From positions 39,209 to 103,208 of the IMG/VR virus record IMGVR_UViG_3300031963_000042: a DNA stretch of 64,000 nucleotides. The stretch is one strand, 5' to 3'. This document shows, in pieces, positions 1 through 64,000 of this stretch. Both the position numbers and the translations under genes were made by a program. The number at the start of each line of letters is the position of its first letter. Within the stretch, counting starts at the first letter, position 1. This DNA is from a virus. The notes beneath the pieces were generated by a model. It was not told the DNA's origin, made no database searches, and saw nothing but the letters and a program-made list of their open reading frames with translations.

Positions 1-2
1 AC

Positions 3-1361
3 TATGTAAATAAATACATAAATGAAAACTCACAATATGATATAAATACTCCTAGAGTTGATACTATGTCATTCGCTGATTTTGAAGCTCTTGTTGACGC
101 TAATGATAAAGAGGAAATCCAACAAATTGATGCTTTCCAAGACATTAATAAAAATATTGTATATAATGATAAAAATATAACAATATATCTGGCAGATGAA
201 AAACCTGTTGCTATTGCTTTAGGATTTGGTCGAAGTTGGTGTACTAGCCGTAAAGGTGGTGGTAATTTGTTCTATAATTACAGATTTGATAAAAATCTGA
301 CAATATACCACGTTGTAAATCACACATTAGATTATAATGACATTAATTATACATTAGTAGTGCTTGTTGATCCTCAAGGTAATATGAGGCTTGCTGACAA
401 AACTAACTCAGGTGACTACGCTGGAATAACCGTAGTAGCTTGGGATACAATAACGAGAAAATGTAAATTTTTAGAAGATCTTAAATATATATTCAAGCCT
501 ATTCCGCTAACAAAAAGCGAACAAGCTTTATATGCGGAAATGAAAAAAATTGAGGTAGGAAATAATCCAACAGCATTCTTTAATAACGATGATGTTAAAG
601 TCGCTTTATGGCTAGAATTGACTTCTGAAAAAATTTCAGATGAACAATATAAAAACTTATCATCTGAAATGCAGAAAAAATATGTAGCTTTAGGTTATAG
701 TCTAAACTACAGTAAATTAGAAAATACTAAACAGGATACTCTTGAGTATATAATAACAAAAAGTATCGTTAGAATTTCACAATTAAAATTATCTGAATTG
801 TCTCACGACGATATTGTTTTGTTAAACAGTAACACAGGTCGTATGAATAAAATCAAGAAAGAGAGAAAATCCGATTTTGAAGCTGAAATAAATATGCCTC
901 AGGCTGCCGATAGTAGACGAATGCTAGATATTCAATACCCAGAAACAACTGACTCAAAATATGCCGCGCTTTATGGCCTAGATGATCTATTTAATAAGGT
1001 CAACGAACCAGAAAAATATAGCACGATAAATATATCAACAAAAAATTCTGGTATTGATGATGTAACATTAAATGTTGAAATACCAAGATCTATTGGTAAA
1101 TTTGTTAATATTAACACGCTATCTTTGTCTGGTGGGGTAATTAAAATCCCGGAAGAAATTTGTAAACTAGAAAACCTTACAGGCCTCTTTATAAGAGATA
1201 ATAAAAGGCTTACGACGATTCCAAGCTGTATTTTTCGTCTTCCTAGACTTGTTTCTATTAATCTATCAATGAATCCAAGTCTTAGTTTGCCGAACGAGAT
1301 TTTTGAAAGATATGATGAGGTTAATAATTCTAAATTTTTTAACCGTAAAAAAAGTAAATAA
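3..1361 (+). CDS. Leucine-rich-repeat phage protein, 5' end outside window
   Basis: The frame is open to the first base of the window, so the gene starts upstream; the ATG at 66 is probably internal. The N-terminal half has a Trp/Cys/Gly-rich stretch (GRSWCTSRKGGG) followed by beta-rich sequence. The last ~90 residues form leucine-rich repeats of the LxxLxLsxNxxLxxIPxxI type (INTLSLSGG, LTGLFIRDN, LVSINLSMN). LRRs usually mediate protein binding; the partner is unknown. The gene ends in a strong hairpin shared with the convergent neighbour. LRR call firm, role unknown. Confidence 0.7.
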   Translation, partial: YVNKYINENSQYDINTPRVDTMSFADFEALVDANDKEEIQQIDAFQDINKNIVYNDKNITIYLADEKPVAIALGFGRSWCTSRKGGGNLFYNYRFDKNLTIYHVVNHTLDYNDINYTLVVLVDPQGNMRLADKTNSGDYAGITVVAWDTITRKCKFLEDLKYIFKPIPLTKSEQALYAEMKKIEVGNNPTAFFNNDDVKVALWLELTSEKISDEQYKNLSSEMQKKYVALGYSLNYSKLENTKQDTLEYIITKSIVRISQLKLSELSHDDIVLLNSNTGRMNKIKKERKSDFEAEINMPQAADSRRMLDIQYPETTDSKYAALYGLDDLFNKVNEPEKYSTINISTKNSGIDDVTLNVEIPRSIGKFVNINTLSLSGGVIKIPEEICKLENLTGLFIRDNKRLTTIPSCIFRLPRLVSINLSMNPSLSLPNEIFERYDEVNNSKFFNRKKSK

Positions 1362-1397
1362 AAAAAACCCCCATGTTATCGTGGGGGTTTTTTTTAT
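1361..1397. terminator. Bidirectional terminator
   Basis: C-rich/G-rich stem (CCCCCATG with CGTGGGGG, loop TTAT) flanked by A7 on the left and T8 on the right, between convergent genes. It can stop transcription from both sides. Confidence 0.85.
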
Positions 1398-1990
1398 TTT
1401 ATATCAGAGCTCTCTATCAATGTGTATGTAAATTTGTTGCCGTATAAATCTCTGGATTTCCTACAAATATTCATAAAATCATCAAAATCTTTTCTACGTC
1501 TAAAGACCTGGCAGCCTTCACTCCAATTTTCAACTAATAAAGACTCTGTTCTTGGATTTGACCTGTGAATATTGATTCCAAATACACCTTCTTGTATTAT
1601 CTTCTCATCAAAAGTCATGTCTTTATTACTATCTCTAAAAACTTTTAAAGGGCTATCTTGGCATAAAGCTTCATATTCGTTTCTATGCTTTCTGATACTG
1701 TGAGATCTTAGATATTGTCCAGGAACCAATCTAGCAACACCATTCCTAGCTTTGAATGCGACAACCGCTTTCCGGCCTGGATCTGTAGTTATTGGCCATT
1801 CAAAATATTGCCATTTACCTTCGGCAACAAAAGACACTGTTAATAAGTCATCGAATACGTTAGTTACTCGTTTACCTGTAGAAGAGTTTCTTATACCGAT
1901 TATATTTATATTATACTCTCTAGGGCCATCAAACCAAGCATATTTTTTATCTAAAATAGCTTTTTTTATTTTTTCTACACTATATACCAT
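1394..1990 (-). CDS. L,D-transpeptidase (YkuD)-like protein
   Basis: 198 aa. The C-terminal half has G-I-N-I-H followed about 15 residues later by S-E-G-C-Q-V-F, which resembles the H...S-x-G-C active-site signature of L,D-transpeptidase folds and related phage peptidoglycan-active proteins. Ser precedes Glu-Gly-Cys rather than the usual His-Gly-Cys, so activity is uncertain. No signal peptide. An ATATTTATA element lies ~27 nt upstream of the start on the minus strand. It could act on host peptidoglycan at entry or lysis. Alternative: a conserved phage protein with the fold but another role. Confidence 0.5.
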   Translation of the reverse strand: MVYSVEKIKKAILDKKYAWFDGPREYNINIIGIRNSSTGKRVTNVFDDLLTVSFVAEGKWQYFEWPITTDPGRKAVVAFKARNGVARLVPGQYLRSHSIRKHRNEYEALCQDSPLKVFRDSNKDMTFDEKIIQEGVFGINIHRSNPRTESLLVENWSEGCQVFRRRKDFDDFMNICRKSRDLYGNKFTYTLIESSDIK

Positions 1991-2082
1991 AAGTTCTTAA
2001 TATTTATTATATAAATATTTTATTTGAACTAAAAATTCAAACAATTTTAAATTATTGTGTATTTATAAATAACTAGTTTAGT

Positions 2083-3096
2083 ATGAAAAAAGACCTTTTA
2101 TTATTTGAAAAATACTTAAAATCTATAGTTAACAACGTAATCGTTGAGACTCATGACGAATCTAACCATCCTGGACGATATTATATATTAAGAGGATTGT
2201 ATTTTTATGTTGATGACGATAGAATGTACTTAGCAGATAAATCAACGGGAGAATTAAGCCCCAATATGAGTGTTGAATTTCCATCTACAAATGAAATTTC
2301 AGCAATCTGGACATCAAGAACTCAAGAATATGATGACGAGAATATTAAAGGTATCGAATTAAAAAATCTTGATTTTGATGAAAAAATGAAAAATGCCATA
2401 AAATATGGTAAATATTTGCAAGCAAACAATCAAGAAATTGCGAATATTGGTACTTTAAATCCAATTATATTCTATTCTAGAAAATATAGGGCACCATCAT
2501 TGGGTGGCTTTATTATAAGCTCAGAATATCCTGAAAGTATTGAAGGACCAACAACATTAATAGACCCAATTCCTGGAAATAAAATATACTTCCAGCAATC
2601 AGCATTTAAGAAAGGAAAAGAGTTTGGTATAAGGTTAGATCTTTCAACATATGGTGAAGAACTCAATTTAAAAGACTTTGGTATCAATCAAAATATGTTA
2701 AGGCTACCAAAAACATTTAACATTGGTGACTTCTTTGAAGAAAATTCAGCCATACCAAAAAATATAGACAAAGCCTCATTTGTTGAAATGATAAAAGAAT
2801 TTATTAAGAAAGGAGGTAAGATAAATAAAGTAACTGTAATTGCTTCTACATCAAAAGTTCCGGCAGGACATGTTGATAATGATACAAATAAGTCTAAATG
2901 GATTGATGTTAAAGATTTTGATACAGTAGTTAACGGTAATAATGATGATAATACCGGTAATTTACAGTTGACAAAAGCAAAATCTTTTAATACATATTCA
3001 CATCTAAAGAAACACATTCCAGAATTAACAAGTGCCCCATATGTTTTAAAAGCTGATGGCCCATCTGGAGAATATGTTCATGTCCGTTTTGAATAA
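2083..3096 (+). CDS. Uncharacterised phage protein (337 aa)
   Basis: Not recognised. It begins MKKDLLLFEKYLK and has I-V-E near residue 22, the same (I/L)-x-E pattern seen in many neighbours. The body is mixed alpha/beta with a Lys/Asn-rich C-terminal third and no membrane segment. Transcribed divergently from the L,D-transpeptidase-like gene; a TATTTATAAATA element lies just upstream. Probably virion-associated, by context only. Confidence 0.55.
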   Translation: MKKDLLLFEKYLKSIVNNVIVETHDESNHPGRYYILRGLYFYVDDDRMYLADKSTGELSPNMSVEFPSTNEISAIWTSRTQEYDDENIKGIELKNLDFDEKMKNAIKYGKYLQANNQEIANIGTLNPIIFYSRKYRAPSLGGFIISSEYPESIEGPTTLIDPIPGNKIYFQQSAFKKGKEFGIRLDLSTYGEELNLKDFGINQNMLRLPKTFNIGDFFEENSAIPKNIDKASFVEMIKEFIKKGGKINKVTVIASTSKVPAGHVDNDTNKSKWIDVKDFDTVVNGNNDDNTGNLQLTKAKSFNTYSHLKKHIPELTSAPYVLKADGPSGEYVHVRFE

Positions 3097-3146
3097 AAAA
3101 AAATGAAAAACATTAAAGTAAGATTATTATATTATTGTGTGCAAAT

Positions 3147-3178
3147 AAATGAAAAGATTCCTTGGAATCTTTTCATTT
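3147..3178. terminator. Bidirectional terminator
   Basis: Near-perfect 13-14 bp stem (AATGAAAAGATTCC with GGAATCTTTTCATT) between convergent genes; the downstream minus-strand gene's stop codon lies in its right arm. Confidence 0.75.
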
Positions 3179-3448
3179 AAACACAATTTTTACTTCTAAA
3201 TCGCCAGATCCTTTAATTAATCTGTGCCATACATATTTAGGAATGAGTATCTCTTCTCCAATTACAAGTTTTCTTGGAAATTCGTTATCTAATTGGACCA
3301 TCCAATCAGTTTCGTGCAGTGGGGATACCAATCTATCTTCAAGATCCTGATGCCATTTTAGTTCGGCATCGTCAACGTTTTCTAAAAACGTTCTTAACTT
3401 AAAATTACCGTTATCTACTTCGGTAAAAGGTAAAAATTCTTCTGCCAT
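3173..3448 (-). CDS. Cupin-like phage protein
   Basis: 91 aa. The motif pattern W-H-x-D-x-E-D-R ... D-W-x-x-Q-x-D-N ... I-P-x-x-x-x-H-R-x-I-K-G resembles small single-domain beta-barrel (cupin-like) proteins found in T4-like phages. His/Asp/Glu residues could form a metal site. Starts 1 nt after the stop of the upstream gene on the same strand, so the pair is likely co-transcribed. Function unknown. Confidence 0.5.
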   Translation of the reverse strand: MAEEFLPFTEVDNGNFKLRTFLENVDDAELKWHQDLEDRLVSPLHETDWMVQLDNEFPRKLVIGEEILIPKYVWHRLIKGSGDLEVKIVFK

Positions 3449-3449
3449 A

Positions 3450-4070
3450 TTACCAACTTCTTGATGATTTAAGTCCTAATTTTTTAGCGTACCTACCAAC
3501 ATTACAACTCCAGTATCCGGCTGTTGTTTTGTCTTTTTTCTGGTCGCATTTATGCCTAGCTCTGAAAGATTTTGCTCTACTTTTGCTAGCGTTTTTTATT
3601 TTTAGGTTAGGATCGCCGAACGTTACTTTTTTAATTGTTCCTTTAGGTGTTTTAACGTAAACAGCAAACTTCTTAGGCCCACCTGGAGTTCTGAATGGGC
3701 TGTTTAATCTTACATTTTTACCTCTATGCGTAGCTTCAGAAACTAACTCCGGAAGATCATCTTCGTATATTGGGGCATCTAGATACACTTCATCTCCGTT
3801 TTCAAGTAAAATTTTTTTACCTAGGTCGGACTCTAATAACCATTGATCATCTTCGTTGTTAAATTTTATTGCACCAAAAGTATTCAAATCTCTAGCTTCA
3901 TTTAGTAATTCAAAATAAGCTTCAGAGTATATTCTGAAAACATTTTCGGATAAAGGAATTTTATTTTCAATATGATATCTCATATTTTCAGACATTTCTA
4001 CGTCAATTAATACTTCTATCGGATTTGAAGTATATTCTTTTAGAACTTTCGTAATTATTGATAAATCCAT
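3450..4070 (-). CDS. Phage protein with C-terminal Cys domain (FGDPN...RHKCD...YWSC)
   Basis: 206 aa. The C-terminal ~80 residues carry K-K-F-A-V-Y-V, V-T-F-G-D-P-N, F-R-A-R-H-K-C-D and Y-W-S-C, a conserved module seen in virion proteins of T4-like phages of aquatic bacteria, often fused to other head proteins. Two Cys and one His could bind a metal. An L-K-E site lies near residue 10. An ATATTTATAA element lies ~20 nt upstream on the minus strand. Likely a structural or head-associated protein; exact role unknown. Confidence 0.6.
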   Translation of the reverse strand: MDLSIITKVLKEYTSNPIEVLIDVEMSENMRYHIENKIPLSENVFRIYSEAYFELLNEARDLNTFGAIKFNNEDDQWLLESDLGKKILLENGDEVYLDAPIYEDDLPELVSEATHRGKNVRLNSPFRTPGGPKKFAVYVKTPKGTIKKVTFGDPNLKIKNASKSRAKSFRARHKCDQKKDKTTAGYWSCNVGRYAKKLGLKSSRSW

Positions 4071-4115
4071 ACTTATTTTTTTATTATAAATATAATACTA
4101 ATGTGATAATTTTAT

Positions 4116-4124
4116 ATATTTATT
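4116..4124 (+). promoter_or_regulatory. ATATTTATT element before 4142 gene
   Basis: One of a recurring set; ends 17 nt before the ATG. Candidate late promoter. Confidence 0.4.
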
Positions 4125-4141
4125 GTAAAAAACAATGTAAC

Positions 4142-5107
4142 ATGAAAAAATATATAATAACACAAAAACAATATTTTAGTGTATTGAATGACATAATTTT
4201 AGAACAAGATAATTACAATCAAGGTGTGCAATTTGGAAATATAATATATTATCCAAATTCAATTAGAGTCACTAATCAGCCTAATGTTGTTGTCGTAAAA
4301 GACACGGTAACACAAAAAGATTACGCCTTAAAAATAAATGCCCAAGGAACTCCTGTAGATTGGTTTAGAGGTGATCCTAGCACTTTAAACGTTGGTAGGA
4401 ATAAAACTGATGTAGAACAAGTTAAACAACAAGCATGTAATGGTAGAGGATTCCCTAGTGTTTGGTTTTTGATAAATAAAATTATTGCTCAGTTAGAAGG
4501 TAACTATTATCATCCAAATATGATTAGAAATACAAATGGCGTTTATTCATTTATAGGTGATAATAGGTATGGTGATTCAGGTGAAACTTTTTTAGGTATA
4601 GATAGAAAAAATTGGGGAGATGAATCACCAGAAGAATTTCAAAAATTCTGGAATTTAATTGATAAGGATAAAGAAAAAAAGAAAAATATGGGTAATAAAA
4701 AATATTGGAAAAAATGGAATTATGGATTAGAAGACGACCCACAATTACTTAAGGTTTTGAAAGAATCTGCAACTCAACTTATACGTAATAGAGTAGAGTT
4801 GTATGGCCAACAATATTTAACACAACAAGCTAAAAATCTTGTTACCTGCGAGGCTAATCTATTATTACATTTCATTTATGCTGCCTATAATGGCCGAAAA
4901 TATTTTAATGAGATGGCAAATATTGTAAATAGAACAATTAGTAGTGGAGGAAATGTTAATCAATGTTTAAGTGCTTTAAACTCATATAGAGTAAATTATA
5001 GGAATAGTTTGATTAAGCAAACAGGGGAAAAAATACTTAGTATAATTAAAAGCGGTGTTTTGGATACCGTTCCTACAGTAGCTTACGCAGCATTTAAATT
5101 ACAATAG
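4142..5107 (+). CDS. GH108-like muramidase, paralogue 1, with N-terminal tag
   Basis: 321 aa using the ATG at 4142; the upstream in-frame ATG at 4058 overlaps the divergent gene and lacks the tag. Near the middle, L-E-G-N-Y-Y-H-P and Y-G-D-S-G-E-T-F-L-G-I-D match the E-G-G-Y ... G-G-E-T-x-x-G-I pattern of glycoside hydrolase family 108 (N-acetylmuramidase), in which the first Glu is catalytic. It aligns with the next gene along the same region. The N-terminus ends in I-I-L-E-Q at residues ~22-26, a candidate prohead-protease site. ATATTTATT lies at 4116-4124. Confidence 0.6.
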   Translation: MKKYIITQKQYFSVLNDIILEQDNYNQGVQFGNIIYYPNSIRVTNQPNVVVVKDTVTQKDYALKINAQGTPVDWFRGDPSTLNVGRNKTDVEQVKQQACNGRGFPSVWFLINKIIAQLEGNYYHPNMIRNTNGVYSFIGDNRYGDSGETFLGIDRKNWGDESPEEFQKFWNLIDKDKEKKKNMGNKKYWKKWNYGLEDDPQLLKVLKESATQLIRNRVELYGQQYLTQQAKNLVTCEANLLLHFIYAAYNGRKYFNEMANIVNRTISSGGNVNQCLSALNSYRVNYRNSLIKQTGEKILSIIKSGVLDTVPTVAYAAFKLQ

Positions 5108-5133
5108 ATTTTTTAAAAAAAATATAATATAAT

Positions 5134-5985
5134 ATGAAAGATTCTGAAAAAAAAAGAATATTAGAAATGCATATCAATGCAACAAAAAATCATTATTTAC
5201 ATGAGGCAACTAACATAGTTGACAACTATGACGAATATTGGGATTATAAAGAAGAAAATGGACAATATTATGCAAAACGTAAAGGAACCAATGACTGGGT
5301 TTTAGCTAGAGGCAGAGCAAAGAAAAGTATTGAATCAAATGTATTCAATAAAAATGCTCAAAACATTCCACCATCAAATGCGATAACTAACCCTCAAGCA
5401 GGTATTACTGGTGGAGCTCAGTCTACTAGCATAAGTGAAATAGTTAAAACTATTGTGCAAAATTTAGAAGGCGGTTACTATCATCCTGATATGTTAAGAG
5501 ACGGTAGAGTTAGAGATGGTAGATACGGAAAGTCTGGTGAAACAATGTTCGGTATGGATAGGTTAAGAGGTGGTGATTTTGTTAAAACACCCGCAGGTCA
5601 AAGATTTTGGGCGTTAATAGATAGTGCTAACGCTAGAAAAACTTGGAAATGGAATTACTATGGAGGAAATCTACAATCAGAATTAATTGAACTTACAGCA
5701 CAAATGATTCAACCATTTTATGACAAATATTCAAAATCATATTTATCTCCAGAATCTATTAACATTGTTAATAACAATTATAAATTAAAATTTAATTTTG
5801 TTTACGCGGTATTTAATGGGCCAAAATTATTCAAGCATTTGGCTTCATTGGTTAATAAACAAGTTGCATCTGGAAACACTAATCCAGACAGTTTGGCTAA
5901 TGTTGTTTTAAGTGCTAGATTAAATCATAATAAGTCGTTATATAGACAATCTGGCAAAAAAATTAAAAATATTTTAGGTATGTAA
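5134..5985 (+). CDS. GH108-like muramidase, paralogue 2, with N-terminal tag
   Basis: 283 aa. Same module as its upstream neighbour: L-E-G-G-Y-Y-H-P-D-M and Y-G-K-S-G-E-T-M-F-G-M-D, then F-N-F-V-Y-A-V-F-N-G in place of the family's second helical motif. The N-terminus MKDSEKKRILEMH contains I-L-E at residues 9-11, shared with the proteins at 7274 and 8361. The first ~90 residues differ from paralogue 1. Predicted to cut the glycan strand of peptidoglycan, plausibly during entry if virion-borne. Confidence 0.6.
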   Translation: MKDSEKKRILEMHINATKNHYLHEATNIVDNYDEYWDYKEENGQYYAKRKGTNDWVLARGRAKKSIESNVFNKNAQNIPPSNAITNPQAGITGGAQSTSISEIVKTIVQNLEGGYYHPDMLRDGRVRDGRYGKSGETMFGMDRLRGGDFVKTPAGQRFWALIDSANARKTWKWNYYGGNLQSELIELTAQMIQPFYDKYSKSYLSPESINIVNNNYKLKFNFVYAVFNGPKLFKHLASLVNKQVASGNTNPDSLANVVLSARLNHNKSLYRQSGKKIKNILGM

Positions 5986-6008
5986 TTTTTTTTATAAAAA
6001 AAGCGTCA

Positions 6009-6016
6009 TATCTTTG
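6009..6016 (+). promoter_or_regulatory. Bacteroidota -7 box (TATCTTTG)
   Basis: TATCTTTG lies only 4 nt before the ATG at 6021, so transcription would start at or inside the start codon and give an essentially leaderless message. No convincing TTTG box 20 bp upstream was found, so this is weaker than the other promoters. Confidence 0.4.
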
Positions 6017-6020
6017 CGTC

Positions 6021-6416
6021 ATGAAAATGATACAAGACAAAGAAGACGCTATCAATATCGCAACAGCCACCTTTGATTGGTGCAAACGATTTTTCGCCGT
6101 TAGTGATACTCATTTTAATATAAAAATAATAGTATCATTTGATCGCAGAGTTAAACGTAGGTATGGCTATTACTCAAATGGTGTTATTGTTGTTTATCCT
6201 TTGTTGTGTAAAACAAAAAAGATGTTGATTAAAACTGTACTTCATGAGTATAAACATTTTATTCAAATGCCATATGTAAACAGTATGGCTAATTATTCAA
6301 TACTGCAAGAATATTTTGATTACGAGTCAAATCCTTATGAAATAGAAGCAAATAATTTTGCAGATGAACAATATAAAAGATGCTATGCCTCATTAAAGAG
6401 GAAAAAAGTTATATAA
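6021..6416 (+). CDS. Small zincin-type metallopeptidase-like protein
   Basis: 131 aa. H-E-Y-K-H (HExxH zinc motif) is followed ~35 residues later by N-P-Y-E-I-E-A-N, matching the third-ligand helix of small phage zincins (Pxx-E-x-E-A). This is the minimal catalytic domain with no signal peptide or tag. It stands alone behind a Bacteroidota-type -7 box, unlike the tagged neighbours, and ends at a terminator. Substrate unknown; could act on host proteins early. Confidence 0.65.
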   Translation: MKMIQDKEDAINIATATFDWCKRFFAVSDTHFNIKIIVSFDRRVKRRYGYYSNGVIVVYPLLCKTKKMLIKTVLHEYKHFIQMPYVNSMANYSILQEYFDYESNPYEIEANNFADEQYKRCYASLKRKKVI

Positions 6417-6417
6417 A

Positions 6418-6446
6418 AAAAAAGGCCTATCGTTTGATAGGCCTTT
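6418..6446. terminator. Bidirectional terminator
   Basis: AAAGGCCTATC, loop GTTT, GATAGGCCTTTTT with flanking A and T runs, between convergent genes. The stop codon of the minus-strand gene at 6427 lies inside the stem. Confidence 0.85.
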
Positions 6447-6594
6447 TTGCGTTCATTTCGTTTTTATATGTTATTATAACTTCAACGGGACCAAATTTTG
6501 ATTTTGTTTTATCAAATTTCCAAATATCTATCGATATTTCGTCTTCAAATTTGAGTTCGTATTTCAATTTTGTGTCTTTTTGTTTAGTTGCCAT
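6427..6594 (-). CDS. Small basic protein (55 aa)
   Basis: Reads MATKQKDTKLKYELKFEDE... to a TAG inside the terminator stem. Its ATG directly abuts the stop of the upstream gene (stop at 6595-6597, start at 6594), which argues for translational coupling. Mixed Lys/Glu composition, no known motif. Confidence 0.55.
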   Translation of the reverse strand: MATKQKDTKLKYELKFEDEISIDIWKFDKTKSKFGPVEVIITYKNEMNAKRPIKR

Positions 6595-7212
6595 TTATTT
6601 TTCTTTAAAACGTGAAATTAGGTTTGTTAATATTTCTTTTGTCAACTGTCCTGCCCCCAATGAGATCATTGAAGCTACGATTCTTGATGCTATTTGTTTA
6701 GCTGATTCTGGTGTTGAGTTACTAATATCCAATAAAATTGGGATTATTGGAATTAAAAATGTATATGAAATAATTTTTGAGCTTTCAAGTGCCGCAATAT
6801 TCAAACTTTTTAGTAATGATACGAAAGATTTTTTAAGCTCTTTTGCTTCGGATAAGGCTTCTAAGTATTCTTTTTCCAATCCTCTTTCATAGACAAGCTG
6901 AATTAGTTTTTTAGTTTCTGTTTTACGAGCATTATAAACAATGGCTGATACTGCGCAAGCAATTAAAGCAGCATCTTGTTTAGTTAGATTAAACTCAGAT
7001 GTCATTAGAAAGTTATTTAATGGCCCGATGAATCCTGCTACACCAGCCCCCCATGTTGTTAACATAGTTAAATTCATTTTTGTATCCTGGGATACCTCTT
7101 TTATAATTGAATTTGAAACCTTTATACTATTTTTTAACTCATCTTTAATTGGCTTATATTTAGATTCTGTTAATAAAATAACAAATTGCGATTCATTTAT
7201 TAGTATTTTCAT
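6595..7212 (-). CDS. Membrane-associated protein with MKILINES N-terminus
   Basis: 205 aa from the ATG at 7212. Two or three hydrophobic stretches (around residues 55-95 and 140-165) suggest membrane insertion. The N-terminus MKILINESQFVILLTES has I-N-E and L-T-E sites like the tagged group. Could be a holin-like or injected membrane protein; neither can be proved. Expressed divergently from 7274 across a 20-bp palindrome. Confidence 0.5.
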   Translation of the reverse strand: MKILINESQFVILLTESKYKPIKDELKNSIKVSNSIIKEVSQDTKMNLTMLTTWGAGVAGFIGPLNNFLMTSEFNLTKQDAALIACAVSAIVYNARKTETKKLIQLVYERGLEKEYLEALSEAKELKKSFVSLLKSLNIAALESSKIISYTFLIPIIPILLDISNSTPESAKQIASRIVASMISLGAGQLTKEILTNLISRFKEK

Positions 7213-7223
7213 TATAGACGACA

Positions 7224-7243
7224 ATATTTATTGTAATAAATAT
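7224..7243. promoter_or_regulatory. Back-to-back ATATTTATT elements
   Basis: ATATTTATT, spacer GT, AATAAATAT: a perfect inverted repeat between divergent genes, giving each strand one copy of the element found before many virion-type genes. Candidate bidirectional late promoter. Confidence 0.45.
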
Positions 7244-7273
7244 TATCAATAATATATTTAATATAAAAAGACC

Positions 7274-7777
7274 ATGAAAAGATATCTATTAAAAGTAAAT
7301 AAGTCAGAGAGAGATAGCATTTTAGAAATGCATAATACGCAACAACCTATCTGGGGTAAAACTAAGATAAATGAAAGTATAAGATCCGAATATGAAGGAA
7401 TGACTACTCATTACGGACAAAATAATAGCACACCATTATTTGTAGAAGATTTTGCCGCAGATAAAAAAGGGATCACTGTTAATAACAAAGGTGATGTAAT
7501 GGAGTATCGCAATACGGAAATCAATGAGAAGAAAAAGAAGTGCAAAAAATGCGGTTTAAATGAGGAGGTTTGCAAATGTGGCAAGAAAAAAGGCAAGCCG
7601 ACTAAATGTAAAAAATGCGGTTTAAATGAAGAAGTCTGCGAGTGTGGCACTATGAATGAAATGGATGAAATTGATGGCTTTACAGGCAAATTTGATTATA
7701 CTGAGAGTGATCACATGTCATTAGACGAATCGATAAATAAATCCCTTAATATGTTTAAACGTATTAGAATAATTTAA
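7274..7777 (+). CDS. Tagged protein with two CxxCGLNEEVCxCG knuckles
   Basis: 167 aa. The N-terminus ends in S-I-L-E-M-H (residues ~16-21), nearly identical to the tag of the muramidase at 5134. The middle has two copies of C-K-K-C-G-L-N-E-E-V-C-x-C-G separated by a Lys/Gly linker; each has four Cys and probably binds one zinc. The acidic C-terminus ends in a short basic helix. No enzymatic motif. Likely a packaged small protein of unknown role. Confidence 0.6.
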   Translation: MKRYLLKVNKSERDSILEMHNTQQPIWGKTKINESIRSEYEGMTTHYGQNNSTPLFVEDFAADKKGITVNNKGDVMEYRNTEINEKKKKCKKCGLNEEVCKCGKKKGKPTKCKKCGLNEEVCECGTMNEMDEIDGFTGKFDYTESDHMSLDESINKSLNMFKRIRII

Positions 7778-7780
7778 ATT

Positions 7781-8086
7781 ATGGAAATAATTGAGTTAAT
7801 ATCATATAACATTAATATTGATTCAAAAATCATTGAAGTAGAATTTAGAGTGTCAACTGACACTGTAAATGACCCTGTAAATGAAACTGAAGATGATTTC
7901 AGATCAGATATAATTGAATTAAACGAGCTAAACAATTTTGGATTTACCGACGAGGATGTAATAATTAATTATGATGATGATTTAGAGCCTATTGAATTTA
8001 ATTTTGAGGGGTATGATTTATTGTCATTCTTAAATGAATATTATGTTGTATATCCGGAAAGAATGCCTAAAAAAAGCTTTTTATAA
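7781..8086 (+). CDS. Acidic uncharacterised protein (101 aa)
   Basis: Starts 3 nt after the previous stop and ends 5 nt before the next start, so it is in an operon. Very rich in Asp/Glu/Ile/Asn (e.g. NYDDDLEPIEFNFEG). No known motif. Confidence 0.55.
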   Translation: MEIIELISYNINIDSKIIEVEFRVSTDTVNDPVNETEDDFRSDIIELNELNNFGFTDEDVIINYDDDLEPIEFNFEGYDLLSFLNEYYVVYPERMPKKSFL

Positions 8087-8091
8087 TATTT

Positions 8092-8361
8092 ATGTATAGT
8101 ATTAACGAAATAATTAAAATTATGAATAAATACACCACACAATACAGTGAGTTGGGTGAGCAAGCTGATGTAGAAGCTACACCAAAAAGCAATGTTACTG
8201 TTTGGTCTAGTGGTGCAACTAGGGGTAAAGCAAATCCATTGATGACTAAAGACCAAAAATGGGATTCAGGGGCATCTAGAGGGCTTGCAAACCCAATTTC
8301 AAACCAAAAATGGAGTGATAATTATTCAATAAAAAGAGGAGCAGCAAATCCATTACCGTAA
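8092..8361 (+). CDS. Small protein with three RGxANP repeats
   Basis: 89 aa. The C-terminal half contains three imperfect repeats, SGATRGKANPL, SGASRGLANPI and SIKRGAANPL, spaced ~16-22 residues apart. The stop overlaps the next start (TAATG), implying coupled translation. Function unknown; short peptide repeats of this kind suit binding to a repetitive virion surface. Confidence 0.55.
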   Translation: MYSINEIIKIMNKYTTQYSELGEQADVEATPKSNVTVWSSGATRGKANPLMTKDQKWDSGASRGLANPISNQKWSDNYSIKRGAANPLP

Positions 8362-9560
8362 TGATTAAGCAAAATTATAAAATAGATAAACGTAGCATAC
8401 TTGAACAGCATAAATTTAGTTCCTTTAACAAGAAAAACGAAACATATGCTATAGTTGAGTGGGTTTCTCCCGATGATAAGTATGTAATCTTTTTAGACGA
8501 ATTAATAGACGTTAAAAACAAAAGGATAATTGGTAATATCCTTGAAGATTATAATAATCTAAAGTTTTTTTTAGAATATTCTTATAATGTATCTAAAAAC
8601 ATCCCTAAAGTTGTTAAGGAAGGTTTAATAAAAGAAGTTAGATCCTTAGTTTTAACTGAAAATATTTCTACCTTTAAAAAACAAATTAACGAAACAGTAT
8701 CATTCACTAAGCAAAACAAAAAAATATTGCTTGAAGCCGAGAATGAAGGTGGTGGCCTTTTAAATAAATTTGGTAATTGGTTAGGAAATGAGTATAATAA
8801 AACAGTTTCTGGGGTAACAGACTTTGCTAATACTGTAGCTACAGGTGCAAAAGATTTAGGATCTGCTGTGGCAAATTTTGATTGGGCAAAAATAAAAGAT
8901 ATTCTATCAAAAGGTGTATTGTATATTGCTAGATCAATAAGATCTGCGATGTATTCAGTGGCAGGAGGTATTGTTGATGCTATTCTTGTCGCAACAGGTA
9001 TTGGTAAAGCTGTACAGTGGATTCCCTGGTTTATTATTGTAATGTTAGATTTTTATGAAATCTATACTGGAGAGTATGAAGACCCTAACGTACCTGAATG
9101 GCTTAGATACGTTACTATAGGTATTGATTGTATCGGACTATTTACTACAGGTGCGGCGGCTATTGCAGCTAAAAAAACTTTTGGTACTGTAGCCGCAATA
9201 ACTAAAAATCCAGAGTCTGTCGGATTTTTACAAAAAATAATTGGATATTTTGGAAATTTACCTGGTAAAATATCTGAAGGAATGTCGATATTGAAAAATA
9301 AATCGCCAAAAATTTATTCGTTTTTTGCTCCAATTGTTAGTGGTATTTCAAATTTTATTCAAAGAGCGGTTACTGTACTTGGTAATATTGTCACCAAAAA
9401 AACTGGAAATGTCGCAAAAAATGTTGGTGCTGAAGTAGGTGTTAACTTTGCCGCCGATACCGTAACAAATCAAGATAATAGCCGTATGGTTCCAGTCGCT
9501 ACTGCTAATCAAATAGATTACATGGTTAATCAGTTAAAAACTGATCCATTCTTTAACTAA
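8361..9560 (+). CDS. Tagged protein with large hydrophobic core
   Basis: 399 aa. The N-terminus MIKQNYKIDKRSILEQHK has I-L-E at residues 13-15. Residues ~180-275 hold several Ala/Gly/Ile-rich hydrophobic helices (e.g. GGIVDAILVATGIG, WFIIVMLDFYEIY, GLFTTGAAAIAAKK), suggesting insertion into a membrane after ejection. Start chosen because the ATG overlaps the previous stop. Possibly an ejection-channel or pore protein; inference only. Confidence 0.5.
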   Translation: MIKQNYKIDKRSILEQHKFSSFNKKNETYAIVEWVSPDDKYVIFLDELIDVKNKRIIGNILEDYNNLKFFLEYSYNVSKNIPKVVKEGLIKEVRSLVLTENISTFKKQINETVSFTKQNKKILLEAENEGGGLLNKFGNWLGNEYNKTVSGVTDFANTVATGAKDLGSAVANFDWAKIKDILSKGVLYIARSIRSAMYSVAGGIVDAILVATGIGKAVQWIPWFIIVMLDFYEIYTGEYEDPNVPEWLRYVTIGIDCIGLFTTGAAAIAAKKTFGTVAAITKNPESVGFLQKIIGYFGNLPGKISEGMSILKNKSPKIYSFFAPIVSGISNFIQRAVTVLGNIVTKKTGNVAKNVGAEVGVNFAADTVTNQDNSRMVPVATANQIDYMVNQLKTDPFFN

Positions 9561-9570
9561 AAAAAATGAC

Positions 9571-10335
9571 ATGAATCAAAGTGAAATTAATTTATATTTA
9601 AATAAATTCAAACTATTATCAGAATACGATAATAGATTTAATCATAATGAGAGTTCTAATTTAATTAATGAGAATTTATTTCGTAAAATAGGTAGAAGTT
9701 TGGGTATATATGGTCAAGTTTTAAAAAAATTAACCAAAGATATTGAGCCGCAAAATTTACAAAAATATAGCAACATGACTTATGATGAGATCAAGTTAGC
9801 TGTTGATAACTTAAATCCAAGTAGAACTGCGGCATATGATCCTGCTCTTATGAAAGAAATAAAAGATGCTAGAAAAATTGCCGTTCTTAAAAGAGCAGCT
9901 GAACTAGAACAAGCTAGAGGGTCTAAATTAAGTTCAGACGAGATAAAATCAATATTTGATGAAGTTAAAACTAAATTTACTCCAAGTACCTACTCTAAAG
10001 AGGCTACAAATGTATTAAATAAATATTCTCCAGACGAGTCGACAATAAATTTGTTTAGTGCTCAATTTAATAAATTAAAACCAGATCAAATAAATTTTTT
10101 AGCTAAAACAGACGCAAAACTAAGCGGGTTAGGTTCTAAAGGGCAAATAGTTCAAAGTGCTGGAAATATGAATCAACAGTCTTTTATTAGTTATTATCGC
10201 GATTATTTTAATGCTATAGGAATAACGTTAGCGATGGCAGGATTGGTTTATTGGTATTACAACCGAGTTTATAACGGAGAGCCTGAACAATTCAAGACAA
10301 ATATTTTACCAGATTATTCTATTAAATCACAGTAA
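9571..10335 (+). CDS. Tagged helical protein with C-terminal membrane segment
   Basis: 254 aa. N-terminal K-L-L-S-E-Y (L-S-E) fits the tag pattern. The middle is charged and helical; near the C-terminus one hydrophobic helix (AIGITLAMAGLVYWYYN) is followed by ~25 polar residues. Co-linear with the membrane-active neighbour 10 nt upstream. Function unknown. Confidence 0.5.
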   Translation: MNQSEINLYLNKFKLLSEYDNRFNHNESSNLINENLFRKIGRSLGIYGQVLKKLTKDIEPQNLQKYSNMTYDEIKLAVDNLNPSRTAAYDPALMKEIKDARKIAVLKRAAELEQARGSKLSSDEIKSIFDEVKTKFTPSTYSKEATNVLNKYSPDESTINLFSAQFNKLKPDQINFLAKTDAKLSGLGSKGQIVQSAGNMNQQSFISYYRDYFNAIGITLAMAGLVYWYYNRVYNGEPEQFKTNILPDYSIKSQ

Positions 10336-10375
10336 TTATATTTATAATTATAATATTTATATTAAAAAATAAGAT

Positions 10376-11356
10376 ATGAAAAAATCAATTCATGACATAA
10401 AAAAAGATTTTTTGTTGTATACAAACTATGATACAAGAAAAACTTTACGTGAAAATATTGAGTTAGTTAGCGAGCAAGAAGAAGGTGGTGCTATTCCAAC
10501 ATATGAACCAAGATCTGTAAGAAATACTAATATTAGAGTAAATAGTGAAGGCGAAAATGATCCTAATGGTGAATTTACAGTTAAAATAGTTAGAACTCCT
10601 TCCGGACAAGACATTGCTTTAATATTCGACAATAATAACAAGCCTCAAGGATATTACAGAGGTGGTGGGTCAGTTAACCCTGCAACACCAGAAAATGTTA
10701 AAAACACAATTAACTATTTATATAGTTGGTTTAATCAATGCAAGTCAAAAGATGCGTTAGGTAGTAATTGGTCAAATCAAGTACAAGCAAAACTACAAAG
10801 GTTATCTGCTGAATTAACCGATATATTAGATGAAGGGCCTAAATCTGGTGTATATGATACAGATGCTCTAATTGGTTTTTTAGGTAACTTTAGCAATTTT
10901 GATGAATTGTGCCTTTTTAACCTTTTTTACGGTTCTTTAGATAATAAATCTAAATTTTTAGCACAACTATCTGATTTCTATTATAGAAATCCTGGTGATA
11001 AAAAATTTAGAGAGGTATTAAACATAATATCTAGATTGGCATCAGAACAATCAAATACTCCAAGTACACCTGGTGGCGGAACACCAGGTGGGGGAGGAAC
11101 ACCAGGTGGTTCAGGATACGTTAATTGCCCAGGTCCTGAGTATAGATTTGGTTGCATTAGTCCTGCAATTTCAAAAATTCAATCTTGTGCTGGATTACCT
11201 AGAGACGACAAATTTGGACCATCTACTTTAGATTATGTTAAGAGAACATTAGGAAAGGAAACATTTGATACAAACACTGACCTGAATAAACTATGTCCTA
11301 ACGGGGTTCCTAACACACCTCCGCCAGGGGCTTACGACGAAGTTAACGAAAGATAA
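10376..11356 (+). CDS. Protein with C-terminal peptidoglycan-binding-like domain
   Basis: 326 aa. A Thr/Pro/Gly linker (TPGGGTPGGGGTPGG, around residue 240) joins an N-terminal domain to a ~75-residue C-terminal domain. That domain's I-S-K-I-Q-S-C-A-G-L ... D-x-K-F-G-P-S-T follows the PG_binding_1 pattern (helix, Q, then D-G-x-F-G-x-x-T). The N-terminus carries V-S-E and L-R-E sites. Possibly a wall-binding virion component working with the muramidases upstream. Confidence 0.55.
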   Translation: MKKSIHDIKKDFLLYTNYDTRKTLRENIELVSEQEEGGAIPTYEPRSVRNTNIRVNSEGENDPNGEFTVKIVRTPSGQDIALIFDNNNKPQGYYRGGGSVNPATPENVKNTINYLYSWFNQCKSKDALGSNWSNQVQAKLQRLSAELTDILDEGPKSGVYDTDALIGFLGNFSNFDELCLFNLFYGSLDNKSKFLAQLSDFYYRNPGDKKFREVLNIISRLASEQSNTPSTPGGGTPGGGGTPGGSGYVNCPGPEYRFGCISPAISKIQSCAGLPRDDKFGPSTLDYVKRTLGKETFDTNTDLNKLCPNGVPNTPPPGAYDEVNER

Positions 11357-11380
11357 TTAAAATATATAAAATTTCATCTT

Positions 11381-12517
11381 ATGAGAGAAAAGTTTGAAAA
11401 AAAAATAATAAATGAGCAAGGAACTGGTCTGTCACTGCCTAATCCTATTACTATGGCAGACTTAGTTGCGAATAATTCATGTAAATTTACTACCGGATTG
11501 CAGCCGACTGATACCGGAACTTATTGGCTAGCTATAGCCGATGTTGATCGTCCGGATCGAAAACCGCCAGTAAAAAGAGGTGATTATTATGTTGTTTCTG
11601 ATGATTTTGAATTTGTAAACGGAACACCTAAAGGGACTTATGCTTTATTTAGATATGGTAGTTATGTTCCTGGTACGTATGATAAAAACACTGGTAAATA
11701 TCTATTAAGATGGACTTGTGAAAATTATCAACCACCAACGAATTTAATTTCAGCTGGAAATCTAACTCCAGCTCAAAAAGAATGGATAAATAATAGTAGA
11801 TACCTTAAACAGGGATATAGCTTGAGTGCAAATACGCAGGAAGGTTGTATAACTACACCATTTGACGAAAAATTATGTGACAGAGTTGATTTAGCTGAAA
11901 AAGCACCTGACGTTTTTTTTAAAAAAGGCGTATATTACTTATATAAATCTAAAACCGCTCTTAATCAACAGCAAAAAGAACAACAAGCACAAATTATTAA
12001 CTCTTATAAGTCATTAAGTGGTTGTACTGATGTAGTCCCACCAGCTACTCAAATTAACCAATATTATCAAGTAAGATTATCTCAAATTCCTGAGTTTCGT
12101 AATTTATTTGACTCAAATTTTGTAATGTATTGTCCTTATTCAGCAATAACTAAAGGAAATAGAGCATCAGTTATTGACGGTATTAAAAATAAATTAAACA
12201 TGTCAAGTGTTACGGATGATTGTCAATTTGCTATGACTGTTATTTATGATGGGTTATACAAACGTAAAAATCAATATTCAAGGCAGTTAGATCTTCAAGA
12301 AATAACTTATTTAAAAAATGTTTTAAAACAGTGTGCTACAGCTAGGGATGAAAGAGGTAGAGCCTTTAATTTTAAATACAAAAATAATTACCAAGAATTA
12401 GTTAGGCTAAATAAAGATAATCCTGCATCACTAGCAGAAAGTAAAACAAAAGATTTAACAACTATAATTAGAGAACAACTAGTTGAAGCTTATAATAGGA
12501 AGAATAGAAGATATTAA
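11381..12517 (+). CDS. Uncharacterised tagged protein (378 aa)
   Basis: Starts MREKFEKKIINEQGTG; I-N-E-Q at residues 10-13 matches the tag pattern. Several Cys (about residues 26, 110, 160, 167, 210) are spread through the protein, which could form disulfides. No catalytic motif recognised. Last gene of the plus-strand run that starts at 7274. Confidence 0.5.
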   Translation: MREKFEKKIINEQGTGLSLPNPITMADLVANNSCKFTTGLQPTDTGTYWLAIADVDRPDRKPPVKRGDYYVVSDDFEFVNGTPKGTYALFRYGSYVPGTYDKNTGKYLLRWTCENYQPPTNLISAGNLTPAQKEWINNSRYLKQGYSLSANTQEGCITTPFDEKLCDRVDLAEKAPDVFFKKGVYYLYKSKTALNQQQKEQQAQIINSYKSLSGCTDVVPPATQINQYYQVRLSQIPEFRNLFDSNFVMYCPYSAITKGNRASVIDGIKNKLNMSSVTDDCQFAMTVIYDGLYKRKNQYSRQLDLQEITYLKNVLKQCATARDERGRAFNFKYKNNYQELVRLNKDNPASLAESKTKDLTTIIREQLVEAYNRKNRRY

Positions 12518-12524
12518 TAGATAA

Positions 12525-12551
12525 TTAGGTTTAGTCACCTAATTTTATAAA
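12525..12551 (+). terminator. Hairpin after 11381-12517 gene
   Basis: AATTAGGT, loop TTAGTC, ACCTAATTTT just after the stop codon; short T run only, so a weak terminator. Confidence 0.4.
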
Positions 12552-12576
12552 TGTTTTTAAAAAAAGGAGGTAATTA

Positions 12577-12614
12577 AAACAAATGGGAGGCTTATTGCCC
12601 CCCATTTGTTTTTT
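12577..12614. terminator. Terminator at the end of clpP
   Basis: AAACAAATGGG pairs with CCCATTTGTTT; T8 follows on the plus strand and A's on the other side. The clpP stop codon is in the loop. Confidence 0.7.
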
Positions 12615-13275
12615 TTCGAATTACTTCGTCGATGATTCCATATTCTAGAGCTTCATCAGCAGTTAGCCATAGATCACGTTGTGCGTGTCGTTTAACTTCT
12701 TCTTTGTCTTTCGAGCAAAATTCACCAAGAAGTTCGAATAGAATTTCATTACTTCTCATCCATTCATCCATATAGATTGTTGCGTCTTGAATATTACCTC
12801 TAAATCCGGCTGATGATTGGTGTAGCATAGTCCTTGAGAACTTAAGAGATCGTCTTAGGCCCTTAGTTCCGGCACCAAGTATAACTGATCCCATAGATGC
12901 TGCAATTCCAGTATTTACGGTTGCGATATTTGAGTTAATGTACTGCATAATATCGACAATAGAAAGCCCTGACTTTACAGATCCTCCTGGGCTATCAACG
13001 TGCATTGCGATCTCTTTATTTTCGACAGAATCGAGGAACATGAGTTGTGCTTGCACTATGGTTGACATGTTATCGTCGACTTCACCTGCAACCCAAAGAA
13101 TGCGTTCTCGCATAAGTCTTGAAAAGATATCGATCTGAGTTGCTCTTAGTTCTCTTTCTTCAAGAACGTAAGGTGTTAGAGAGCTATTAATCCTTTGGGA
13201 GTAATAATCGATATGTGATGATGGTTTATACAGGTGATTTGTGTAGTAAGATGTAAATTCTTTTGTAATATCCAT
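12592..13275 (-). CDS. clpP: ClpP-like serine protease
   Basis: 227 aa, slightly longer than bacterial ClpP. The triad is intact: Ser127 in GIAASMGS, His152 in TMLHQSSAG, Asp201 in QRDLWLTADEA. The spacings (25 and 49 residues) equal those of E. coli ClpP. D-S-P-G-G-S (94-99) forms the oxyanion strand. Cytoplasmic tetradecameric peptidase that needs a Clp ATPase for folded substrates; a matching ATPase is at 35184. Transcribed behind a tRNA-Leu from a Bacteroidota-type promoter. The ~30-residue N-terminal extension is unusual. Could mix with host ClpP subunits. Confidence 0.93.
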   Translation of the reverse strand: MDITKEFTSYYTNHLYKPSSHIDYYSQRINSSLTPYVLEERELRATQIDIFSRLMRERILWVAGEVDDNMSTIVQAQLMFLDSVENKEIAMHVDSPGGSVKSGLSIVDIMQYINSNIATVNTGIAASMGSVILGAGTKGLRRSLKFSRTMLHQSSAGFRGNIQDATIYMDEWMRSNEILFELLGEFCSKDKEEVKRHAQRDLWLTADEALEYGIIDEVIRKKTNGGQ

Positions 13276-13292
13276 AATTTATCTTGTTTGAG

Positions 13293-13374
13293 TGCGGTAA
13301 AAGGGACTCGAACCCCCACTCCTTTCGGAATATCATCCTTAGTGATACGTGTCTACCAATTTCACCACTACCGC
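13293..13374 (-). tRNA. tRNA-Leu(AAG)
   Basis: Class II cloverleaf; acceptor GCGGTAG/TTACCGC, anticodon stem TATCA/TGATA with loop CTAAGGA, T-loop TTCGAGT. Anticodon AAG (A34) is rare in bacteria, which normally read CUU with GAG or TAG. Lies 18 nt upstream of clpP on the same transcript. Confidence 0.9.
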
Positions 13375-13387
13375 ATTATTTACTCAA

Positions 13388-13419
13388 CAAGAGTATAAAT
13401 TAGTTTTTACATTGTCAAA
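13388..13419 (-). promoter_or_regulatory. Promoter of tRNA-Leu(AAG)-clpP
   Basis: On the minus strand TTTG, 20 bp, TACTCTTG; one mismatch to the Bacteroidota TTTG-N20-TAnnTTTG promoter. The tRNA begins 14 nt downstream. Confidence 0.6.
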
Positions 13420-13914
13420 TTAATATGTGAACGATTTTTTGTAGTCAATCCAGACATCTTCCATAGAATTTGTGAGGATTTCTGCAAAAATAGAAGGTTC
13501 GAATGGTTTTTTAATCATAACCATGTTAGCTTCTTTAGGTGTTCTATCTGCTTTATTAAAATTACATTTATTACAGCAAGTTACCATATTATTCCATGAG
13601 TTATCACCACCTCGTGATTTTGGTACTACGTGATCTATCGTAAGGTTTCTTTTAGACCCACAATAAACGCATTCAAAACCATCTCTTCTATATATTCGTG
13701 TTTTTGACACTTTTAAATGTTTTTTGCTGATACTTACATAATTTAGCAACCTGATAATCAGTGGCTTTATGTAAGTTCTGTATATTGAAGATATACGATC
13801 TTCAGACTCTTTAACAACTTCTGCCTTACCTTTGTGCACAAGTTTAAACCCTCTTTTTTGAGAGGTAACGTTTATTGGAGTATAATCTGCATTTAATACT
13901 AATACTTTATCCAT
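13420..13914 (-). CDS. HNH endonuclease
   Basis: 164 aa. C-V-Y-C-G ... L-T-I-D-H-V-V-P-K-S-R-G-G ... N-M-V-T-C-C-N-K-C-N is a complete HNH module of the McrA-like type with two zinc CxxC knuckles (residues ~81-125). Stand-alone, no intron boundary visible. Such genes are homing nucleases or part of phage DNA processing. Followed on its upstream side by a 160-bp A/T-only spacer. Confidence 0.85.
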   Translation of the reverse strand: MDKVLVLNADYTPINVTSQKRGFKLVHKGKAEVVKESEDRISSIYRTYIKPLIIRLLNYVSISKKHLKVSKTRIYRRDGFECVYCGSKRNLTIDHVVPKSRGGDNSWNNMVTCCNKCNFNKADRTPKEANMVMIKKPFEPSIFAEILTNSMEDVWIDYKKSFTY

Positions 13915-14073
13915 ATATAATTATTAATTAATTATTTTAATTATAATAATATTATTATTATATATATTTAATATATAAATATATTATCTAAATAATAATA
14001 CTAGATATTTTTTCTATCGGCAAGTAGTTTTGTTGTTTTTTTTTAAAATAAAAATATTTATAATAAAAAAGTT

Positions 14074-14820
14074 ATGAACAAAAGTTATAGTAAAATAAGG
14101 CATATTAAAGAAGCTAATATGCAAATCGAGCAAAAATTCTTAAATGAAGGTCAATCAGTTATTAATGGCGGTAAAGTTGGGAGAATAGATGAAGCTTTTA
14201 TTCCTATTCCTGAAGAACCAAGGGAAGTAATAGCTGATAAATTATTAAAGAAAATTATAGATAAAAATATTTATTTTATACACAACTTATTACATAAGTT
14301 GAGGTATGAAAAATTTTACTTAAAAAGTAAAAAGTCTATTGTAAAAAAAATCATAGATTTTTCTGGTAGTGGTAAATATAGTTTAGTGACATATTCTGAT
14401 CTTCTTAGGAATCTAATACAAGTAGCTCCGTATTATAAATCAAGTATTGACCCTATACTTACAGATATTAAATCTGTAATGGAGGACCTTAACAAGTTTG
14501 ATTATAGCGATAATTCAAATGTTTATATCGCAACAGTAACTTTATATAATTTATTTGAACGTATCGATGCTAAGTTTGACATTTTTTTCAAATCGCCGAA
14601 AAAAAGATCTTCTACGCTAGATAGGCCATATAGGTCATACGGGTCACATACAAATTCAGGCAAAAAAAAGGATGACGATGATGACTTTAAATTCCCTACT
14701 TTTGATCCAAATATTTTTGGTGGTGGCCCTGGTGGCGGTAGTTTTGGTGGTGGGGACTTTGGTGGCGGTAGTTTTGGTGGTGGGGACTTTGGTGGCGGAG
14801 GTGCAGGTGGTGATTGGTAA
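14074..14820 (+). CDS. Tagged protein with glycine-rich tail
   Basis: 248 aa. N-terminal H-I-K-E-A-N (residues 10-15) is a candidate prohead-protease site like those of the metallopeptidase paralogues. A helical middle is followed by DDDDDFKFPTFDPN and a C-terminal low-complexity tail of G-G-G-S/D-F repeats. An ATATTTATAATAA element lies ~20 nt upstream. Possible internal virion protein. Confidence 0.55.
   Translation: MNKSYSKIRHIKEANMQIEQKFLNEGQSVINGGKVGRIDEAFIPIPEEPREVIADKLLKKIIDKNIYFIHNLLHKLRYEKFYLKSKKSIVKKIIDFSGSGKYSLVTYSDLLRNLIQVAPYYKSSIDPILTDIKSVMEDLNKFDYSDNSNVYIATVTLYNLFERIDAKFDIFFKSPKKRSSTLDRPYRSYGSHTNSGKKKDDDDDFKFPTFDPNIFGGGPGGGSFGGGDFGGGSFGGGDFGGGGAGGDW
14703..14815 (+). repeat. 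GGTGGCGG/TTTTGG coding tandem repeat
   Basis: A ~30-bp unit (TTTGGTGGCGGTAG TTTTGGTGGTGGGGAC) repeats about twice with partial copies each side, encoding the Gly/Ser/Phe tail of the protein at 14074. G-rich in an otherwise AT-rich genome. Confidence 0.7.
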
Positions 14821-14838
14821 AAAATACTTTAAAAAATA

Positions 14839-14871
14839 TTTGGACTTTTGAATTGTATTATCGTATCTTTG
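14839..14871 (+). promoter_or_regulatory. tRNA array promoter
   Basis: TTTG at 14839-14842, 21 bp, TATCTTTG at 14864-14871; 19 nt before tRNA-Glu. Matches the Bacteroidota consensus. Confidence 0.75.
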
Positions 14872-14890
14872 CAGTGTCATTAAATGAAAT

Positions 14891-14963
14891 GTCGGGTTCG
14901 TATAGTTGGTTAGTACATAGCCCTTTCAAGGCTAAAACGCGGGTTCGAACCCCGTACCCGATA
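14891..14963 (+). tRNA. tRNA-Glu(TTC)
   Basis: Acceptor GTCGGGT/ACCCGAT, anticodon arm TAGCC-CTTTCAA-GGCTA, T-arm CGGGG-type stem with TTCGAAC loop. First gene of the main plus-strand tRNA array. Confidence 0.92.
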
Positions 14964-14970
14964 CTTAATT

Positions 14971-15042
14971 GCCTCCATAGTTAAACGGATATAACGAGAC
15001 TCTTCTAAAGTCTAATTGGTGGTTCGATTCCATCTGGGGGTA
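14971..15042 (+). tRNA. tRNA-Arg(TCT)
   Basis: Acceptor GCCTCCA/TGGGGGT with G-T pairs, anticodon arm AGACT-CTTCTAA-AGTCT, reads AGA, the common Arg codon in AT-rich genes. Confidence 0.88.
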
Positions 15043-15054
15043 CAAAAACATCTT

Positions 15055-15315
15055 ATGTTAAGAACATTTATTGTATTAGGACTGATTGTCACTTTGTTTT
15101 GGGGTTTTATTTCTGATAACAAATCTTCACAAATAAGTTATAGTAAAGAAACCATAGTAGATGTTGATACGGTGCAAGTTGTTAATAACGTTTTACCTAA
15201 TCTAACAAAATTTGCCTATAAAACAAACAATGGGTCATATTTTGTTTTGAACTCTTGCCGATATTCTGTGGGGGATAAAATAAAAATAACAAATATAACT
15301 TATTATGAAAAATAA
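15055..15315 (+). CDS. Small membrane-anchored protein (86 aa)
   Basis: Start taken as the ATG at 15055; an upstream in-frame GTG lies inside tRNA-Arg. One N-terminal hydrophobic helix (FIVLGLIVTLFWGFI) and a ~60-residue exported or cytoplasmic beta-rich tail. No known motif. Confidence 0.6.
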   Translation: MLRTFIVLGLIVTLFWGFISDNKSSQISYSKETIVDVDTVQVVNNVLPNLTKFAYKTNNGSYFVLNSCRYSVGDKIKITNITYYEK

Positions 15316-15388
15316 AGTTTTTTTTGCTTATCCGGAAGACGATGAGGATGATTATCCGGAAGATCCTGGTGATATTATTAGTTTTTAA
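15305..15388 (+). CDS. Possible 27-aa acidic peptide
   Basis: Overlaps the end of the preceding gene and ends just before a terminator. Reads MKNKVFFAYPEDDEDDYPEDPG...; two YPED units. Too short to be certain. Confidence 0.35.
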   Translation: MKNKVFFAYPEDDEDDYPEDPGDIISF

Positions 15389-15398
15389 CTAAAAAAAT

Positions 15399-15424
15399 AA
15401 AGGCTGGATAAACTCCAGCCTTTA
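15399..15424. terminator. Bidirectional terminator
   Basis: AAAGGCTGG, loop ATAAACT, CCAGCCTTT between convergent genes. Confidence 0.75.
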
Positions 15425-15427
15425 TAA

Positions 15428-15619
15428 TTAACCCTCAACAGGCTGATCTGCTTTTTTCTTAGAGATGAAAGACCATACTAAACCCGCGATTGAAACAAGG
15501 GCTGATGTTACCTCTAAGAATAGAGACTCATCAAGAACACCTTTGGCTACTAAGTAGCCACCAACAAAAGTTAATACGTGTCTAACGATACCTAAAAATT
15601 GATCTCTAGTCATTCCCAT
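15428..15619 (-). CDS. Putative small holin
   Basis: 63 aa from the ATG at 15619 (MGMTRDQFLGIVRHVL...). One or two hydrophobic helices with the pattern T-R-D-Q-x-L-G-I-V-R-H-x-L-T-x-x-G-G-x-L-V-A-K-G, then a short Lys-rich tail, resembling the small putative holins of many phages. It would permeabilise the inner membrane at lysis. A minus-strand ATATTTATA element lies ~45 nt upstream. Confidence 0.65.
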   Translation of the reverse strand: MGMTRDQFLGIVRHVLTFVGGYLVAKGVLDESLFLEVTSALVSIAGLVWSFISKKKADQPVEG

Positions 15620-15735
15620 TTTTAACAAAATTTAAAAAAAAAGTTTATTTATTATTACCTATAAATATCTTTTTTTAGAAAAAAAATTGACTTATTATAA
15701 ACTTTTTACTAACATTGAGATATATATAAGATATT

Positions 15736-15813
15736 ATGAACTTTAACTTATTTAAACATACGCAAGATTCTAACCCGGCGATTAGCTGGTTTGCATCGTT
15801 ATTTATTAAATAA
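15736..15813 (+). CDS. Possible 25-aa peptide
   Basis: MNFNLFKHTQDSNPAISW... with a clean stop, downstream of TTGACTTATTATAAAC. No homology recognised; may be a leader peptide or chance frame. Confidence 0.25.
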   Translation: MNFNLFKHTQDSNPAISWFASLFIK

Positions 15814-15847
15814 GTTCAGGTTATTTATATAATTTTATAGATATAAT

Positions 15848-15878
15848 AAAAACCCTGGACTAAAATCCGGGGTTTTTT
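15848..15878 (+). terminator. Terminator
   Basis: AAACCCTGGA, loop CTAAAA, TCCGGGGTTTTTT. Confidence 0.75.
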
Positions 15879-15889
15879 GTTCTTTGACA
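15878..15889 (+). promoter_or_regulatory. boxA-like antitermination element
   Basis: TGTTCTTTGACA closely matches the rRNA boxA consensus (TGCTCTTTAACA) bound by NusB-NusE. It lies between a terminator and the promoter of the next tRNA block. Inference from sequence similarity only. Confidence 0.4.
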
Positions 15890-15926
15890 TATTGGATAGT
15901 TAATTAAAAAAAATATTGCTCACTTG

Positions 15927-15956
15927 TTGCGAATATGAAAAATACTCGTACCTTTG
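15927..15956 (+). promoter_or_regulatory. Promoter before tRNA-Gln
   Basis: TTG at 15927-15929, 19 bp, TACCTTTG at 15949-15956; tRNA begins 12 nt further. Confidence 0.72.
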
Positions 15957-15968
15957 CAGAGCAAATAA

Positions 15969-16043
15969 TTACTCAGTGGTGTAAAGGCTAACATTTCAGA
16001 ATTTGAATCTGAAGATTGTAGGTTCGAGTCCTACCTGAGTAAC
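15969..16043 (+). tRNA. tRNA-Gln(TTG)
   Basis: Acceptor TTACTCA/TGAGTAA, anticodon arm TCAGA-ATTTGAA-TCTGA, T-loop TTCGAGT. Confidence 0.9.
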
Positions 16044-16065
16044 GAAAAAAAAATAAAAAAACTTC

Positions 16066-16096
16066 TTGCTCAATTCGAAATAAGTTTATATCTTTG
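16066..16096 (+). promoter_or_regulatory. Promoter before small ORF and tRNA-His
   Basis: TTG at 16066-16068, 20 bp, TATCTTTG at 16089-16096. Confidence 0.72.
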
Positions 16097-16131
16097 CAGT
16101 GTCAATCGTTAACCACTAAAAATGAAAAAAA

Positions 16132-16230
16132 ATGCTAAACTTTATCTTGTTTCTTATCGCATTGAATTTGGTTGTATGTGGTTCGGTTCTCCTCATATCA
16201 AAGGATGTTGAAAACAAAAGAAGTATTTAA
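16132..16230 (+). CDS. Possible 32-aa membrane peptide
   Basis: MLNFILFLIALNLVVCGSVLL... is one transmembrane helix with a basic tail. A second frame starting at 16122 overlaps it, so which is translated is unclear. It sits directly behind a promoter. Confidence 0.35.
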   Translation: MLNFILFLIALNLVVCGSVLLISKDVENKRSI

Positions 16231-16243
16231 TCCTTTATAACAT

Positions 16244-16318
16244 GGTTTTATTGGTGTTATCGGCTAGCACAGGAGTTTGTGGATCTCCAAGATCGAGTTC
16301 GAATCTCGAATAAAGCCC
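16244..16318 (+). tRNA. tRNA-His(GTG)
   Basis: Acceptor GGTTTTA/TAAAGCC, anticodon loop TTGTGGA closed by GGAG/CTCC, T-loop TTCGAAT. The base before position 1 is T, not the usual G-1. Confidence 0.82.
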
Positions 16319-16329
16319 AGGTTGATTAG

Positions 16330-16409
16330 GCCCCCTTTAGGCAGTTTATTTGATACTTTATTGATAGCGTAGTAGTTCTGATTATTTATTTCATAGCCTT
16401 AAAGGGGGC
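16330..16409 (+). ncRNA. Long-hairpin RNA candidate 1
   Basis: GCCCCCTTTAGGC pairs with GCCTTAAAGGGGGC (one bulged A), enclosing ~53 nt with no ORF, and is followed by a T run. The C/G-rich arms stand out from the AT-rich background. May be a terminator-like element or a small RNA. Confidence 0.4.
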
Positions 16410-16428
16410 ATTTTTAAAAACAACATTA

Positions 16429-16500
16429 CCCTCATTAGCAAACAGGTGTAGGCAGTAGACTTTTAATCTACGGGGGCAGGATCGATACCTGCATGGGGGA
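16429..16500 (+). tRNA. tRNA-Lys(TTT)
   Basis: Acceptor CCCTCAT/ATGGGGG, anticodon arm GTAGA-CTTTTAA-TCTAC. T-loop ATCGATA instead of TTCGANT, an atypical feature. Confidence 0.82.
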
Positions 16501-16511
16501 CAATAAAATAC

Positions 16512-16586
16512 AGGCTAATAACTCAGTTGGTTTAGAGTGCTTATTTTACACGTAAGTGGTCGCAAGTTCGAATCTTGCTTAGCCTA
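16512..16586 (+). tRNA. tRNA-Val(TAC)
   Basis: Acceptor AGGCTAA/TTAGCCT, anticodon arm CTTAT-TTTACAC-GTAAG, T-loop TTCGAAT. Confidence 0.9.
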
Positions 16587-16602
16587 CAAAAAATAATTTA
16601 AT

Positions 16603-16809
16603 ATGCAAAAATGTAAATATGATTCATGTTATAAGGGCTACTGTGGAGAACCGGTTGTTAAAGGTGAGGAATATTGCAAAGAGCATCTAGGTAAAAAATG
16701 CTGGAAATGCGATAAACAAGCAATAGGGGATTGCAATAAATTTGACGGTTCATATATATGTGGTTCTCCAATGTGTCAAGATCATAAACATGGTGATCAT
16801 AATATTTAA
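16603..16809 (+). CDS. Cys/His-rich zinc-binding mini-protein
   Basis: 68 aa with nine Cys and five His arranged as CxxxxC...C...C..H and C-W-K-C ... C ... C-x-x-D-H-x-H, compatible with two zinc sites as in AN1/B-box-like fingers. Lies within the tRNA array. Could bind protein or RNA; function unknown. Confidence 0.6.
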   Translation: MQKCKYDSCYKGYCGEPVVKGEEYCKEHLGKKCWKCDKQAIGDCNKFDGSYICGSPMCQDHKHGDHNI

Positions 16810-16816
16810 AAATTAA

Positions 16817-16848
16817 TTTGAATAATACAAAAAAAGGTTATACCTTTG
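16817..16848 (+). promoter_or_regulatory. Promoter before tRNA-Phe
   Basis: TTTG at 16817-16820, 20 bp, TACCTTTG at 16841-16848; tRNA-Phe begins 12 nt further. Confidence 0.75.
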
Positions 16849-16860
16849 CAGAGCAAACAA

Positions 16861-16933
16861 GGTGACTAAGCTAACTAGGTAGAAGCGTAAGTCTGAAAAA
16901 CTTAAGGAGCCGGTTCGATACCGGCAGTCACCA
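16861..16933 (+). tRNA. tRNA-Phe(GAA)
   Basis: Acceptor GGTGACT/AGTCACC, anticodon arm TAAGT-CTGAAAA-ACTTA, T-loop TTCGATA. Confidence 0.9.
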
Positions 16934-16946
16934 CTAAACAACAAAC

Positions 16947-17156
16947 ATGAAAAATAACCAAACAAACGAGCAATTGCTGTCAGAGATCGACAAAAAGTAC
17001 AAAGTACTGTATGAAACAGTATTTAGTATTCTTTCAGATACTGTTGCAGCTGATTACGAAGGTAAGGATGATGATGTGAATATTATGTTCAATATCAGAT
17101 CTCTTGTTGGTCAACTCTCTCTATACGAGAGATATTATCCTGAAATGTTGTTTTAA
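16947..17156 (+). CDS. Small acidic protein (69 aa)
   Basis: Lies between tRNA-Phe and tRNA-Ser and must share their transcript. Helical, charged (MKNNQTNEQLLSEIDKKY...), no known motif. Confidence 0.5.
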   Translation: MKNNQTNEQLLSEIDKKYKVLYETVFSILSDTVAADYEGKDDDVNIMFNIRSLVGQLSLYERYYPEMLF

Positions 17157-17158
17157 TT

Positions 17159-17245
17159 GGAAGAGGCCCGGCATGGACGAGGACACTGTCTTGAAAACAG
17201 CTGGTCGGTAACACCGATTCGTGAGTTCGATTCTCATCTCTTCCG
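17159..17245 (+). tRNA. tRNA-Ser(TGA)
   Basis: Class II; acceptor GGAAGAG/CTCTTCC, anticodon loop CTTGAAA on an ACTGT/ACAG stem, long variable arm, discriminator G as expected for Ser. Confidence 0.92.
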
Positions 17246-17314
17246 CTTGAGATATCTATTCTTTAGATAGATAAGTAGATTTAGAGTATTATTTAATTCT
17301 TTTTGTATTAAATC

Positions 17315-17365
17315 ACGTAAGGGGGGTAGTTTATTGTAATATTAGCCCTACCCCCCATTGCGTGC
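17315..17365 (+). ncRNA. Long-hairpin RNA candidate 2
   Basis: CACGTAA-GGGGGGTAG pairs with CTACCCCCC-A-TTGCGTG around an 18-nt loop. Sits between tRNA-Ser and tRNA-Arg without an ORF. Resembles candidate 1 in having six-base G/C clamps. Confidence 0.4.
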
Positions 17366-17374
17366 CAAAAAATT

Positions 17375-17447
17375 GCCCCGTAGTTTAACGGATTAGAATA
17401 TATCACTACGAATGATAAGGTCTGGGTTCGATTCCTGGTGGGGCAAC
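17375..17447 (+). tRNA. tRNA-Arg(ACG)
   Basis: Acceptor TGCCCCG/TGGGGCA, anticodon arm TATCA-CTACGAA-TGATA, T-loop TTCGATT. A34 would be edited to inosine by TadA. Confidence 0.9.
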
Positions 17448-17454
17448 ATCGAAG

Positions 17455-17539
17455 GAGAGTAAAATAAGGAGGTCCTTGTCGCCGTTTGCTAAACGGATGG
17501 TACCTTAACAGGTATGTGCATCATGCGCACTGCTCTCCG
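17455..17539 (+). ncRNA. Multi-hairpin RNA candidate with AGGAGGT
   Basis: GGAGAG pairs with CTCTCC to close ~73 nt that hold four short hairpins: AAGG/CCTT with the Shine-Dalgarno-like AGGAGGT, CCGTTT/AAACGG, TACC/GGTA and GTGC/GCAC. It lacks a T-arm, so it is not a normal tRNA. May be a decayed tRNA or a new structured RNA. Confidence 0.3.
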
Positions 17540-17551
17540 CTCACTAATATG

Positions 17552-17621
17552 GGCCAGATTCCGAAGGCAGGAGGCTTCACTTGCAATGAAGCTATTTGGG
17601 TTCGATTCCCACTGTGTCCAC
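17552..17621 (+). tRNA. tRNA-Ala(TGC), imperfect acceptor stem
   Basis: Anticodon arm GCTTCA-CTTGCAA-TGAAGC is perfect and the T-loop TTCGATT normal. The acceptor GGGCCAG/TGTGTCC pairs fully only at positions 1-4 and keeps the alanine identity pair G3-U70. Shorter and less regular than its neighbours; may be weakly functional. Confidence 0.65.
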
Positions 17622-17629
17622 ACAATACT

Positions 17630-17702
17630 GGGGTGTATATCAGATGGTAGATTTCTTGGTTTGGGACCAAGAGGCCGCCGGTTCGAGCCCGGCTACCCCA
17701 AC
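17630..17702 (+). tRNA. tRNA-Pro(TGG)
   Basis: Acceptor TGGGGTG/TACCCCA, anticodon arm CTTGG-TTTGGGA-CCAAG, T-loop TTCGAGC. Confidence 0.92.
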
Positions 17703-17711
17703 AATTTTAAT

Positions 17712-17784
17712 CGGTATATAGTTCAGTGGTAGAACACTTCTCTCATAAGGAAGATGTCATTGGTTCGATTCCATTTATACCGAC
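17712..17784 (+). tRNA. tRNA-Met(CAT) or tRNA-Ile2
   Basis: Acceptor TCGGTAT/ATACCGA, anticodon arm CTTCT-CTCATAA-GGAAG. A paired first position excludes initiator tRNA. CAT could be lysidine-modified to read AUA. Confidence 0.88.
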
Positions 17785-17800
17785 AATAATCCAACAATAT

Positions 17801-17874
17801 TGGCATGTATTTCAGCTGGTTAGAATATCTCTCTGATAAGGAGAAGGTCGCCGGTTCAAGTCCGGCCATGCCAA
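17801..17874 (+). tRNA. tRNA-Ile(GAT)
   Basis: Acceptor TGGCATG/CATGCCA, anticodon arm TCTCT-CTGATAA-GGAGA, T-loop TTCAAGT. Confidence 0.92.
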
Positions 17875-17888
17875 CATAAAATTTTTAT

Positions 17889-17959
17889 GGCCTGATGTCA
17901 GAGTGTTTATGTGAACGATTGCAAACCGTTCTAGGTTGGTTAGATTCCAACTCAGGCCT
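17889..17959 (+). tRNA. tRNA-Cys(GCA)
   Basis: Acceptor GGCCTGA/TCAGGCC, anticodon loop TTGCAAA with an A-C mismatch closing it. The T-loop is TTAGATT, replacing the near-invariant C56 by A. Possibly compromised. Confidence 0.8.
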
Positions 17960-17968
17960 CAATTTAAC

Positions 17969-18042
17969 GTGCTCGTGGTGTTAATGGAATAGCATGGTAG
18001 TCTCCAAAACTATTGGTCTTGGTTCGAATCCAAGCGGGTGCG
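17969..18042 (+). tRNA. tRNA-Trp(CCA)
   Basis: Acceptor GTGCTCG/CGGGTGC with wobble pairs, anticodon arm GTAGT-CTCCAAA-ACTAT, discriminator G. Confidence 0.9.
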
Positions 18043-18051
18043 CAATTAGAA

Positions 18052-18134
18052 TGGTAGGTAGCCTAGTGGCCTAAGGCAATTGACTGTTAATCAATCGAGG
18101 AAACTCATCGAGGGTTCGAATCCCTCCCTACCAG
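18052..18134 (+). tRNA. tRNA-Asn(GTT) with long variable arm
   Basis: Acceptor TGGTAGG/CCTACCA, anticodon arm ATTGA-CTGTTAA-TCAAT, discriminator G. The variable region is 14 nt with GAG/CTC stem, a class II feature not expected for Asn. Confidence 0.85.
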
Positions 18135-18146
18135 CAACAACTACAT

Positions 18147-18231
18147 TCCGATGTCGCATAGCGGTTGATTGCACCTGACTTGTAATCAGGCCCTCTCACG
18201 AGGCACGCCAGTTCGAATCTGGCCATCGGAT
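18147..18231 (+). tRNA. tRNA-Thr(TGT) with long variable arm
   Basis: Acceptor TCCGATG/CATCGGA, anticodon arm CCTGA-CTTGTAA-TCAGG. Variable region includes CCTC-TCAC-GAGG, again class II-like and unexpected for Thr. Confidence 0.85.
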
Positions 18232-18243
18232 CTTAATTAACAT

Positions 18244-18316
18244 GGTCTATTGGTGTTAATGGCTAACATACTGCACTGTCTATGCTGAGCTCTCGGTTCG
18301 AATCCGTGATAGACCG
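18244..18316 (+). tRNA. tRNA-Asp(GTC)
   Basis: Acceptor GGTCTAT/ATAGACC, anticodon loop CTGTCTA, discriminator G; one T-T mismatch in the anticodon stem. Confidence 0.87.
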
Positions 18317-18328
18317 CTTAATAATACT

Positions 18329-18399
18329 GCGGATATAGTATAGTGGTATTACACTAGATTGCCAATCTAGTGACGTCAGTTCGATTCTGGTTATCCGCA
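18329..18399 (+). tRNA. tRNA-Gly(GCC)
   Basis: Acceptor GCGGATA/TATCCGC, anticodon arm CTAGA-TTGCCAA-TCTAG. Confidence 0.92.
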
Positions 18400-18410
18400 C
18401 ATAATAAATT

Positions 18411-18481
18411 GCGGATATCGTATAGTGGTAATATACTAGTCTTCCAAACTAATGCTGCCAGTTCGATTCTGGCTATCCGCA
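18411..18481 (+). tRNA. tRNA-Gly(TCC)
   Basis: Acceptor GCGGATA/TATCCGC identical to the preceding tRNA-Gly, anticodon loop CTTCCAA; a duplicate with changed anticodon. Confidence 0.9.
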
Positions 18482-18503
18482 CACAAAAATAATCTAATTA
18501 ACT

Positions 18504-18731
18504 ATGTCTAATATATCAAACAAAGGCCCATATACTAATTTTACAGAGTATTATCCTAATTATCCTCCTAACAATAATTATATACCCTTAGGTTGGCAAT
18601 GTCCGATATGTAAAACAGTTTATTCTCCTAATGTTTTATCATGCCACAAGCATGAAGATATTCAAAAAAATATAACATCATCTAGTACAGATACTGTTAA
18701 GGTAAATGATCATGAAAAACGTATTCTATAA
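18504..18731 (+). CDS. Small zinc-ribbon-like protein
   Basis: 75 aa. A Tyr/Pro/Asn-rich N-terminus (YYPNYPPNNNY) precedes W-Q-C-P-I-C-K-T-V-Y-S-P-N-V-L-S-C, a CPxC...C-x-H zinc-ribbon-like motif. Function unknown. Confidence 0.6.
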   Translation: MSNISNKGPYTNFTEYYPNYPPNNNYIPLGWQCPICKTVYSPNVLSCHKHEDIQKNITSSSTDTVKVNDHEKRIL

Positions 18732-18742
18732 TATAATAAATT

Positions 18743-18916
18743 ATGTATTACCTAATACTGTTATTCCCAATACTAATATTTGTTTTGGTTTTAATAGCAA
18801 TATGTTTTTATTTGGCATATTTGTATATAGCATTTACTTTGTTTTTTAATATAATTTTTGGTTTTATTTTTTTTATTTATATTGTTATAAAGCTTTTCTA
18901 TTTGGCAAAAAAGTAA
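18743..18916 (+). CDS. 57-aa double-membrane-spanning peptide
   Basis: Almost entirely hydrophobic: MYYLILLFPILIFVL..., a second helix of Phe/Ile and a final KLFYLAKK. Follows the zinc-ribbon gene by 11 nt. Size and layout suit a small membrane effector or accessory holin. Confidence 0.5.
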   Translation: MYYLILLFPILIFVLVLIAICFYLAYLYIAFTLFFNIIFGFIFFIYIVIKLFYLAKK

Positions 18917-18924
18917 TATCTTTG
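18917..18924 (+). promoter_or_regulatory. -7 box before tRNA-Leu(TAA)
   Basis: TATCTTTG overlapping the upstream stop codon, 11 nt before the tRNA. The upstream -33 box is poor (TTTT). Confidence 0.5.
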
Positions 18925-18935
18925 TATCACAAACT

Positions 18936-19019
18936 GGCCCGGTGGTGGAACAGGTAGACACGAGGGACTTAAAATCCCTTGGCCTTGCGGTCGTGCGGGT
19001 TCGATTCCCGTCTGGGCTA
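18936..19019 (+). tRNA. tRNA-Leu(TAA)
   Basis: Class II; acceptor GGCCCGG/CTGGGCT, anticodon arm AGGGA-CTTAAAA-TCCCT, T-loop TTCGATT. Confidence 0.92.
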
Positions 19020-19026
19020 CAATTTT

Positions 19027-19082
19027 GAGCCTCTTTGATATATTTATTGTTATTATGGACAATAGATTAATCAAAGAGGCTC
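19027..19082 (+). promoter_or_regulatory. Start-codon-enclosing hairpin
   Basis: GAGCCTCTTTGAT (19027-19039) is the exact reverse complement of ATCAAAGAGGCTC (19070-19082). The 30-nt loop contains the ATG at 19055. The right arm encodes the conserved L-I-K-E-A tag. Could control translation of the first metallopeptidase paralogue or terminate the tRNA transcript. Confidence 0.5.
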
Positions 19083-20242
19083 TTGGCGTTAGGCCTGAGT
19101 TGCTTGAAATTGCCAAGCAACTATATGCGGATATACTCTCAACTTTGAGTATACTTGATCCATCGACTAGTATCTTTTTTTTAGATAAAAAAGCATTTTT
19201 TTTAAACTTAAAAAACAATATTTTTTCTCTAAAAAAACTAAGTATTGGTTTTTCAATTAACCAAATAGGTTATAATCGCCTTGATATAATCAATTTTCAA
19301 ACTCAGATTCCAGGATCATTAGTAAATGATAGAATTATTTACTCCGATGGCTATAATAGTTATATCCTAATAAGGATAAACGCAGCTAGATATATGAGAG
19401 TATATGACCTCATGCATCATTTTAAGGAAGAAAAGGCGTTAATTGTTTCATCGTTATCTCACGAATTAAAACATTTTTTTGACTATTTAATTCAGAAATC
19501 AACTAAAACATCAAATGCTTATAAAGCAGAGGTTTATCGTCAATTATCTAGTGAGGAAAACAGAGTTAGTCAAATTATTAGTAATGGATGGTATCTCACG
19601 TCCATTAACGAACTCATAGTTGCACCAACTCATTTATATGCCGAACTGAGGTCTATGAATGTAACAAAGAAAACATTTTTAGAAGATTTAAAAAATAGTG
19701 ATGTAATAAAAAAATATCAAAATATCGCCAAGGATTTTTATTATGACCAAATTTATAGAAGAATTTTTGTCAGAATATCGGCAAGTATGGGGGATTCAGA
19801 TTTTAAGAATTCTACTTTCGATGAAAGTAAAAAATATGTTGAGGGAGGGATTACAAATCTTAACGAGTTGATTTCATTTGCTACCGAACTAACATTTTAT
19901 GAAGCCAGAAAAAATTTTTACAAATCAATATTAAATCAAATACTTAGCAATAATTCTAAGAATAATTTACCATTAGCTAATTTAACGCAAGAAAATATTG
20001 ACGATCCTAAAGCGTTATTATCATATCATAATATTTCTAAGACTGATTATTATTCAGAACCTGAATTTTCCTTGAAAGATTCCCCAGGCAAAAACAAACT
20101 TTTTTTTACACGTGAAATTAATAAAATAAGAGAGAGAGCAAATAATATTTTAATAAAGTTGTATAAAATATATTCATTATTGCCTGATCGTAAACCCCCT
20201 AATGTTAGCGGGAGTTATAAAAAGAAAATAAAAAATAATTAA
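19055..20242 (+). CDS. Tagged HExxH metallopeptidase-like protein, paralogue 1
   Basis: 395 aa from the ATG at 19055, which gives the same N-terminus as both paralogues (x-N-[RK]-L-I-K-E-A-L-G-V-R). H136-E-L-K-H140 is a zincin motif; a conserved S-I-N-E-L-x-V-x-P-T-x-L-Y-A-E-L segment ~50 residues later may supply the third zinc ligand. I-K-E at residues 6-8 is a candidate prohead-protease site. All three paralogues end in a similar helix (K-I-Y-S-L-L-P-D-R). Probably a packaged protease; substrate unknown. A hairpin covers the start. Confidence 0.65.
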   Translation: MDNRLIKEALGVRPELLEIAKQLYADILSTLSILDPSTSIFFLDKKAFFLNLKNNIFSLKKLSIGFSINQIGYNRLDIINFQTQIPGSLVNDRIIYSDGYNSYILIRINAARYMRVYDLMHHFKEEKALIVSSLSHELKHFFDYLIQKSTKTSNAYKAEVYRQLSSEENRVSQIISNGWYLTSINELIVAPTHLYAELRSMNVTKKTFLEDLKNSDVIKKYQNIAKDFYYDQIYRRIFVRISASMGDSDFKNSTFDESKKYVEGGITNLNELISFATELTFYEARKNFYKSILNQILSNNSKNNLPLANLTQENIDDPKALLSYHNISKTDYYSEPEFSLKDSPGKNKLFFTREINKIRERANNILIKLYKIYSLLPDRKPPNVSGSYKKKIKNN

Positions 20243-20258
20243 TTATATAGTGACTAAG

Positions 20259-20267
20259 ATATTTATT
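20259..20267 (+). promoter_or_regulatory. ATATTTATT element before paralogue 2
   Basis: Ends 4 nt before the ATG at 20272. If this is a -10 element the message would be leaderless. Confidence 0.35.
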
Positions 20268-20271
20268 CTTT

Positions 20272-21447
20272 ATGAAGAATAAATTAATCAAAGAGGCTCT
20301 TGGCGTTAGGCCTGAATTATTTAAATTAGCACAGATCGTTTATACGGAAGTGCTCTCTTATTTGAGAGCTAATAAAGATATACTGATAGGTAAGAATCCG
20401 GAACATTCAATCAATGTTAAAATTGGTAATTTTCCTTTGATGTTAGCTTTTAAAGATAAAGCAGAATTCATTTTAGATTATATTAAAGAAATTGAAGTCG
20501 AACTTAGGTTCATCTATACTAAAGATGAGAGCCCTGAAATAAAAACCGCAGCATTTAGTATTCCGTATGTTAGTGTACGTGATTATTATATTTCTAAACA
20601 TAAGGCTAAGCCTGTTATTGAATTTAGAGTAACAGGTAAAAAAAATATAAAATTTTCACAGATAGCAGATTTTTTAGTTGAAAAAGAGCCTAAAATAATT
20701 ACTCTATTAGCCCACGAGCTAAAGCATATGTATGATGCTTTAATTGGTCATAAAAGATATCCTGCCAATGATGTAAGTTATGCTGCTAGTGTTAAACCAG
20801 TATTTAATAAAGACATTATTGAATATGGTAAAAAAATAGCTGAAGCTGCGTATTACACAAGTATCGTAGAGTTACACATTAGAGCTACTGAGATTTATGC
20901 TTATTTAATGTCAAGATCAATCACTAAAAAAGAATTTTTAAATGAATTAAGCGAATTATCAATCATATTGAGATATAAAGGGTATATAAAAACTTTTGAT
21001 TATGATTTATTCATTGCTCAAATCTTTCAAGATTTGGCAAAATCTAACAATAATAGATCTTTATATCATATGACCGAAAAAGTATTTAACGTTAAAAATC
21101 CTAGCATAGATACAGTGAAATATGTTGGAGTTGAATACATATTATATTTAATTCGGAAAGATTACTTTAAAAATGTGTCAAATATTAGTAAAAATATATT
21201 TCCTTTTTATAATTTTATTTCTTTCTGGAAAAAATTTGGCTTTTTTAAAAAAGAGCAAAATGTCAATCCTAAAGATATTATTAATAAATTAAGTGTTGGC
21301 AATTATTATAACGAACCTAAATTTACTAAAGAAAGTATAAAGAGAAACAGTTTTTTTTTCAAAAAAATGTTTAAAACGATAAGATACAGATCTCATAATA
21401 TTTTAAGAAAATTGTATAAAGTTTACTCATTATTACCTGACAGGTAA
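20272..21447 (+). CDS. Tagged HExxH metallopeptidase-like protein, paralogue 2
   Basis: 391 aa. Same architecture as its neighbours: MKNKLIKEALGVR tag, A-H-E-L-K-H-M-Y-D zinc motif near residue 145, S-I-V-E-L-x-I-R-A-T-E-I-Y-A-Y-L, and the terminal Y-S-L-L-P-D-R. Most divergent of the three in the N-terminal beta region. The first ~35 bp after the start are almost identical to paralogue 1 while the rest has diverged, suggesting selection on the tag. ATATTTATT ends 4 nt before the ATG. Confidence 0.65.
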   Translation: MKNKLIKEALGVRPELFKLAQIVYTEVLSYLRANKDILIGKNPEHSINVKIGNFPLMLAFKDKAEFILDYIKEIEVELRFIYTKDESPEIKTAAFSIPYVSVRDYYISKHKAKPVIEFRVTGKKNIKFSQIADFLVEKEPKIITLLAHELKHMYDALIGHKRYPANDVSYAASVKPVFNKDIIEYGKKIAEAAYYTSIVELHIRATEIYAYLMSRSITKKEFLNELSELSIILRYKGYIKTFDYDLFIAQIFQDLAKSNNNRSLYHMTEKVFNVKNPSIDTVKYVGVEYILYLIRKDYFKNVSNISKNIFPFYNFISFWKKFGFFKKEQNVNPKDIINKLSVGNYYNEPKFTKESIKRNSFFFKKMFKTIRYRSHNILRKLYKVYSLLPDR

Positions 21448-21500
21448 CAGCCTTTTTATAGCTTCCGCTATAAAAAAAAGGTGATTTTTAATTATATAGC

Positions 21501-21509
21501 ATATTTATT
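21501..21509 (+). promoter_or_regulatory. ATATTTATT element before paralogue 3
   Basis: Ends 4 nt before the ATG at 21514, same spacing as paralogue 2. Confidence 0.35.
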
Positions 21510-21513
21510 TGTT

Positions 21514-22713
21514 ATGAAAAACAAATTAATCAAAGAGGCTCTAGGCGTTAGAGAAGAATTGTTTAATGCCGCAAAATTAATTTATTCTGAAATAATTCAG
21601 AAATTAAACCTAATTGGCTTACATAAAAATGTAACCGAATTAGAAAATTCGGTATTAAGATTAGATTTAAAATCTAATATTAATTATCTACAAAAAATAG
21701 ATGTTTATTTTGATATAAAATATCATGATAAAGATACTATAGATATCATTGGTCTTGTTGCTCGAATGTCGACATCACTTAAAAATGATAGAGTTCACTA
21801 TTCAACTAGTGATACAGCAAATTTAGTAATAGAATTAGAGTCTAATCGCAGCAAAGAAATTGATGATGTTGTCAAAAATTTACAAACCAATTCAAATTTA
21901 TATGTACCATCAATAGCTCACGAATTAAAACATTTTTTTGATAATACAACTGAAAGATCAAATAATCTTAAAAGACGATTAAAATATAAAGCTTATCTTG
22001 ATTTAAGTAATAACTCTAACACAATTACTCAAATTGTTGCTGATGCTTGGTATCGTACATCTATTGATGAATTGTTAGTAATTCCAACCGAAATATATTC
22101 AGAATTAAAGTATATGAATATAACAAAAAAAAATTTTTTAGATGCATTAAAAAATTCTAAATATATTGTTATATATAAAGACTATATCGATAATCTTTAC
22201 TACGATAAAATATATAACACAACACTTAAACAAGTCCTGGAATCTTTTGAAGAAGACCCACAGACTAAATATCAAGTGTTTGAGCGTAGCAAAAAATATG
22301 TAGATCAAGGGATATCTAATAACTATACTTTAGCCTTATTTTTAACAGAACTCTTATTCTATAGAACCAGAGCTTCGTTTTATGATGAAATACGAAATGG
22401 AATAATTAGAAAGTATGAGCCGTTAGATCCTATACGTGATATTGCGTTTATGCTTGGGATGATCTCAAGAAGAGATATTACTGACCCTAAAGCATTATTA
22501 CTATATAATAAGATGTCCAAAAATAATTATTACGCTGAACCAGAGTTTTCGTTTAAAGATTCACCAACGAGAAATGAGATATTTTTTGAACGTGAATTTA
22601 AAAAAATAAGGCGTAAATCGGCTAATATTCTAAAAAAGATATATAAAATATACTCATTGCTACCTAATAGGATCCCACCTCGTGTTAGTGGAAGTTATAA
22701 AAAAAAGGGTTAA
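21514..22713 (+). CDS. Tagged HExxH metallopeptidase-like protein, paralogue 3
   Basis: 399 aa; the upstream in-frame start at 21481 is rejected because the ATG at 21514 restores the shared MKNKLIKEALGVR tag. A-H-E-L-K-H-F-F-D at about residue 140; S-I-D-E-L-L-V-I-P-T-E-I-Y-S-E-L further on. Closest to paralogue 1 in its C-terminal half (D-P-K-A-L-L-x-Y-x-x-x-S-K ... Y-x-E-P-E-F-S). Tandem duplication followed by divergence. Confidence 0.65.
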   Translation: MKNKLIKEALGVREELFNAAKLIYSEIIQKLNLIGLHKNVTELENSVLRLDLKSNINYLQKIDVYFDIKYHDKDTIDIIGLVARMSTSLKNDRVHYSTSDTANLVIELESNRSKEIDDVVKNLQTNSNLYVPSIAHELKHFFDNTTERSNNLKRRLKYKAYLDLSNNSNTITQIVADAWYRTSIDELLVIPTEIYSELKYMNITKKNFLDALKNSKYIVIYKDYIDNLYYDKIYNTTLKQVLESFEEDPQTKYQVFERSKKYVDQGISNNYTLALFLTELLFYRTRASFYDEIRNGIIRKYEPLDPIRDIAFMLGMISRRDITDPKALLLYNKMSKNNYYAEPEFSFKDSPTRNEIFFEREFKKIRRKSANILKKIYKIYSLLPNRIPPRVSGSYKKKG

Positions 22714-22729
22714 ATAATATGTAAACACA

Positions 22730-22761
22730 TTTGATTGTCTGGAATAAAGATCTTACCTTTG
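22730..22761 (+). promoter_or_regulatory. Promoter before tRNA-Leu(TAG)
   Basis: TTTG at 22730-22733, 20 bp, TACCTTTG at 22754-22761; tRNA begins 11 nt later. Confidence 0.75.
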
Positions 22762-22772
22762 TAGTGCAAAAC

Positions 22773-22854
22773 AGCCGGGTGGTGAAATTGGTAGACACGA
22801 AAGACTTAGAATCTTTTGGCTTATGTCATGCGGGTTCGATTCCCGTCCCGGCTA
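22773..22854 (+). tRNA. tRNA-Leu(TAG)
   Basis: Class II; acceptor AGCCGGG/CCCGGCT, anticodon arm AAAGA-CTTAGAA-TCTTT, T-loop TTCGATT. Confidence 0.92.
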
Positions 22855-22863
22855 CACATACAA

Positions 22864-22937
22864 TGGCCCGTAGCTCAGCAGGTTAGAGCGTCTGACTCAT
22901 AATCAGAGGGTCGCAGGTTCAAATCCTGTCGGGCCAA
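22864..22937 (+). tRNA. tRNA-Met(CAT), second copy
   Basis: Acceptor TGGCCCG/CGGGCCA, anticodon arm TCTGA-CTCATAA-TCAGA, T-loop TTCAAAT. One of the two CAT tRNAs may be the AUA-reading Ile2. Confidence 0.9.
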
Positions 22938-22960
22938 CTATAATAAATTGACTTTTCAAT

Positions 22961-22969
22961 ATATTTATT
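22961..22969 (+). promoter_or_regulatory. ATATTTATT element before J-domain gene
   Basis: Ends 18 nt before the ATG at 22988. Confidence 0.4.
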
Positions 22970-22987
22970 AGTTATTATATAAATGAT

Positions 22988-23716
22988 ATGAAAAGACGTT
23001 TATTTGAAAGTATTAATTTAGTTCTAAAGGAAGAAGTGTCATATCAAGACGCTATTAACACGTTTAAAAAGTATTCTGGCCGTGATGATATTGGTACGTT
23101 ACCATATGAAGATTTACGAAAAATTTATAGGGCTTTAGCTATTAAACACCATCCAGATAAAGGCGGAGATCGCCGAATATTTGCTGAAATAGCAAATGCT
23201 TATGATGTAATATTAAAAAATAAAAGTTCTAGTGGTTCTAGTGGTTATGAGACTGATGACTTCATTTCTAAAATGAAAGAAAAGCTTCGCAAAGAAAGAG
23301 AAGCTGCATATATAAGATTTCAAGAAGAAAAAGCACGCCAGGAAGCAGAAAGAAGAAAAAGGGAGGCTCAAGATAAAAAATATGAACAATCTAAAGGTAA
23401 TACAAAAACAAAGTACGGCCAAGAATTATTCGAGGAATTTCAATACAAATATCATAAAGGGTTTAAATTAAACGAGTCATTTTTAGATAGGATTATAAAT
23501 TTCTTCAATTTAAGAGGTTATGATCGAGCAGACCATGAAGCATATAACATGTTTAGGGATAATGTAAGGCGGGCTAGAGTATATTTTAAAAAGAGGTATA
23601 AAGGATATGAAGGGTTGACTGAAGATCTTATGCGAGAATATATTGATTGGTTTGATAACTATTACATGAACAACCTTAAAAACTGGAAAGAGTACTTTAA
23701 AAATAAATACAGATAA
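22988..23716 (+). CDS. J-domain (DnaJ-type) co-chaperone
   Basis: 242 aa. J-domain at residues ~20-77 with H55-P-D and the helix II/IV residues Y-R-A-L-A-I-K ... F-A-E-I-A-N-A-Y-D. No Gly/Phe region, zinc finger or substrate-binding domain; instead a Glu/Lys/Arg coiled coil (~90-145) and a helical C-terminus. It should stimulate host DnaK ATPase. The N-terminus MKRRLFESINLVLKEE contains L-F-E and L-K-E sites like the packaged-protein tags. ATATTTATT lies at 22961-22969. Confidence 0.85.
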   Translation: MKRRLFESINLVLKEEVSYQDAINTFKKYSGRDDIGTLPYEDLRKIYRALAIKHHPDKGGDRRIFAEIANAYDVILKNKSSSGSSGYETDDFISKMKEKLRKEREAAYIRFQEEKARQEAERRKREAQDKKYEQSKGNTKTKYGQELFEEFQYKYHKGFKLNESFLDRIINFFNLRGYDRADHEAYNMFRDNVRRARVYFKKRYKGYEGLTEDLMREYIDWFDNYYMNNLKNWKEYFKNKYR

Positions 23717-23760
23717 CTTCATTGATTTATTTATAAATAAATTATATGTTTTATATATAA

Positions 23761-23841
23761 TGGGTGTGCATTGGAGATCCTTGCCGGACTGTAAATTCGG
23801 TGCTTAAACGCTTAGTCGAGTTCGAATCTCACCACTCCCAC
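23761..23841 (+). tRNA. tRNA-Tyr(GTA)
   Basis: Class II; acceptor TGGGTGT/ACTCCCA with one T-T mismatch, anticodon arm CCGGA-CTGTAAA-TTCGG, T-loop TTCGAAT. Confidence 0.87.
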
Positions 23842-23860
23842 AAAAATTTAACCTTAATAT

Positions 23861-23941
23861 GGTGGGGTACCATTGGATGCTTATATCATCTATACATGTA
23901 GCGGTAAGTTGAAAACGTGGGTTCGAATCCCTCCCCCACTA
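23861..23941 (+). tRNA. tRNA-like gene, isotype unresolved
   Basis: Good acceptor (GGTGGGG/CCCCACT) and T-loop (TTCGAAT), length of a class II tRNA, but no clean 5-bp anticodon stem can be drawn. GGATG-CTTATAT-CATCT would give anticodon TAT only if the D-arm is absent. Probably decayed or unusual. Confidence 0.5.
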
Positions 23942-23946
23942 CAATC

Positions 23947-23974
23947 AAAAGCCAGAATTTACATTCTGGCTTTT
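23947..23974. repeat. Left inverted copy of 28-bp hairpin flanking sugar cassette
   Basis: AAAAGCCAGAAT, loop TTAC, ATTCTGGCTTTT, followed by more T: a terminator. Its exact reverse complement, including the loop, is at 27499-27526. Confidence 0.8.
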
Positions 23975-24024
23975 TTTTATTTTTAACTTTAAAAGTTACT
24001 GATAAATAGTTATTTTTATTACAT

Positions 24025-24462
24025 ATGAATAAAAATGATAAAAAAATTTCTTTAGGTGAAAATGTATCTATTGTAGAACCATGTAATTTATATGGCTGTG
24101 AGATAGGTAATAACGTAAAAATAGGCCCATTTGTTGAGATCCAAGCAGATTCTATTGTAGGAGAAAACACAACAATAAGTTCTCATAGTTTTATATGTTC
24201 AGGTGTAAAAATCGGTAGTGGAACATTTATAGGTCATGGAGTAATGTTTATAAATGACAAATTTGATTCCGACTCAATAAAAAATTGGAAGATGATGGAA
24301 ACTGTTGTTGGTGATAGAGTTAGGATAGGTAGTAACGCAACTATTCTCCCAGTTAATATAGGTGATGATAGTATCATTGGTGCCGGTGCTGTTGTAACAA
24401 AAGACGTACCATCTAGGCATGTTGCCTATGGAAATCCAGCTAAATGTTACCCTTTGAGTTAA
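24025..24462 (+). CDS. Hexapeptide-repeat sugar N-acetyltransferase
   Basis: 145 aa of left-handed beta-helix repeats ([LIV]-G-x-x-x-x rungs such as IGNNVKIGPFVEI, VGDRVRIGSNATI, IGDDSIIGAGAVV) ending in the A-Y-G-N-P-A-K cap. Resembles trimeric WbpD/FdtC-type enzymes that acetylate the 3-amino group of nucleotide sugars with acetyl-CoA. First gene of a four-gene operon with an oxidoreductase and an aminotransferase, the exact partners of such a pathway. Final sugar not predictable. Confidence 0.85.
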   Translation: MNKNDKKISLGENVSIVEPCNLYGCEIGNNVKIGPFVEIQADSIVGENTTISSHSFICSGVKIGSGTFIGHGVMFINDKFDSDSIKNWKMMETVVGDRVRIGSNATILPVNIGDDSIIGAGAVVTKDVPSRHVAYGNPAKCYPLS

Positions 24463-24477
24463 AATTTAATAATAGAA

Positions 24478-25314
24478 ATGAAAATATGTATAATAGGTAA
24501 CGGATATTGGGGGAAGATAATAGAAAAAAATCTTTATAATCTAGGATATAGTGAGATTAAAATAATAGACAAAGTTCTGAATAATTATCATGAACTTACG
24601 GATGAATTCGATTATTATTTTATCGCCACACCATTCTCTACGCATAAAAGTATCTTAAATGATCTTTCTAATTTTTCAGAAAAAAGAATTTGGTCGGAAA
24701 AACCATTAGTCGAGTCTTTAGATTCAGCAAAGACAATATACGCGCAGCTTGAAGAGAATGGTAATATGTTATTTGTTGATTGGACATATACGTTTAACCC
24801 ATGTATTTTTTATCTTAGAGATGAATTATCAGATAAAAAAATTAAGCAAATAGTCCTTAATAGAACTAATAGCGGGCCTATCCGAGAAGATACATCATCT
24901 ATTTTTGATCTTTCATCACATGACTTGTCAATTATTTATTTCATTTTTGGAAACGACATATTAGATTTTTCATGGAATGAATTTTCACTAAGTAAAAATA
25001 AAAATACTGGATCTAATTTGAGCTGGGCCTACAGTAATGGAATGCAAATAATAATAAATTCGAGTTGGGAGCATGACGCCAAAAATAGAGTATCTTTTAT
25101 TGTGACAAAAGACAATGGTATTATTATTTTTGATGACGAGAAAAAAATAATTATTGATGAAGCAGGTAGACAACTAGATTTTTCTAGGCATGAAAGTCCT
25201 CTTAATTCGGCAATTAAATTTTTTTTTGAATCTGAAAATTTTGAAAACAATAAAAAGTTGACCCTTGCTATAACAAAAACACTAGACAATGCAAGGCATA
25301 AATATGAAATATGA
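24478..25314 (+). CDS. Gfo/Idh-type sugar oxidoreductase
   Basis: 278 aa. Rossmann start I-I-G-N-G-Y-W-G-K (GxGxxG) and the hallmark S-E-K-P-L at residue ~75, followed by D-W-T-Y and H-D-L-S, typical of Gfo/Idh/MocA dehydrogenases. Shorter than WbpB/WlbA (about 315 aa). In amino-sugar pathways this enzyme makes the 3-keto sugar used by the aminotransferase. The stop overlaps the next start (ATGA). Confidence 0.8.
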   Translation: MKICIIGNGYWGKIIEKNLYNLGYSEIKIIDKVLNNYHELTDEFDYYFIATPFSTHKSILNDLSNFSEKRIWSEKPLVESLDSAKTIYAQLEENGNMLFVDWTYTFNPCIFYLRDELSDKKIKQIVLNRTNSGPIREDTSSIFDLSSHDLSIIYFIFGNDILDFSWNEFSLSKNKNTGSNLSWAYSNGMQIIINSSWEHDAKNRVSFIVTKDNGIIIFDDEKKIIIDEAGRQLDFSRHESPLNSAIKFFFESENFENNKKLTLAITKTLDNARHKYEI

Positions 25315-26414
25315 TAAAATTTAATGACTTAGGGAAACAATGGGAATGCATCAGAAAAAAATCTTTAGATGAAATAGACATTCTCGGTTACAACGGAGAT
25401 TATATAGGTGGATCTCGATTAGAAAATTTTGAGGCACAATTTGCTAATTACGTTGGCTGTCGATATGGCGTAGGAGTGTCTAATGGTACAGATGCTTTGA
25501 AGTTAGCTTTACAGTGCTTTGAGCCTAATAGTGACGATACCGTGATAATCCCTGCCAACACATTCATTGCTGATTATTTAGCAGTAAAACATTTACCAAC
25601 AAATAAAAAACCTAAGGTTGTTCTAATAGATCATGACGAAAAATTCGTTATTAACGTTGAACATTTAGAATCATGGCTTAAAAATAATGATTCTAAAGGT
25701 AGAATTTTTGTTATTGCCGTGCATTTGTATGGCCATTCTTGCGATATGGGTAAAATCATGTCACTTAAAAAAGATTATGGCTTCTATTTAATTGAAGATT
25801 GTTCTCAATCTCACGGTACTAAGTACAATAAAAAAATGACGGGTTCTTTTGGTGATGTATCAGTTTTCTCGTTATACCCTGGCAAAAATTTAGGGGCTGT
25901 TGGTGATGCCGGAATATTAACAACAGATTCTGAGGATATATCAGAAAAACTAAAATGTATTAGGAATTATGGGTCTAGAAAAAAGTATGAGTACGATTTG
26001 GTTGGGCACAATAATAGACTTGATTCGTTACAATGTATTTTCCTATCTGAAAAATTAAAATTGTTAGATTCCTGGAATTCAAAAAAAATAGCAATAGCTA
26101 ATGAATATATTAGCAGAATGAATGTTAAAACGCCTATAATTAGTCAAGAATGTGATCATAGTTTTCATATTTTTTGTCTAGTTATAGAAAATAGAGATTA
26201 TTTCATAAATAATCTAAATTCAAATGGAATTCCAACTATAATACATTATCCTATCCCTATTCATAAAACAGCCATATGGGATAGCTCTGATGTAGTATTT
26301 TCAGATGAAAATACCGTATATAATGCGTCTAAAATTGTTTCAATTCCAATTCATCCGTTTTTAACTGATGATGAAGTTGATTTAATAATAAAAACAGTAA
26401 ATAATTCAATATGA
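25311..26414 (+). CDS. DegT/DnrJ/EryC1-type sugar aminotransferase
   Basis: 367 aa, normal length. V-S-N-G-T-D-A-L (PLP phosphate), P-A-N-T-F-I-A, E-D-C-S-Q-S-H-G, and S-L-Y-P-G-K-N-L-G-A-V-G-D-A-G with the PLP-binding Lys. Transfers an amino group from Glu to a keto sugar nucleotide. Coupled by ATGA overlaps to both neighbours. Together with the oxidoreductase and acetyltransferase it completes a plausible 3-acetamido-sugar pathway. Confidence 0.9.
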   Translation: MIKFNDLGKQWECIRKKSLDEIDILGYNGDYIGGSRLENFEAQFANYVGCRYGVGVSNGTDALKLALQCFEPNSDDTVIIPANTFIADYLAVKHLPTNKKPKVVLIDHDEKFVINVEHLESWLKNNDSKGRIFVIAVHLYGHSCDMGKIMSLKKDYGFYLIEDCSQSHGTKYNKKMTGSFGDVSVFSLYPGKNLGAVGDAGILTTDSEDISEKLKCIRNYGSRKKYEYDLVGHNNRLDSLQCIFLSEKLKLLDSWNSKKIAIANEYISRMNVKTPIISQECDHSFHIFCLVIENRDYFINNLNSNGIPTIIHYPIPIHKTAIWDSSDVVFSDENTVYNASKIVSIPIHPFLTDDEVDLIIKTVNNSI

Positions 26415-27466
26415 AAATTGGTATAATATATACTAGCTATAATTGTGAAAAATACGTTGATGAAAGTTTAGAGCCTTGGTTAAGATTGAAAGATGAATTC
26501 AACATCATTTTTGCTGCTAACAGTGGAATGTTTAGAGATTATTTATCCGTAGGAATAGAAGAAAAAAACGAAGGAACTTTGCGTAAAATTCTAGAAAAAA
26601 AACTTGATTTCCTTATTACTACATCCGGTAAAAATTTATTAGGTGAAGATGCTAGTAGAAATATGTGTTTAGAATATTTAAAACAACAAGATTGTGATAT
26701 TTTATTATTACTAGATGGTGATGAAATTTATACTGAAGACCAAATAAGAGGCATTTTTAAATTTGTGGAGGAAAATCCAGAGTATGATGGGTATTCAATA
26801 AATTTTAAAAATTACACAATAAGACCAGGTTTATTCCAATACGAATATTGCCATAGAAGACTGTTGTGGATGAAAAGAAATGGAGGAATATCTCACTTTC
26901 ATTTTGATAATTATTTTCATTATGTAGAAAATGCGGAATGCAATAGTATTTGTATACCTAAAAATATTGCTTATGTTGATCATTACAGTTGGGTTAATAC
27001 CGATTCTAGAGTGATAGATAAAATTTCATATCAAAATTATAGATATTCTGGTGTTGGGGGTAGTTTACCTATTCACCTTAGATGCGCATTTAGACTAAAC
27101 GATGAAACTGGCCACCTTGAATTTAATGATAAATTCTGGGATTGTTTTTTTGACCAAGTTCCTGTACTTCATGAGATGATAGGAGATAAGTTTTGTTTTG
27201 ATTTTGAAATAGATTTTGATAGGAAGCAAAACACAATTCTAATAAAAAGAAATACGTATACTGGTAAAATATTTGTTAGAATATATAACGGAGATACTAA
27301 CGAATTGATATATGAAACATATATGGACATTCTTGAGAATATAGATTATTGGATTGCACCAATAGGCTATTATGATTTTGAAAATGATCCTAATTTTAAT
27401 AAATTCAAAATACACATAACAGGTGAAAATATTGATCATGAAGAATATATCATAATAAAACCATAA
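26411..27466 (+). CDS. Family 2-type glycosyltransferase
   Basis: 351 aa. N-terminal I-I-Y-T-S-Y-N-C-E-K-Y and L-L-L-L-D-G-D-E-I-Y at about residue 100 (the D-x-D-like nucleotide-sugar site). The central region has paired His/Trp motifs (HFHFDNYFHY); the C-terminal ~90 residues form a beta domain. Probably transfers the sugar made by the three upstream enzymes. Acceptor may be DNA, a virion protein or host glycan; the sequence does not tell. Confidence 0.75.
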   Translation: MKIGIIYTSYNCEKYVDESLEPWLRLKDEFNIIFAANSGMFRDYLSVGIEEKNEGTLRKILEKKLDFLITTSGKNLLGEDASRNMCLEYLKQQDCDILLLLDGDEIYTEDQIRGIFKFVEENPEYDGYSINFKNYTIRPGLFQYEYCHRRLLWMKRNGGISHFHFDNYFHYVENAECNSICIPKNIAYVDHYSWVNTDSRVIDKISYQNYRYSGVGGSLPIHLRCAFRLNDETGHLEFNDKFWDCFFDQVPVLHEMIGDKFCFDFEIDFDRKQNTILIKRNTYTGKIFVRIYNGDTNELIYETYMDILENIDYWIAPIGYYDFENDPNFNKFKIHITGENIDHEEYIIIKP

Positions 27467-27498
27467 TTTATATTTAATTATAAATATAAATTATGATC

Positions 27499-27526
27499 AA
27501 AAGCCAGAATGTAAATTCTGGCTTTT
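27499..27526. repeat. Right inverted copy of 28-bp hairpin
   Basis: AAAAGCCAGAAT, loop GTAA, ATTCTGGCTTTT then TTTG: exact reverse complement of 23947-23974 and a good terminator for the sugar operon. Confidence 0.8.
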
Positions 27527-27558
27527 TTTGTTTATATCAAATATTTCATTTACCTTTG
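27527..27558 (+). promoter_or_regulatory. Promoter of 27579 gene
   Basis: TTTG at 27527-27530, 20 bp, TACCTTTG at 27551-27558. The TTTG box directly follows the terminator hairpin. Confidence 0.78.
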
Positions 27559-27578
27559 CGTAAAAATAAAAAACAACC

Positions 27579-28037
27579 ATGAACATATTTTATCTTGATT
27601 CTAATGTCGAAAAATGTGCACAATATCATTGCGACAAGCATGTTGTTAAAATGATTCTTGAGTATTCACAATTACTTTGTTCTGTTCATTGGTCTTTGGG
27701 TATTGAGGCTCCATACAAATTGACGCACAAAAATCATCCTTGTTCTATCTGGGCTAGGCAGTCTTTGTCTAATTATAATTATTTGGTTAATCTGGCAATT
27801 GAGCTTTCTGATGAGTACACGTTCCGCTATAACAAGGTCCATAAGTCTAGATCCGTAATTGATTGGTGCTCCGCTAATACCCCTAATTTGCCCGACGTTG
27901 GCTTTACAGAGCTTCCGAAAGCTATGCCTGATGAGTATAAGGTAACGTCTGTTGTAGAGTCTTACAGGAACTATTACAGGGGTGATAAGGTTAATTTTGC
28001 AACATGGAAATATCGAGAGATGCCTGAGTGGTTTTAA
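27579..28037 (+). CDS. Conserved phage protein (CDKHVVKM / AMPDEY family)
   Basis: 152 aa. C-D-K-H-V-V-K-M-I-L-E near the N-terminus, then H-K-N-H-P-C-x-x-W, Y-N-K-V-H-K-S, A-M-P-D-E-Y-K and W-K-Y-R-E-M-P-E-W. This set of conserved His, Cys, Trp and charged residues is typical of a family common in large phages and suggests an enzyme, but I know no established function. Codon use here is less A/T-rich than its neighbours. Confidence 0.7.
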   Translation: MNIFYLDSNVEKCAQYHCDKHVVKMILEYSQLLCSVHWSLGIEAPYKLTHKNHPCSIWARQSLSNYNYLVNLAIELSDEYTFRYNKVHKSRSVIDWCSANTPNLPDVGFTELPKAMPDEYKVTSVVESYRNYYRGDKVNFATWKYREMPEWF

Positions 28038-28056
28038 CTATTAAACTTTAAAAAGT

Positions 28057-28656
28057 ATGCTTGAATTTAAAAAAACAAAAAACGAAAAAACTCCAGACGT
28101 TTTTATATTCTCAGATCCGCATTATAACCATCGAAATTTATGCCGGTGGATCAGTAATTGGGAGGGGGAATCATATGAAAAAACCAGGAATTACTATACC
28201 CTGGAAGATATGAATAATTCCATATTAAAAGGAATTAATTCTACTGTTGATCCAGATGATATTCTAATCTGTCTTGGTGATTGGTCTTTTAATGGTATAG
28301 AATCAGCGATCGAGTTTCGAGAAAAAATTGCCTGTAAAACAGTTCATCTGGTTCTTGGTAATCATGATAATATCATTGCGAAGAATACTAACGATGTTAA
28401 AAGTATTTTTACGTCTGTTGAATTTTATCAAGAATTGAATATCTTTTCTGAAAAATTTATGTTGATGCATTACCCTATTGAGTCCTGGAACGGAATGAGA
28501 AAATCAGTATGTCATTTGCACGGTCACATGCATTATTATTCTGATAAAAGAATCACAGGTAAAAATCGCATGGATGTAGGGTTAGATGGGCATCCTGAGT
28601 TTAGACCATATCACATTATGGATGAAATTATCCCGATCCTAAAAGTTACTGATTAG
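28057..28656 (+). CDS. Calcineurin-like metallophosphoesterase
   Basis: 199 aa. All metal-binding motifs are present: S-D-P-H-Y-N-H (DxH), G-D-W (GDxx), L-G-N-H-D (GNHD), M-H-Y-P, and H-L-H-G-H-M-H (GHxH). Most like small cytoplasmic phage phosphoesterases acting on nucleotides or cyclic nucleotides. Co-transcribed with 27579. Substrate unknown. Confidence 0.88.
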   Translation: MLEFKKTKNEKTPDVFIFSDPHYNHRNLCRWISNWEGESYEKTRNYYTLEDMNNSILKGINSTVDPDDILICLGDWSFNGIESAIEFREKIACKTVHLVLGNHDNIIAKNTNDVKSIFTSVEFYQELNIFSEKFMLMHYPIESWNGMRKSVCHLHGHMHYYSDKRITGKNRMDVGLDGHPEFRPYHIMDEIIPILKVTD

Positions 28657-28662
28657 TAAAAA

Positions 28663-28692
28663 AAAAAGCTCAGCAAACGCTGAGCTTTTTTT
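28663..28692 (+). terminator. Terminator
   Basis: AAAAAGCTCAGC, loop AAAC, GCTGAGCTTTTTTTG. Confidence 0.85.
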
Positions 28693-28700
28693 GTTTTTGA

Positions 28701-28709
28701 ATATTTATT
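28701..28709 (+). promoter_or_regulatory. ATATTTATT element before GAF-like gene
   Basis: Ends 20 nt before the ATG at 28730, just after the upstream terminator. Confidence 0.42.
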
Positions 28710-28729
28710 GTAATATTTTATTTTTTAAT

Positions 28730-29329
28730 ATGGAAATAACTGAAATTATTGTTGCAGTAATAAGTGGTATTATTGGCCCAATATTACTTCTTGTGCTTAA
28801 AGATAAGTACGAGAATCGTAAGAAAAAAAATGATGTCGTTGTTGACGCTTTAATCCTAAGTGAAAAAGTCATGGATAAGCTGGAATATATTAAGGACGAA
28901 TTTGAAGCCGATAGAGTATGGATAGCACAATTTCACAATGGGGGTAATTTTTATCCTACAGGTAAATCGATAGCAAAATTTAGCATAATATACGAAACCG
29001 TTAATTTAAACGTTGCATCAATTCAATCTAATTTCCAAAACATACCGGTAACGTTATTTAGCAAATCAATAAATCAATTATATGAAAACGACATAATCGC
29101 CATACAAGATTATACAGACGATAATGTTTTAACATATGGCCTAAAGTATATTGCTGAAGAATCCGGATGTAAATCAGGTTATTTATTTGCAATAAAGACA
29201 ATTGATCATAAATTTATTGGTATATTAGGCCTTGATATTACAAAAAGTGTCCGTAATTTTGATCAAATGCAGATTTTACATCTCAGTAATCATGCTGCCA
29301 GTCTTGGCGGTGTTCTTAATACTCGATAG
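28730..29329 (+). CDS. Membrane-anchored GAF-like protein
   Basis: 199 aa from the ATG at 28730; the upstream in-frame start at 28691 would overlap the terminator. N-terminal transmembrane helix (IIVAVISGIIGPILLLVL), basic stop-transfer region, then a ~140-residue alpha/beta domain with D-R-V-W-I-A-Q-F-H-N-G-G and S-G-Y-L-F-A-I-K ... I-G-I-L-G-L-D, the strand pattern of GAF-type sensor domains. No output domain. ATATTTATT at 28701-28709. Confidence 0.6.
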   Translation: MEITEIIVAVISGIIGPILLLVLKDKYENRKKKNDVVVDALILSEKVMDKLEYIKDEFEADRVWIAQFHNGGNFYPTGKSIAKFSIIYETVNLNVASIQSNFQNIPVTLFSKSINQLYENDIIAIQDYTDDNVLTYGLKYIAEESGCKSGYLFAIKTIDHKFIGILGLDITKSVRNFDQMQILHLSNHAASLGGVLNTR

Positions 29330-30173
29330 ACTCATCACGAAATAGCTTGTATATTTCATCTTCGATGAAATCCGGGTCATATAGTCTTATATTTAAAAAT
29401 TTATTATATCTGTCATCTGCTCTTAATTTAACATCAGAAGAATCGAATTGTTTTAGAACAAATGTCTTATTGTGGTATTTTTCATCGATACTAAGACATA
29501 TAGTATTATTTACATAATCACCATAATCTTCAACTACTATACTTAAGCAATAGTTTTTTCCGCAAAAAAATTTAATATCATCATTTTCCCTTAGTTCACT
29601 AAATGGAATATGTTCATTTTTTTCTAATTTTTTCCTGATGTAATTATTAACATCATTGTTTAGCGAGTACGCAGCATAGACATGTATATCAACATACGGC
29701 TCGCCATCTATTCTTCCTCCTTCGCAATCAGGGCAGCTTATCTCACCTAAACCTTCACATTCACTGCATTCTATATGACCTTCACCGCTACAACCTGGGC
29801 ATACCTCACCATCTTCAATTTCAGAGCAATATGGGCATTCTATTAGCCCATAAGAACAGTTATCACAGTCATAAAACCCTTTATTGCAGCTACAAGAATA
29901 TGAGTAATTTGTTTGTGAAAAACTTACAAAATATGTAAATCTAATATCCTTAATAATTCTGTTAATAATAGAATCTAAGTACGGGTCATTTTTATGGTGA
30001 TTAAAAACTAAATTACCCAAAAATAACGTTGTTGTGTCAAATCCGGATCTTAACATGGATTGAAATATTTTCGAACCAAAAATATCAAATTCAGAGCCAA
30101 GCCCAATAAGTTTATAATTTCTTTTTTTAAGAAGATTATATACCACCTTTACAGATTTATTGTTTATTTTCAT
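29316..30173 (-). CDS. DnaJ-type zinc-finger protein, paralogue 4
   Basis: 285 aa. The Cys-rich centre (~100-165) has repeated CxxC pairs (C-D-N-C, C-P-Y-C, C-P-G-C-S-G-E-G, C-S-E-C-E-G-L-G, C-P-D-C-E-G-G), the layout of the DnaJ zinc domain. It lacks a J-domain. The N-terminal ~95 residues are shared with three upstream paralogues and the C-terminal part is a beta domain. Start overlaps the preceding stop (ATGA). Confidence 0.7.
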   Translation of the reverse strand: MKINNKSVKVVYNLLKKRNYKLIGLGSEFDIFGSKIFQSMLRSGFDTTTLFLGNLVFNHHKNDPYLDSIINRIIKDIRFTYFVSFSQTNYSYSCSCNKGFYDCDNCSYGLIECPYCSEIEDGEVCPGCSGEGHIECSECEGLGEISCPDCEGGRIDGEPYVDIHVYAAYSLNNDVNNYIRKKLEKNEHIPFSELRENDDIKFFCGKNYCLSIVVEDYGDYVNNTICLSIDEKYHNKTFVLKQFDSSDVKLRADDRYNKFLNIRLYDPDFIEDEIYKLFRDESIEY

Positions 30174-31069
30174 TCTTTACAAAAATTACTTTTTAAAATG
30201 CTGGTTATACTGGGTTTAGTGCGTAGATAAAATGTTGTATGATTTAAAGTTAATAAAATGTTAGGATCAAATAAATCGTATACGCCAATAACATAGCTAT
30301 TGGCGTAATATTTTTCATCTATATCGAAATTTATCGCACCATCATAATCATAATATGAAAGGGTGAAATCTTCGACGTTCATTCTCATTTGACCAACATT
30401 TACGTTTTTATTAAATATTAATTTATCCATTTCAATAAGAAAATCTTCATAATCGCCTTCATTATTATACTCTATAAACTGATAGGTTAACCTATCATTT
30501 AATTCCTCTTTCATTGAATAGTAACCAATAACATCTATTTCTGTGAAATCATTTGTAGATAAATAACCTGCCCCATCGCACTCATCACACAAAATATAAC
30601 TATCACCCTCACAATTTCCACAACCAATCTCACCACTACCCAAGCATAGTTCACAATCAATTATTTCCTCAGTCTCTTCATCAGCTTGATTTCCTGTACC
30701 ATTGCAACTATCACACTTTATAGTTCCTGCACCATCGCATAGGCCACATTCATGATAACCATCTTCACAAGAACAGCCAATAGTACTATTTTTTTCGCTA
30801 AATTCAACGACAACAAATATTCTTAAATTTTTAAGAATGAAATTCAATGTCTCCTCTGGAGGTTCATATGAGTTTAACATAATTGAAAGAAGGTTTATAA
30901 TAAAAATTGTTTTATCGTCAAAACTATTTTTAATAGTTTTAGAAATAGCTGTAGATAATGTGCCATAAAATTTAATATAGTTATTATGGCTTATATTATG
31001 CTCATAATCTCTAGAGTTTCTAAGTCTTTTAGCTAAATTTATTACTATTTTTTTAGTACTTGGTGTCAT
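30170..31069 (-). CDS. DnaJ-type zinc-finger protein, paralogue 3
   Basis: 299 aa. Shared helical N-domain (K-T-I-K-N-S-F-D-D-K-T ... L-R-I-F-V-V-V-E-F-S), then C-S-C, C-G-L-C-D-G-A-G, C-D-S-C-N-G-T-G, C-E-L-C-L-G-S-G, C-G-N-C, C-D-E-C-D-G-A-G: five or six zinc half-sites versus four in DnaJ. C-terminal beta domain with V-I-G-V-Y-D-L-F-D-P. Part of a four-gene minus-strand operon. Confidence 0.7.
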   Translation of the reverse strand: MTPSTKKIVINLAKRLRNSRDYEHNISHNNYIKFYGTLSTAISKTIKNSFDDKTIFIINLLSIMLNSYEPPEETLNFILKNLRIFVVVEFSEKNSTIGCSCEDGYHECGLCDGAGTIKCDSCNGTGNQADEETEEIIDCELCLGSGEIGCGNCEGDSYILCDECDGAGYLSTNDFTEIDVIGYYSMKEELNDRLTYQFIEYNNEGDYEDFLIEMDKLIFNKNVNVGQMRMNVEDFTLSYYDYDGAINFDIDEKYYANSYVIGVYDLFDPNILLTLNHTTFYLRTKPSITSILKSNFCKE

Positions 31070-31072
31070 ATC

Positions 31073-31939
31073 TTAAGTAAAATGAGTTTCTAATATTGAT
31101 TCTATTCTAGGATCGAAATCAACCATAAAATAGGTTTCGTTTATACTTAGTATTATTTTCGGGTCAAATAAATCAAAAACGCCTAAAACATATGACTTAC
31201 CATAATAATCTTCACTAATTTCAAAATTTATCACACCAGAACCAAAATTTTCATGATTAACGTCAAAATCTTCCAATATATCAAAGTAATGCGTATTTTT
31301 AACATTAATATTACCAGCATTCTTAGGTTTGCTTTTTTTACCATCAATATTTAATGCTAAGTCAGAATAAATATCAATAGATTCCCGGTCTAAGGTAAAG
31401 AAAGAATAAGGTTTTATCTCAGCATAAGGTCCTTCCTTATAATAACCACGTCCATTGCAATCGTTACAGTCATAAAAGCCTTCACCTCCACAATAATTAC
31501 AAGGAAGCTCTCCTGAGCCAGAACATTGTTCACATTCATATACTTCATCATCATCCTCAAAAGTTAATGAACCCTCTCCATCACAATGATCGCATGTAAT
31601 TGTCCCCCTTGAGCATTCATCGCAAGGAAATGTTCCAGAATCACAATAACAATAAACATCATCTAATCTATCACTAATATGAACAACTAAAAATATTTTT
31701 AAGTTATCCAGTACTCGTTTTAGCGTTATTTCAGGTGGTTCTAATTCATTTAATTCGTCCGCAAGTACACTTATCAGCAATACAAATTTAGGCGAAAAAC
31801 TGTTTTTAATAGTTTTAGCTAATGCCGAATAAATAGGTATAGGAAATTTTACTCTATAACCTTGTTTGTAGCCTTTAGAAGATTTTAAACGTTTAGCTAC
31901 AGTTATTAACGCTTTTTTATTTATGTTATTATTGCTCAT
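31073..31939 (-). CDS. DnaJ-type zinc-finger protein, paralogue 2
   Basis: 288 aa. Same three-part design as its neighbour, with which it shares I-K-N-S-F and the C-terminal L-G-V-F-D-L-F-D-P-K-I. Cys repeats: C-Y-C, C-D-E-C, C-D-H-C-D-G-E-G, C-E-Q-C-S-G-S-G, C-N-Y-C-G-G-E-G, C-N-D-C-N-G-R-G. Paralogues 2 and 3 are the closest pair. May hold unfolded chains or bind RNA; not testable from sequence. Confidence 0.7.
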   Translation of the reverse strand: MSNNNINKKALITVAKRLKSSKGYKQGYRVKFPIPIYSALAKTIKNSFSPKFVLLISVLADELNELEPPEITLKRVLDNLKIFLVVHISDRLDDVYCYCDSGTFPCDECSRGTITCDHCDGEGSLTFEDDDEVYECEQCSGSGELPCNYCGGEGFYDCNDCNGRGYYKEGPYAEIKPYSFFTLDRESIDIYSDLALNIDGKKSKPKNAGNINVKNTHYFDILEDFDVNHENFGSGVINFEISEDYYGKSYVLGVFDLFDPKIILSINETYFMVDFDPRIESILETHFT

Positions 31940-32758
31940 TTATGTAAATAAATTTTCTATCATATCGGATACTTTATATATATCTTTAAAAGTAACCAGA
32001 AATAATCTATTCAAAATGTTATTTTTAATGATTAAATCATCATCATATAAGTCATTTATAGTTAATAAGTATTTGTTTCCACAGTATTTCTTATGAATCA
32101 TCGCGCAGATTTCGTCGCCATCTTCGTAATTTCTATCTTCAAAAAATCCATTGACTAATTCTTGGGTGTTTTCTTTTGATAACAAATTTTCTATTGGCTT
32201 TTTATTCTGTAAGGCATCCTCAAACTTATTTTTGTTTGTACTAGAAATAAACACTAAAGAAGAAATTTCGTAGTTACAATAAGATTCTGATTTAACATAA
32301 CCCTCACCTTCACAGTTTTCGCATGGGATAAATGTTGTTCCATAACATTCCGGGCATTCTACTTCTCTGCTACCTTTGCACCTTCTGCAAGATCTATCTC
32401 CAGTGTATTTGCAATCAGGGCATTTAATATTCCCAGTATCACAATCGCAGAAAAGTTGTTTACCCCCATTACATTTTCGACACAAAATTTTATTTAACGC
32501 ATTACTAAATGTAACAATTACCCCTATTCTAATATTATTTTTTACTCGCGTAATAGTCTCCTCAATTGACTCATTATCATTTAATTCAATATAAATTATT
32601 GCGATTAATAGTAATGTCTTACTATCAATAGAGGTTAATAATGTTTTCAAAAAGATATTCGACCCCCAGTATTTCATACTTAGAATTGAGTATGGGTGTT
32701 TAGATATCTCTTTTCGTTGAAATTGCTTCAATAATTTAACTATTAATTGGTTATTCAT
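31940..32758 (-). CDS. DnaJ-type zinc-finger protein, paralogue 1
   Basis: 272 aa, first gene of the operon. Cys repeats C-R-K-C-N-G-G, C-D-C, C-P-D-C, C-R-R-C-K-G-S, C-P-E-C-Y-G-T, C-E-N-C-E-G-E-G. N- and C-domains align with the other paralogues but more weakly. A minus-strand ATATTTATAG element lies ~20 nt upstream of the start. The tmRNA gene lies immediately upstream on the same strand. Confidence 0.7.
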   Translation of the reverse strand: MNNQLIVKLLKQFQRKEISKHPYSILSMKYWGSNIFLKTLLTSIDSKTLLLIAIIYIELNDNESIEETITRVKNNIRIGVIVTFSNALNKILCRKCNGGKQLFCDCDTGNIKCPDCKYTGDRSCRRCKGSREVECPECYGTTFIPCENCEGEGYVKSESYCNYEISSLVFISSTNKNKFEDALQNKKPIENLLSKENTQELVNGFFEDRNYEDGDEICAMIHKKYCGNKYLLTINDLYDDDLIIKNNILNRLFLVTFKDIYKVSDMIENLFT

Positions 32759-32796
32759 TTTAGATAGTAATTAACTATAAATATTATATATAGTAG

Positions 32797-32824
32797 AAAA
32801 GCCAAAACAATCGTCTTGGCTTTT
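32797..32824 (-). terminator. tmRNA terminator
   Basis: AAAAGCCAA / TTGGCTTTT stem directly after the 3' end of the tmRNA on the minus strand; near-symmetric A and T runs. Confidence 0.7.
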
Positions 32825-32826
32825 TG

Positions 32827-33089
32827 TGGAGGCGGAGGCATCGAAGCCTCGTCTTGCCCGTAAAATAATTAAACATCTACACGTTTAGGATGCCATTAAT
32901 ATTCTGGCCCAGGATATTATTAAAAATAAGACTAAACTAAAACTGTTGAATCGTCATATTTAACGATTCCGTTCAAAACTAAATTGTCAATAATGTTGCC
33001 ATTTGTTGTGTTGAATTGTTTTTAAGAGTACAATACAAACTCTACGTGCATTTAATTACGTTTAACGTCAATCAATTCCTTTCGCCCCC
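32827..33089 (-). ncRNA. ssrA: tmRNA (transfer-messenger RNA)
   Basis: About 263 nt. The ends form a 7-bp acceptor (GGGGGCG at 33089-33083 with CGCCTCC at 32834-32828) and a T-arm (GAGGC-TTCGAT-GCCTC). The 3' part CTAAACGTGTAGA and ACGGGCAAGACGAGG matches the conserved bacterial tmRNA 3' domain. A pseudoknot like PK1 can be drawn (GAGT/ACTC and ATTGT/ACAAT, 33042-33015), followed by an A-rich segment and a reading frame. The best tag frame (33000-32935) gives 22 residues, G-N-I-I-D to S-T-V-L-V; a 6-residue alternative frame exists. Rescues stalled ribosomes and marks products for proteolysis. Confidence 0.85.
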
Positions 33090-33107
33090 TTGTTTATAAA
33101 CTTTACG

Positions 33108-33139
33108 CAAAGATATAAATATTTTATTTATTACGCAAA
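33108..33139 (-). promoter_or_regulatory. tmRNA promoter
   Basis: On the minus strand TTTG (33139-33136), 20 bp, TATCTTTG (33115-33108), then 18 nt to the tmRNA 5' end. Perfect Bacteroidota-type promoter. Confidence 0.82.
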
Positions 33140-33175
33140 TAAACCTTTCGGTTTATTTTAAATATAACTTGTTTA

Positions 33176-33184
33176 ATATTTATT
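33176..33184 (+). promoter_or_regulatory. ATATTTATT element before 33203 gene
   Basis: Ends 18 nt before the ATG at 33203; followed by GTAA as at 4116 and 28701. Confidence 0.42.
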
Positions 33185-33202
33185 GTAAAATAATATAATA
33201 AA

Positions 33203-34264
33203 ATGTTATCAGAAAAAATTATCGATTTTTTAAACAAAGATATATCAAAATCTGAATTAATTAAATTTTTATATATAGAAAGTGATGGGAATTACAATAT
33301 AAGTATTTTAGGTAATTATTTACTTGTTTTTGATTTAAAATCAGATCTTAATTATTTAGTAGAAATTATTAAAAATGATGATGGGTTTAAAAGTGATAAA
33401 GAATATGAATTTTTTAGCAGAGTGTTAAATCAGTATTATAACCTGGCAAGTTATTATAACATTGATGATCGGGCATACTCTGATAGTTATGAATATGTTA
33501 CGGAAGACAATTATCTTTGTGATATATATTCTACTCGTGTTCAGGAAAAAATTTCTGAATATGCTAGAAAATTGGGACTTAGTGAATGTCAGGATTTAAT
33601 AAAATTATTTGATAAATATATTAATTATGATAGGATTTCAGACGAACATGCATCACAACGTATTGATGATTATTCTAATATAACTTTTAGTAGTGTTGAA
33701 AATACCTTAGAAACATTTTTGAGGTTAATATTAGGGTTTACTGTGTTAAATCGGAATGAAAAAACATATTATATTAGTCTAACCAAACTTTTGAGAATAT
33801 TAAAAGTTTTTGAAAACATCCACGATCAAACGTATGAAACATTCACAGAATACATTTCTAAGGTTTACTATAATACAACCTCAATAGATGAAGATTTTGT
33901 ATACGAATACATAGATGAGTGTTTTTGGGAGACATCTGTAACAGATAGTGAAGCCTATGAAAAAGTTATTATTGATGTGTTAGAGGATGCTTATATTGAA
34001 GTATTAGAACAACGCAGGGATATTAAAGAATTTAATGAAATTATTAATTTCATCGAAAAAAAATTAAAAATTGAGATAGGTTATATGGTTTATCACCCAT
34101 TACCAAAAAATCCTAAAATTGAGTTTAGAGTTAAATCCATATCAGAAGATAATAAAATTTTGGTACTGTATAAAAATGTTGATGAGTATTTACCTAAAAG
34201 TGCTCAATTATCATTTGATAATTTCAAATTATTTCTTTATCATCCAGAATTAGATCTAAAATAG
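33203..34264 (+). CDS. Uncharacterised helical protein (353 aa)
   Basis: Rich in Tyr, Asp and Glu, largely helical, no membrane segment or known motif. C-terminal ~60 residues are beta-rich. ATATTTATT at 33176-33184. Followed after 6 nt by the peptidase gene, so co-transcribed with it. Confidence 0.55.
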   Translation: MLSEKIIDFLNKDISKSELIKFLYIESDGNYNISILGNYLLVFDLKSDLNYLVEIIKNDDGFKSDKEYEFFSRVLNQYYNLASYYNIDDRAYSDSYEYVTEDNYLCDIYSTRVQEKISEYARKLGLSECQDLIKLFDKYINYDRISDEHASQRIDDYSNITFSSVENTLETFLRLILGFTVLNRNEKTYYISLTKLLRILKVFENIHDQTYETFTEYISKVYYNTTSIDEDFVYEYIDECFWETSVTDSEAYEKVIIDVLEDAYIEVLEQRRDIKEFNEIINFIEKKLKIEIGYMVYHPLPKNPKIEFRVKSISEDNKILVLYKNVDEYLPKSAQLSFDNFKLFLYHPELDLK

Positions 34265-34270
34265 AAAAAA

Positions 34271-35128
34271 ATGGATACAAACAGTGTTTTACTTTTGAAA
34301 AAAATTTTGTCAGTCCCTACAAAAACAGGAAAAGAGGATTTAATGGTCAAATTCATTACAGAATGGCTATTAGAAAATAACATACATTATTATGTTGATG
34401 TGCATAAGAATATTTATGCTACAAAATTAGACTCACAATCAGATGCAAACAAAGATCAAATATTCCCATGTGTCATCTCCCATACAGATACCGTTCATGG
34501 AATTGACACTATTAATGTTGTCGAAGAATACAAGCTAAATGCGCAAAAACAACGAAAATTAGCATTGACAGCTTATAATGATCTTGGCTGGGCAACAGGT
34601 ATTGGTGGTGATGATAAATGCGGTGTGTTTGCTTGTTTGACTTTGCTAAAGGAACTTCCAGTACTTAAAGCAGCTTTTTTTGTTTCTGAAGAAAATGGTT
34701 GCAACGGATCTAAGTTCGCAGATCCAGAATTCTTTAAAAACGTAGGCTATGCAATACAATTTGACGCACCGGAAAACAATCTTGTAACAGAAACTTGTTT
34801 TGGGGTTAAATTGTTTGATAGAGATAGCGAATTTTTCAAAAAATGTGATAATGTAATAAAAGAAAATTATGTAAGTGAGGTTAAATACATGAATCATCCA
34901 TATACTGATGTGTATGCCTTGAAAAAGATTTTTGATTTTTCATGTCTTAATTTATCAATAGGTTACTATGATTATCACACATCAAAAGAATATGTAGTTA
35001 TTGAGGATGTCTTTAATGGAATTAATGTTGGTAGGAATTTGATCGCCTTACTAGGATGTGAAAAATATAAATATGAATGGACAGATAAATTTCAGTTAGG
35101 AAGCGGATCTTTAGCGTCAATTTTTTAG
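34271..35128 (+). CDS. M20/M28-type metallopeptidase (PepT-like)
   Basis: 285 aa. S-H-T-D-T-V-H (zinc ligands His, Asp), G-I-G-G-D-D-K-C-G (bridging Asp), S-E-E-N-G (catalytic Glu pair), D-A-P, and Y-D-Y-H-T-S-K-E-Y with the last His. This is the catalytic domain of dinuclear zinc exopeptidases. It is shorter than PepT (about 410 aa) because the lid/dimerisation domain is missing or reduced. Cytoplasmic. It could finish peptides released by the phage Clp protease. Confidence 0.82.
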   Translation: MDTNSVLLLKKILSVPTKTGKEDLMVKFITEWLLENNIHYYVDVHKNIYATKLDSQSDANKDQIFPCVISHTDTVHGIDTINVVEEYKLNAQKQRKLALTAYNDLGWATGIGGDDKCGVFACLTLLKELPVLKAAFFVSEENGCNGSKFADPEFFKNVGYAIQFDAPENNLVTETCFGVKLFDRDSEFFKKCDNVIKENYVSEVKYMNHPYTDVYALKKIFDFSCLNLSIGYYDYHTSKEYVVIEDVFNGINVGRNLIALLGCEKYKYEWTDKFQLGSGSLASIF

Positions 35129-35146
35129 TAAAAAATATAATAAATA

Positions 35147-35181
35147 AAACCCCCAATTTGAGATTCAAACTGGGGGTTTTA
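35147..35181. terminator. Bidirectional terminator
   Basis: AAAACCCCCA(ATTT) pairs with (AAAC)TGGGGGTTTT between convergent peptidase and Clp ATPase genes. Confidence 0.85.
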
Positions 35182-35183
35182 TT

Positions 35184-37187
35184 TTATATTATCACAATTT
35201 CATTATTCTCGTACTTAACAGTATACTCTGTATTTTCAAGCATTGTATCATACAGGATACCATCTGAGATCTTATTTTCAAGATTAAACGTGATAGCTCG
35301 TTTTATGGGCCTAGCTCCAAATTCTGGATCAAATCCTACTTTTGATATGTAGTCAATAACTGACTCATCAAAATTTAGCTTATAATTTAAATCCTCCATT
35401 CTAGTCTTAAGTTCATTTATCTCGATTTTAACCACTTTTTTAATATCAGCTTCTGATAGAGAATTAAAATAAACAATGTCATCAATTCTATTAAGAAATT
35501 CTGGGGCAAAGAAATTTTTAAGTTCTTTCTTTAGATAACTCTTTCTTTCTTCATCTTGTTTGTACGCATCTGCTGGCTTTGAAAAGCCAATACCACCACC
35601 TAAGTCTTGGAATCGTTTAATCCCCAGGTTTGACGTCATAATTATAATGCAATTTTTAAAATTGATAGTTTTACCTAATGCATCTGTAATATGACCATCA
35701 TCAAGTATTTGCAGTAGTAATGAGAAAATATTCTTATGAGCTTTTTCTATTTCATCCAGAAGAACAACAGAATATGGTTGATTTTTAACTTTTTCTGTCA
35801 ATTGTCCACCTTCTTCATATCCTACAAATGATGGCGGAGCACCGATCAATCTAGATATTGTATGTTGTTCTTGATATTCACTCATATCAAGTCTTATCAA
35901 GTTATCCTCACTACCAAACATTTCTTTTGCCAGTTTTTTCGCTAGATGAGTTTTACCAACACCTGTTGGGCCTAAGAAAATAAATGATCCGATAGGTTTC
36001 TTAGAGTCTTTTACACCAATTCTATTTCTCTTAATAGATTCAGAAATCAGTTTAACAGCATCTTTTTGACCGATTACCTGCTCAGATAGTACGCTATCAA
36101 GGTTTTTTAGAACATTTTTCTGATTAACATCAAGTTTAGATATTGGGATGTTGGTCATATTTGAAACTACATCATAAACAGAATCTAATGTGACGATTTT
36201 TTTGTCTTCAGACATTGATTTTTGAAATTTTTCTTTTTCAGCATCTAGCTTGGCAAGAATTTTCTTTTCTTTATCCCTCAGTTCTGCTGCTTCTTCGTAA
36301 TTTTGGTTTCTAACGACATCAATCTTTTTATTTTTAATCTCTTGGGCTTTAGCCTTAAGCTCGTCAATAATTTCAGGAGTTTTAATAGTTATTTGATACC
36401 TAGCCCCCAATTCATCCATGACATCAATTGCTTTATCTGGAAATTCTCTATTTGGCATATATCTATCAGCCAATTTAACACAGGCCATTAGAACTTCATC
36501 AGAAAAGGTAACTTTGTGATGAGATTCATATCTTCCAGCAATATTTTTAAGTATCTCATACGTTTCAGAGATGCTTGACCCATTTACGGTAACTTTTTGA
36601 AACCTCCGGTCCAAAGCACCATCTTTTTCGATATGCTTTTTGTATTCATCAAATGTAGTTGCCCCAATGCACTGTAGTTCACCTCTAGCCATAGCTGGCT
36701 TAAAAATATTTGAGGCGTCAAGAGAACCGGAAGAATTTCCAGCACCAACCATAGTATGAATTTCATCAATAAAGATAATAATGTGTGGGTTAGCTTTAAG
36801 CTCTTGCATTATTACTTTCATTCTCTCTTCAAATTGCCCTCTATATTTTGTTCCGGCAACTACGGAAGTTAGATCTAGTGTATAGATTTTTTTGTCTACT
36901 AGATTTCTAGGGCAATTACCTTCAACAATTTTCATAGCTAGGCCTTCGACGATTGCTGTTTTACCGCAGCCAGGATCACCAATAAGAATAGGGTTATTTT
37001 TCTTTCGTCTAGAAAGGATTTGAGCTATTCTTAGAATTTCCTTTTCTCTACCGACAACAGGATCCAGTTTACCTTCCTCAGCCATTTTGTTTAGGTCTCG
37101 GCAGAAATTATCCAAAGCAGGGGTATCGCTATCAGATGATCTACTTAATTTTTTACTCGTTTGATTTTCATCCATTTCGTCTATCAT
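35184..37187 (-). CDS. clpC: ClpC-like AAA+ unfoldase without N-domain
   Basis: 667 aa from the ATG at 37187 (bacterial ClpC is about 810-850 aa). Missing the N-terminal adaptor/substrate domain. D1: G-D-P-G-C-G-K-T and F-I-D-E-I-H. A UVR-type motif in the middle region ([12 protein letters not shown]) marks it as ClpC-type. D2: [20 protein letters not shown], and arginine-finger region F-L-N-R-I-D-D. The D2 loop G-G-G-I-G-F-S-K contains I-G-F, the tripeptide that docks into ClpP, so it should work with the ClpP at 12592. Confidence 0.93.
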
Positions 37188-37270
37188 GTTTTTAATGTTT
37201 TTTATAAACTTACAAAAATTGTGCTTAACCGTCAAGTTATACGAATATTATGTACAAATTGTCAGCCACA

Positions 37271-37315
37271 TGTCATTTTGACAGTTTGCTTTATTAAATT
37301 ATGACAATTTGTCAT
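37271..37315. promoter_or_regulatory. TGTCAT palindromes between clpC and UVR gene
   Basis: TGTCATTTTGACA (37271-37283) and ATGACAATTTGTCAT (37301-37315), both palindromic and built from the same half-site, lie in the divergent intergenic region. Candidate repressor operators. Confidence 0.4.
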
Positions 37316-37399
37316 GTGCTCTTTATTGTTTAATAAGAAAAACCTATATTTCATAAAAAGGAATAATTATTGATAAATAACATAAAAAAAACTTAAAAT

Positions 37400-37756
37400 A
37401 TGGAACACGACAGATTTATTAAATTTTTGATGGACTACTTTGGTGACAGTGGTCTAAAAAGCCGGAACTACAGTTATAGTCTCGGATCACCCTTTGTTAC
37501 TGTTTATTACACAACAAATCTTGACGACAATCCAACAGAAACCACTGAGTATTTAGAAAAGTTGTTAGAAAGTGCAATCAAGACTGAAAATTATGAGCTT
37601 GCAATTAAAATAAGGGATAAGCTCGCAAAATCAAATAATCCGGAAATTGATTCTTTGAAAGAGGAACTTGAATCTGCGGTTAAAGAGCAAAATTTTGAAC
37701 GAGCGATAGAACTAAGGGATAAGATCGCAAATCTAACAAATAAAGCGCACAAATAG
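37400..37756 (+). CDS. Two-UVR-motif protein (McsA-like adaptor candidate)
   Basis: 118 aa. Two tandem UVR motifs: L-L-E-S-A-I-K-T-E-N-Y-E-L-A-I-K-I-R-D-K and L-E-S-A-V-K-E-Q-N-F-E-R-A-I-E-L-R-D-K. The same motif type occurs in the divergently transcribed ClpC-like ATPase. UVR helices mediate UvrB-UvrC and McsA-ClpC contacts. No McsA-type zinc fingers in the N-terminal ~45 residues. Proposed partner or regulator of the phage unfoldase. Confidence 0.65.
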   Translation: MEHDRFIKFLMDYFGDSGLKSRNYSYSLGSPFVTVYYTTNLDDNPTETTEYLEKLLESAIKTENYELAIKIRDKLAKSNNPEIDSLKEELESAVKEQNFERAIELRDKIANLTNKAHK

Positions 37757-37768
37757 TGCGCTTTTCTT
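37742..37768 (+). terminator. Terminator over the UVR gene stop
   Basis: AAAGCGCAC, loop AAATA, GTGCGCTTTT; the stop codon is in the loop. Confidence 0.65.
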
Positions 37769-37791
37769 TTATAATGAAATAATTATATAGT

Positions 37792-38070
37792 ATGGGTATA
37801 GTTAGTGAAGAATATTCTGGAACATCTATTATAACCACAATTAACTCATCAAATATTGATAATTGTGTTTATGATACCAGAGACAGCAAATTATCTGTTA
37901 AGTTTAAAAATGGGGTTATTTATGAATATTATAATGTACCTCACCATATTTTTACTAAGTTTAGATTTTCTGAATCGCAAGGCAAATATTTATCTACAGT
38001 AATTGCTAAGACTTATAATTATAAAAAATTAGTTATTGAAGATAATGGAGAAGATAATACAAAGCTTTGA
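37792..38070 (+). CDS. KTSC-domain protein
   Basis: 92 aa. S-S-N-I-D-N-C-V-Y-D ... L-S-V-K-F-K-N-G-V-I-Y-E-Y-Y-N-V-P ... S-Q-G-K-Y-L-S-T-V-I is the KTSC fold of ~60 residues, found in many phages alone or fused to tRNA synthetases. Exact role unknown. Overlaps the start of the nucleotidyltransferase gene. Confidence 0.75.
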   Translation: MGIVSEEYSGTSIITTINSSNIDNCVYDTRDSKLSVKFKNGVIYEYYNVPHHIFTKFRFSESQGKYLSTVIAKTYNYKKLVIEDNGEDNTKL

Positions 38071-38788
38071 GCCAAAAAAAGAACTAAACCCCAAAATTTG
38101 GGATAATCAGAAAGGTGATGGCCGCCCCACATTAAAACCAGAAATAAGAGAAAATTTACTGGCAACAGCAAATAGCTTTATAGACTTTCTAGAACTAGAT
38201 TTATTTATCGATGATGCGGTAATAACAGGATCGATATGTAATTATACCTGGTCGGAATATTCTGATATTGATATTCACTTAATAATCGATATATCGCAAT
38301 TCCCTGAAGACATCCAGGACTTATATAAAAAAATTTTTTCACTTAAAAGGCTATTGTTTAATAAAGAATATAACATAAAAGTAAAAAATCATGACGTTGA
38401 AGTTTACGCTCAAGAAAAAGCTGAAAAGCATGAGAGTCCTGCGATATTTTCTTTAGTTAAAGATGAGTGGGTTAAATTTCCTAAAAAGGAGCCACTAAAT
38501 GTGAATACCAAAGAAGTACTCGAAAAGGCAAATAATCTTATGAAATATATCGACACAATCTTGAGTAATTACGAAGAAGATGATTTAGATACCATAAAAA
38601 AAATAACGGGAAAAGTTAAAGAAAAATTATCTAAATATAGAAAATCAGGTTTATCAACAAAAGGCGAACTTTCATTAGAAAATTTGGTATATAAAATATT
38701 GAGACGTAAAGGTTATCTTGATAAATTATATGATTTTGATAAAAAAATTGCAGGAAAAAGATTTACTGTAGAGCAACATTCTTGGTAA
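38045..38788 (+). CDS. Nucleotidyltransferase-fold protein
   Basis: 247 aa from the ATG at 38045. V-I-T-G-S-I-C-N-Y-T-W-S-E-Y-S-D-I-D-I-H matches the G-S-x(8-10)-D-x-D metal site of minimal nucleotidyltransferases. The C-terminal ~100 residues are a charged helical domain. Such proteins are common in large myophages. Possible AMP/UMP transfer to protein or RNA; substrate unknown. Confidence 0.7.
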   Translation: MEKIIQSFEPKKELNPKIWDNQKGDGRPTLKPEIRENLLATANSFIDFLELDLFIDDAVITGSICNYTWSEYSDIDIHLIIDISQFPEDIQDLYKKIFSLKRLLFNKEYNIKVKNHDVEVYAQEKAEKHESPAIFSLVKDEWVKFPKKEPLNVNTKEVLEKANNLMKYIDTILSNYEEDDLDTIKKITGKVKEKLSKYRKSGLSTKGELSLENLVYKILRRKGYLDKLYDFDKKIAGKRFTVEQHSW

Positions 38789-38829
38789 TATTACAACATT
38801 CAATATATTTATATATAAATATTATAAAA

Positions 38830-39081
38830 ATGGCAGCAAATAACGTAAAAGTTGGAGATAAATTTGAGATTAATTTTACTGGAGCATCATCTTTGCAAGG
38901 TATAAGATATGAAGTTTATCACGTTACAGAAAAAACTAATTATATTCCTGTTTCAGACGTATTGGTTTTTTTAAAATTAATTAGTAAAGATGGCTTTAAT
39001 AAAGGTGCTAAACTTAATGATATAGTTCCTTTAGAACATTTAGACATTTTTTATAAACCAGTTACTACACGTAGTGCATAA
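38830..39081 (+). CDS. Small virion-type protein (83 aa)
   Basis: Start chosen at the ATG at 38830 after a TATATTTATATATAAATAT element; the upstream in-frame start would overlap it. Small beta-rich protein (VGDKFEINFTG...), possibly an SH3-like barrel. Start of the head-gene run. Confidence 0.5.
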   Translation: MAANNVKVGDKFEINFTGASSLQGIRYEVYHVTEKTNYIPVSDVLVFLKLISKDGFNKGAKLNDIVPLEHLDIFYKPVTTRSA

Positions 39082-39102
39082 TAATTTTAAATAAATTAAA
39101 AA

Positions 39103-39276
39103 ATGCCAACAACATACTCAGCAGGAACATACGATGCACAAATTTGTGAAGTATGTGACACAACAACAGAATTTAGAACAGATACCCCGCACCCATCATA
39201 TACAAATGAAAAGGGGGATGTTGTTATTCAAACAACTATGGTTACAGCCGGAGGATTTAACGGCCTAAATAATTAA
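39103..39276 (+). CDS. Small head-module protein (57 aa)
   Basis: MPTTYSAGTYDAQICEVCDT... with a CEVC pair; ends NGLNN. Spaced 22 nt and 17 nt from its neighbours, so within the operon. Unknown function. Confidence 0.5.
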   Translation: MPTTYSAGTYDAQICEVCDTTTEFRTDTPHPSYTNEKGDVVIQTTMVTAGGFNGLNN

Positions 39277-39293
39277 AATATAAATAAAAAATA

Positions 39294-40727
39294 ATGGCAG
39301 ATTTAAGACCACTAGGTAGCGAAAAATTACAAGGCGTCGATAAGTTAAAAAGAATTATCGAAATTGCTACATATAACGATAAAAGAGTAGCTCCTGTAAA
39401 TGAAAATAAAAATAGCGATTATAGTATTCGTTTAGCTGACGGTAATACTTACCATATTGTTAAAGAAAGAAATGGTTATATTATTAAACATAATATAACT
39501 GAATCTGTTATTGGGTATATCGAACCAATAGAGGAAAGAAAATATTATGAGTCTTATTCGAAAGCATTGAATAGATTAAATATTATTGCTAAAGAGTTAA
39601 ACTCTCTTTATGGAAACAATGAAGGCACTAGCTTGTTTTATGAGCAAAAAAGATACACTCTAAAAACACCTAAACCTAAAATGCCTATGGATGATGTTGA
39701 AAATGTTCCTCTTCCGGCAGATCCTGGTATGGATGCTCAAGCACCACCACCGCCTCCACCTGATATGGGTGGTATGGATCAGTCTGGTATGGGAGCAGGT
39801 GCTCCTCCACCACCACCTCCACCTATGGGGGGTGACGCAAGTGGTGCACCAGAAGCGGTTAAAATTCCTACCCCATCTGACGATGAATTCGGAGGGTATG
39901 ATAACGAAGAAGATTTTGATTTTGGAGGCGAAGGTTCTGCCGATGAATTTGATTTTGGAGGCGAAGATGAGGGAGAAGAAGGTTATGGTAACGTTACTTT
40001 CAAAACAATAGAAAAACTAACCGGTAAACTAAGCCAAAAATTAAGATCATATGGTGACGATAATGAAATGACATCTAAAGATATTAAGTATGTCGTTAAT
40101 TCGATATTATCTGCTGTTGATTTGTCGATATTAGATGAAGAAGACCTTGATGATATTATGTCAAAGTTTGATATGGAACCTGAAGGTGAGTTTGATTCAG
40201 ACGAATTTGGTGGTTATGAAGATGAAGAATCTGAGCCAAATGAATTTGATTTTGAAGATCAAAGTTATGATGGTGGTTATGGTGAACCTATGGGTGATAT
40301 GCCACCACCACCCCCACCACCCCCACCTCCAGGTGGTTCTATGCCGCCTAGTTTAGGTGAATCAACTTGGGGTGATTTTGCGGATGATGTTATTAAAAAC
40401 ACGGCGTTAAAATATATGAATAAAAAAGCCATAAATAACGAGAGTAAATATTTAACAGATAATTTAGTAGAGAATACATTGTCAAGTTATTTCATGGAAA
40501 GTGTTGATGAGAGGAGATACAATAAAAAAGTTTTACAAGACCGTTATTCATCAGTATTAAAAGAAATAAATAAATTTTCTGAAAATGATTTACAGCGTGA
40601 ATCTGCAACAAAATTTGCGTTTAGAAATAGTGATGCCAAATTAATAGGAAAATCAAATAAAAATAATTTGATTTTTGAACTTAATGGATCGCAATATAAG
40701 ATAACACCAAAAGGTAGTGTTTTATGA
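39294..40727 (+). CDS. Proline-rich acidic virion protein
   Basis: 477 aa. N-terminal ~120 residues resemble an alpha/beta domain. The middle is low complexity: runs of Pro (PPPPPP), Gly/Met and D-E-F-G-G/D-F-D-F-G-G acidic repeats. The C-terminal ~100 residues are helical. Composition resembles a head scaffold or internal structural protein. Ends with an ATGA overlap to the next gene. Confidence 0.5.
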   Translation: MADLRPLGSEKLQGVDKLKRIIEIATYNDKRVAPVNENKNSDYSIRLADGNTYHIVKERNGYIIKHNITESVIGYIEPIEERKYYESYSKALNRLNIIAKELNSLYGNNEGTSLFYEQKRYTLKTPKPKMPMDDVENVPLPADPGMDAQAPPPPPPDMGGMDQSGMGAGAPPPPPPPMGGDASGAPEAVKIPTPSDDEFGGYDNEEDFDFGGEGSADEFDFGGEDEGEEGYGNVTFKTIEKLTGKLSQKLRSYGDDNEMTSKDIKYVVNSILSAVDLSILDEEDLDDIMSKFDMEPEGEFDSDEFGGYEDEESEPNEFDFEDQSYDGGYGEPMGDMPPPPPPPPPPGGSMPPSLGESTWGDFADDVIKNTALKYMNKKAINNESKYLTDNLVENTLSSYFMESVDERRYNKKVLQDRYSSVLKEINKFSENDLQRESATKFAFRNSDAKLIGKSNKNNLIFELNGSQYKITPKGSVL

Positions 40728-41137
40728 GTTTATTGATTTTTGTTAATGGGTTAGGAACAAATTATAAAGGTGACAATATCTATGAGTTTATTTTTTCTGA
40801 CACAATAGAAGATATTTGGGATGATTCTTGGGATCATAAACCATCGAATGGATATCCAAAACCTCCAGATATTGATTACATATCCAGTGTTGCAGTATTA
40901 AAAAATTTTGACATAGAATTAGAATTAATACAGAACTCAGATTTTTTTAGTATGTCAGATAGTATTGATGGTGTGATTGCTTTAGCTTGGGAAAAGGATA
41001 ATGAAACCATTGATTTTAATAAAAAAACTAGACTTGTTTTTAGATATGGAGATACCTTTGAACAAGTTAGCGATAAACTCTACGAAAGAGATATAATTCT
41101 TGAATTAGAAAATAAATTACAACATGAAAACAAATAG
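40724..41137 (+). CDS. Uncharacterised head-module protein (137 aa)
   Basis: Starts MSLLIFVNGLGTNYKG and has D-I-W-D-D-S-W and G-V-I-A-L-A-W-E. Coupled to both neighbours by overlaps. Probably structural or assembly-related by location; no motif known to me. Confidence 0.5.
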   Translation: MSLLIFVNGLGTNYKGDNIYEFIFSDTIEDIWDDSWDHKPSNGYPKPPDIDYISSVAVLKNFDIELELIQNSDFFSMSDSIDGVIALAWEKDNETIDFNKKTRLVFRYGDTFEQVSDKLYERDIILELENKLQHENK

Positions 41138-42050
41138 GTATAGAAATTTGATTAATTTTGGGATCAGCCCAAAAACCCTAATGTCTCTTAGCGAATCGGA
41201 AATTAGAGCATTACATTCGTCTTTAATTGAAGCCTCAACTCAGGATCAAAGAATAAGACAAACCACATATACACCATCAGAAGTTACTGGATTAAAGAAC
41301 AAAAATCAGGGTCTAAATGTTAATGGTGAGGTATCCTTAAAAAGCGATGGAAGTATGGTTGTAAACCAACGACTTGAAAGTGAATTACGTGAAAGTAGGA
41401 AAAAAGGTAAAAACCCCTGGGCTATATGCACGGCAGAAATGGGTAAACAATTTGGAACTCCCGACAGAAGCGAATGGACTAAAGCTCAAAAAGCTAAATA
41501 TGAAAGATGTGTAAAAGGTGCTAAAGTCGCGATTAAAGAAGGTAGAGATCCATCTGAATTTATTCTAGAAAATAGAATAATGGAATTAGTTGACAAAAAG
41601 ATAAATAATGCTAATGATTCTTTATCAAAAGGTGAACTATTAAGAATAATTGAAAGAAAAATGTCTAGAAGCGGGCCAGAAATCGCAGAACCTGAGGTTA
41701 AGCCAAAAACTAAGCCAAAACCAAAAGAAACTCCAGATAAACGTCCAAGCCCATTTAAGCCACCAAAGGAAGCACCAAGACCAAAACCTAAAGGTAAATC
41801 CCGACGTAATTGGAATATGTATGAGACTGAAGAAATTGCTGAACCTGAGGTTAAGCCAAAAACTACACCAAAGCCAAAGCAAAATCCGAAAGAAACTCCA
41901 AGCCCATTTAAACCGCCAAAAAAAGCCCCAAGGCCAAAACCTAAAGGTATGGGTGGAAGAAGAGAGATGAGAGAAAATAAACCATCAAAAGCTAATAATT
42001 TTGGATTACCTAGTTGGTTAACATTTAGATCATTAAACAAATTACGATAA
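41124..42050 (+). CDS. Tagged basic virion-type protein with Pro/Lys repeats
   Basis: 308 aa. L-I-E-A at about residue 36 fits the tag pattern. N-P-W-A-I-C-T-A-E-M-G-K and Y-E-R-C-V-K-G-A-K (residues ~95-130) form a small Cys motif frequent in T4-like phage proteins. The C-terminal third has two copies of an A-E-P-E-V-K-P-K-T unit followed by PKPK...SPFKPPK, highly basic and Pro-rich, suited to DNA binding inside the head. Confidence 0.55.
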   Translation: MKTNRYRNLINFGISPKTLMSLSESEIRALHSSLIEASTQDQRIRQTTYTPSEVTGLKNKNQGLNVNGEVSLKSDGSMVVNQRLESELRESRKKGKNPWAICTAEMGKQFGTPDRSEWTKAQKAKYERCVKGAKVAIKEGRDPSEFILENRIMELVDKKINNANDSLSKGELLRIIERKMSRSGPEIAEPEVKPKTKPKPKETPDKRPSPFKPPKEAPRPKPKGKSRRNWNMYETEEIAEPEVKPKTTPKPKQNPKETPSPFKPPKKAPRPKPKGMGGRREMRENKPSKANNFGLPSWLTFRSLNKLR

Positions 42051-43387
42051 TGAAAAAACATATTAAAGAAGCTATTGACTATAGTGGCTTACGGCCTTCA
42101 GAAAGAATAGATAAAAAATCTGAAACTCGCTTACGTGATAAAAGTTTTCCGTTGGCTAGAAACAAAGCATTCCCTGATGTTAAACAAGGTGAAATTCCAT
42201 CTAATTTTGCTGAATTACTCGCATCAGAATCTTTTAGAAATACGATACAAAAGCTAAAACAGTATACTGGATTAGAAGAAATTGATTCTTCACAAACAAC
42301 TGTGTATACTTTATACAGTATATTTGCCAGATCATATCAAAAAATACTTGAAATTGAAAGTGAGCATAAAGAGTATTTAGAAGATCTAGCTGTAGATATT
42401 ATTCAAAGAGAATTTGGAATTTCCTCTGATGATTTAGAGCTAAGGCCAGAACTTATAACAGGTGATGGTGTAATTCGTGATAAGATCGATTTTGAAGAAA
42501 TAGAAATAAATAATGAAGAGGCTGTAACATATTTTTCTAATTCAAAAAAACATTCTGACGATTTACTTAGAAATGTTAAAGCGATAGACGATGCTACAGA
42601 AAATTTTAATCTGGAGGTAGAAAAACGTAGACTTGTTAATAGTATAATTCACGGAGCAGCTAGAAGAGGTGAAAATTTATTTCATTTGCTTAGAGATGAG
42701 TTAAATGCTATAGACCCTCAGCTATTTAATTTATATTGTATTGTAATGGCATACAATAGATATACGTACTGGATGTATGATATTGATCATTTACAGGACC
42801 TCATGTCTAATGGTGGATCATTTACAGGTATTGTTAAAGTTATTGACAAAGATGATGAAGAAGGCGGTGATGAAGGTGATGAAGGTGATGAAGGTGATGA
42901 AGAATATGCTAATGAAGGTTCTAATATTGCAGTTCATGCTAAAGCAACAATGTTTCCTGTCCTATTGCACGAATTAGTTAAAGGTGTTTACGATGTTTTA
43001 GGTATGTCCAGTTTACCTTTAGGTACTGCCGGAGAATTAGTTGTTAAGAAGGCTGATGATCCTAGAGCAGAAATATGGGATTTAAGACTAGGTGAAGAAA
43101 TTTATAGTAGAATTATGAAAGCGTACCCTAAAGAACTTTTTGATGAACAAAAAAGGTATTTACAACACTTTCTAACTCAAAGATTTTTTTCATTGCCAGC
43201 TAATGAATTTTTAGCTTTAGCTAAATTGCTTTTAAGCGGGTCAGCATCTGGCGCAAATATGTTGCAATCTATGGTTAATGAAATCGTTGAAAATTTAAAA
43301 CAATATGAATCGGCGGAAGATCCTGAAGAAAATAAATTCACGGGGTTTGATTTTGATGATGATGATGACGATTTAAGCTCTATATAA
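42050..43387 (+). CDS. Tagged uncharacterised head-module protein (445 aa)
   Basis: MKKHIKEAIDYSG begins with I-K-E-A (residues 5-8), as in the metallopeptidase tags. Helical and acidic, with a GDEGDEGDEGDEE run (codon repeat at ~42860-42905) and an Asp-rich tail. Starts at a TAATG overlap and ends 3 nt before terminase, so it is translated with the packaging genes. Confidence 0.5.
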   Translation: MKKHIKEAIDYSGLRPSERIDKKSETRLRDKSFPLARNKAFPDVKQGEIPSNFAELLASESFRNTIQKLKQYTGLEEIDSSQTTVYTLYSIFARSYQKILEIESEHKEYLEDLAVDIIQREFGISSDDLELRPELITGDGVIRDKIDFEEIEINNEEAVTYFSNSKKHSDDLLRNVKAIDDATENFNLEVEKRRLVNSIIHGAARRGENLFHLLRDELNAIDPQLFNLYCIVMAYNRYTYWMYDIDHLQDLMSNGGSFTGIVKVIDKDDEEGGDEGDEGDEGDEEYANEGSNIAVHAKATMFPVLLHELVKGVYDVLGMSSLPLGTAGELVVKKADDPRAEIWDLRLGEEIYSRIMKAYPKELFDEQKRYLQHFLTQRFFSLPANEFLALAKLLLSGSASGANMLQSMVNEIVENLKQYESAEDPEENKFTGFDFDDDDDDLSSI

Positions 43388-43390
43388 AAT

Positions 43391-45157
43391 ATGTCAATAA
43401 CTAAAGAACATTACATATTAGAATATACTAAGTGCGTCAAGGATACTCCTTACGCACTTAGTACTTATTTACAGACATATGACAACACTGTTTCTAGATA
43501 TGTTCCATTAGAATTATTTCCTGATCAAATATCATTAATAGAGGATTATGAAAATTACAATGAAAATATTGCATTAAAATATAGACAAGCCGGAGTTTCA
43601 ACTGTTACAGCGGCTTGGGCTTCAAAAAAAATAGTTTTTGCATCAAAGAAAAAACCTGAAAAAATCCTTATTATCGCAAATAAATTAGAGACAGCGATTG
43701 AGATGTCAAATAAGGTTAAATCTTTTATATCTCAATGGCCAAAATGGATGGGTATTGATTTTTCAAAAGATAAGAATTCTCAGAGACATTATAAATTATC
43801 TAATGGATGCGAAGTAAAAGCTGTTGCAACGTCAAAAGACGCATTAAGAGGTTACACTCCAACAGTATTAATATTCGATGAGGCTGCGTATATTGAAGCT
43901 GACGGAGATTTTTGGTCTGCATGTATGGCATCACTTTCAACAGGTGGTAAAGTTATCGTAATCTCGACACCAAACGGTTATGACCCGATATACTATGAAA
44001 TTTATGACCAGGCTCTCAGAAATATGAATAATTTCAAAATATCTGAGATGTTATGGTATAAAGATCCTAGATATACAAAAGATCTTAAATTATTGAAGAT
44101 TGAAAACGCAATTAATTATATCCTAAATAAAGAAGATTATCCTGATATTGAAATAATTGAGTATTCTAGTGTACCTTATAAGGAACGTAATTTTGACGAA
44201 ATTAAAGAAAAAATTTCAGATGGATTTAAACCTTATTCAACATGGTATGAAGGGATGATCCGAAAATTTAAGTTTGACAGGCGTAAAGTTTCTCAAGAAT
44301 TAGAGTGTAACTTCTTAGGTTCTGGTGATAACGTCTTTGAATCTAATTTATTACAATCTGTCAGGCATAATATGATTCGTGAACCCATTAATAAGTTAAT
44401 GGGTAACTCATTATGGTTATGGAAAGAGCCTGTTGCTGGCCATAGATATATTTTAGGATGTGATGTCTCTAGAGGTGACTCAGAAGACTTTACATCAATA
44501 GTTATTATTGATTTTGATGAAAGAGAACAGGTCGCGGAATACATTGGTAAGATACCTCCAGATGTTGCAGCAGAAATTGCCTATAAATGGGGTACTATGT
44601 ATAGTGCTTTTATTGTTGTTGATATAACTGGTGGTATGGGTGTGTCAACATCTAGGAAATTACAAGAAATGGGTTATAGTGGCTTGTATGTTGATGGTAT
44701 TGATTTTAGTAATAAATGGAAATATGACCCTAAAAGTTTGGACAAAATACCTGGAATAAACTTCAATAGCAAACGAGTTCAAATAATATCTGCATTCGAG
44801 GAAGCTATGCGTCATGGATTTAAGGTATACAGCACTCGCCTATTGAATGAAATGAATACATTTATATATATAAATGGGCGACCTGATCATCAAAAAGGCC
44901 ATCACGATGATTTGATCATGGCAATATCTATGGCTATTTTTGTCGGCGAAAATTCTTTTACCAAACTTACTAAAGTTAACGAACAAACTAAAGCTATGAT
45001 TGATTCTTGGCAAGTTACCGACAATCAATCAATATCTAAGAATATTGCCTTTAATCCTGTTTTACCTGTAGGAGCGATAAATCCTATGACCGCGCAAAAC
45101 GAGGCGACAAAAAATGATTATATTAAATACAGTTGGTTATTTGGTGGTAAATATTAA
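43391..45157 (+). CDS. terL: Terminase large subunit (T4 gp17-like)
   Basis: 588 aa, standard length. ATPase: Walker A-type K-Y-R-Q-A-G-V-S-T (residues ~62-70), Walker B V-L-I-F-D-E-A-A with catalytic Glu, and motif III I-S-T-P-N-G. Nuclease: G-C-D-V-S-R-G-D-S (first Asp), V-V-D-I-T-G and H-H-D-D-L-I-M-A, the RNase H-like acidic cluster. Drives DNA into the prohead at the portal and cuts the concatemer. No small subunit recognised nearby. Confidence 0.95.
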   Translation: MSITKEHYILEYTKCVKDTPYALSTYLQTYDNTVSRYVPLELFPDQISLIEDYENYNENIALKYRQAGVSTVTAAWASKKIVFASKKKPEKILIIANKLETAIEMSNKVKSFISQWPKWMGIDFSKDKNSQRHYKLSNGCEVKAVATSKDALRGYTPTVLIFDEAAYIEADGDFWSACMASLSTGGKVIVISTPNGYDPIYYEIYDQALRNMNNFKISEMLWYKDPRYTKDLKLLKIENAINYILNKEDYPDIEIIEYSSVPYKERNFDEIKEKISDGFKPYSTWYEGMIRKFKFDRRKVSQELECNFLGSGDNVFESNLLQSVRHNMIREPINKLMGNSLWLWKEPVAGHRYILGCDVSRGDSEDFTSIVIIDFDEREQVAEYIGKIPPDVAAEIAYKWGTMYSAFIVVDITGGMGVSTSRKLQEMGYSGLYVDGIDFSNKWKYDPKSLDKIPGINFNSKRVQIISAFEEAMRHGFKVYSTRLLNEMNTFIYINGRPDHQKGHHDDLIMAISMAIFVGENSFTKLTKVNEQTKAMIDSWQVTDNQSISKNIAFNPVLPVGAINPMTAQNEATKNDYIKYSWLFGGKY

Positions 45158-45214
45158 TATTTAAAAACCGAAAAATATGATTATATTTATATTTATAATT
45201 ATAACATATTTAAT

Positions 45215-47101
45215 ATGGAAAATAACCAAGAAAAATTAACGATTTGGCAAAGACTATCACAAACATTCGGGCCAAATTCTCTTTTAAACCAGGATTACCC
45301 GGTTTACAAATACGATAAAAAAGAATTATTAAAGACAAAAGATAAAGATGAGTTTGAACTTGCTAAGTTACAAGCTCAGCAGACAATGTATTTGTCTGCA
45401 CAGTGGACAAAGATAGAAAATAACCTATATACACAAGGTGTTTATTTTGAACCAACAAGGTTAGCTTCATATTATGATTATGAGTCAATGGAATACACTC
45501 CAGAAATTTCTGCGGCATTGGATATATATGGTGAAGAATCTACTACAGCGGATCAAAATGGTTTCATATTACAAATATATTCAGAATCTAAACGAATAAA
45601 ATCAGTATTAACTGATTTATTTAATAATGCTTTAGATATTAATACAAATTTAGCAATGTGGACGAGAAACACATGCAAATATGGTGATAATTTTGTCTAC
45701 CTAAAATTAGACCCAAATAAAGGTGTTGTTGGATGTTTTCAATTGCCAAATATTGAAATAGAAAGGATAGAAAAAAGTATGAAGGGTAAAGCTGCGTTGG
45801 ACAACACAGGTACCGAACAGAAAGCTTTAAAATTTAGTTGGAAGAATAGAGACTTAGAGTTTAATACCTGGGAAATTGCGCATTTTAGATTACTTGGTGA
45901 CGATCGTAAATTACCATATGGCACATCTATGTTAGAAAAGGCTAGAAGAATTTGGAAACAGCTATTGTTATCTGAAGATGCTATGTTAATTTATAGAACA
46001 TCAAGAGCACCTGAAAGGAGAGTATTCAAAGTTTTTGTCGGTAACATGGATGATAAAGACGTCGAACCATATGTACAGCGTGTTGCCAATAAGTTTAAAC
46101 GTGATCAAGTTGTTGACAACAAAACAGGTAATGTCGACTTGAGGTTTAATCAAATGGCTGTAGACCAGGATTATTTTATACCTGTTAGAGAGGCAAACGC
46201 TAGTAGTCCAATCGAAACTCTTGCAGGGGCTTCCAATTTATCAGAAATAGCTGATATTGAATACATTCAGAAAAAATTACTTACAGCATTACGTGTACCA
46301 AAAGCTTTCTTAGGATTTGAAGAAGTTGTTGGTGAAGGTAAAAATTTATCTTTGCAAGATATTCGATTCGCAAGAACTATTAATAGAATACAAAAATGTA
46401 TGTTAGCAGAATTAAATAAAATTGCTATCATTCACTTATTTTTATTAGGATTCGAAGATGAATTGACAAATTTTACGTTAGGACTAACTAATCCTTCCAC
46501 ACAAGCTGATTTATTAAAAATCGATGTATGGAAAGAGAAAATTATGCTTTATAAAGATGCTGTAAGCCCTATTGAAGGCATCGCACCAACATCAGTTTCT
46601 TGGGCTAAAAAGCACGTTTTAGGGTTTTCAGATGAAGAGATTAAACTTGATTTGCAGCAACAAAGATTAGAAAAAGCAGTTGGTGCCGAATTAATTAATA
46701 CAGCAACAGTTATCATTAAAACAGGTATATTTGATACTGTTGATAAGTTGTATGGAACAACTAGTGGTACTACGCAAGGTGCTCAAGCTGCACAACCACC
46801 TGGTGGTGATTTAGGTGGATTTGGGGCCGATCTTGGAGGGTTAGGTGGCTTTGGCGGAGGCCTTGGTGGCGAAGTTGGCGGAGCTGCAACTCCTGCTGCA
46901 CCTGCTCCGGCTGGAGGAGAAACTGGTGGCGGCGGCCTTTTTGGCGAATCAGATGAAAGTGAGAAAGACTTATTAAAAATTTTGCTAGAGAATGACGATT
47001 TATTAACCGAAGACACTATCATTGATTTATCTAAAGGAAAAAATTCTTTAGGTGAAATTGAGTCAGCATTAGATAAACTTTTAAATAGCAAATATTTATA
47101 G
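45215..47101 (+). CDS. Portal protein (T4 gp20-like)
   Basis: 628 aa. Follows terminase. Y-D-Y-E-S-M-E-Y-T-P-E-I-S-A-A-L-D and the Y-G-T-S-M-L-E-K-A-R-R-I-W-K region are typical of gp20-type portals; the stem and crown follow. The C-terminus has an unusual Gly/Ala/Pro-rich insert (GGFGADLGGLGGFGGG, ~530-580) before an acidic helix. Dodecameric DNA gate and tail docking site. Confidence 0.9.
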   Translation: MENNQEKLTIWQRLSQTFGPNSLLNQDYPVYKYDKKELLKTKDKDEFELAKLQAQQTMYLSAQWTKIENNLYTQGVYFEPTRLASYYDYESMEYTPEISAALDIYGEESTTADQNGFILQIYSESKRIKSVLTDLFNNALDINTNLAMWTRNTCKYGDNFVYLKLDPNKGVVGCFQLPNIEIERIEKSMKGKAALDNTGTEQKALKFSWKNRDLEFNTWEIAHFRLLGDDRKLPYGTSMLEKARRIWKQLLLSEDAMLIYRTSRAPERRVFKVFVGNMDDKDVEPYVQRVANKFKRDQVVDNKTGNVDLRFNQMAVDQDYFIPVREANASSPIETLAGASNLSEIADIEYIQKKLLTALRVPKAFLGFEEVVGEGKNLSLQDIRFARTINRIQKCMLAELNKIAIIHLFLLGFEDELTNFTLGLTNPSTQADLLKIDVWKEKIMLYKDAVSPIEGIAPTSVSWAKKHVLGFSDEEIKLDLQQQRLEKAVGAELINTATVIIKTGIFDTVDKLYGTTSGTTQGAQAAQPPGGDLGGFGADLGGLGGFGGGLGGEVGGAATPAAPAPAGGETGGGGLFGESDESEKDLLKILLENDDLLTEDTIIDLSKGKNSLGEIESALDKLLNSKYL

Positions 47102-47115
47102 TTAAAAATAAAATT

Positions 47116-47820
47116 ATGAAATTTGGAGCATTAAAATCTAAAATAGAGGAAAAGTTAAATAACTCATATATCAATGAAACTTTTAATAAGGAAATCAAAG
47201 TCTTTAATCATTTAGTTTTGGAGAAAAAAAATGTGGCTAAAGCGTATTATTTATACGACGAGTTGTCTAAGCCAAAAGGATTTGATACTGATTATGCTAA
47301 GGATTATTTGAATGAGTGTATAGAACAGTATGAAAATATTTTCATATCTGAAAGTACTCTAAAAAAAATAGAGAACTGGGTAAAAGATATTAAAGTAAAA
47401 AATAAGTACAATCATATTGATAATGTCTTCAACAAAGATTCAATTTTAATTGAGAGTATTATAGACAGTAAAAAATTAATACTTGAAACCTTGGTATCAA
47501 CTAAAGTTGAGATTAAAAAGTCCGCGTTACCTCATGAATATGTTGTAACAGCAGCTAAAGAATCTTTATCAAAATATCTAGACACATTAAACGAGTCACA
47601 GTTATTAGAGATTAAAAAGTATAAGTCACTTTCAGAGTCAGATTTAAAATCTAGATATGATGTTCTAAGCGAGATGGCTATAGAGAAACTTAATTTGCTA
47701 TATGAAAACAATGATTCTGAAACTAAAGATAAGATCTCTAGCACAATAGAAAGAATTAAGAATGATGAACCAAATGCAATAACTCTATATAAGTTAAAGC
47801 AACTTACTGAGAGTCTTTAA
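47116..47820 (+). CDS. Head assembly protein candidate (234 aa)
   Basis: Helical, Lys/Glu-rich, between portal and protease where T4 has gp67 and gp68. I-E-E and I-N-E sites near residues 10-20 could be protease-processed. Its end overlaps the convergent bS21-like gene by 17 bp. Assignment by position only. Confidence 0.5.
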   Translation: MKFGALKSKIEEKLNNSYINETFNKEIKVFNHLVLEKKNVAKAYYLYDELSKPKGFDTDYAKDYLNECIEQYENIFISESTLKKIENWVKDIKVKNKYNHIDNVFNKDSILIESIIDSKKLILETLVSTKVEIKKSALPHEYVVTAAKESLSKYLDTLNESQLLEIKKYKSLSESDLKSRYDVLSEMAIEKLNLLYENNDSETKDKISSTIERIKNDEPNAITLYKLKQLTESL

Positions 47821-47998
47821 ATTTTTGTTTGTATTTTGCATTTAAAAGATCATTTCGTCTTTTAACCGATTTTTTTACGTATTCTTGCCTTTCTTTAAGT
47901 TTTTCGTTCTGTTTTGAACGAATTACTTTACCTTTTAATATTTTTAAGGCCTTGTCTATGTTTTGGTTTTCAGATATTTTAATTATGAACATATTCAA
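47804..47998 (-). CDS. Ribosomal protein bS21 homologue
   Basis: 64 aa, the normal bS21 length. Pattern I-K-I-S-E-N-Q-N-I-D-K-A-L-K-I-L-K-G-K ... E-Y-V-K-K-S-V-K-R-R ... A-K-Y-K-Q-K-F follows bS21 (N-terminal I-x-[VI]-x-x-x-E-x-[IF]-[DE]-x-A-L-x-x-[FY]-K, then [FY]-x-K-P-S-x-x-[KR]-R), especially the Bacteroidota form. Only minus-strand gene inside the head module. It may replace or compete with host bS21 on the 30S subunit. Confidence 0.8.
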   Translation of the reverse strand: MNMFIIKISENQNIDKALKILKGKVIRSKQNEKLKERQEYVKKSVKRRNDLLNAKYKQKFKDSQ

Positions 47999-48063
47999 TA
48001 TATATTATTATGTTTTATTTTTTTGACAAATGTGTATTTTTTTTTTACATTTTTTAAAAAAGA

Positions 48064-48498
48064 ATGAAGAAAGGTAAAAATATTAAAATAAACGGTTATG
48101 ATAGGTTTAAGATTAATTATGGTACCGTTGATTGTAAAGATTTTAAATCAGTATTTCTTAATATACAGACATGGGCTGAGCCGATAGATCACATTGAAAA
48201 TCCGACAAAAGCAGTAATGTCTTTGACAAAATCAATAAAATATACAATATTCGATAATATTTGTGACGAAACCTTTGAGAATAGATTTATCGTGGATTTA
48301 GACCTCCGATCTAGTGGAATACAATATGGTAAAAAATCGTTTCTAAATTTAGAATGTGTTTTTTTCATTAAGAATGAACAAATAGCTTTTAAATCGAATG
48401 AAATAAAATCAACGATTAAATCAATTGTTGATTCGATTTTATCAAATAATTTCATAAAAAATAAACAATTTAATTTTTACAACAGGAAAATTGAATAG
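48064..48498 (+). CDS. Uncharacterised head-module protein (144 aa)
   Basis: Mixed alpha/beta with a beta-rich middle (E-N-R-F-I-V-D-L-D-L-R-S-S-G) and Lys/Asn-rich ends. Lies between the bS21-like gene and the prohead protease. No motif recognised. Confidence 0.5.
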   Translation: MKKGKNIKINGYDRFKINYGTVDCKDFKSVFLNIQTWAEPIDHIENPTKAVMSLTKSIKYTIFDNICDETFENRFIVDLDLRSSGIQYGKKSFLNLECVFFIKNEQIAFKSNEIKSTIKSIVDSILSNNFIKNKQFNFYNRKIE

Positions 48499-48533
48499 AC
48501 AAACATATTTATATCTATAAATTAGATGTAAAT

Positions 48534-49265
48534 ATGAAAATATTAGGACCGAATGATTTAGGCACTGGTATACTAATAGAATATGACGCAGGGTATGTTT
48601 CACCAACAGAAAGATATAACACCCCATTAATAAGAGAAGGTAAAGATCTTTTAGATTATTCAAAACCTTTTGAATTATATGCGGTATTACAAAAAAGTGA
48701 TACACCGAATAGAAATGGTAGGGTATACCCAGATAAATTATTAAAGCGTGAAATAGATAATTACAAAAAAGCCATTTCTAAGAATACGGCATTATCAGAG
48801 TTAAATCATCCAGAATCATCTCTAGTTGATTTAGATAGAGTTTCACACATGATAACAGATATTTGGTGGGAAGGTCCAAATGTTGTTATGGGCAAACTTC
48901 GACTACTAACAACACCAGGATTTCACGAAAGAGGTATTGTTTCAAGTAAAGCCGATTTAGCTGCAAATTATTTAAGACACGGGGTTACGTTAGGTATCTC
49001 TTCAAGAGGTGTTGGATCGTTAGTTAAAAAAGGTGAACAAAATCATGTACAAGATGATTTCGAATTAATATGCTTTGACTTAGTTTGGTCCCCATCTACG
49101 CCAGGTGCTTACTTATTCCACAATAAAGATGATAGAATGAAATATGAGGAAAACTTGGAAGAAGAAAATAGCATGAGACAAACCAGGTTCAGTGCATCAC
49201 AATCAAGCTCCGGAAATAAATCGCTTGACTTAATGAAAAAATTAGAAGATTATTTATCAAAATAA
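48534..49265 (+). CDS. Prohead protease (T4 gp21-like, S80)
   Basis: 243 aa. N-R-N-G-R-V-Y-P, S-E-L-N-H-P (His) and G-I-S-S-R-G-V-G-S (Ser) are the signature of gp21-type prohead proteases; the catalytic Ser is in S-S-R. In T4 this enzyme sits in the core, matures capsid proteins by cutting after (I/L)-x-E, then digests itself. The cleavage rule fits the major capsid protein here (I-N-E at residues 58-60). ATATTTATAT element at ~48508. Confidence 0.92.
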   Translation: MKILGPNDLGTGILIEYDAGYVSPTERYNTPLIREGKDLLDYSKPFELYAVLQKSDTPNRNGRVYPDKLLKREIDNYKKAISKNTALSELNHPESSLVDLDRVSHMITDIWWEGPNVVMGKLRLLTTPGFHERGIVSSKADLAANYLRHGVTLGISSRGVGSLVKKGEQNHVQDDFELICFDLVWSPSTPGAYLFHNKDDRMKYEENLEEENSMRQTRFSASQSSSGNKSLDLMKKLEDYLSK

Positions 49266-49273
49266 AATACACT

Positions 49274-49483
49274 ATGGACGAAAAATATTTCATCGTAAAA
49301 GTACAACTTGACATCGTTGACGAGAATTCAGGGAAAATTAAAAAAATTAAAGAAGAAAAGCTTGTTAAGGGCTTTTCTGTAACAGATGTTGAGGCAAAAG
49401 TTACAGAAAACTTTAAAGATTTCCCTCAAGATTGGAGAATAACTTCTGTTTCAGAATCTAAAATTGATACGGTTATTAACTAA
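49274..49483 (+). CDS. DUF4494-like small protein
   Basis: 69 aa. Y-F-I-V-K-V-Q-L ... G-K-I-K-K-I-K-E-E-K-L-V-K-G-F-S-V-T-D-V-E-A-K-V-T-E resembles the short beta-beta-alpha DUF4494 proteins of Bacteroidota and their phages. Function unknown. Ends at a double terminator. Confidence 0.5.
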   Translation: MDEKYFIVKVQLDIVDENSGKIKKIKEEKLVKGFSVTDVEAKVTENFKDFPQDWRITSVSESKIDTVIN

Positions 49484-49509
49484 TATAATCTCAAATACAG
49501 TATGATCTA

Positions 49510-49541
49510 AATGGCCAGAATTATTTTCTGGCCATTTTTTT
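49510..49541 (+). terminator. Terminator 1 after protease operon
   Basis: ATGGCCAGAA, loop TTATT, TTCTGGCCATTTTTTTT. Confidence 0.85.
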
Positions 49542-49553
49542 TATTTTTTTTTG

Positions 49554-49583
49554 AAAGGTGACTTACTAAAGTCGCCTTTTTTT
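49554..49583 (+). terminator. Terminator 2 after protease operon
   Basis: AAAGGTGAC, loop TTACTAAA, GTCGCCTTTTTTT; tandem with terminator 1. Confidence 0.75.
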
Positions 49584-49662
49584 ATTTTTCATAATATTTA
49601 TATTGTTGTATACTATTTGCAACAATATAAAAAATAATGTTTGTTTAAAAACATAAATGTAA

Positions 49663-51702
49663 ATGGCACAAAAAGAAAACATTGTAGAAGAAGCACTAGT
49701 CCAAATAAAAGGTTTGGAAGATATAGTGACAGAAAACGCAAAAGGAATACTTTCCGCCACAATGGGGAATGAAATCAGCAGTTTAGTAAAAGAGTCATTA
49801 AAGACTAATACCAAAAAAGCTCGTAGGATTAACGAGGAGGATGAAGATGATCTTGCAAAAGATATTGAAGATGATGAAGATCTTGAAGCACTTGATGCTG
49901 AAATGAATCTTGATGATCTTGAAGATGATGAAATGGATCTTGATGATCTTGAAGATGATGAAATGGATCTTGATGATCTTGAAGATGATGAAATGGATCT
50001 TGATGATCTTGAAGATAACGAAATGGGAACATTTAGTGCAGATGACTTTGAAGATGACATGAGTACTGATATTCGTGTCGACGGTATAACTGGTGATGAT
50101 GATACTGAAATCGACCTAACTCACGCTAGTACTGATGAAATTTTAAAAGTATTTAAAGCAATGAAAGAAACCGATGGCATTATCGTAAAAAAAACAGGTA
50201 ATACCATAGACTTATCAGATTCAGAATCTGATGTCGAATATAAAATAGCCTTAGGAGAATCTATGAAACGTAGAAATTTATTTGAGAATATGTACGAAGA
50301 CGAAGATATTGATATGATGTCAGGATCTAGAGCTTCTGATAATGATTATGATGAGATGCCAGGTTTTGGTGATTCTGATTATGATGAATTTGATGATCGT
50401 CCTTCGGGTAGTAGAGTTGATTTGGATCCAATGGACCAAGAAATAATTGACAATAACTTATTTAGTGAATTAGCTCCAGAAGAAATTAAAGCACACATTG
50501 ATCGTGTAATTGCTGCTGGTCGTCGTAGTGGTATTGACTTTGATGATGAAGGAGAAGAAGAATTTGACATACCATTAGACACCTATGGAAACGATGAAGA
50601 CGATGAAGACGATGATGAATTTGATATGTCATTAGGGTCCGCGTCATCCGATGAAGATGATATGATGGGTTCTGGACGTTTTCGTGGTGAATATTCCGAG
50701 GGATATGATGAAGAAGAAGATGATGACACTTTAAATGAAGAAATTCTTTATGAACTTGAATTAGGAACAGATATGTTCCCGGATACCTTTGACCGTGAAT
50801 CAAACTACGAAAAATTTGGTATCGATGGTGAAAATGTGTCTGATATGGAAAAGTATGATACAGATGATGATGATGATTATATGTCTATACCTGATCTTGA
50901 GGATGATAATGAAGAAGCTGACTTTGAGGAATATGAAAGAAATGGCCTTGATTTTGAAGAAGATATCTATGATGATAGATATGGAGGGGAAGAAGTTTCT
51001 GATTATGATGACATAAAGGAAGCATTTAAACCAAAAGGTATGGGCATGGGTAAACCAAGTAAATTTTCTTATAAAAAACAATCTGGTGGTTTTAAAACAA
51101 AAATGAAACGTGGTACTAGAGGTGTTGGTATGGGTAAGCCTAAATTTGAATTCAAAGAAGAAAATACTGATTTTAAAATGCGACCAAAAAAATCCGAAAC
51201 TACTGAAGCTTCAAGAACTCTTGGTGCTGGAAAATTTTTCGGTAAAAAAGGATTACCAAAACCAAAAGCAGCTCCTAGACATTTAAGAACAGAAAGTGTT
51301 GAAAATGAGCTTATTCTTTTAAGAGAAAAGAATGAAGAGTATAGGAACGCTTTAAATATGTTTAGAGAAAAGTTAAATGAAGTCGCTGTATTCAATTCTA
51401 ATTTAGCGTATGCGACAAGATTGTTTACTGAACATTCAACAACTAAACAGGAAAAAATAAATATCTTAAGAAGATTTGATGGTGTTGAATCACTAAAAGA
51501 GTCTAAGAATTTATACAAATCAATAAAAAACGAACTTTCAAATAAAAATTCAGGCGGAGTTGTTACTGAATCAATTCAAAATAAAATAGATAAAACTCAA
51601 TATTCTGGGTCTGCATCTAATTTGATTGAATCAAAAACATACGAAAATCCTCAGTTTTTAAGAATGAAAGATCTAATGACTAAAGTTAATAACGTCATAT
51701 AA
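49663..51702 (+). CDS. Prohead scaffold/core protein (T4 gp22-like position)
   Basis: 679 aa, much longer than T4 gp22 (269 aa). Helical N-terminus with I-V-E-E-A, then ~400 residues dominated by Asp/Glu, including tandem M-D-L-D-D-L-E-D-D-E repeats, a basic G-M-G-K-P segment pair (~450-520), and a C-terminal coiled coil (L-R-E-K-N-E-E-Y-R-N-A-L ... R-L-F-T-E-H) typical of T4-type core proteins. Lies directly before the capsid gene. Many I/L-x-E sites, as expected for a core that is digested. Confidence 0.75.
   Translation: MAQKENIVEEALVQIKGLEDIVTENAKGILSATMGNEISSLVKESLKTNTKKARRINEEDEDDLAKDIEDDEDLEALDAEMNLDDLEDDEMDLDDLEDDEMDLDDLEDDEMDLDDLEDNEMGTFSADDFEDDMSTDIRVDGITGDDDTEIDLTHASTDEILKVFKAMKETDGIIVKKTGNTIDLSDSESDVEYKIALGESMKRRNLFENMYEDEDIDMMSGSRASDNDYDEMPGFGDSDYDEFDDRPSGSRVDLDPMDQEIIDNNLFSELAPEEIKAHIDRVIAAGRRSGIDFDDEGEEEFDIPLDTYGNDEDDEDDDEFDMSLGSASSDEDDMMGSGRFRGEYSEGYDEEEDDDTLNEEILYELELGTDMFPDTFDRESNYEKFGIDGENVSDMEKYDTDDDDDYMSIPDLEDDNEEADFEEYERNGLDFEEDIYDDRYGGEEVSDYDDIKEAFKPKGMGMGKPSKFSYKKQSGGFKTKMKRGTRGVGMGKPKFEFKEENTDFKMRPKKSETTEASRTLGAGKFFGKKGLPKPKAAPRHLRTESVENELILLREKNEEYRNALNMFREKLNEVAVFNSNLAYATRLFTEHSTTKQEKINILRRFDGVESLKESKNLYKSIKNELSNKNSGGVVTESIQNKIDKTQYSGSASNLIESKTYENPQFLRMKDLMTKVNNVI
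49906..50020 (+). repeat. 30-bp coding tandem repeat in scaffold gene
   Basis: GATCTTGATGATCTTGAAGATGATGAAATG repeats nearly perfectly three to four times, encoding the M-D-L-D-D-L-E-D-D-E units. Confidence 0.85.
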
Positions 51703-51739
51703 TTTAAAAAATAAACTAAACCTAAAAAAAAAATAAAAC

Positions 51740-53593
51740 ATGGGTGCATTATTAGAAAGCGGTCTTGTTGGTAACATAGGATTAAAACATTTAAAAGTTA
51801 TCAAAGAGGACACAATTAACAAATGGGATCGTCTAGGGTTCTTAGAAGGTCTTAGAGGTCACATGAAAGAAAACGTTGCTCAATTATATGAAAACCAAGC
51901 GTCTTTCTTGATAAACGAAGCGTCATCTACAGATTCTTCAGGTTCTTTTGAAACTGTTGTTTTCCCGATAGTTAGAAGAGTTTTCTCTAAATTATTAGCA
52001 AACGACATTGTTTCGGTTCAAGCTATGAATCTACCTATCGGTAAGTTATTCTACTTTGTGCCGAGAATTCAAGGTTATTCTGGAGCAACCGTTGATGGTA
52101 ATATTCCTGGTGGATTCTCCGATTCTGGTTCGCACTATGCTCCAGTTGGATCTCCTGGTAACTACCCAGGTTCACCTGGTGCTGGATATCCTAACGATGC
52201 AAATGCTTACACTAAAAACTTATATGATTTATTCTATGAGGGTGCTGAGCCAGCATTAAATCCTGCTGGATTATTTGATTACTCAAAAGGTCGTTTCTTA
52301 TTTGTAACAGCTAACACACAAACTGTTGCGTGGAATAATGGTGCTTTAATTACATCTGCATACACTAATGGTGAATTCAGAAAGATATTATTAGGTATGT
52401 CTGGTTTCACGTCAACAGGTGACGGTAAGTTGATTGGCCCTGATGGTCAAGAAATGGATACAGAATCATTCTTATCGGACTTAAAACTTTATACTACAAA
52501 TTCAACTGTAGCAACGGAATTAGGAACATCAACATATGCTCCATTATTATTCAGAGTCGTTACTCAGAAATATGGTAAGGGTATGGTTGAGTATGGCTCA
52601 AACACAACAGCAGCATTTAATAGGTCAACAACAGGTGGTAATGGTGGTACATTCTATGACATTTGCAGTGCAACTGGCGTAATTTACTTAGAAATTGATA
52701 CACAAGTCCCTGTTTGCGTTTCATGCGGTCAATCAACACCTGATGGTTATTCTGGTGCAACAATAACAACAAATGCTTGGAGTGGAACAGGTGCTAATGC
52801 TCCTATCAAAGCTGTTTGGAAGCGTTACGAAGAATTAGAATTTGAAGATAAAATTGGTGAAGTTTCTTTTGATCTTGAGTCAGTAACTGTATCTGTTACA
52901 GAAAGAAAACTAAGAGCACAATGGTCTCCAGAATTAGCTCAAGACGTAGCCGCATTCCACAATATTGATGCTGAGGCTGAGTTAACAGCATTGTTATCTG
53001 AGCAAATCGCAGCAGAGATTGACCGTGAAATCTTACGTGACTTACGTAAAGGTGCTGCATGGACATTACGTTGGGATTACAATGGATGGAGAAGACTTGC
53101 AAATACAACATCTTATACGCAAAAAGATTGGAACCAAACGTTGATTACTGCTATAAACCAAATTTCTGCCCAAATCCACAAATCTACATTGAGAGGTGGT
53201 GCTAACTGGATTGTTGTTTCATCTGAAATTTCAGCAATTTTTGATGACTTAGAATACTTCCACGTATCAAATGCATCTCCAGATCAGGATCAGTACAACA
53301 TGGGTATTGAAAGAGTTGGTTCATTAGCTGGTCGTTACCAAGTTTATCGTGACCCTTACTTCCCACCTAATACAGTATTAATGGGACACAAAGGTACATC
53401 ATTGTTAGATACTGGTTACATCTACGCACCATATGTTCCATTACAATTAACACCAACAATGTATAATCCATTTAACTTTACGCCAATCAAAGGTATCATG
53501 ACTAGATACGCTAAGAAAATGGTTAACAATAGGTTCTATGGTAGAATTGTTGTTGATGGTGTTAGAACATTTGACTTACAAGAATTAAGATAA
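51740..53593 (+). CDS. Major capsid protein (T4 gp23-like)
   Basis: 617 aa. N-terminal propeptide of 60 residues ends in F-L-I-N-E, followed by A-S-S-T-D-S-S-G-S-F: a gp21-type (I-x-E) cleavage site close to that of T4 gp23 (after residue 65). F-P-I-V-R-R-V-F ... D-I-V-S-V-Q-A-M-N-L-P-I-G and the HK97-fold C-terminus (L-T-P-T-M-Y-N-P-F-N-F-T-P, R-Y-A-K-K-M-V-N-N-R-F-Y-G) are gp23 hallmarks. Codon use is less A/T-biased than the rest, as expected for high expression. Confidence 0.95.
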   Translation: MGALLESGLVGNIGLKHLKVIKEDTINKWDRLGFLEGLRGHMKENVAQLYENQASFLINEASSTDSSGSFETVVFPIVRRVFSKLLANDIVSVQAMNLPIGKLFYFVPRIQGYSGATVDGNIPGGFSDSGSHYAPVGSPGNYPGSPGAGYPNDANAYTKNLYDLFYEGAEPALNPAGLFDYSKGRFLFVTANTQTVAWNNGALITSAYTNGEFRKILLGMSGFTSTGDGKLIGPDGQEMDTESFLSDLKLYTTNSTVATELGTSTYAPLLFRVVTQKYGKGMVEYGSNTTAAFNRSTTGGNGGTFYDICSATGVIYLEIDTQVPVCVSCGQSTPDGYSGATITTNAWSGTGANAPIKAVWKRYEELEFEDKIGEVSFDLESVTVSVTERKLRAQWSPELAQDVAAFHNIDAEAELTALLSEQIAAEIDREILRDLRKGAAWTLRWDYNGWRRLANTTSYTQKDWNQTLITAINQISAQIHKSTLRGGANWIVVSSEISAIFDDLEYFHVSNASPDQDQYNMGIERVGSLAGRYQVYRDPYFPPNTVLMGHKGTSLLDTGYIYAPYVPLQLTPTMYNPFNFTPIKGIMTRYAKKMVNNRFYGRIVVDGVRTFDLQELR

Positions 53594-53617
53594 TCCAAAT
53601 AAGAATATTATTTCAAA

Positions 53618-53646
53618 TAAAGGGAGCGATTAGTCGCTCCCTTTCT
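53618..53646. terminator. Bidirectional terminator
   Basis: AAAGGGAGCGA, loop TTAG, TCGCTCCCTTT between the capsid gene and the convergent mgsA-like gene. Confidence 0.85.
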
Positions 53647-54016
53647 TATTTAATAACGAGTCAAAAACCAGCTCTGCTGTACTAGAATTTGTCGCTAGAG
53701 GAACGTCATGAACGTTACAGATTCTTAATAGCATGTTAACGTCAACTTGGTGCGGATGGACATCCAATGGGTCAACAAAAAAGATTACACAATCAATTTC
53801 TTTATTAGCAATTTTAGCAGCAATTTGAGCATCACCACCAATTGGGCCGCTTAAAACAGTTTTAACGTTATTTAGTCCTGCATTTTTTAAATATTTACCA
53901 GTTGTACCTGTTGCAAATATTTGTATATCATTACTAGAAAAGTAGCTTAATCTTTTAAGGATAAAAGATACCATATCAGGTTTTTTATTATCGTGTGATA
54001 TTAGGGCTATATTCAT
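53630..54016 (-). CDS. mgsA: Methylglyoxal synthase
   Basis: 128 aa, near full family length (about 150). I-A-L-I-S-H-D-N-K-K, A-T-G-T-T-G (phosphate binding), S-G-P-I-G-G-D-A-Q-I-A, D-P-L-D-V-H-P-H-Q-V-D-V and L-L-R-I-C-N-V-H-D-V-P-L-A-T-N ... T-A are diagnostic. Converts dihydroxyacetone phosphate to methylglyoxal and phosphate in the cytoplasm. Sits between the capsid gene and small virion-type genes on the opposite strand. Could free phosphate or change host carbon flow. Confidence 0.93.
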   Translation of the reverse strand: MNIALISHDNKKPDMVSFILKRLSYFSSNDIQIFATGTTGKYLKNAGLNNVKTVLSGPIGGDAQIAAKIANKEIDCVIFFVDPLDVHPHQVDVNMLLRICNVHDVPLATNSSTAELVFDSLLNKKGSD

Positions 54017-54019
54017 ATA

Positions 54020-54238
54020 TTATTTAGATATTAGTTCTCTGATTGATTTAGATACTATTTCAGCTTCAGCTAAAGAATATACATTATTTGTATATGCATA
54101 CTGTACGGCTTCGACTAAAAAAAATATAGCTTGGGTTTTGTTAAGGTCTGTTACAAAATTATTTAGTTCATCTAAATTATTATATTTAAATTTTCCAAAT
54201 AATGTACCTATATTCTGAGGTTCATTATGATTTTCCAT
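54020..54238 (-). CDS. Uncharacterised small helical protein (72 aa)
   Basis: Three nucleotides upstream of the mgsA-like gene on the same strand, so one transcript. Helical (LDELNNFVTDLNKTQ, AEIVSKSIRELI). An ATATTTATAA element lies in the shared upstream region. No motif. Confidence 0.5.
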   Translation of the reverse strand: MENHNEPQNIGTLFGKFKYNNLDELNNFVTDLNKTQAIFFLVEAVQYAYTNNVYSLAEAEIVSKSIRELISK

Positions 54239-54252
54239 ATATTTATAATAAT

Positions 54253-54804
54253 ATGGAAAATAGAATTATTAGTCAAATAGAAGAAGCTACAAATTCACCT
54301 TTAGGTGGATCTTACACAAGTCCATTAAAAAATAAAATTAGAAAATGGAAAGATTATAGTCTAAAACCATTTTTAATTGATGTGTCTGATTCCACAGACC
54401 CAGAAGAATATGTTGATGATTTAGATGAAAAAGAAGTAGTTAAAGAAGATCTTGGAGTTTGGTTTGGCACAAAGAAAAAACCAAAAGGCAGTTCTCAACC
54501 TAAAGGGCCTTGGGTTAATATATGTAGGAAAGATAAAAATGGGAAACACCCCCCATGTGGTAGAAAAGAGGCTGACGATTCCGCATACCCCAAATGTAGA
54601 GCTGCCGGTGTTGCTGGCAAGATGACAGACTCTCAAAAAAAATCGGCTTGCCAACAAAAGAGACAAGCCGAAAAAACTCATAATAAAAGTGGTACGGGAA
54701 ACAAACCTAAAATGGTAAAATATGTACCTAAAAAGGATAAAAAATTAAACGAAATTATTAGTAGAGTTTTGGAAGAATATGTTAATAACGGTACTTCTTT
54801 CTAA
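54253..54804 (+). CDS. Tagged DUF5872-like basic protein
   Basis: 183 aa from the ATG at 54253; the longer in-frame version overlaps the divergent gene. N-terminus MENRIISQIEEATNSP with I-E-E-A (residues 8-11). C-terminal half: G-P-W-V-N-I-C-R-K-D-K-N-G-K-H-P-P-C-G-R, Y-P-K-C-R, S-A-C-Q-Q-K-R, a Cys-rich, strongly basic module like DUF5872 of large viruses. Likely DNA-associated virion protein. Confidence 0.6.
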   Translation: MENRIISQIEEATNSPLGGSYTSPLKNKIRKWKDYSLKPFLIDVSDSTDPEEYVDDLDEKEVVKEDLGVWFGTKKKPKGSSQPKGPWVNICRKDKNGKHPPCGRKEADDSAYPKCRAAGVAGKMTDSQKKSACQQKRQAEKTHNKSGTGNKPKMVKYVPKKDKKLNEIISRVLEEYVNNGTSF

Positions 54805-55309
54805 ATGCGGATGGTTTCATAATGTTTGAATTGTCCCATATACCTATTTTTATTCTTCTAGCTCTTAAATATGCTTTTTTGTACTTAGGATTAATGTCTT
54901 TGCGTCCATCAGGTACGTACCAACCATACCCATTTTTTAACATATATTCGGCGACATCTACACTATCTAAATAAACCGCAGCTACATGTCTATCATATAC
55001 GTCTCGATATAAAGTATCTACTGTTACTATTTTATTTTTTAAATAGTTTCTCATGTAATCGGCAACCATTCTACCATCAGCTTGATCTCTGGTTACATAA
55101 TTACTCCTAACTTCGGGGGCATCTACTAGATTAAGCCTGATCCAAATCTTAGTATTTGTTGTGTCGCCTATGTAAGCTATTTTATATGAGTCACCATCAT
55201 GAACAGCGTATACTTTAGCAAAAGGTAATTGTGTGTAACTAATTGTTGTAAAAAACAACATAACAAGTGTTAAAAAATTTTTTAATTTCTTCATTTCTTT
55301 TTTTTTCAT
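54782..55309 (-). CDS. Secreted thermonuclease (SNase-like)
   Basis: 175 aa. Signal peptide (LTLVMLFFTTISYTQ, preceded by Lys). SNase fold with V-H-D-G-D-S-Y-K-I, I-R-L-N-L-V-D-A-P-E-V (catalytic Arg and metal Asp) and D-R-H-V-A-A-V-Y, the second Arg region. Calcium-dependent DNA/RNA nuclease, here exported to the periplasm or medium. ATATTTATG lies ~20 nt upstream on the minus strand. Could destroy incoming or released DNA. Confidence 0.88.
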   Translation of the reverse strand: MKKKEMKKLKNFLTLVMLFFTTISYTQLPFAKVYAVHDGDSYKIAYIGDTTNTKIWIRLNLVDAPEVRSNYVTRDQADGRMVADYMRNYLKNKIVTVDTLYRDVYDRHVAAVYLDSVDVAEYMLKNGYGWYVPDGRKDINPKYKKAYLRARRIKIGIWDNSNIMKPSAFRKKYRY

Positions 55310-55356
55310 AAATATATACCTATTATTGATTAAATCAAATTTAAATAAAAAAAATT

Positions 55357-55785
55357 ATGACTAAAAATGTACAAAAAGGTGATGGTGTCCGATTTAGCTA
55401 TACGATGTGGGATTTAGATGGTAAACAAATTTGGGAAAGTGAATTCCCTATGTATTCTGAAATAGGATCAAACGAGTTATTACCAATAGTTGAGAACTCC
55501 TTAATCGGAATGCATATAGGTGAAAGCAAACGAATTGTGGTAAACCCTGAAGATGGTTTTGGTGCTAGGGATGAAAATTTAATTATCGATATTGATAAAT
55601 CATCAATTAATGGTGAAATAAATGTCGGAAATTACGTGACAACTAGGATTAAAAATCGTATAGTTACTGCGGAAGTTTTATCCATGACTGACGACAAAGT
55701 TAAATTAGATTTGAATAACCCTTTGGCTGGTAAAGGATTTATCTTTGAAGTTGTAATTGTTGATATTAAATTAATTGAAAGTTAA
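55357..55785 (+). CDS. SlyD-like FKBP peptidyl-prolyl isomerase
   Basis: 142 aa. Starts V-Q-K-G-D-G-V-R-F-S-Y-T ... D-G-K-Q-I-W-E-S; L-P-I-V-E-N-S-L-I-G-M-H-I-G-E-S-K-R-I-V-V-N-P-E-D-G-F-G is the SlyD/FKBP signature, followed by an insert-in-flap region and the closing L-D-L-N-N-P-L-A-G-K-G-F-I-F-E-V. No His-rich tail or signal peptide, so cytoplasmic. Prolyl isomerase and holdase. Confidence 0.9.
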   Translation: MTKNVQKGDGVRFSYTMWDLDGKQIWESEFPMYSEIGSNELLPIVENSLIGMHIGESKRIVVNPEDGFGARDENLIIDIDKSSINGEINVGNYVTTRIKNRIVTAEVLSMTDDKVKLDLNNPLAGKGFIFEVVIVDIKLIES

Positions 55786-55797
55786 ACAACCATAATT

Positions 55798-56205
55798 ATG
55801 AAAAAAATTACCTTAATTCTCGCATTTATTTTTCACAGTGTAATGTCTTATTCTCAGATAGGAACATACACCTTTAACAACATTTATTATGTTGAGGCTG
55901 ATACCGCCTTTGTTGGTACTGAATTTAAAGTCAAAACTAACCTTTGTTTTTCTGAAGATAGATTTGATATTGTCTATAATAAAGACGGTAATAGTATAAA
56001 ATCGATACTCAGTGATGTCCCACTAATTTCGACAGGATGGACAGAAGAAACCTCTTTTGACGATTATGTTATTTATTCACAAAAAGCTCACAATAGGTCG
56101 ATTTATTATATTTGGTTTAATAAGACAACAAATACTGTTTTTAAAATGATTGCTCTAGATTTACTAGACGCGGCAATGTTCTTAGCTATTGATGAAAATA
56201 AATAA
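55798..56205 (+). CDS. Secreted small protein (135 aa)
   Basis: Signal peptide MKKITLILAFIFHSVMSYSQ with cleavage likely after SYS, then ~115 residues of beta-rich sequence with no motif. Cotranscribed with the FKBP. Stop overlaps the next start. Confidence 0.6.
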   Translation: MKKITLILAFIFHSVMSYSQIGTYTFNNIYYVEADTAFVGTEFKVKTNLCFSEDRFDIVYNKDGNSIKSILSDVPLISTGWTEETSFDDYVIYSQKAHNRSIYYIWFNKTTNTVFKMIALDLLDAAMFLAIDENK

Positions 56206-56429
56206 TGCCAAAATATGTCACTAAAATAAAAGCTATAAACCCAAAAGATGGTGTTTTATGTGAGTGGTTAGGCCCATACATCGAAGCAGATTCTTTTTAT
56301 GACGCCCAAATATATTGTGAAAATAATGGGTTAGGTTATTGTGAAATAATTGGCGAATATATTGCTGAGATAGACGAAAATTTGGGACCTTTTGCTTCCA
56401 GACTTTTAGATGATAGTATTTTAAACTAA
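56205..56429 (+). CDS. Uncharacterised small protein (74 aa)
   Basis: Beta-rich acidic protein (W-L-G-P-Y-I-E-A-D-S-F-Y-D-A-Q-I-Y-C-E). Last gene of the FKBP operon, ended by a strong terminator. Confidence 0.5.
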   Translation: MPKYVTKIKAINPKDGVLCEWLGPYIEADSFYDAQIYCENNGLGYCEIIGEYIAEIDENLGPFASRLLDDSILN

Positions 56430-56461
56430 AAAAGCCCCCAGTTTATATTGGGGGCTTTTTA
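56429..56461. terminator. Bidirectional terminator
   Basis: AAAAGCCCCCA, loop GTTTATA, TTGGGGGCTTTTT between convergent operons. Confidence 0.88.
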
Positions 56462-56462
56462 T

Positions 56463-56918
56463 TTAGCAATATGGGGGAGAGCATCTTTTTTTACCATCTA
56501 AACCAGGTTTAGATCCTTTACAAACTTGTACCGCATATCCGTTTGCATAGGCTGAAGGATACACCTTAAATTTCGATTTTGCGGCAGCTTTTCCTCTCGC
56601 GCAAAGCTTGGTACCACTTTTCTTTTTTCCTTCCTCTAAGGGCATATTATTGCGGTTCTTTAAGAAGTTATATACTTCTTCTACATCATCTTTTGATGTT
56701 GATATATGATCTACAGCCCAGGCATGTCCATCACTTAAAATTCTATCGACATTGTTTCTCGACATTTGTAATATCTCATCGGCCTGATCTCTTATTTGTT
56801 CTAAATTAGAAAAAAACATATAATTACCACTTTCTGAATTGTAGTCCTCTGAGGCTTTTTCTGTTAAAAATTCTTTTATTAAAGAATGTATCTCTATTTT
56901 ACTGTATGTGTTCCTCAT
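56463..56918 (-). CDS. Tagged small virion-type protein with Cys motif
   Basis: 151 aa. N-terminal S-L-I-K-E-F-L-T-E (residues 12-20) carries I-K-E and L-T-E. Helical middle; the C-terminal L-C-A-R-G-K-A-A-A-K-S-K-F ... P-S-A-Y-A-N-G-Y-A-V-Q-V-C-K-G is a conserved module of T4-like phage proteins. Stops after CSPPYC. Overlaps its upstream neighbour by 4 nt. Confidence 0.6.
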   Translation of the reverse strand: MRNTYSKIEIHSLIKEFLTEKASEDYNSESGNYMFFSNLEQIRDQADEILQMSRNNVDRILSDGHAWAVDHISTSKDDVEEVYNFLKNRNNMPLEEGKKKSGTKLCARGKAAAKSKFKVYPSAYANGYAVQVCKGSKPGLDGKKRCSPPYC

Positions 56919-57208
56919 CTATTTTTTTGATTATATTGCATAAGTTCATTTAACACAGTAAACAACTTATCATTTATTTCTGATAGTTTCAGATATGATT
57001 GTATATCACTAACATTAGATATTTTACTCAACTCATTGTCAATAAAGTCCATAGTTTTATATATTTGGGCTTTTACTGTTAACAAGTCGTCTCCACTAGG
57101 ATTTTTAAGGTTATCAAGATAAGAAAGTTCATCGTCATTAGTTTCTCTTATAACCCGTTTAACTATTTTGGTTAGATCTCTCTCCGTTAATTTTATAATT
57201 TTTTTCAT
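56915..57208 (-). CDS. Small tagged coiled-coil protein (97 aa)
   Basis: Begins MKKIIKLTERDLTKIVKRVIRETND, a T-E-x-D-L-x-x-I-V-x-x-V-I-x-E tag that I recognise from proteins of marine Bacteroidota phages; I-R-E is a candidate cleavage site. The rest is an acidic helical hairpin. Cotranscribed with 56463. Confidence 0.6.
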   Translation of the reverse strand: MKKIIKLTERDLTKIVKRVIRETNDDELSYLDNLKNPSGDDLLTVKAQIYKTMDFIDNELSKISNVSDIQSYLKLSEINDKLFTVLNELMQYNQKNR

Positions 57209-57211
57209 AAT

Positions 57212-58711
57212 TTATTTTTTATTAACAATTTGGAATTTTAAAGTTCTTTTATAAATATTAGTTTCTCCACTAGTATTCACTTTTATGTCGATAAAATATT
57301 CATTAGGAATTTTATCTCTAGTATCAAAAATAAAATAATATTCATTTGCAGTTTTATTTATTCTTGTCCAATCCTGGATTTGAACTTCTGTTGTACCCTC
57401 TCTAACGTAGACTCTATATTGAGCATTTACGTTCTGCAATAAGTTGTGTGATGTGTAAGCTTTCTTTAGTAACACACCAACTTTACGTATTTCAGTATTT
57501 AAGATTTTCTCGTCTTGATTTATGCCATAATAATCGAATCCATAGATCTGAGGCTCTTTTGAATCTGGGCCTATATTGATTTTTTTACTGTAAGAGTATA
57601 ATGTAAAATTGTTTTCTATATTTGGTAGGCTAATTGAATTATACGATATGTTTTTCCACACATCCGTAAATTCACAAGGTGTTGAATATCCGCTTAAAGC
57701 TGGTATAACGACCTCATATACACCTTTAGTCCTTTGACATGTAGTTAGACCCGTGTAGCCAGGAATAGGGTCTCCTGAAGGATCTAATACATCCACAGTA
57801 GGGTTAGTATCTAGGCTAACAAGATCACCGTCAACATAAGCTAACATATATAGTTTGTTTTGAGTAAATTCTACAAACAAATTTCTATCGTCTTGAATTA
57901 GATCATCGTATGTTGTTAGCAAATATGGCTCGTAAAAAGTTTGAGTGTGTCTAGTAAAAAAAGAAACGCTGTAGTTTGATGTTAATCCAGTTATCAATTC
58001 AAACTCAGGCCTATAAGCAATGCCCCATCCTGTAACATTAGTTATTGTCCCATCTAGAATTCCGTTAATTTCTGATGTCATATCAAAATTGATATCTTCA
58101 TCACCTCTTTCAAAATGTTGAATATCAATTATAATTAAATCGTTATAATTGACCAATGTTGAGTTGTTTCTATTAGAATATAGTCCAGGAACTGACCATC
58201 CACTCATATTTATATTTTCATACCAGTTTGACGGTCTCGTTGAGTATGTATTATCAGTAAATGGTTGGGTGTAGAATAAAGCTCCGGCTGTGTCTGTTGT
58301 TTTTATATTATTTGTAAAATCATAACCTACCCCCTCATCCCATATTTGCGTGTCACCGGTAGCACCAGAATATCTAGGGATTCTAAATAAAATAAGATCA
58401 AATGAGCTAGCCCGTTTCCTAGAGTCCGAATTAAATGTATTTAACAGATCGTCATTAAATCTGATCGTATTAGTCATAGTAAGAGTATGAGTAATACCTG
58501 AAGTGCACGTAATGTTAATTACGTTGCTATTAACCTTATCTATTAATTGTGATAGGTCAATATTGAATAAAAACCGGCTAAAACCATTTAATGAGACTGA
58601 TGTAGTATCTGACCCGAAAAAAATGTCTGTTACAGGATTTCTACCTGTATTTGCATACGAGTTATACGCTATAGTATTGTTTTTGTTAAAATACGACCTA
58701 TGTATCGACAT
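57212..58711 (-). CDS. Tail/baseplate structural protein candidate (499 aa)
   Basis: Almost entirely beta-rich with Asn/Thr/Tyr bias and short strands (e.g. T-G-V-S-F-F-T-R-H-like stretches), no enzymatic motif. Downstream of the gp5-like gene in the same operon. Could be a baseplate wedge, fibre connector or collar protein. ATATTTATATG lies ~30 nt upstream. Confidence 0.55.
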   Translation of the reverse strand: MSIHRSYFNKNNTIAYNSYANTGRNPVTDIFFGSDTTSVSLNGFSRFLFNIDLSQLIDKVNSNVINITCTSGITHTLTMTNTIRFNDDLLNTFNSDSRKRASSFDLILFRIPRYSGATGDTQIWDEGVGYDFTNNIKTTDTAGALFYTQPFTDNTYSTRPSNWYENINMSGWSVPGLYSNRNNSTLVNYNDLIIIDIQHFERGDEDINFDMTSEINGILDGTITNVTGWGIAYRPEFELITGLTSNYSVSFFTRHTQTFYEPYLLTTYDDLIQDDRNLFVEFTQNKLYMLAYVDGDLVSLDTNPTVDVLDPSGDPIPGYTGLTTCQRTKGVYEVVIPALSGYSTPCEFTDVWKNISYNSISLPNIENNFTLYSYSKKINIGPDSKEPQIYGFDYYGINQDEKILNTEIRKVGVLLKKAYTSHNLLQNVNAQYRVYVREGTTEVQIQDWTRINKTANEYYFIFDTRDKIPNEYFIDIKVNTSGETNIYKRTLKFQIVNKK

Positions 58712-58733
58712 TATATGTTTTTACATATAAATA

Positions 58734-60299
58734 TCAATTAATCCTAATATTTTGATTTAAAATCGTATTATCTGCATCTGTAAGTCTGGCAAGTAATTCT
58801 GATACTGTAGATCCGTCAGTTCCTGTTGGTACTGGGGGTATTCCAGGGAAGGAATGCACGTGAGAAATTAAGAATCTTGTTAAATAATTCAAGAAACTAA
58901 TTAATTCATCACCACGAACAGTAGGACTTGTTTTCGGTAATATATTATTAATAATGTAGGATTGCTCTATGCCATATAAAGCATTTGGGTCATCCCAATT
59001 TATTTGATATTTACCTGAATTTATATGTGATATAAATATAAATTTATCAGCCCCTTGAATATTATATGTTACCGGTGCATTACTTATAATATATTCATTC
59101 TCTACCGTTTTAACTACTTTTAATTGTACTCCTGCAACATCTTTCGCAGATACTAACCCGTAACCCCCATTTTGGTTCAAAATTTTTATCTGATTAAAGA
59201 ATGAAATTACGTTTGTGTATTCTGGGCTTGGTGCTTGTGAGTTAAATATCTTTAATATTGATTTTGATGGCCTGTAATAAAATGGGAAATAATATATATC
59301 TAATTTAGGGTAGTTAGGGGCACTAATAGTTCCATCATTACATCCTTTTATTATCCCATTAATAATGTTTTCAGCATTAGCCTGGCTAATTGATGCAAAT
59401 GAATATTTCTGAATTAGTGATTTATCACTTTCTGAAACTTCGGTATCGACCGAAAATAATTTACAGCTATATTTGTTATTATATGCTATCTTATAAAGAT
59501 AAACTTCAATCGTAAAAACATTTTGGGTATTTTCAGGATTTATTATGTTCCATTCTATCAATAATTTTACATTTTCATCTACAATATCAACAGAATTCTT
59601 TGTTACCTCAGGGCCTAAACTTTCAGTACTATTAAAATTTGATAACTGAATAAAGCTTCTATTCAAATTTGCTGTAACAAATTTAGATTTATCGTCTGGG
59701 ATCTCTTTGCTTTTACCCGCCCTTAGTAATACATCATTTTGTTTTAAAACAAGATCTGTAGTACCCCTACTTTGAATACCAATATCCGATGGTTCAATAA
59801 ATACGCCTTTCAGTAGATCAGCAGATACATTATATTCATTGTTTACCGGATTCTTAATATCTACAGCATTTTTGATATTTATTTTACTGGCAAACCCTCT
59901 TTGTGAATTATTATTCTCATATGATATTGTTAATGGAGACGAGAATGGCCCTGGCACATAATATTGTTCATTATGCGTAGAATTTCTTGGGCTTACAGAT
60001 GTTATCGGATATATAATTTGAACCGATTCATTTAGCTTAGGTAAAACATTAATGAATATTGGTAATAAAGGTAAAACACAAAAAGGATCAATCTCAGTCC
60101 ACTTAAATTCAGGTTGGAGATCTGTATTAGCAGCATTCTTTGTCCTCTTACCTTTACTAGTATCCGGTATTGAATTTAATAACGCGATATTGGACTCTAA
60201 ATCAAAAGATACGCGAACTCTATTCGCCATCTTTGGATCTTCAGTATCAATTACCGTTCCTATGTTTAGTATCCTAATATTATTTATATTTTCAGCCAT
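58734..60299 (-). CDS. Baseplate hub protein, gp5-like OB-fold candidate
   Basis: 521 aa. The N-terminus (I-G-T-V-I-D-T-E-D-P-K-M-A-N-R-V-R-V-S-F-D) and D-P-F-C-V-L-P-L-L-P ... L-P-K-L-N-E-S-V-Q-I-I-Y-P fit the OB-fold of T4 gp5-type hub/spike proteins. D-V-L-L-R-A-G-K-S recurs in such proteins. The end carries H-V-H-S-F-P-G-I-P-P. No lysozyme domain seen. Long insert ~230-430. Confidence 0.65.
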   Translation of the reverse strand: MAENINNIRILNIGTVIDTEDPKMANRVRVSFDLESNIALLNSIPDTSKGKRTKNAANTDLQPEFKWTEIDPFCVLPLLPIFINVLPKLNESVQIIYPITSVSPRNSTHNEQYYVPGPFSSPLTISYENNNSQRGFASKINIKNAVDIKNPVNNEYNVSADLLKGVFIEPSDIGIQSRGTTDLVLKQNDVLLRAGKSKEIPDDKSKFVTANLNRSFIQLSNFNSTESLGPEVTKNSVDIVDENVKLLIEWNIINPENTQNVFTIEVYLYKIAYNNKYSCKLFSVDTEVSESDKSLIQKYSFASISQANAENIINGIIKGCNDGTISAPNYPKLDIYYFPFYYRPSKSILKIFNSQAPSPEYTNVISFFNQIKILNQNGGYGLVSAKDVAGVQLKVVKTVENEYIISNAPVTYNIQGADKFIFISHINSGKYQINWDDPNALYGIEQSYIINNILPKTSPTVRGDELISFLNYLTRFLISHVHSFPGIPPVPTGTDGSTVSELLARLTDADNTILNQNIRIN

Positions 60300-60505
60300 T
60301 ACTTAATCGGATTTCGTTTATCGTATTCAGACAGAACTCTATTATACAATTTTTCTACATTATCTAAATCCTTAGTCAAATTTATTAATTTTGATTTTAT
60401 ATCGTCAAAATCTTTACTAAGTATATTTAATGCAAATTTTAAATCGTTGTTTGATGAGTCCTTTAAACTCTTAATTATTTCTACAACTTTATCTCTTTCA
60501 TTCAT
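60299..60505 (-). CDS. Small coiled-coil protein (68 aa)
   Basis: From the ATG at 60505, 1 nt after the upstream stop; the longer start would overlap. Heptad pattern (L-N-I-L-S-K-D-F-D-D-I-K-S-K-L-I-N-L). Overlaps the gp5-like start. May be a baseplate chaperone or structural coil. Confidence 0.5.
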   Translation of the reverse strand: MNERDKVVEIIKSLKDSSNNDLKFALNILSKDFDDIKSKLINLTKDLDNVEKLYNRVLSEYDKRNPIK

Positions 60506-60506
60506 A

Positions 60507-62411
60507 TTAAAACCATTTACCAAAAACGCTCCCTTGAGGTATTGTTGTTAATGTTGCTGGGTTTACCACTAATGGGGGGACAAATACTTGCACTTTGCCA
60601 TTTTCATATTGCTCCTTAGCTATACCATCTATCATAGATGATATGAATTGATTCATTAGATTTGGGCTTCCATCTGGCATAGGATTTGTCGGAATTCCCA
60701 ATTTTTGAAGTTCTTCTAAAACATTTATTTTAGCCCTTGTTGTTGAGTAGCCGTCTAACATAGAAGAAAACGCTAGCAAATAGCTAGGTATTCTATTATC
60801 GTTACCGACATTTACTAGTTGTAGCAATCTTACCATCTCGTCTACCACACTTTTACATTTTCTCCAATCAACACCAGCCTTTGCTAGAATAATAATAGCC
60901 TCAGCTAATTTTAAAACGATAGCATATTTTTTAAATTTTTTATCGCTATAAAGGTCATTTTTTATCCTAGAGACTAAAACAAAAATGTCTTTCTTTATTA
61001 TAAGGAATAGTTCTTCAATAAATAAACTACCAACTTTTGACATAATATTTGTCAAATACTTATTATATACGTTAATGAATTCACTATAATTGGTAAAATT
61101 ACCAATTTTTTGAGCCGTAGCCCTAGACATTATCAATAAAGGCAACAACACTTTTGGGGACAATAATGCAAATAATAATGCTTTTGGTAAATTTTTTACA
61201 AAACTTAAATTTAATGAGATATCTAAATTAACTTTTGACGGTATCAAAATTTTCCATTCATTATTATTAATAATAATGTTTGTTAGATTATCCGCGACCT
61301 CTTCATAATAATTTATTGTGCTGCCACTATTAAACTTAATTAGTTCAGATAGTATTTGTGCATTATTTAGTGGTAATTTAACGTTGTCACAATCTTCAAA
61401 TTCGATTACACCATTCTGTATATTATCAATTTCTAATTCGATATTTCTTAGATCGATGTCTGTTAGCTCAAAAAATGAAGTATCAACACCGTCTAACTCT
61501 GAAATTTTTGAGTTTCCGGTTACATCAATTTCTCTAGTACTATCAAAACAAAGGCCTAAAATACGTTGTAATATAATATTAAATTTACGTTTTTCTTTTA
61601 GTTCACTAAATCCAATTTCAGCCGTAAATGAAACTGACCCAAGCATCACATCAAGTAAATTTTGAAAAAAGTTATTAGTGTCTAATAATTTTATTGATTT
61701 ATAATAATCAACAATAAAATTACTAACACTGTTAATATTATTTTGTAATGAAAATAATTCTATTTTCAGAAAATCACCTGGTGTACCATTGTTGTCTTGA
61801 GTTACGTAGCTAACATCAAATAATTTTTCTTTAGATGCTCCATATATTGATACAGGATTACCTATTGATTGTATAAGAGACCAAATCTGCCGATTCATAC
61901 TATATGGTATTTGTGACGAAACGGGATCATTTGTTTCATATGACAATTGGCCTATTGTGGATTCTGGACTATTTTGTAGCAATCTATTTAAGTCAATGCT
62001 TCGAATATCAATGTAAATTCCCTGTAAATTTGGTGCGTATGTTTGTTCAATAGAACATCCTAATGCTTTTATTGACTCTTCTGTTAAAATTTCAAATAGC
62101 TTAGGTTCCGCATTTAAAGCTGCTTGTATAAATTTTGTTTTTAAATATTTGATAGAGGATAACCCGCTACCCGCGTTGAATCCAAATATTTCTATTAACT
62201 CATCTAGCTGAGTTTTTTCCTGCCTTTGGTATCTTTTATTCTGGGTCTTTAATTTATCTGCTGTTGTTGTGGTATTAATTATATTTTGAGATAAATTATC
62301 TTTAGCCTCTTCTTTTAGCTTTGAAGAGTTGTCTAGGGTTTCAACGTATGTTTGAAATGCTTTTATCGTTGACCCAATATCTTGATAAGATTTAGTTAGG
62401 TCAACACTCAT
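60507..62411 (-). CDS. Large tail/baseplate protein candidate (634 aa)
   Basis: Helical N-terminal coiled coil (~1-90), then beta/alpha region and a hydrophobic helix cluster around residues 400-440 (A-L-L-F-A-L-L-S-P-K-V-L-L-P-L-L). Operon position between the sigma-linked small gene and the gp5-like gene suggests a baseplate or tape-measure-linked protein. No motif allows a closer call. Confidence 0.5.
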   Translation of the reverse strand: MSVDLTKSYQDIGSTIKAFQTYVETLDNSSKLKEEAKDNLSQNIINTTTTADKLKTQNKRYQRQEKTQLDELIEIFGFNAGSGLSSIKYLKTKFIQAALNAEPKLFEILTEESIKALGCSIEQTYAPNLQGIYIDIRSIDLNRLLQNSPESTIGQLSYETNDPVSSQIPYSMNRQIWSLIQSIGNPVSIYGASKEKLFDVSYVTQDNNGTPGDFLKIELFSLQNNINSVSNFIVDYYKSIKLLDTNNFFQNLLDVMLGSVSFTAEIGFSELKEKRKFNIILQRILGLCFDSTREIDVTGNSKISELDGVDTSFFELTDIDLRNIELEIDNIQNGVIEFEDCDNVKLPLNNAQILSELIKFNSGSTINYYEEVADNLTNIIINNNEWKILIPSKVNLDISLNLSFVKNLPKALLFALLSPKVLLPLLIMSRATAQKIGNFTNYSEFINVYNKYLTNIMSKVGSLFIEELFLIIKKDIFVLVSRIKNDLYSDKKFKKYAIVLKLAEAIIILAKAGVDWRKCKSVVDEMVRLLQLVNVGNDNRIPSYLLAFSSMLDGYSTTRAKINVLEELQKLGIPTNPMPDGSPNLMNQFISSMIDGIAKEQYENGKVQVFVPPLVVNPATLTTIPQGSVFGKWF

Positions 62412-62779
62412 TTTTTAGAAACTTTGTATTTTTCACTGGCAGAATTAATATCTTTATTAATTAAAGACTCTATCACGTTATCATCTAAATCCGTAATCAT
62501 AAAGTTATCGACACTTTCTTTATTTTTTTCCCAAATTGATGATTGTATTTTGGCCAGGCTAAGTTTCTTTTCTACGCAATCATTAATTATTTTTTGCTGC
62601 TCTTTGATTATAGGCCCAATTAACTGCATATCTTCAGGATCTCTCATCATTGCAAGCATCTTATTTTGGATCCTTATTGCGGTATTTCTTTGTTCGACTA
62701 ATTCGTTGTATATTTCTTGTAATATACTAACTACCGATTCTTTTGAAAAGTTTATTTCTTTCTTTTTAGGTCTGCTCAT
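62408..62779 (-). CDS. Small helical tail-module protein (123 aa)
   Basis: Charged, helical, starts MSRPKKKEINFSKES. Overlaps the next gene by ATGA. AATAAATAT on the plus strand (62784-62792) gives the minus strand an ATATTTATT element 5 nt before the start. Possibly an assembly chaperone. Confidence 0.5.
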   Translation of the reverse strand: MSRPKKKEINFSKESVVSILQEIYNELVEQRNTAIRIQNKMLAMMRDPEDMQLIGPIIKEQQKIINDCVEKKLSLAKIQSSIWEKNKESVDNFMITDLDDNVIESLINKDINSASEKYKVSKK

Positions 62780-62783
62780 AATA

Positions 62784-62792
62784 AATAAATAT
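62784..62792 (-). promoter_or_regulatory. ATATTTATT element, minus strand, before 62779 start
   Basis: AATAAATAT on the plus strand, 4 nt upstream of the start codon. Confidence 0.35.
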
Positions 62793-62793
62793 T

Positions 62794-63549
62794 TTACTCT
62801 TTTAAAATCAAATTAATTATTGCCCCATAAAGTTTCTTATATTTCCTCATTGAGATTCTAATCTCCTTAGTCGTAAGGTTTGTCATTTCTCTCAACGATA
62901 AAAGAACAATATTTTTATTGAATTTATTATTGTTTGCACCTATAAATATTGTATTATAATTTTCAAATAAATCAATTAATGCAAATCCCAATTTTTTTTC
63001 GTTGTCATTAAGATTTTCTAGCTCAATAAACGATTTAAGCTCTTCAGTTAAAAGACTTATGATGGATGATGAATCCAAGTGTTCATCATCCATCATATAT
63101 GAAAATCGCATATCATCTTCTAATGAAGAAGATATATCCTCGTAAGAAATTTTGCGATTAGTTTCTTTTTGGTCTTTAATAATTTGACCCATCAAATAGT
63201 TTTTGCATATAGTGCCAAAATAAGAATATGCTTTTTTATCTATCGTTGGATCAAATTTTTCGATCTTGGTCATTAAAAAAGAATGCGTGTCAGAGTGGAT
63301 TTCTTTAAAATCCATATCTTTGCGATATAGTTTATATCGTCTAATAATTGACGATATCATCTTATCTAACGGCTTTCTTAAATATTGGTTATATATTTTA
63401 TTCTTTTCTTCCCAAGAGTCTTCAAGTAAAAATAACTTAACAGCACGCTCCTCTGCAACATCAAAATAATTTGCTGTTTTAGATCTACGGCTTTTTCGTT
63501 TAATCTCGACAAAGATTTGCGTATTATCTCCACTTTGATCTTGTATCAT
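62794..63549 (-). CDS. Late sigma factor (T4 gp55-like)
   Basis: 251 aa. The region K-I-E-K-F-D-P-T-I-D-K-K-A-Y-S-Y-F-G-T-I-C-K-N-Y-L matches sigma region 2 (core binding and -10 recognition) in gp55-type late sigma factors, and I-I-K-D-Q-K-E-T-N-R follows. A C-terminal helix-turn-helix-like segment (M-T-N-L-T-T-K-E-I-R) could be region 4. Directs host RNA polymerase to late genes. Candidate target element is ATATTTAT. Coupled to its upstream gene by TAATG. Confidence 0.8.
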   Translation of the reverse strand: MIQDQSGDNTQIFVEIKRKSRRSKTANYFDVAEERAVKLFLLEDSWEEKNKIYNQYLRKPLDKMISSIIRRYKLYRKDMDFKEIHSDTHSFLMTKIEKFDPTIDKKAYSYFGTICKNYLMGQIIKDQKETNRKISYEDISSSLEDDMRFSYMMDDEHLDSSSIISLLTEELKSFIELENLNDNEKKLGFALIDLFENYNTIFIGANNNKFNKNIVLLSLREMTNLTTKEIRISMRKYKKLYGAIINLILKE

Positions 63550-64000
63550 TAAATTTCCGGTTCATATTTAATTTGTCTATCATCAACAAAAAAATGTTCT
63601 TTTTTCGCGGATTCAATCCAAAACTTAACCTCGTTTTCAGATAATGGGTTATTCCCAAATTTATAATTCCAAAATATAGATCCTTCTCTAAGGTTAATAT
63701 GTTTATAGCCTAATTTTGGTATTGTCATAATACTTACTGAGTTATATGTTAACCTTAGTAAAAATTCATAAACAAATGTTAGCTTAATATTATCTTTAAA
63801 CCCACCAAAGTCTGATATTAATGATTTTTTGAACACCATACCTGAAGTTTGGAAATTTTGGTATGACATCAATGTGTCATTTGTTAAATATCCGATTTCC
63901 TGTGAAATATTTACAGCAAAAGTTGCTTCATTAGTAAAACCGGCAAATACACCTTTATCATCGATATCAACGACTATTGGTAAAAATGCCGAGACCTCAG
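63549..64000 (-). CDS. Glycosyltransferase, 5' end outside window
   Basis: The frame stays open to position 64000 on the minus strand, so the start is outside the window. F-Q-T-S-G-M-V-F-K-K-S-L-I-S-D-F-G-G-F-K-D-N-I-K-L and V-Y-E-F-L-L-R-L resemble the acceptor half of family 2 glycosyltransferases (C-terminal part of the catalytic domain). Upstream of the late sigma gene. Confidence 0.6.
   Translation of the reverse strand, partial: EVSAFLPIVVDIDDKGVFAGFTNEATFAVNISQEIGYLTNDTLMSYQNFQTSGMVFKKSLISDFGGFKDNIKLTFVYEFLLRLTYNSVSIMTIPKLGYKHINLREGSIFWNYKFGNNPLSENEVKFWIESAKKEHFFVDDRQIKYEPEI

Follow-up and report, generated by a model that had tools for sequence, protein, structure and literature searches.

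Background

Transfer-messenger RNAs (tmRNAs) of phages have already been described (PMC4131195), and huge phages are known to carry tmRNA together with SmpB (PMC7162821). Like the molecule reported here, the huge-phage RNAs belong to large phages and have a tag that does not end in ALAA, but that tag is shorter and unrelated. Long phage tags without ALAA are also already known: the tmRNA of Mycobacterium phage Alice (Bxz1-like) has the tag ATDTDATVTDAEIEAFFAEEAAALV, which is likewise long with a hydrophobic non-ALAA end, but its sequence is dissimilar and its gene is located in a tRNA cluster. Bacillus phage G, another large phage with a non-ALAA tag, has the tag AKLNITNNELQVA, which is shorter and unrelated. 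Both tags were read with the same tool as those of Bacteroidota genomes, where tags are 9-10 residues long and end in L/M-A-A (GENNYALAA, GETNYALAA, GNNNYALAA, GEYNYALAA, ANDYSYAMAA and DNNYSYRLAA). To our knowledge, the reasons why phages carry a tmRNA are largely untested.

The window analysed here is a 64,000-nt stretch of a 103-kb IMG/VR virus contig that carries terminase, portal and major head genes. It encodes a tmRNA that resembles those of Bacteroidota hosts (RF00023) in being a one-piece molecule with a tRNA-like domain, helix 2 (H2), pseudoknot 1 (PK1) and a resume codon of the GGN type that is also frequent in hosts, but differs in lacking the block of pseudoknots 2-4 and in belonging to a family with tags of 20-22 residues of other sequence. 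On sequence, this tag family is separate from the earlier long non-ALAA phage tags. No description of the conserved tag family with its Clp/PepT cassette was found in the open-access literature searched, and no DNA-level match was found in named phages.

Identification of a phage tmRNA

33089 (5' end) to 32827, minus strand: tmRNA, mature form 263 nt, matching Rfam RF00023 over the whole model
33015 to 33045 (approximate ends), minus strand: PK1, 14 nt before the resume codon

Infernal with the Rfam model RF00023 gave a match of 75 bits (cut-off 47, E 2.6e-27) that covered model positions 1-374 and spanned 33089-32824 on the minus strand. An initial annotation, made from the letters of the window, had proposed a phage tmRNA of about 263 nt with tRNA-like ends and a PK1-like pseudoknot, to be checked with this model; each of these elements was recovered, and the mature molecule measures 263 nt. 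The acceptor stem (GGGGGCG/CGCCUCC) is paired at 7 of 7 positions and carries the G3-U70 alanine signal, which was found in all 35 tmRNAs examined; charging itself is predicted. The discriminator, the A at 32827, is followed by CAA; an encoded CCA is thus absent here, as it is from the tmRNAs of several relatives. ARAGORN listed 21 tRNAs and did not report a tmRNA at 33089-32827, which may be because the T-loop has 6 nt (UUCGAU) instead of the usual 7, above a T-stem that is paired at 5 of 5 positions. The same 6-nt T-loop is seen in one relative (L111), so that it occurs in two tmRNAs of the family.

The distal part of H2 is paired at 6 of 6 positions and the proximal part forms 10 bp; its sequence is unlike that of every relative, yet the pairing is kept. 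PK1 consists of stems S1 (AGAGU/ACUCU) and S2 (AUUGU/ACAAU), which were equalled in 3 of 300 shuffles, and in relatives both stems are swapped for other paired sequences (CGGAA/UUCCG and UGAAUUA/UGAUUCA). Folding of the whole RNA gave a z-score of -2.97, with 0 of 200 shuffles as good. Since the paired positions hold bases unlike those of the relatives, the tmRNA looks to be maintained by selection, and a pseudogene reading is disfavoured by the compensated helices. The window RNA is most likely a functional phage tmRNA, a conclusion that we hold with high confidence.

The window also contains a large tRNA set at 13292-22938, comprising the 21 tRNAs of ARAGORN and two found by Infernal; the ARAGORN set is apparently without tRNAs for Ala, Ser, Tyr and Cys.

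A conserved tag family

32935 to 33000, minus strand: tag frame of 22 codons, GNIIDNLVLNGIVKYDDSTVLV, with stop TAG at 32934-32932, assigned by homology to related phage tags
32949 to 32970 (approximate ends), minus strand: hairpin within the tag frame (GAAUCGUUA ... UGACGAUUC), z -2.28

Relatives were gathered in IMG/VR by means of three proteins (the ClpC-like protein, the peptidase and the portal), and their tmRNAs were located with Rfam or with an nhmmer profile derived from those found first. About 88 distinct related tmRNAs were obtained from IMG/VR phages, and all readable ones encode tags of 20-22 residues that form one family, with examples GNVLDKMALLGLVKQDELVSVA, GNVINKLSAVGLIRAEEAVVA, GNTFAKLAALGLTREEAVVTI and GNVYNNMEVAGLLATSKVAA. 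Among the Bacteroidota genomes, one ARAGORN tag call of 14 residues, in L448, looks misread.

The frame GNIIDNLVLNGIVKYDDSTVLV, whose resume codon is GGC at 33000, fits the family pattern GN-x-x-(N/D)-K-(L/M)-x3-G-(L/I)... and has 5-8 of its 22 residues in common with other 22-residue tags. Among 200,000 residue shuffles, 4 matched the 22-residue tags by position as well as this frame does, and among 56,083 open nucleotide shuffles 0 did, which opposes chance resemblance to the family. A local profile HMM built from 52 tags, an insensitive measure, gave the frame 3.8 bits, not above shuffled segments. In E. coli, an A (A86) stands four bases ahead of the resume codon (PMC2481249). In agreement with this rule, which the window tmRNA follows, an A at -4 is preceded by a pyrimidine at -5 in 82 of 82 related tmRNAs.

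The initial annotation had stated that no frame of the tag ends in ALAA, which is correct, and had offered two frames, of 22 and 6 residues. Comparative evidence selects the former. The 6-residue frame (GCA..., ATLLTI) was rejected because it lacks homologs and has an A at -5, an arrangement that in E. coli causes a -1 shift of the frame. The tag is accordingly long and unlike that of the host, as had been proposed, with 22 residues against 9-10 in Bacteroidota hosts, and its family is conserved. The accompanying statement that some other phage tmRNAs have long divergent tags agrees with the tag of Alice, read as a control.

In the set of 21-codon tags, substitutions pile up at third positions, and pN/pS is 0.62 in the tag frame compared with 0.92 and 0.93 in the other two frames; together these indicate that the tag peptide itself is under selection. 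At the C-terminus, the window tag has V (VLV) where most relatives have A (for example VVA or AVA). A tag of this length, with a C-terminus unlike those of host tags and, in the window, ending in VLV, could simply replace the host ALAA degron and spare rescued phage proteins from host ClpXP, with no phage protease involved. We consider this improbable, because the small hydrophobic ends of most relatives' tags are degron-like and because, as described below, an unfoldase with a ClpP-docking loop is kept nearby in most relatives.

The body of the tmRNA is reduced

Measured over the span to 32824, the window tmRNA is 266 nt long, whereas its relatives have 381-421 nt. About 120 nt are gone, corresponding to PK2, PK3 and most of PK4, and in this the molecule is unlike all relatives. 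Pseudoknots 2-4, which most bacterial tmRNAs have but which are dispensable, were not recognised, and a weak hairpin is left in their place (z 0.17). A candidate pseudoknot after the tag (AAUAU...GGGCCA...AUAUU...UGGC) was rejected, as its connecting loop would be 2 nt and its fold is no better than that of shuffles. No relative with the same short tmRNA was found through the neighbouring proteins or by pattern in IMG/VR.

The missing block could conceivably be an assembly deletion, but the flanks are compensated, which argues for a real molecule. The reduced tmRNA is probably still functional, to judge from the same compensated helices. In E. coli, tmRNA does not lose activity when its pseudoknots are replaced (PMC2481249); pseudoknots are partly missing from plastid and some cyanobacterial tmRNAs, and the shortest apparently functional tmRNA listed has 250 nt (PMC1168896). 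At 263 nt, the window molecule would be close to the minimum size of a functional one-piece tmRNA.

The loss of PK2-4, the 6-nt T-loop and the lack of a reduced relative could also be read as signs that, in this phage alone, the tmRNA is decaying or has become a decoy that binds SmpB or ribosomes but tags poorly; inhibitors of tmRNA that consist of the tRNA-like domain have been discussed for phage DS6A (PMC4131195). This reading seems very improbable to us. The acceptor stem, T-stem, H2 and PK1 have all been re-paired with different bases, the tag is open and ends in a stop, the promoter is perfect, and the short T-loop recurs in another relative, while the published precedents given above suggest that missing pseudoknots and a length of 250 nt are compatible with function.

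Promoter, terminator and host

33139 to 33108, minus strand: Bacteroidota-type promoter, TTTG-N20-TATCTTTG, 19-50 nt upstream of the mature 5' end
about 32824 to 32796 (approximate ends), minus strand: intrinsic terminator, AGCCAAGACGAUUGUUUUGGCU then UUU, read from the sequence

Both the perfect Bacteroidota promoter and the terminator lie at the places predicted for them in the initial annotation. Of 80 distinct related tmRNAs, 44 have the strict pattern TTTG-N20-TATCTTTG in front of them, where shuffles would give 0.47. Because the promoter is of Bacteroidota type and the nearest cellular relatives of the ClpC-like protein described below are from Bacteroidota, the host most likely belongs to that phylum. 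A perfect palindrome, AAATAAACC-TTTC-GGTTTATTT, at about 33137-33158, overlaps the -33 element of the tmRNA promoter and is possibly an operator or a terminator end.

The tmRNA is part of a conserved cassette

33203 to 34264, plus strand: 353-aa protein of a fast-evolving family, assigned by family linkage at this position
34271 to 35128, plus strand: PepT-like, compact M20-clan di-metal peptidase, assigned by its metal ligands and AlphaFold model
35184 to 37235, minus strand: ClpC-like double AAA+ unfoldase without an N domain and with an IGF loop (Pfam AAA_2, AAA_lid_9 and ClpB_D2-small)

The cassette runs in the order tmRNA (minus strand), 353-aa protein (plus), PepT-like peptidase (plus) and ClpC-like unfoldase (minus). 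Among 80 loci anchored on the peptidase, 75 have a tmRNA, which is encoded on the strand opposite to the peptidase with a median gap of 1170 nt. The ClpC-like gene is also seen in 71 of these 75, and its relative orientation never varies. Five peptidase loci show no tmRNA; in four of them the contig starts about 1.3 kb or less from the peptidase, which leaves the place of the tmRNA outside the sequence. When the portal, which is far from the cassette, was used as the anchor, 7 of 7 tmRNAs were beside the peptidase and 6 of 7 beside ClpC. The order is looser in a divergent clade with SmpB, where about 25 kb lie between ClpC and the tmRNA in one record (G049). Such synteny may stem from shared regulation instead of one pathway.

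At the position of the 353-aa protein, 57 of 57 proteins form one linked family, with 18-26% identity to the window protein, which gave no Pfam match and no PDB fold match. The peptidase also lies below family cut-offs (19.8 against 24.6 bits in Pfam, and far below in NCBIfam). Its metal ligands H71, D73, D114/D115, E140/E141, D165 and H236 are nevertheless invariant in 31 homologs, and its AlphaFold model (pLDDT 84.7) has the PepT tripeptidase 3gb0 as best PDB match (E 6e-11). The catalytic-domain fold and all metal ligands are common to the phage protein and to Peptidase T and M42 aminopeptidases (3gb0, 1fno, TET); compared with Peptidase T (M20B), the phage protein, at 285 aa, is very compact.

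Directly downstream of the tmRNA and on the same strand, four tandem paralogs with DnaJ-like CXXCXGXG zinc fingers (29316-32758, minus strand) give weak matches to BSD2_CRD and DnaJ_CXXCXGXG; such genes are seen in 10-12 of 80 loci per related set.

Clp machinery and SmpB

12592 to 13275, minus strand: ClpP (Pfam CLP_protease, E 8e-56)
37400 to 37756, plus strand: 118-aa protein carrying a pair of UVR motifs (two stretches matching Pfam UVR, E 1.1e-15)

The phage's own Clp machinery, invoked in the initial annotation, is indeed encoded in the window, where both ClpP and the ClpC-like unfoldase are present. The best PDB match of the latter is ClpC 6em8. Like ClpC of Firmicutes and Actinobacteria (6em8, 3j3t, 8a8u), it has two AAA+ modules, a short UVR middle domain and a [VIL]GF loop, but it differs in lacking the N-terminal adaptor-binding (Clp_N) domain. 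This arrangement is general among the phage proteins: 71 of 71 homologs have a loop of the [VILM]GF type, known to dock onto ClpP, and 0 of 71 have the N domain, and 30-50 residues precede the first AAA+ module, compared with 178-237 in cellular relatives. The adjoining 118-aa UVR protein is McsA-like and is possibly a ClpC adaptor.

In the window ClpP, the Ser-His-Asp triad is apparently kept (GIAASMG, MLHQ, QRDLW). A ClpP gene is visible in 6 of 42 related records, many of which are fragments; the other 36 show none, and in phages that do lack the gene the unfoldase would need host ClpP. No SmpB was found in the 103-kb record, which may be incomplete, and SmpB is missing from 40 of the 42 related records. 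The remaining two, G049 and G058 (L422), encode it, which means that tmRNA and SmpB occur together in part of this phage group; in G049 (L421, G049:171073-171947), SmpB starts 46 nt after the tmRNA.

These absences bear on another explanation, in which ribosome release is the sole job needed of the tmRNA, host proteases handle the tag, and the neighbours, kept in one region, are genes of translation or stress with no connection to it. In its favour, tag function is not critical for phage propagation in E. coli (PMC2481249), most related records show no ClpP, and host SmpB must be used. Release alone, however, needs neither a tag frame that evolves as a protein nor its conservation across about 88 tmRNAs, and the tight synteny with the unfoldase and peptidase also speaks against it. 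On balance we judge this explanation unlikely, though it retains some weight.

ClpC-like proteins of 55-57% identity occur in the huge phages LR745206 and LR756502, in neither of which a full tmRNA was found at E 1e-8. A further huge phage of 484 kb encodes a 112-nt molecule (L458, LR756508.1 414804-414915) with little beyond the tRNA-like domain of a tmRNA, which resembles the DS6A case. It also has a full tmRNA (L456); one frame of this RNA gives GVNNADYESAGFTAEDFAQMDGESLYHGSERKPAAV, and the call made by ARAGORN differs.

A possible private degradation route

The RNA structure, reading frame, tag homology, synteny, ClpP-docking loop and peptidase ligands are observed or computed, and they suggest that the phage ClpC-like protein may recognise the tag. 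From synteny and motifs, the best single account, to which we give even odds, is that the tag is a degron for this unfoldase acting with ClpP, followed by PepT-like trimming. Under this degron model, the tmRNA would be transcribed from its own Bacteroidota-type promoter and trimmed at both ends, host enzymes would add CCA and alanine, and host SmpB would bring the charged molecule to stalled ribosomes. Translation would resume at GGC (33000), appending Ala and GNIIDNLVLNGIVKYDDSTVLV to the stalled product. The hydrophobic C-terminus and conserved body of the tag may then be engaged by the N-domain-less unfoldase, which would thread the product into ClpP, the phage's own in this case and the host's in relatives without ClpP. 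The PepT-like peptidase would cut the resulting peptides to free amino acids. The phage would profit, in the course of infection, from the rescue of ribosomes and the reuse of amino acids without depending on the host ALAA route.

More tentatively, a large group of Bacteroidota phages may possess a self-contained protein-recycling line whose parts have stayed together, made up of a tmRNA with a private 22-residue degron, an N-domain-less ClpC-like reader, ClpP and a PepT-like finisher. Because the tag is conserved and unlike that of the host, and lies beside a peptidase and an unfoldase whose ClpP-docking loop is intact, the idea of a private degron is open to a simple degradation assay. If it is true, phages divert the quality control of bacteria towards recycling failed proteins, and the tag and unfoldase would form an orthogonal degradation system for Bacteroidota.

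Follow-up and report, generated by a model that had tools for sequence, protein, structure and literature searches.

A phage bS21 gene antisense to the head genes: a Bacteroidota-type ribosomal protein that may sustain Shine-Dalgarno-less translation

Introduction

Why would a phage carry a gene for ribosomal protein bS21, and why on the strand opposite its head genes? The question is raised by a small gene in a 64,000-nucleotide stretch of viral DNA (here called the window; positions 39,209 to 103,208 of IMG/VR record IMGVR_UViG_3300031963_000042). Chen et al. (2022; PMC9723584) described 47 genomes of Bacteroidetes-infecting myophages whose bS21 is a reverse-strand gene inside the region encoding terminase (TerL), portal, protease, and major capsid protein (MCP); 14 IMG/VR relatives were also covered. 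In those phages, bS21 sits between two hypothetical families and keeps residue 54 aromatic. It is transcribed alongside the late genes, it does not share one operon with the head genes, and its transcript level is similar to that of an opposite-strand neighbor. Neither "promoter" nor "autoregul" appears in the main text of that paper. McNutt et al. (2023; PMC9976891), who also discuss phage bS21, reported that bS21-free ribosomes of Flavobacterium johnsoniae initiate better on rpsU, which has an extended Shine-Dalgarno (SD) sequence and is autoregulated through it, and worse on SD-less mRNAs. Mizuno et al. (2019; PMC6375957) found that the bS21 of pelagiphage HTVC008M enters Escherichia coli ribosomes and cuts in vitro translation to about 5%.

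Results and Discussion

Identity and start of the bS21 gene

The first-pass annotation of this DNA had proposed a bS21 homologue at 47804-47998, and its family is confirmed by Pfam (PF01165, E 1.3e-9, 38.1 bits; cut-off 27), NCBIfam (TIGR00030, 32.8 bits; cut-off 28.95), and PHROGs (PHROG 21469, "ribosomal protein S21"), as well as by the best solved-structure match, F. johnsoniae bS21 (7jil chain z, E 2e-6). Assignment to another family had been named as an outcome that would overturn this identity; both profile models instead score above cut-off. The place of the gene, with its stop at 47804, is also as first described, but its start is not: the TTG at 47998 is in frame and lies upstream of an ATG start common to relatives, and we place the start at that ATG (47992), as indicated by homology and by a conserved M-[LIF]-I-[IV] beginning. 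The AlphaFold model has two helices (residues 12-37 and 41-61; mean pLDDT, 88), and the protein is thus predicted to be a basic, two-helix protein like others of its family. All 13 Foldseek matches to this model are S21-family chains in ribosomes; each is weak (best E, 0.8) and none is significant alone, because bS21 is an extended helical hairpin. A chance or artefactual ORF is ruled out by the family score, by synteny (the gene recurs in place in >100 related loci), and by a dN/dS of about 0.1 (median, 0.09 over 100 pairs), a value indicating that selection on phage bS21 is purifying.

Setting within the head module

The gene order is of the T4 type: terminase, portal, a 234-amino-acid protein, bS21, a 144-amino-acid protein, protease, a DUF4494 protein, a 679-amino-acid acidic protein, and capsid (Table 1). 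As the first-pass annotation had stated for 38-53 kb, bS21 is the only minus-strand gene; this holds among 15 gene calls from 38,000 to 53,600. The window therefore has the layout of Chen et al., with antisense bS21 between TerL/portal and protease/MCP and two hypothetical neighbors. The position "against the grain" of the head module is real, but it is not new: the antisense arrangement and its reading were already published in 2022 (PMC9723584).

Table 1. Features of the bS21 locus and its surroundings (window coordinates)
Feature	Position	Strand	Remarks
Terminase large subunit	43391..45157	+	PF03237, phrog_2
T4-type portal protein	45215..47101	+	PF07230, E 4e-77
-1 gene, 234 aa	47116..47820	+	Hypothetical protein; convergent with bS21, whose 3' end overlaps it by 17 bases
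bS21 gene, 62 aa	47804..47992	minus	Pfam PF01165, TIGR00030, and PDB matches; homologous ATG starts in relatives
Tyr54 codon (F. johnsoniae numbering)	47831..47833	minus	Stacks on A1534 of the 16S tail (role: PMC9723584, PMC9976891)
Divergent intergenic region, bS21/+1 gene	47993..48063		bS21 leader duplex energy -0.7 kcal/mol, no SD
TTTTGAC element (GTCAAAA on the bS21 strand)	48021..48027	+	Probable -33/-35 box of the +1 gene
+1 gene, 144 aa	48064..48498	+	Hypothetical protein; conserved neighbor with or without bS21
Prohead protease	48534..49265	+	PF03420, E 2e-25
T4-type major capsid protein	51740..53593	+	PF07068, E 7e-72

Besides this layout, which is common to their clades a to e, the window phage shares with the phages of Chen et al. 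(PMC9723584) a tyrosine or other aromatic residue at position 54, tRNAs, a Clp-type ATPase, an FKBP, low G+C content, and inferred Bacteroidetes hosts. Among cultured phages, Flavobacterium phage vB_FspM_immuto has a related portal protein (38%) and a related capsid protein (41%); tblastn detected no bS21 in it.

bS21 is an optional insertion

Searches of IMG/VR with the protease and portal yielded 160 loci, 120 of which hold both genes. bS21 lies between the two in 104 of the 120, always antisense, and is absent from the slot in 16; in the case of one such relative, L033 (296 kb), no bS21 was found anywhere in the record. The gap between the flanking genes is about 275 nt where bS21 is present and 66-73 nt or 151 nt in most loci where it is not. 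On a tree of protease plus portal, the presence label changes five times, and at least four of these changes are forced by well-supported branches. Thus, bS21 is an optional cassette, an insertion of about 200 bp whose absence is seen at no fewer than four places in the phage tree, and since several relatives live without it, it is not essential to these phages. The +1 gene, in contrast, persists wherever the slot is visible in a locus without bS21; the co-transcribed neighbor reported by Chen et al., which may be a different gene, is missing from their two outgroups.

The slot accepts different cargo, since in some bS21-less relatives (L024, L033, and L038) the space between the homologues of the 234- and 144-amino-acid genes contains an unrelated plus-strand ORF starting MKIIITENQYKLIKEN, either once or as two copies.

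The shared upstream region

The first-pass annotation had suggested separate regulation of bS21. This is plausible: the gene diverges from the +1 gene across 71 bp that contain a conserved TTTTGAC, and the bS21 genes of Chen et al. lie outside the head-gene operon. On the bS21 strand, GTCAAA occurs in 59 of 79 distinct upstream regions, compared to 1% of shuffles. We rejected, as the principal interpretation, that this box is bS21's own promoter, since relatives without bS21 still have it or a variant: TTTGAC or TTTGATATATA is kept upstream of the +1 gene in 13 of 17 such loci. The likeliest role of GTCAAA is therefore as a -33/-35 box for the +1 gene, to which bS21 lies back to back. Such a layout would fit the similar transcript levels of bS21 and an opposite-strand neighbor (PMC9723584), should that neighbor be the +1 gene. 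That TTTTGAC is a general late promoter accounting for the antisense gene was likewise rejected, as the copy at 48021 is the only one that the window has ≤120 nt ahead of a plus-strand gene.

In 29 of the 59 relatives with GTCAAA (3% expected), a -7-like box comes after it and, in 23 of these 29, ends 5-8 nt before the ATG, raising the possibility of a leaderless bS21 message; the window copy lacks the strict GTCAAA plus -7-like pattern.

Translation signals in phage and host

Across 75 gene starts in the window, duplex energies with the 16S tail average -0.94, compared to -0.82 for shuffles, and 5% of genes reach -6 or below (2% of shuffles): there is no SD signal beyond shuffles, in agreement with the earlier statement that most genes of this phage lack SD sites. 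A dominates at -3 and around -13. SD-less, A-rich starts are the broad pattern reported for Bacteroidota, and we detected no distinguishing signal in the start regions.

The leaders of bS21 itself differ sharply between host and phage. In 53 distinct Flavobacterium-type loci, host rpsU leaders have a median of -19.7 kcal/mol with the 16S tail; 84 distinct phage bS21 leaders have a median of -0.4 kcal/mol, equal to shuffled leaders, and the window copy is similar (Table 1). The extended SD of Bacteroidota rpsU autoregulation was found neither in the window bS21 leader nor in the phage copies. In a sample of hosts from the whole phylum, values lay between -19.5 and +0.8, and 7 of 14 genes were at -13.7 or stronger; these values cover only the 14 genes with an ATG near the aligned start, and the host set as a whole leans to Flavobacterium. 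With neither the window's gene starts nor the bS21 leader showing an SD, the phage uses SD-less initiation throughout, and its bS21 gene is without the sequence needed for host autoregulation.

Comparison with host and other phage bS21 proteins

A tree places the 82 distinct phage bS21 proteins and the 59 from Bacteroidota in separate groups with full support (100/99); its 64 columns give little resolution within groups, and its host sample leans to Flavobacterium. Column 54 is aromatic in all 82 phage proteins (Y in 71, H in 8, and F in 3) and is Tyr in the window. The retained Tyr54 and the F. johnsoniae structure match both uphold the Bacteroidota link proposed earlier. The window protein resembles F. 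johnsoniae bS21 (7JIL; PMC9976891) in length, two-helix fold, and residues A15, K20, K22, S42, R46, and A52 in addition to Tyr54; it differs in being phage-borne, in its identity of only about 40%, in substitutions in helix 1, and in its leader lacking an extended SD. Five helix-1 sites conserved in hosts (R21, F23, D24, G27, and T28 in F. johnsoniae) are consistently changed in phages, including F23 to V/I, D24 to I, G27 to R/K, and T28 to Q. Such differences agree with the N-terminal divergence noted by Chen et al. (PMC9723584) and suggest that phage bS21 may have a function not shared by the host protein. The HTVC008M protein (PMC6375957), for which E. coli ribosome entry was shown, is likewise phage encoded, but it is of proteobacterial type, with a proteobacterial host and from another phage lineage.

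Proposed role and its alternatives

We consider it likely that this Bacteroidota-type phage bS21 joins host ribosomes late in infection, keeps the anti-SD tail hidden, and thereby sustains SD-less initiation, outside the feedback that governs the host gene. The protein would be made late, from the divergent promoter region next to the prohead genes, and would take the bS21 place on the 30S platform, replacing or replenishing host bS21. Its C-terminal helix and Tyr54 would hold the 3' tail of 16S rRNA in a pocket, as in host bS21, and this sequestration would keep ribosomes competent for the phage's SD-less messages. Since the phage bS21 message is without the host extended SD, it should not be limited by host feedback, escaping the loop in which bS21-free ribosomes translate rpsU. 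We infer late timing by analogy with close relatives, whose bS21 is transcribed late (PMC9723584), and incorporation by analogy with pelagiphage bS21 in E. coli (PMC6375957); continued tail sequestration, feedback escape, and a benefit to phage translation are suggested by the conserved residue 54 and the SD-less starts and leader. In a stronger version, which we put forward tentatively and think doubtful, the SD-less message not only takes bS21 out of the host's SD-based feedback but keeps all 30S subunits SD-blind and blocks the bS21-free recovery route; if this were true, phages would overrule a known specialised-ribosome circuit of the cell.

That a phage bS21 could change which messages are translated, as the first-pass annotation had it, is a published hypothesis, but the change does not follow from the sequence. 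A simple SD-based switch is unlikely, since neither phage nor host messages have an SD and the residue stacking on the anti-SD is kept. Selection could instead operate through the divergent N-terminal helix near the mRNA path, so that ribosomes carrying phage bS21 prefer phage over host messages. The consistent changes at host-conserved helix-1 positions and the late expression would suit such a hijack, which both Chen et al. (PMC9723584) and Mizuno et al. (PMC6375957) proposed; however, we detected nothing in the SD-less, A-rich phage starts by which to tell messages apart, and we regard this explanation as unlikely. It is quite improbable, in our view, that phage bS21 serves to displace the host protein and slow host translation. 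The loss of activity with pelagiphage bS21 makes a poisoning role conceivable, but that pair was heterologous, phage late proteins need the same ribosomes, and relatives transcribe bS21 while structural proteins are being made (PMC9723584). We give hardly any credence to a nonribosomal RNA-binding or virion protein reusing the bS21 fold: the gene does lie in the head module, Chen et al. raised packaging of bS21 into virions as a possibility (PMC9723584), and extraribosomal roles have been reported for bS21 (PMC12054373), but no such role would require the aromatic anti-SD-contacting residue retained in every phage copy.

Viruses that carry a ribosomal protein are already known, and the window adds a phage lineage to their number. 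Relative to Chen et al. and McNutt et al., our additions are modest: the contrast in extended SD, the optional nature of the ∼200-bp insertion, and the purifying dN/dS. The contrast between host and phage leaders, together with close relatives with and without bS21, makes function testable, whether that function is to escape feedback and maintain ribosomes or to select messages.

Other features of the window

The window encodes 21 tRNA genes (13292-22938), most of them clustered at 14.9-19.0 kb, a number in keeping with the 2022 description of bS21 phages as tRNA-rich. A Clp/Hsp100-type double AAA ATPase of 683 amino acids with ClpB_D2-small and a UVR motif (35184-37235, minus strand) adjoins the head module. 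Within that module, a short plus-strand protein conserved after the protease (49274-49483) matches the C-terminal half of DUF4494 (PF14902, E 6e-9). Just past the capsid gene, on the opposite strand, lies a stand-alone MGS-like domain protein (53630-54016; PF02142, E 1e-17), and further on are an SNase-family nuclease (54782-55309, minus strand) and an FKBP-type prolyl isomerase (55357-55785, plus strand).
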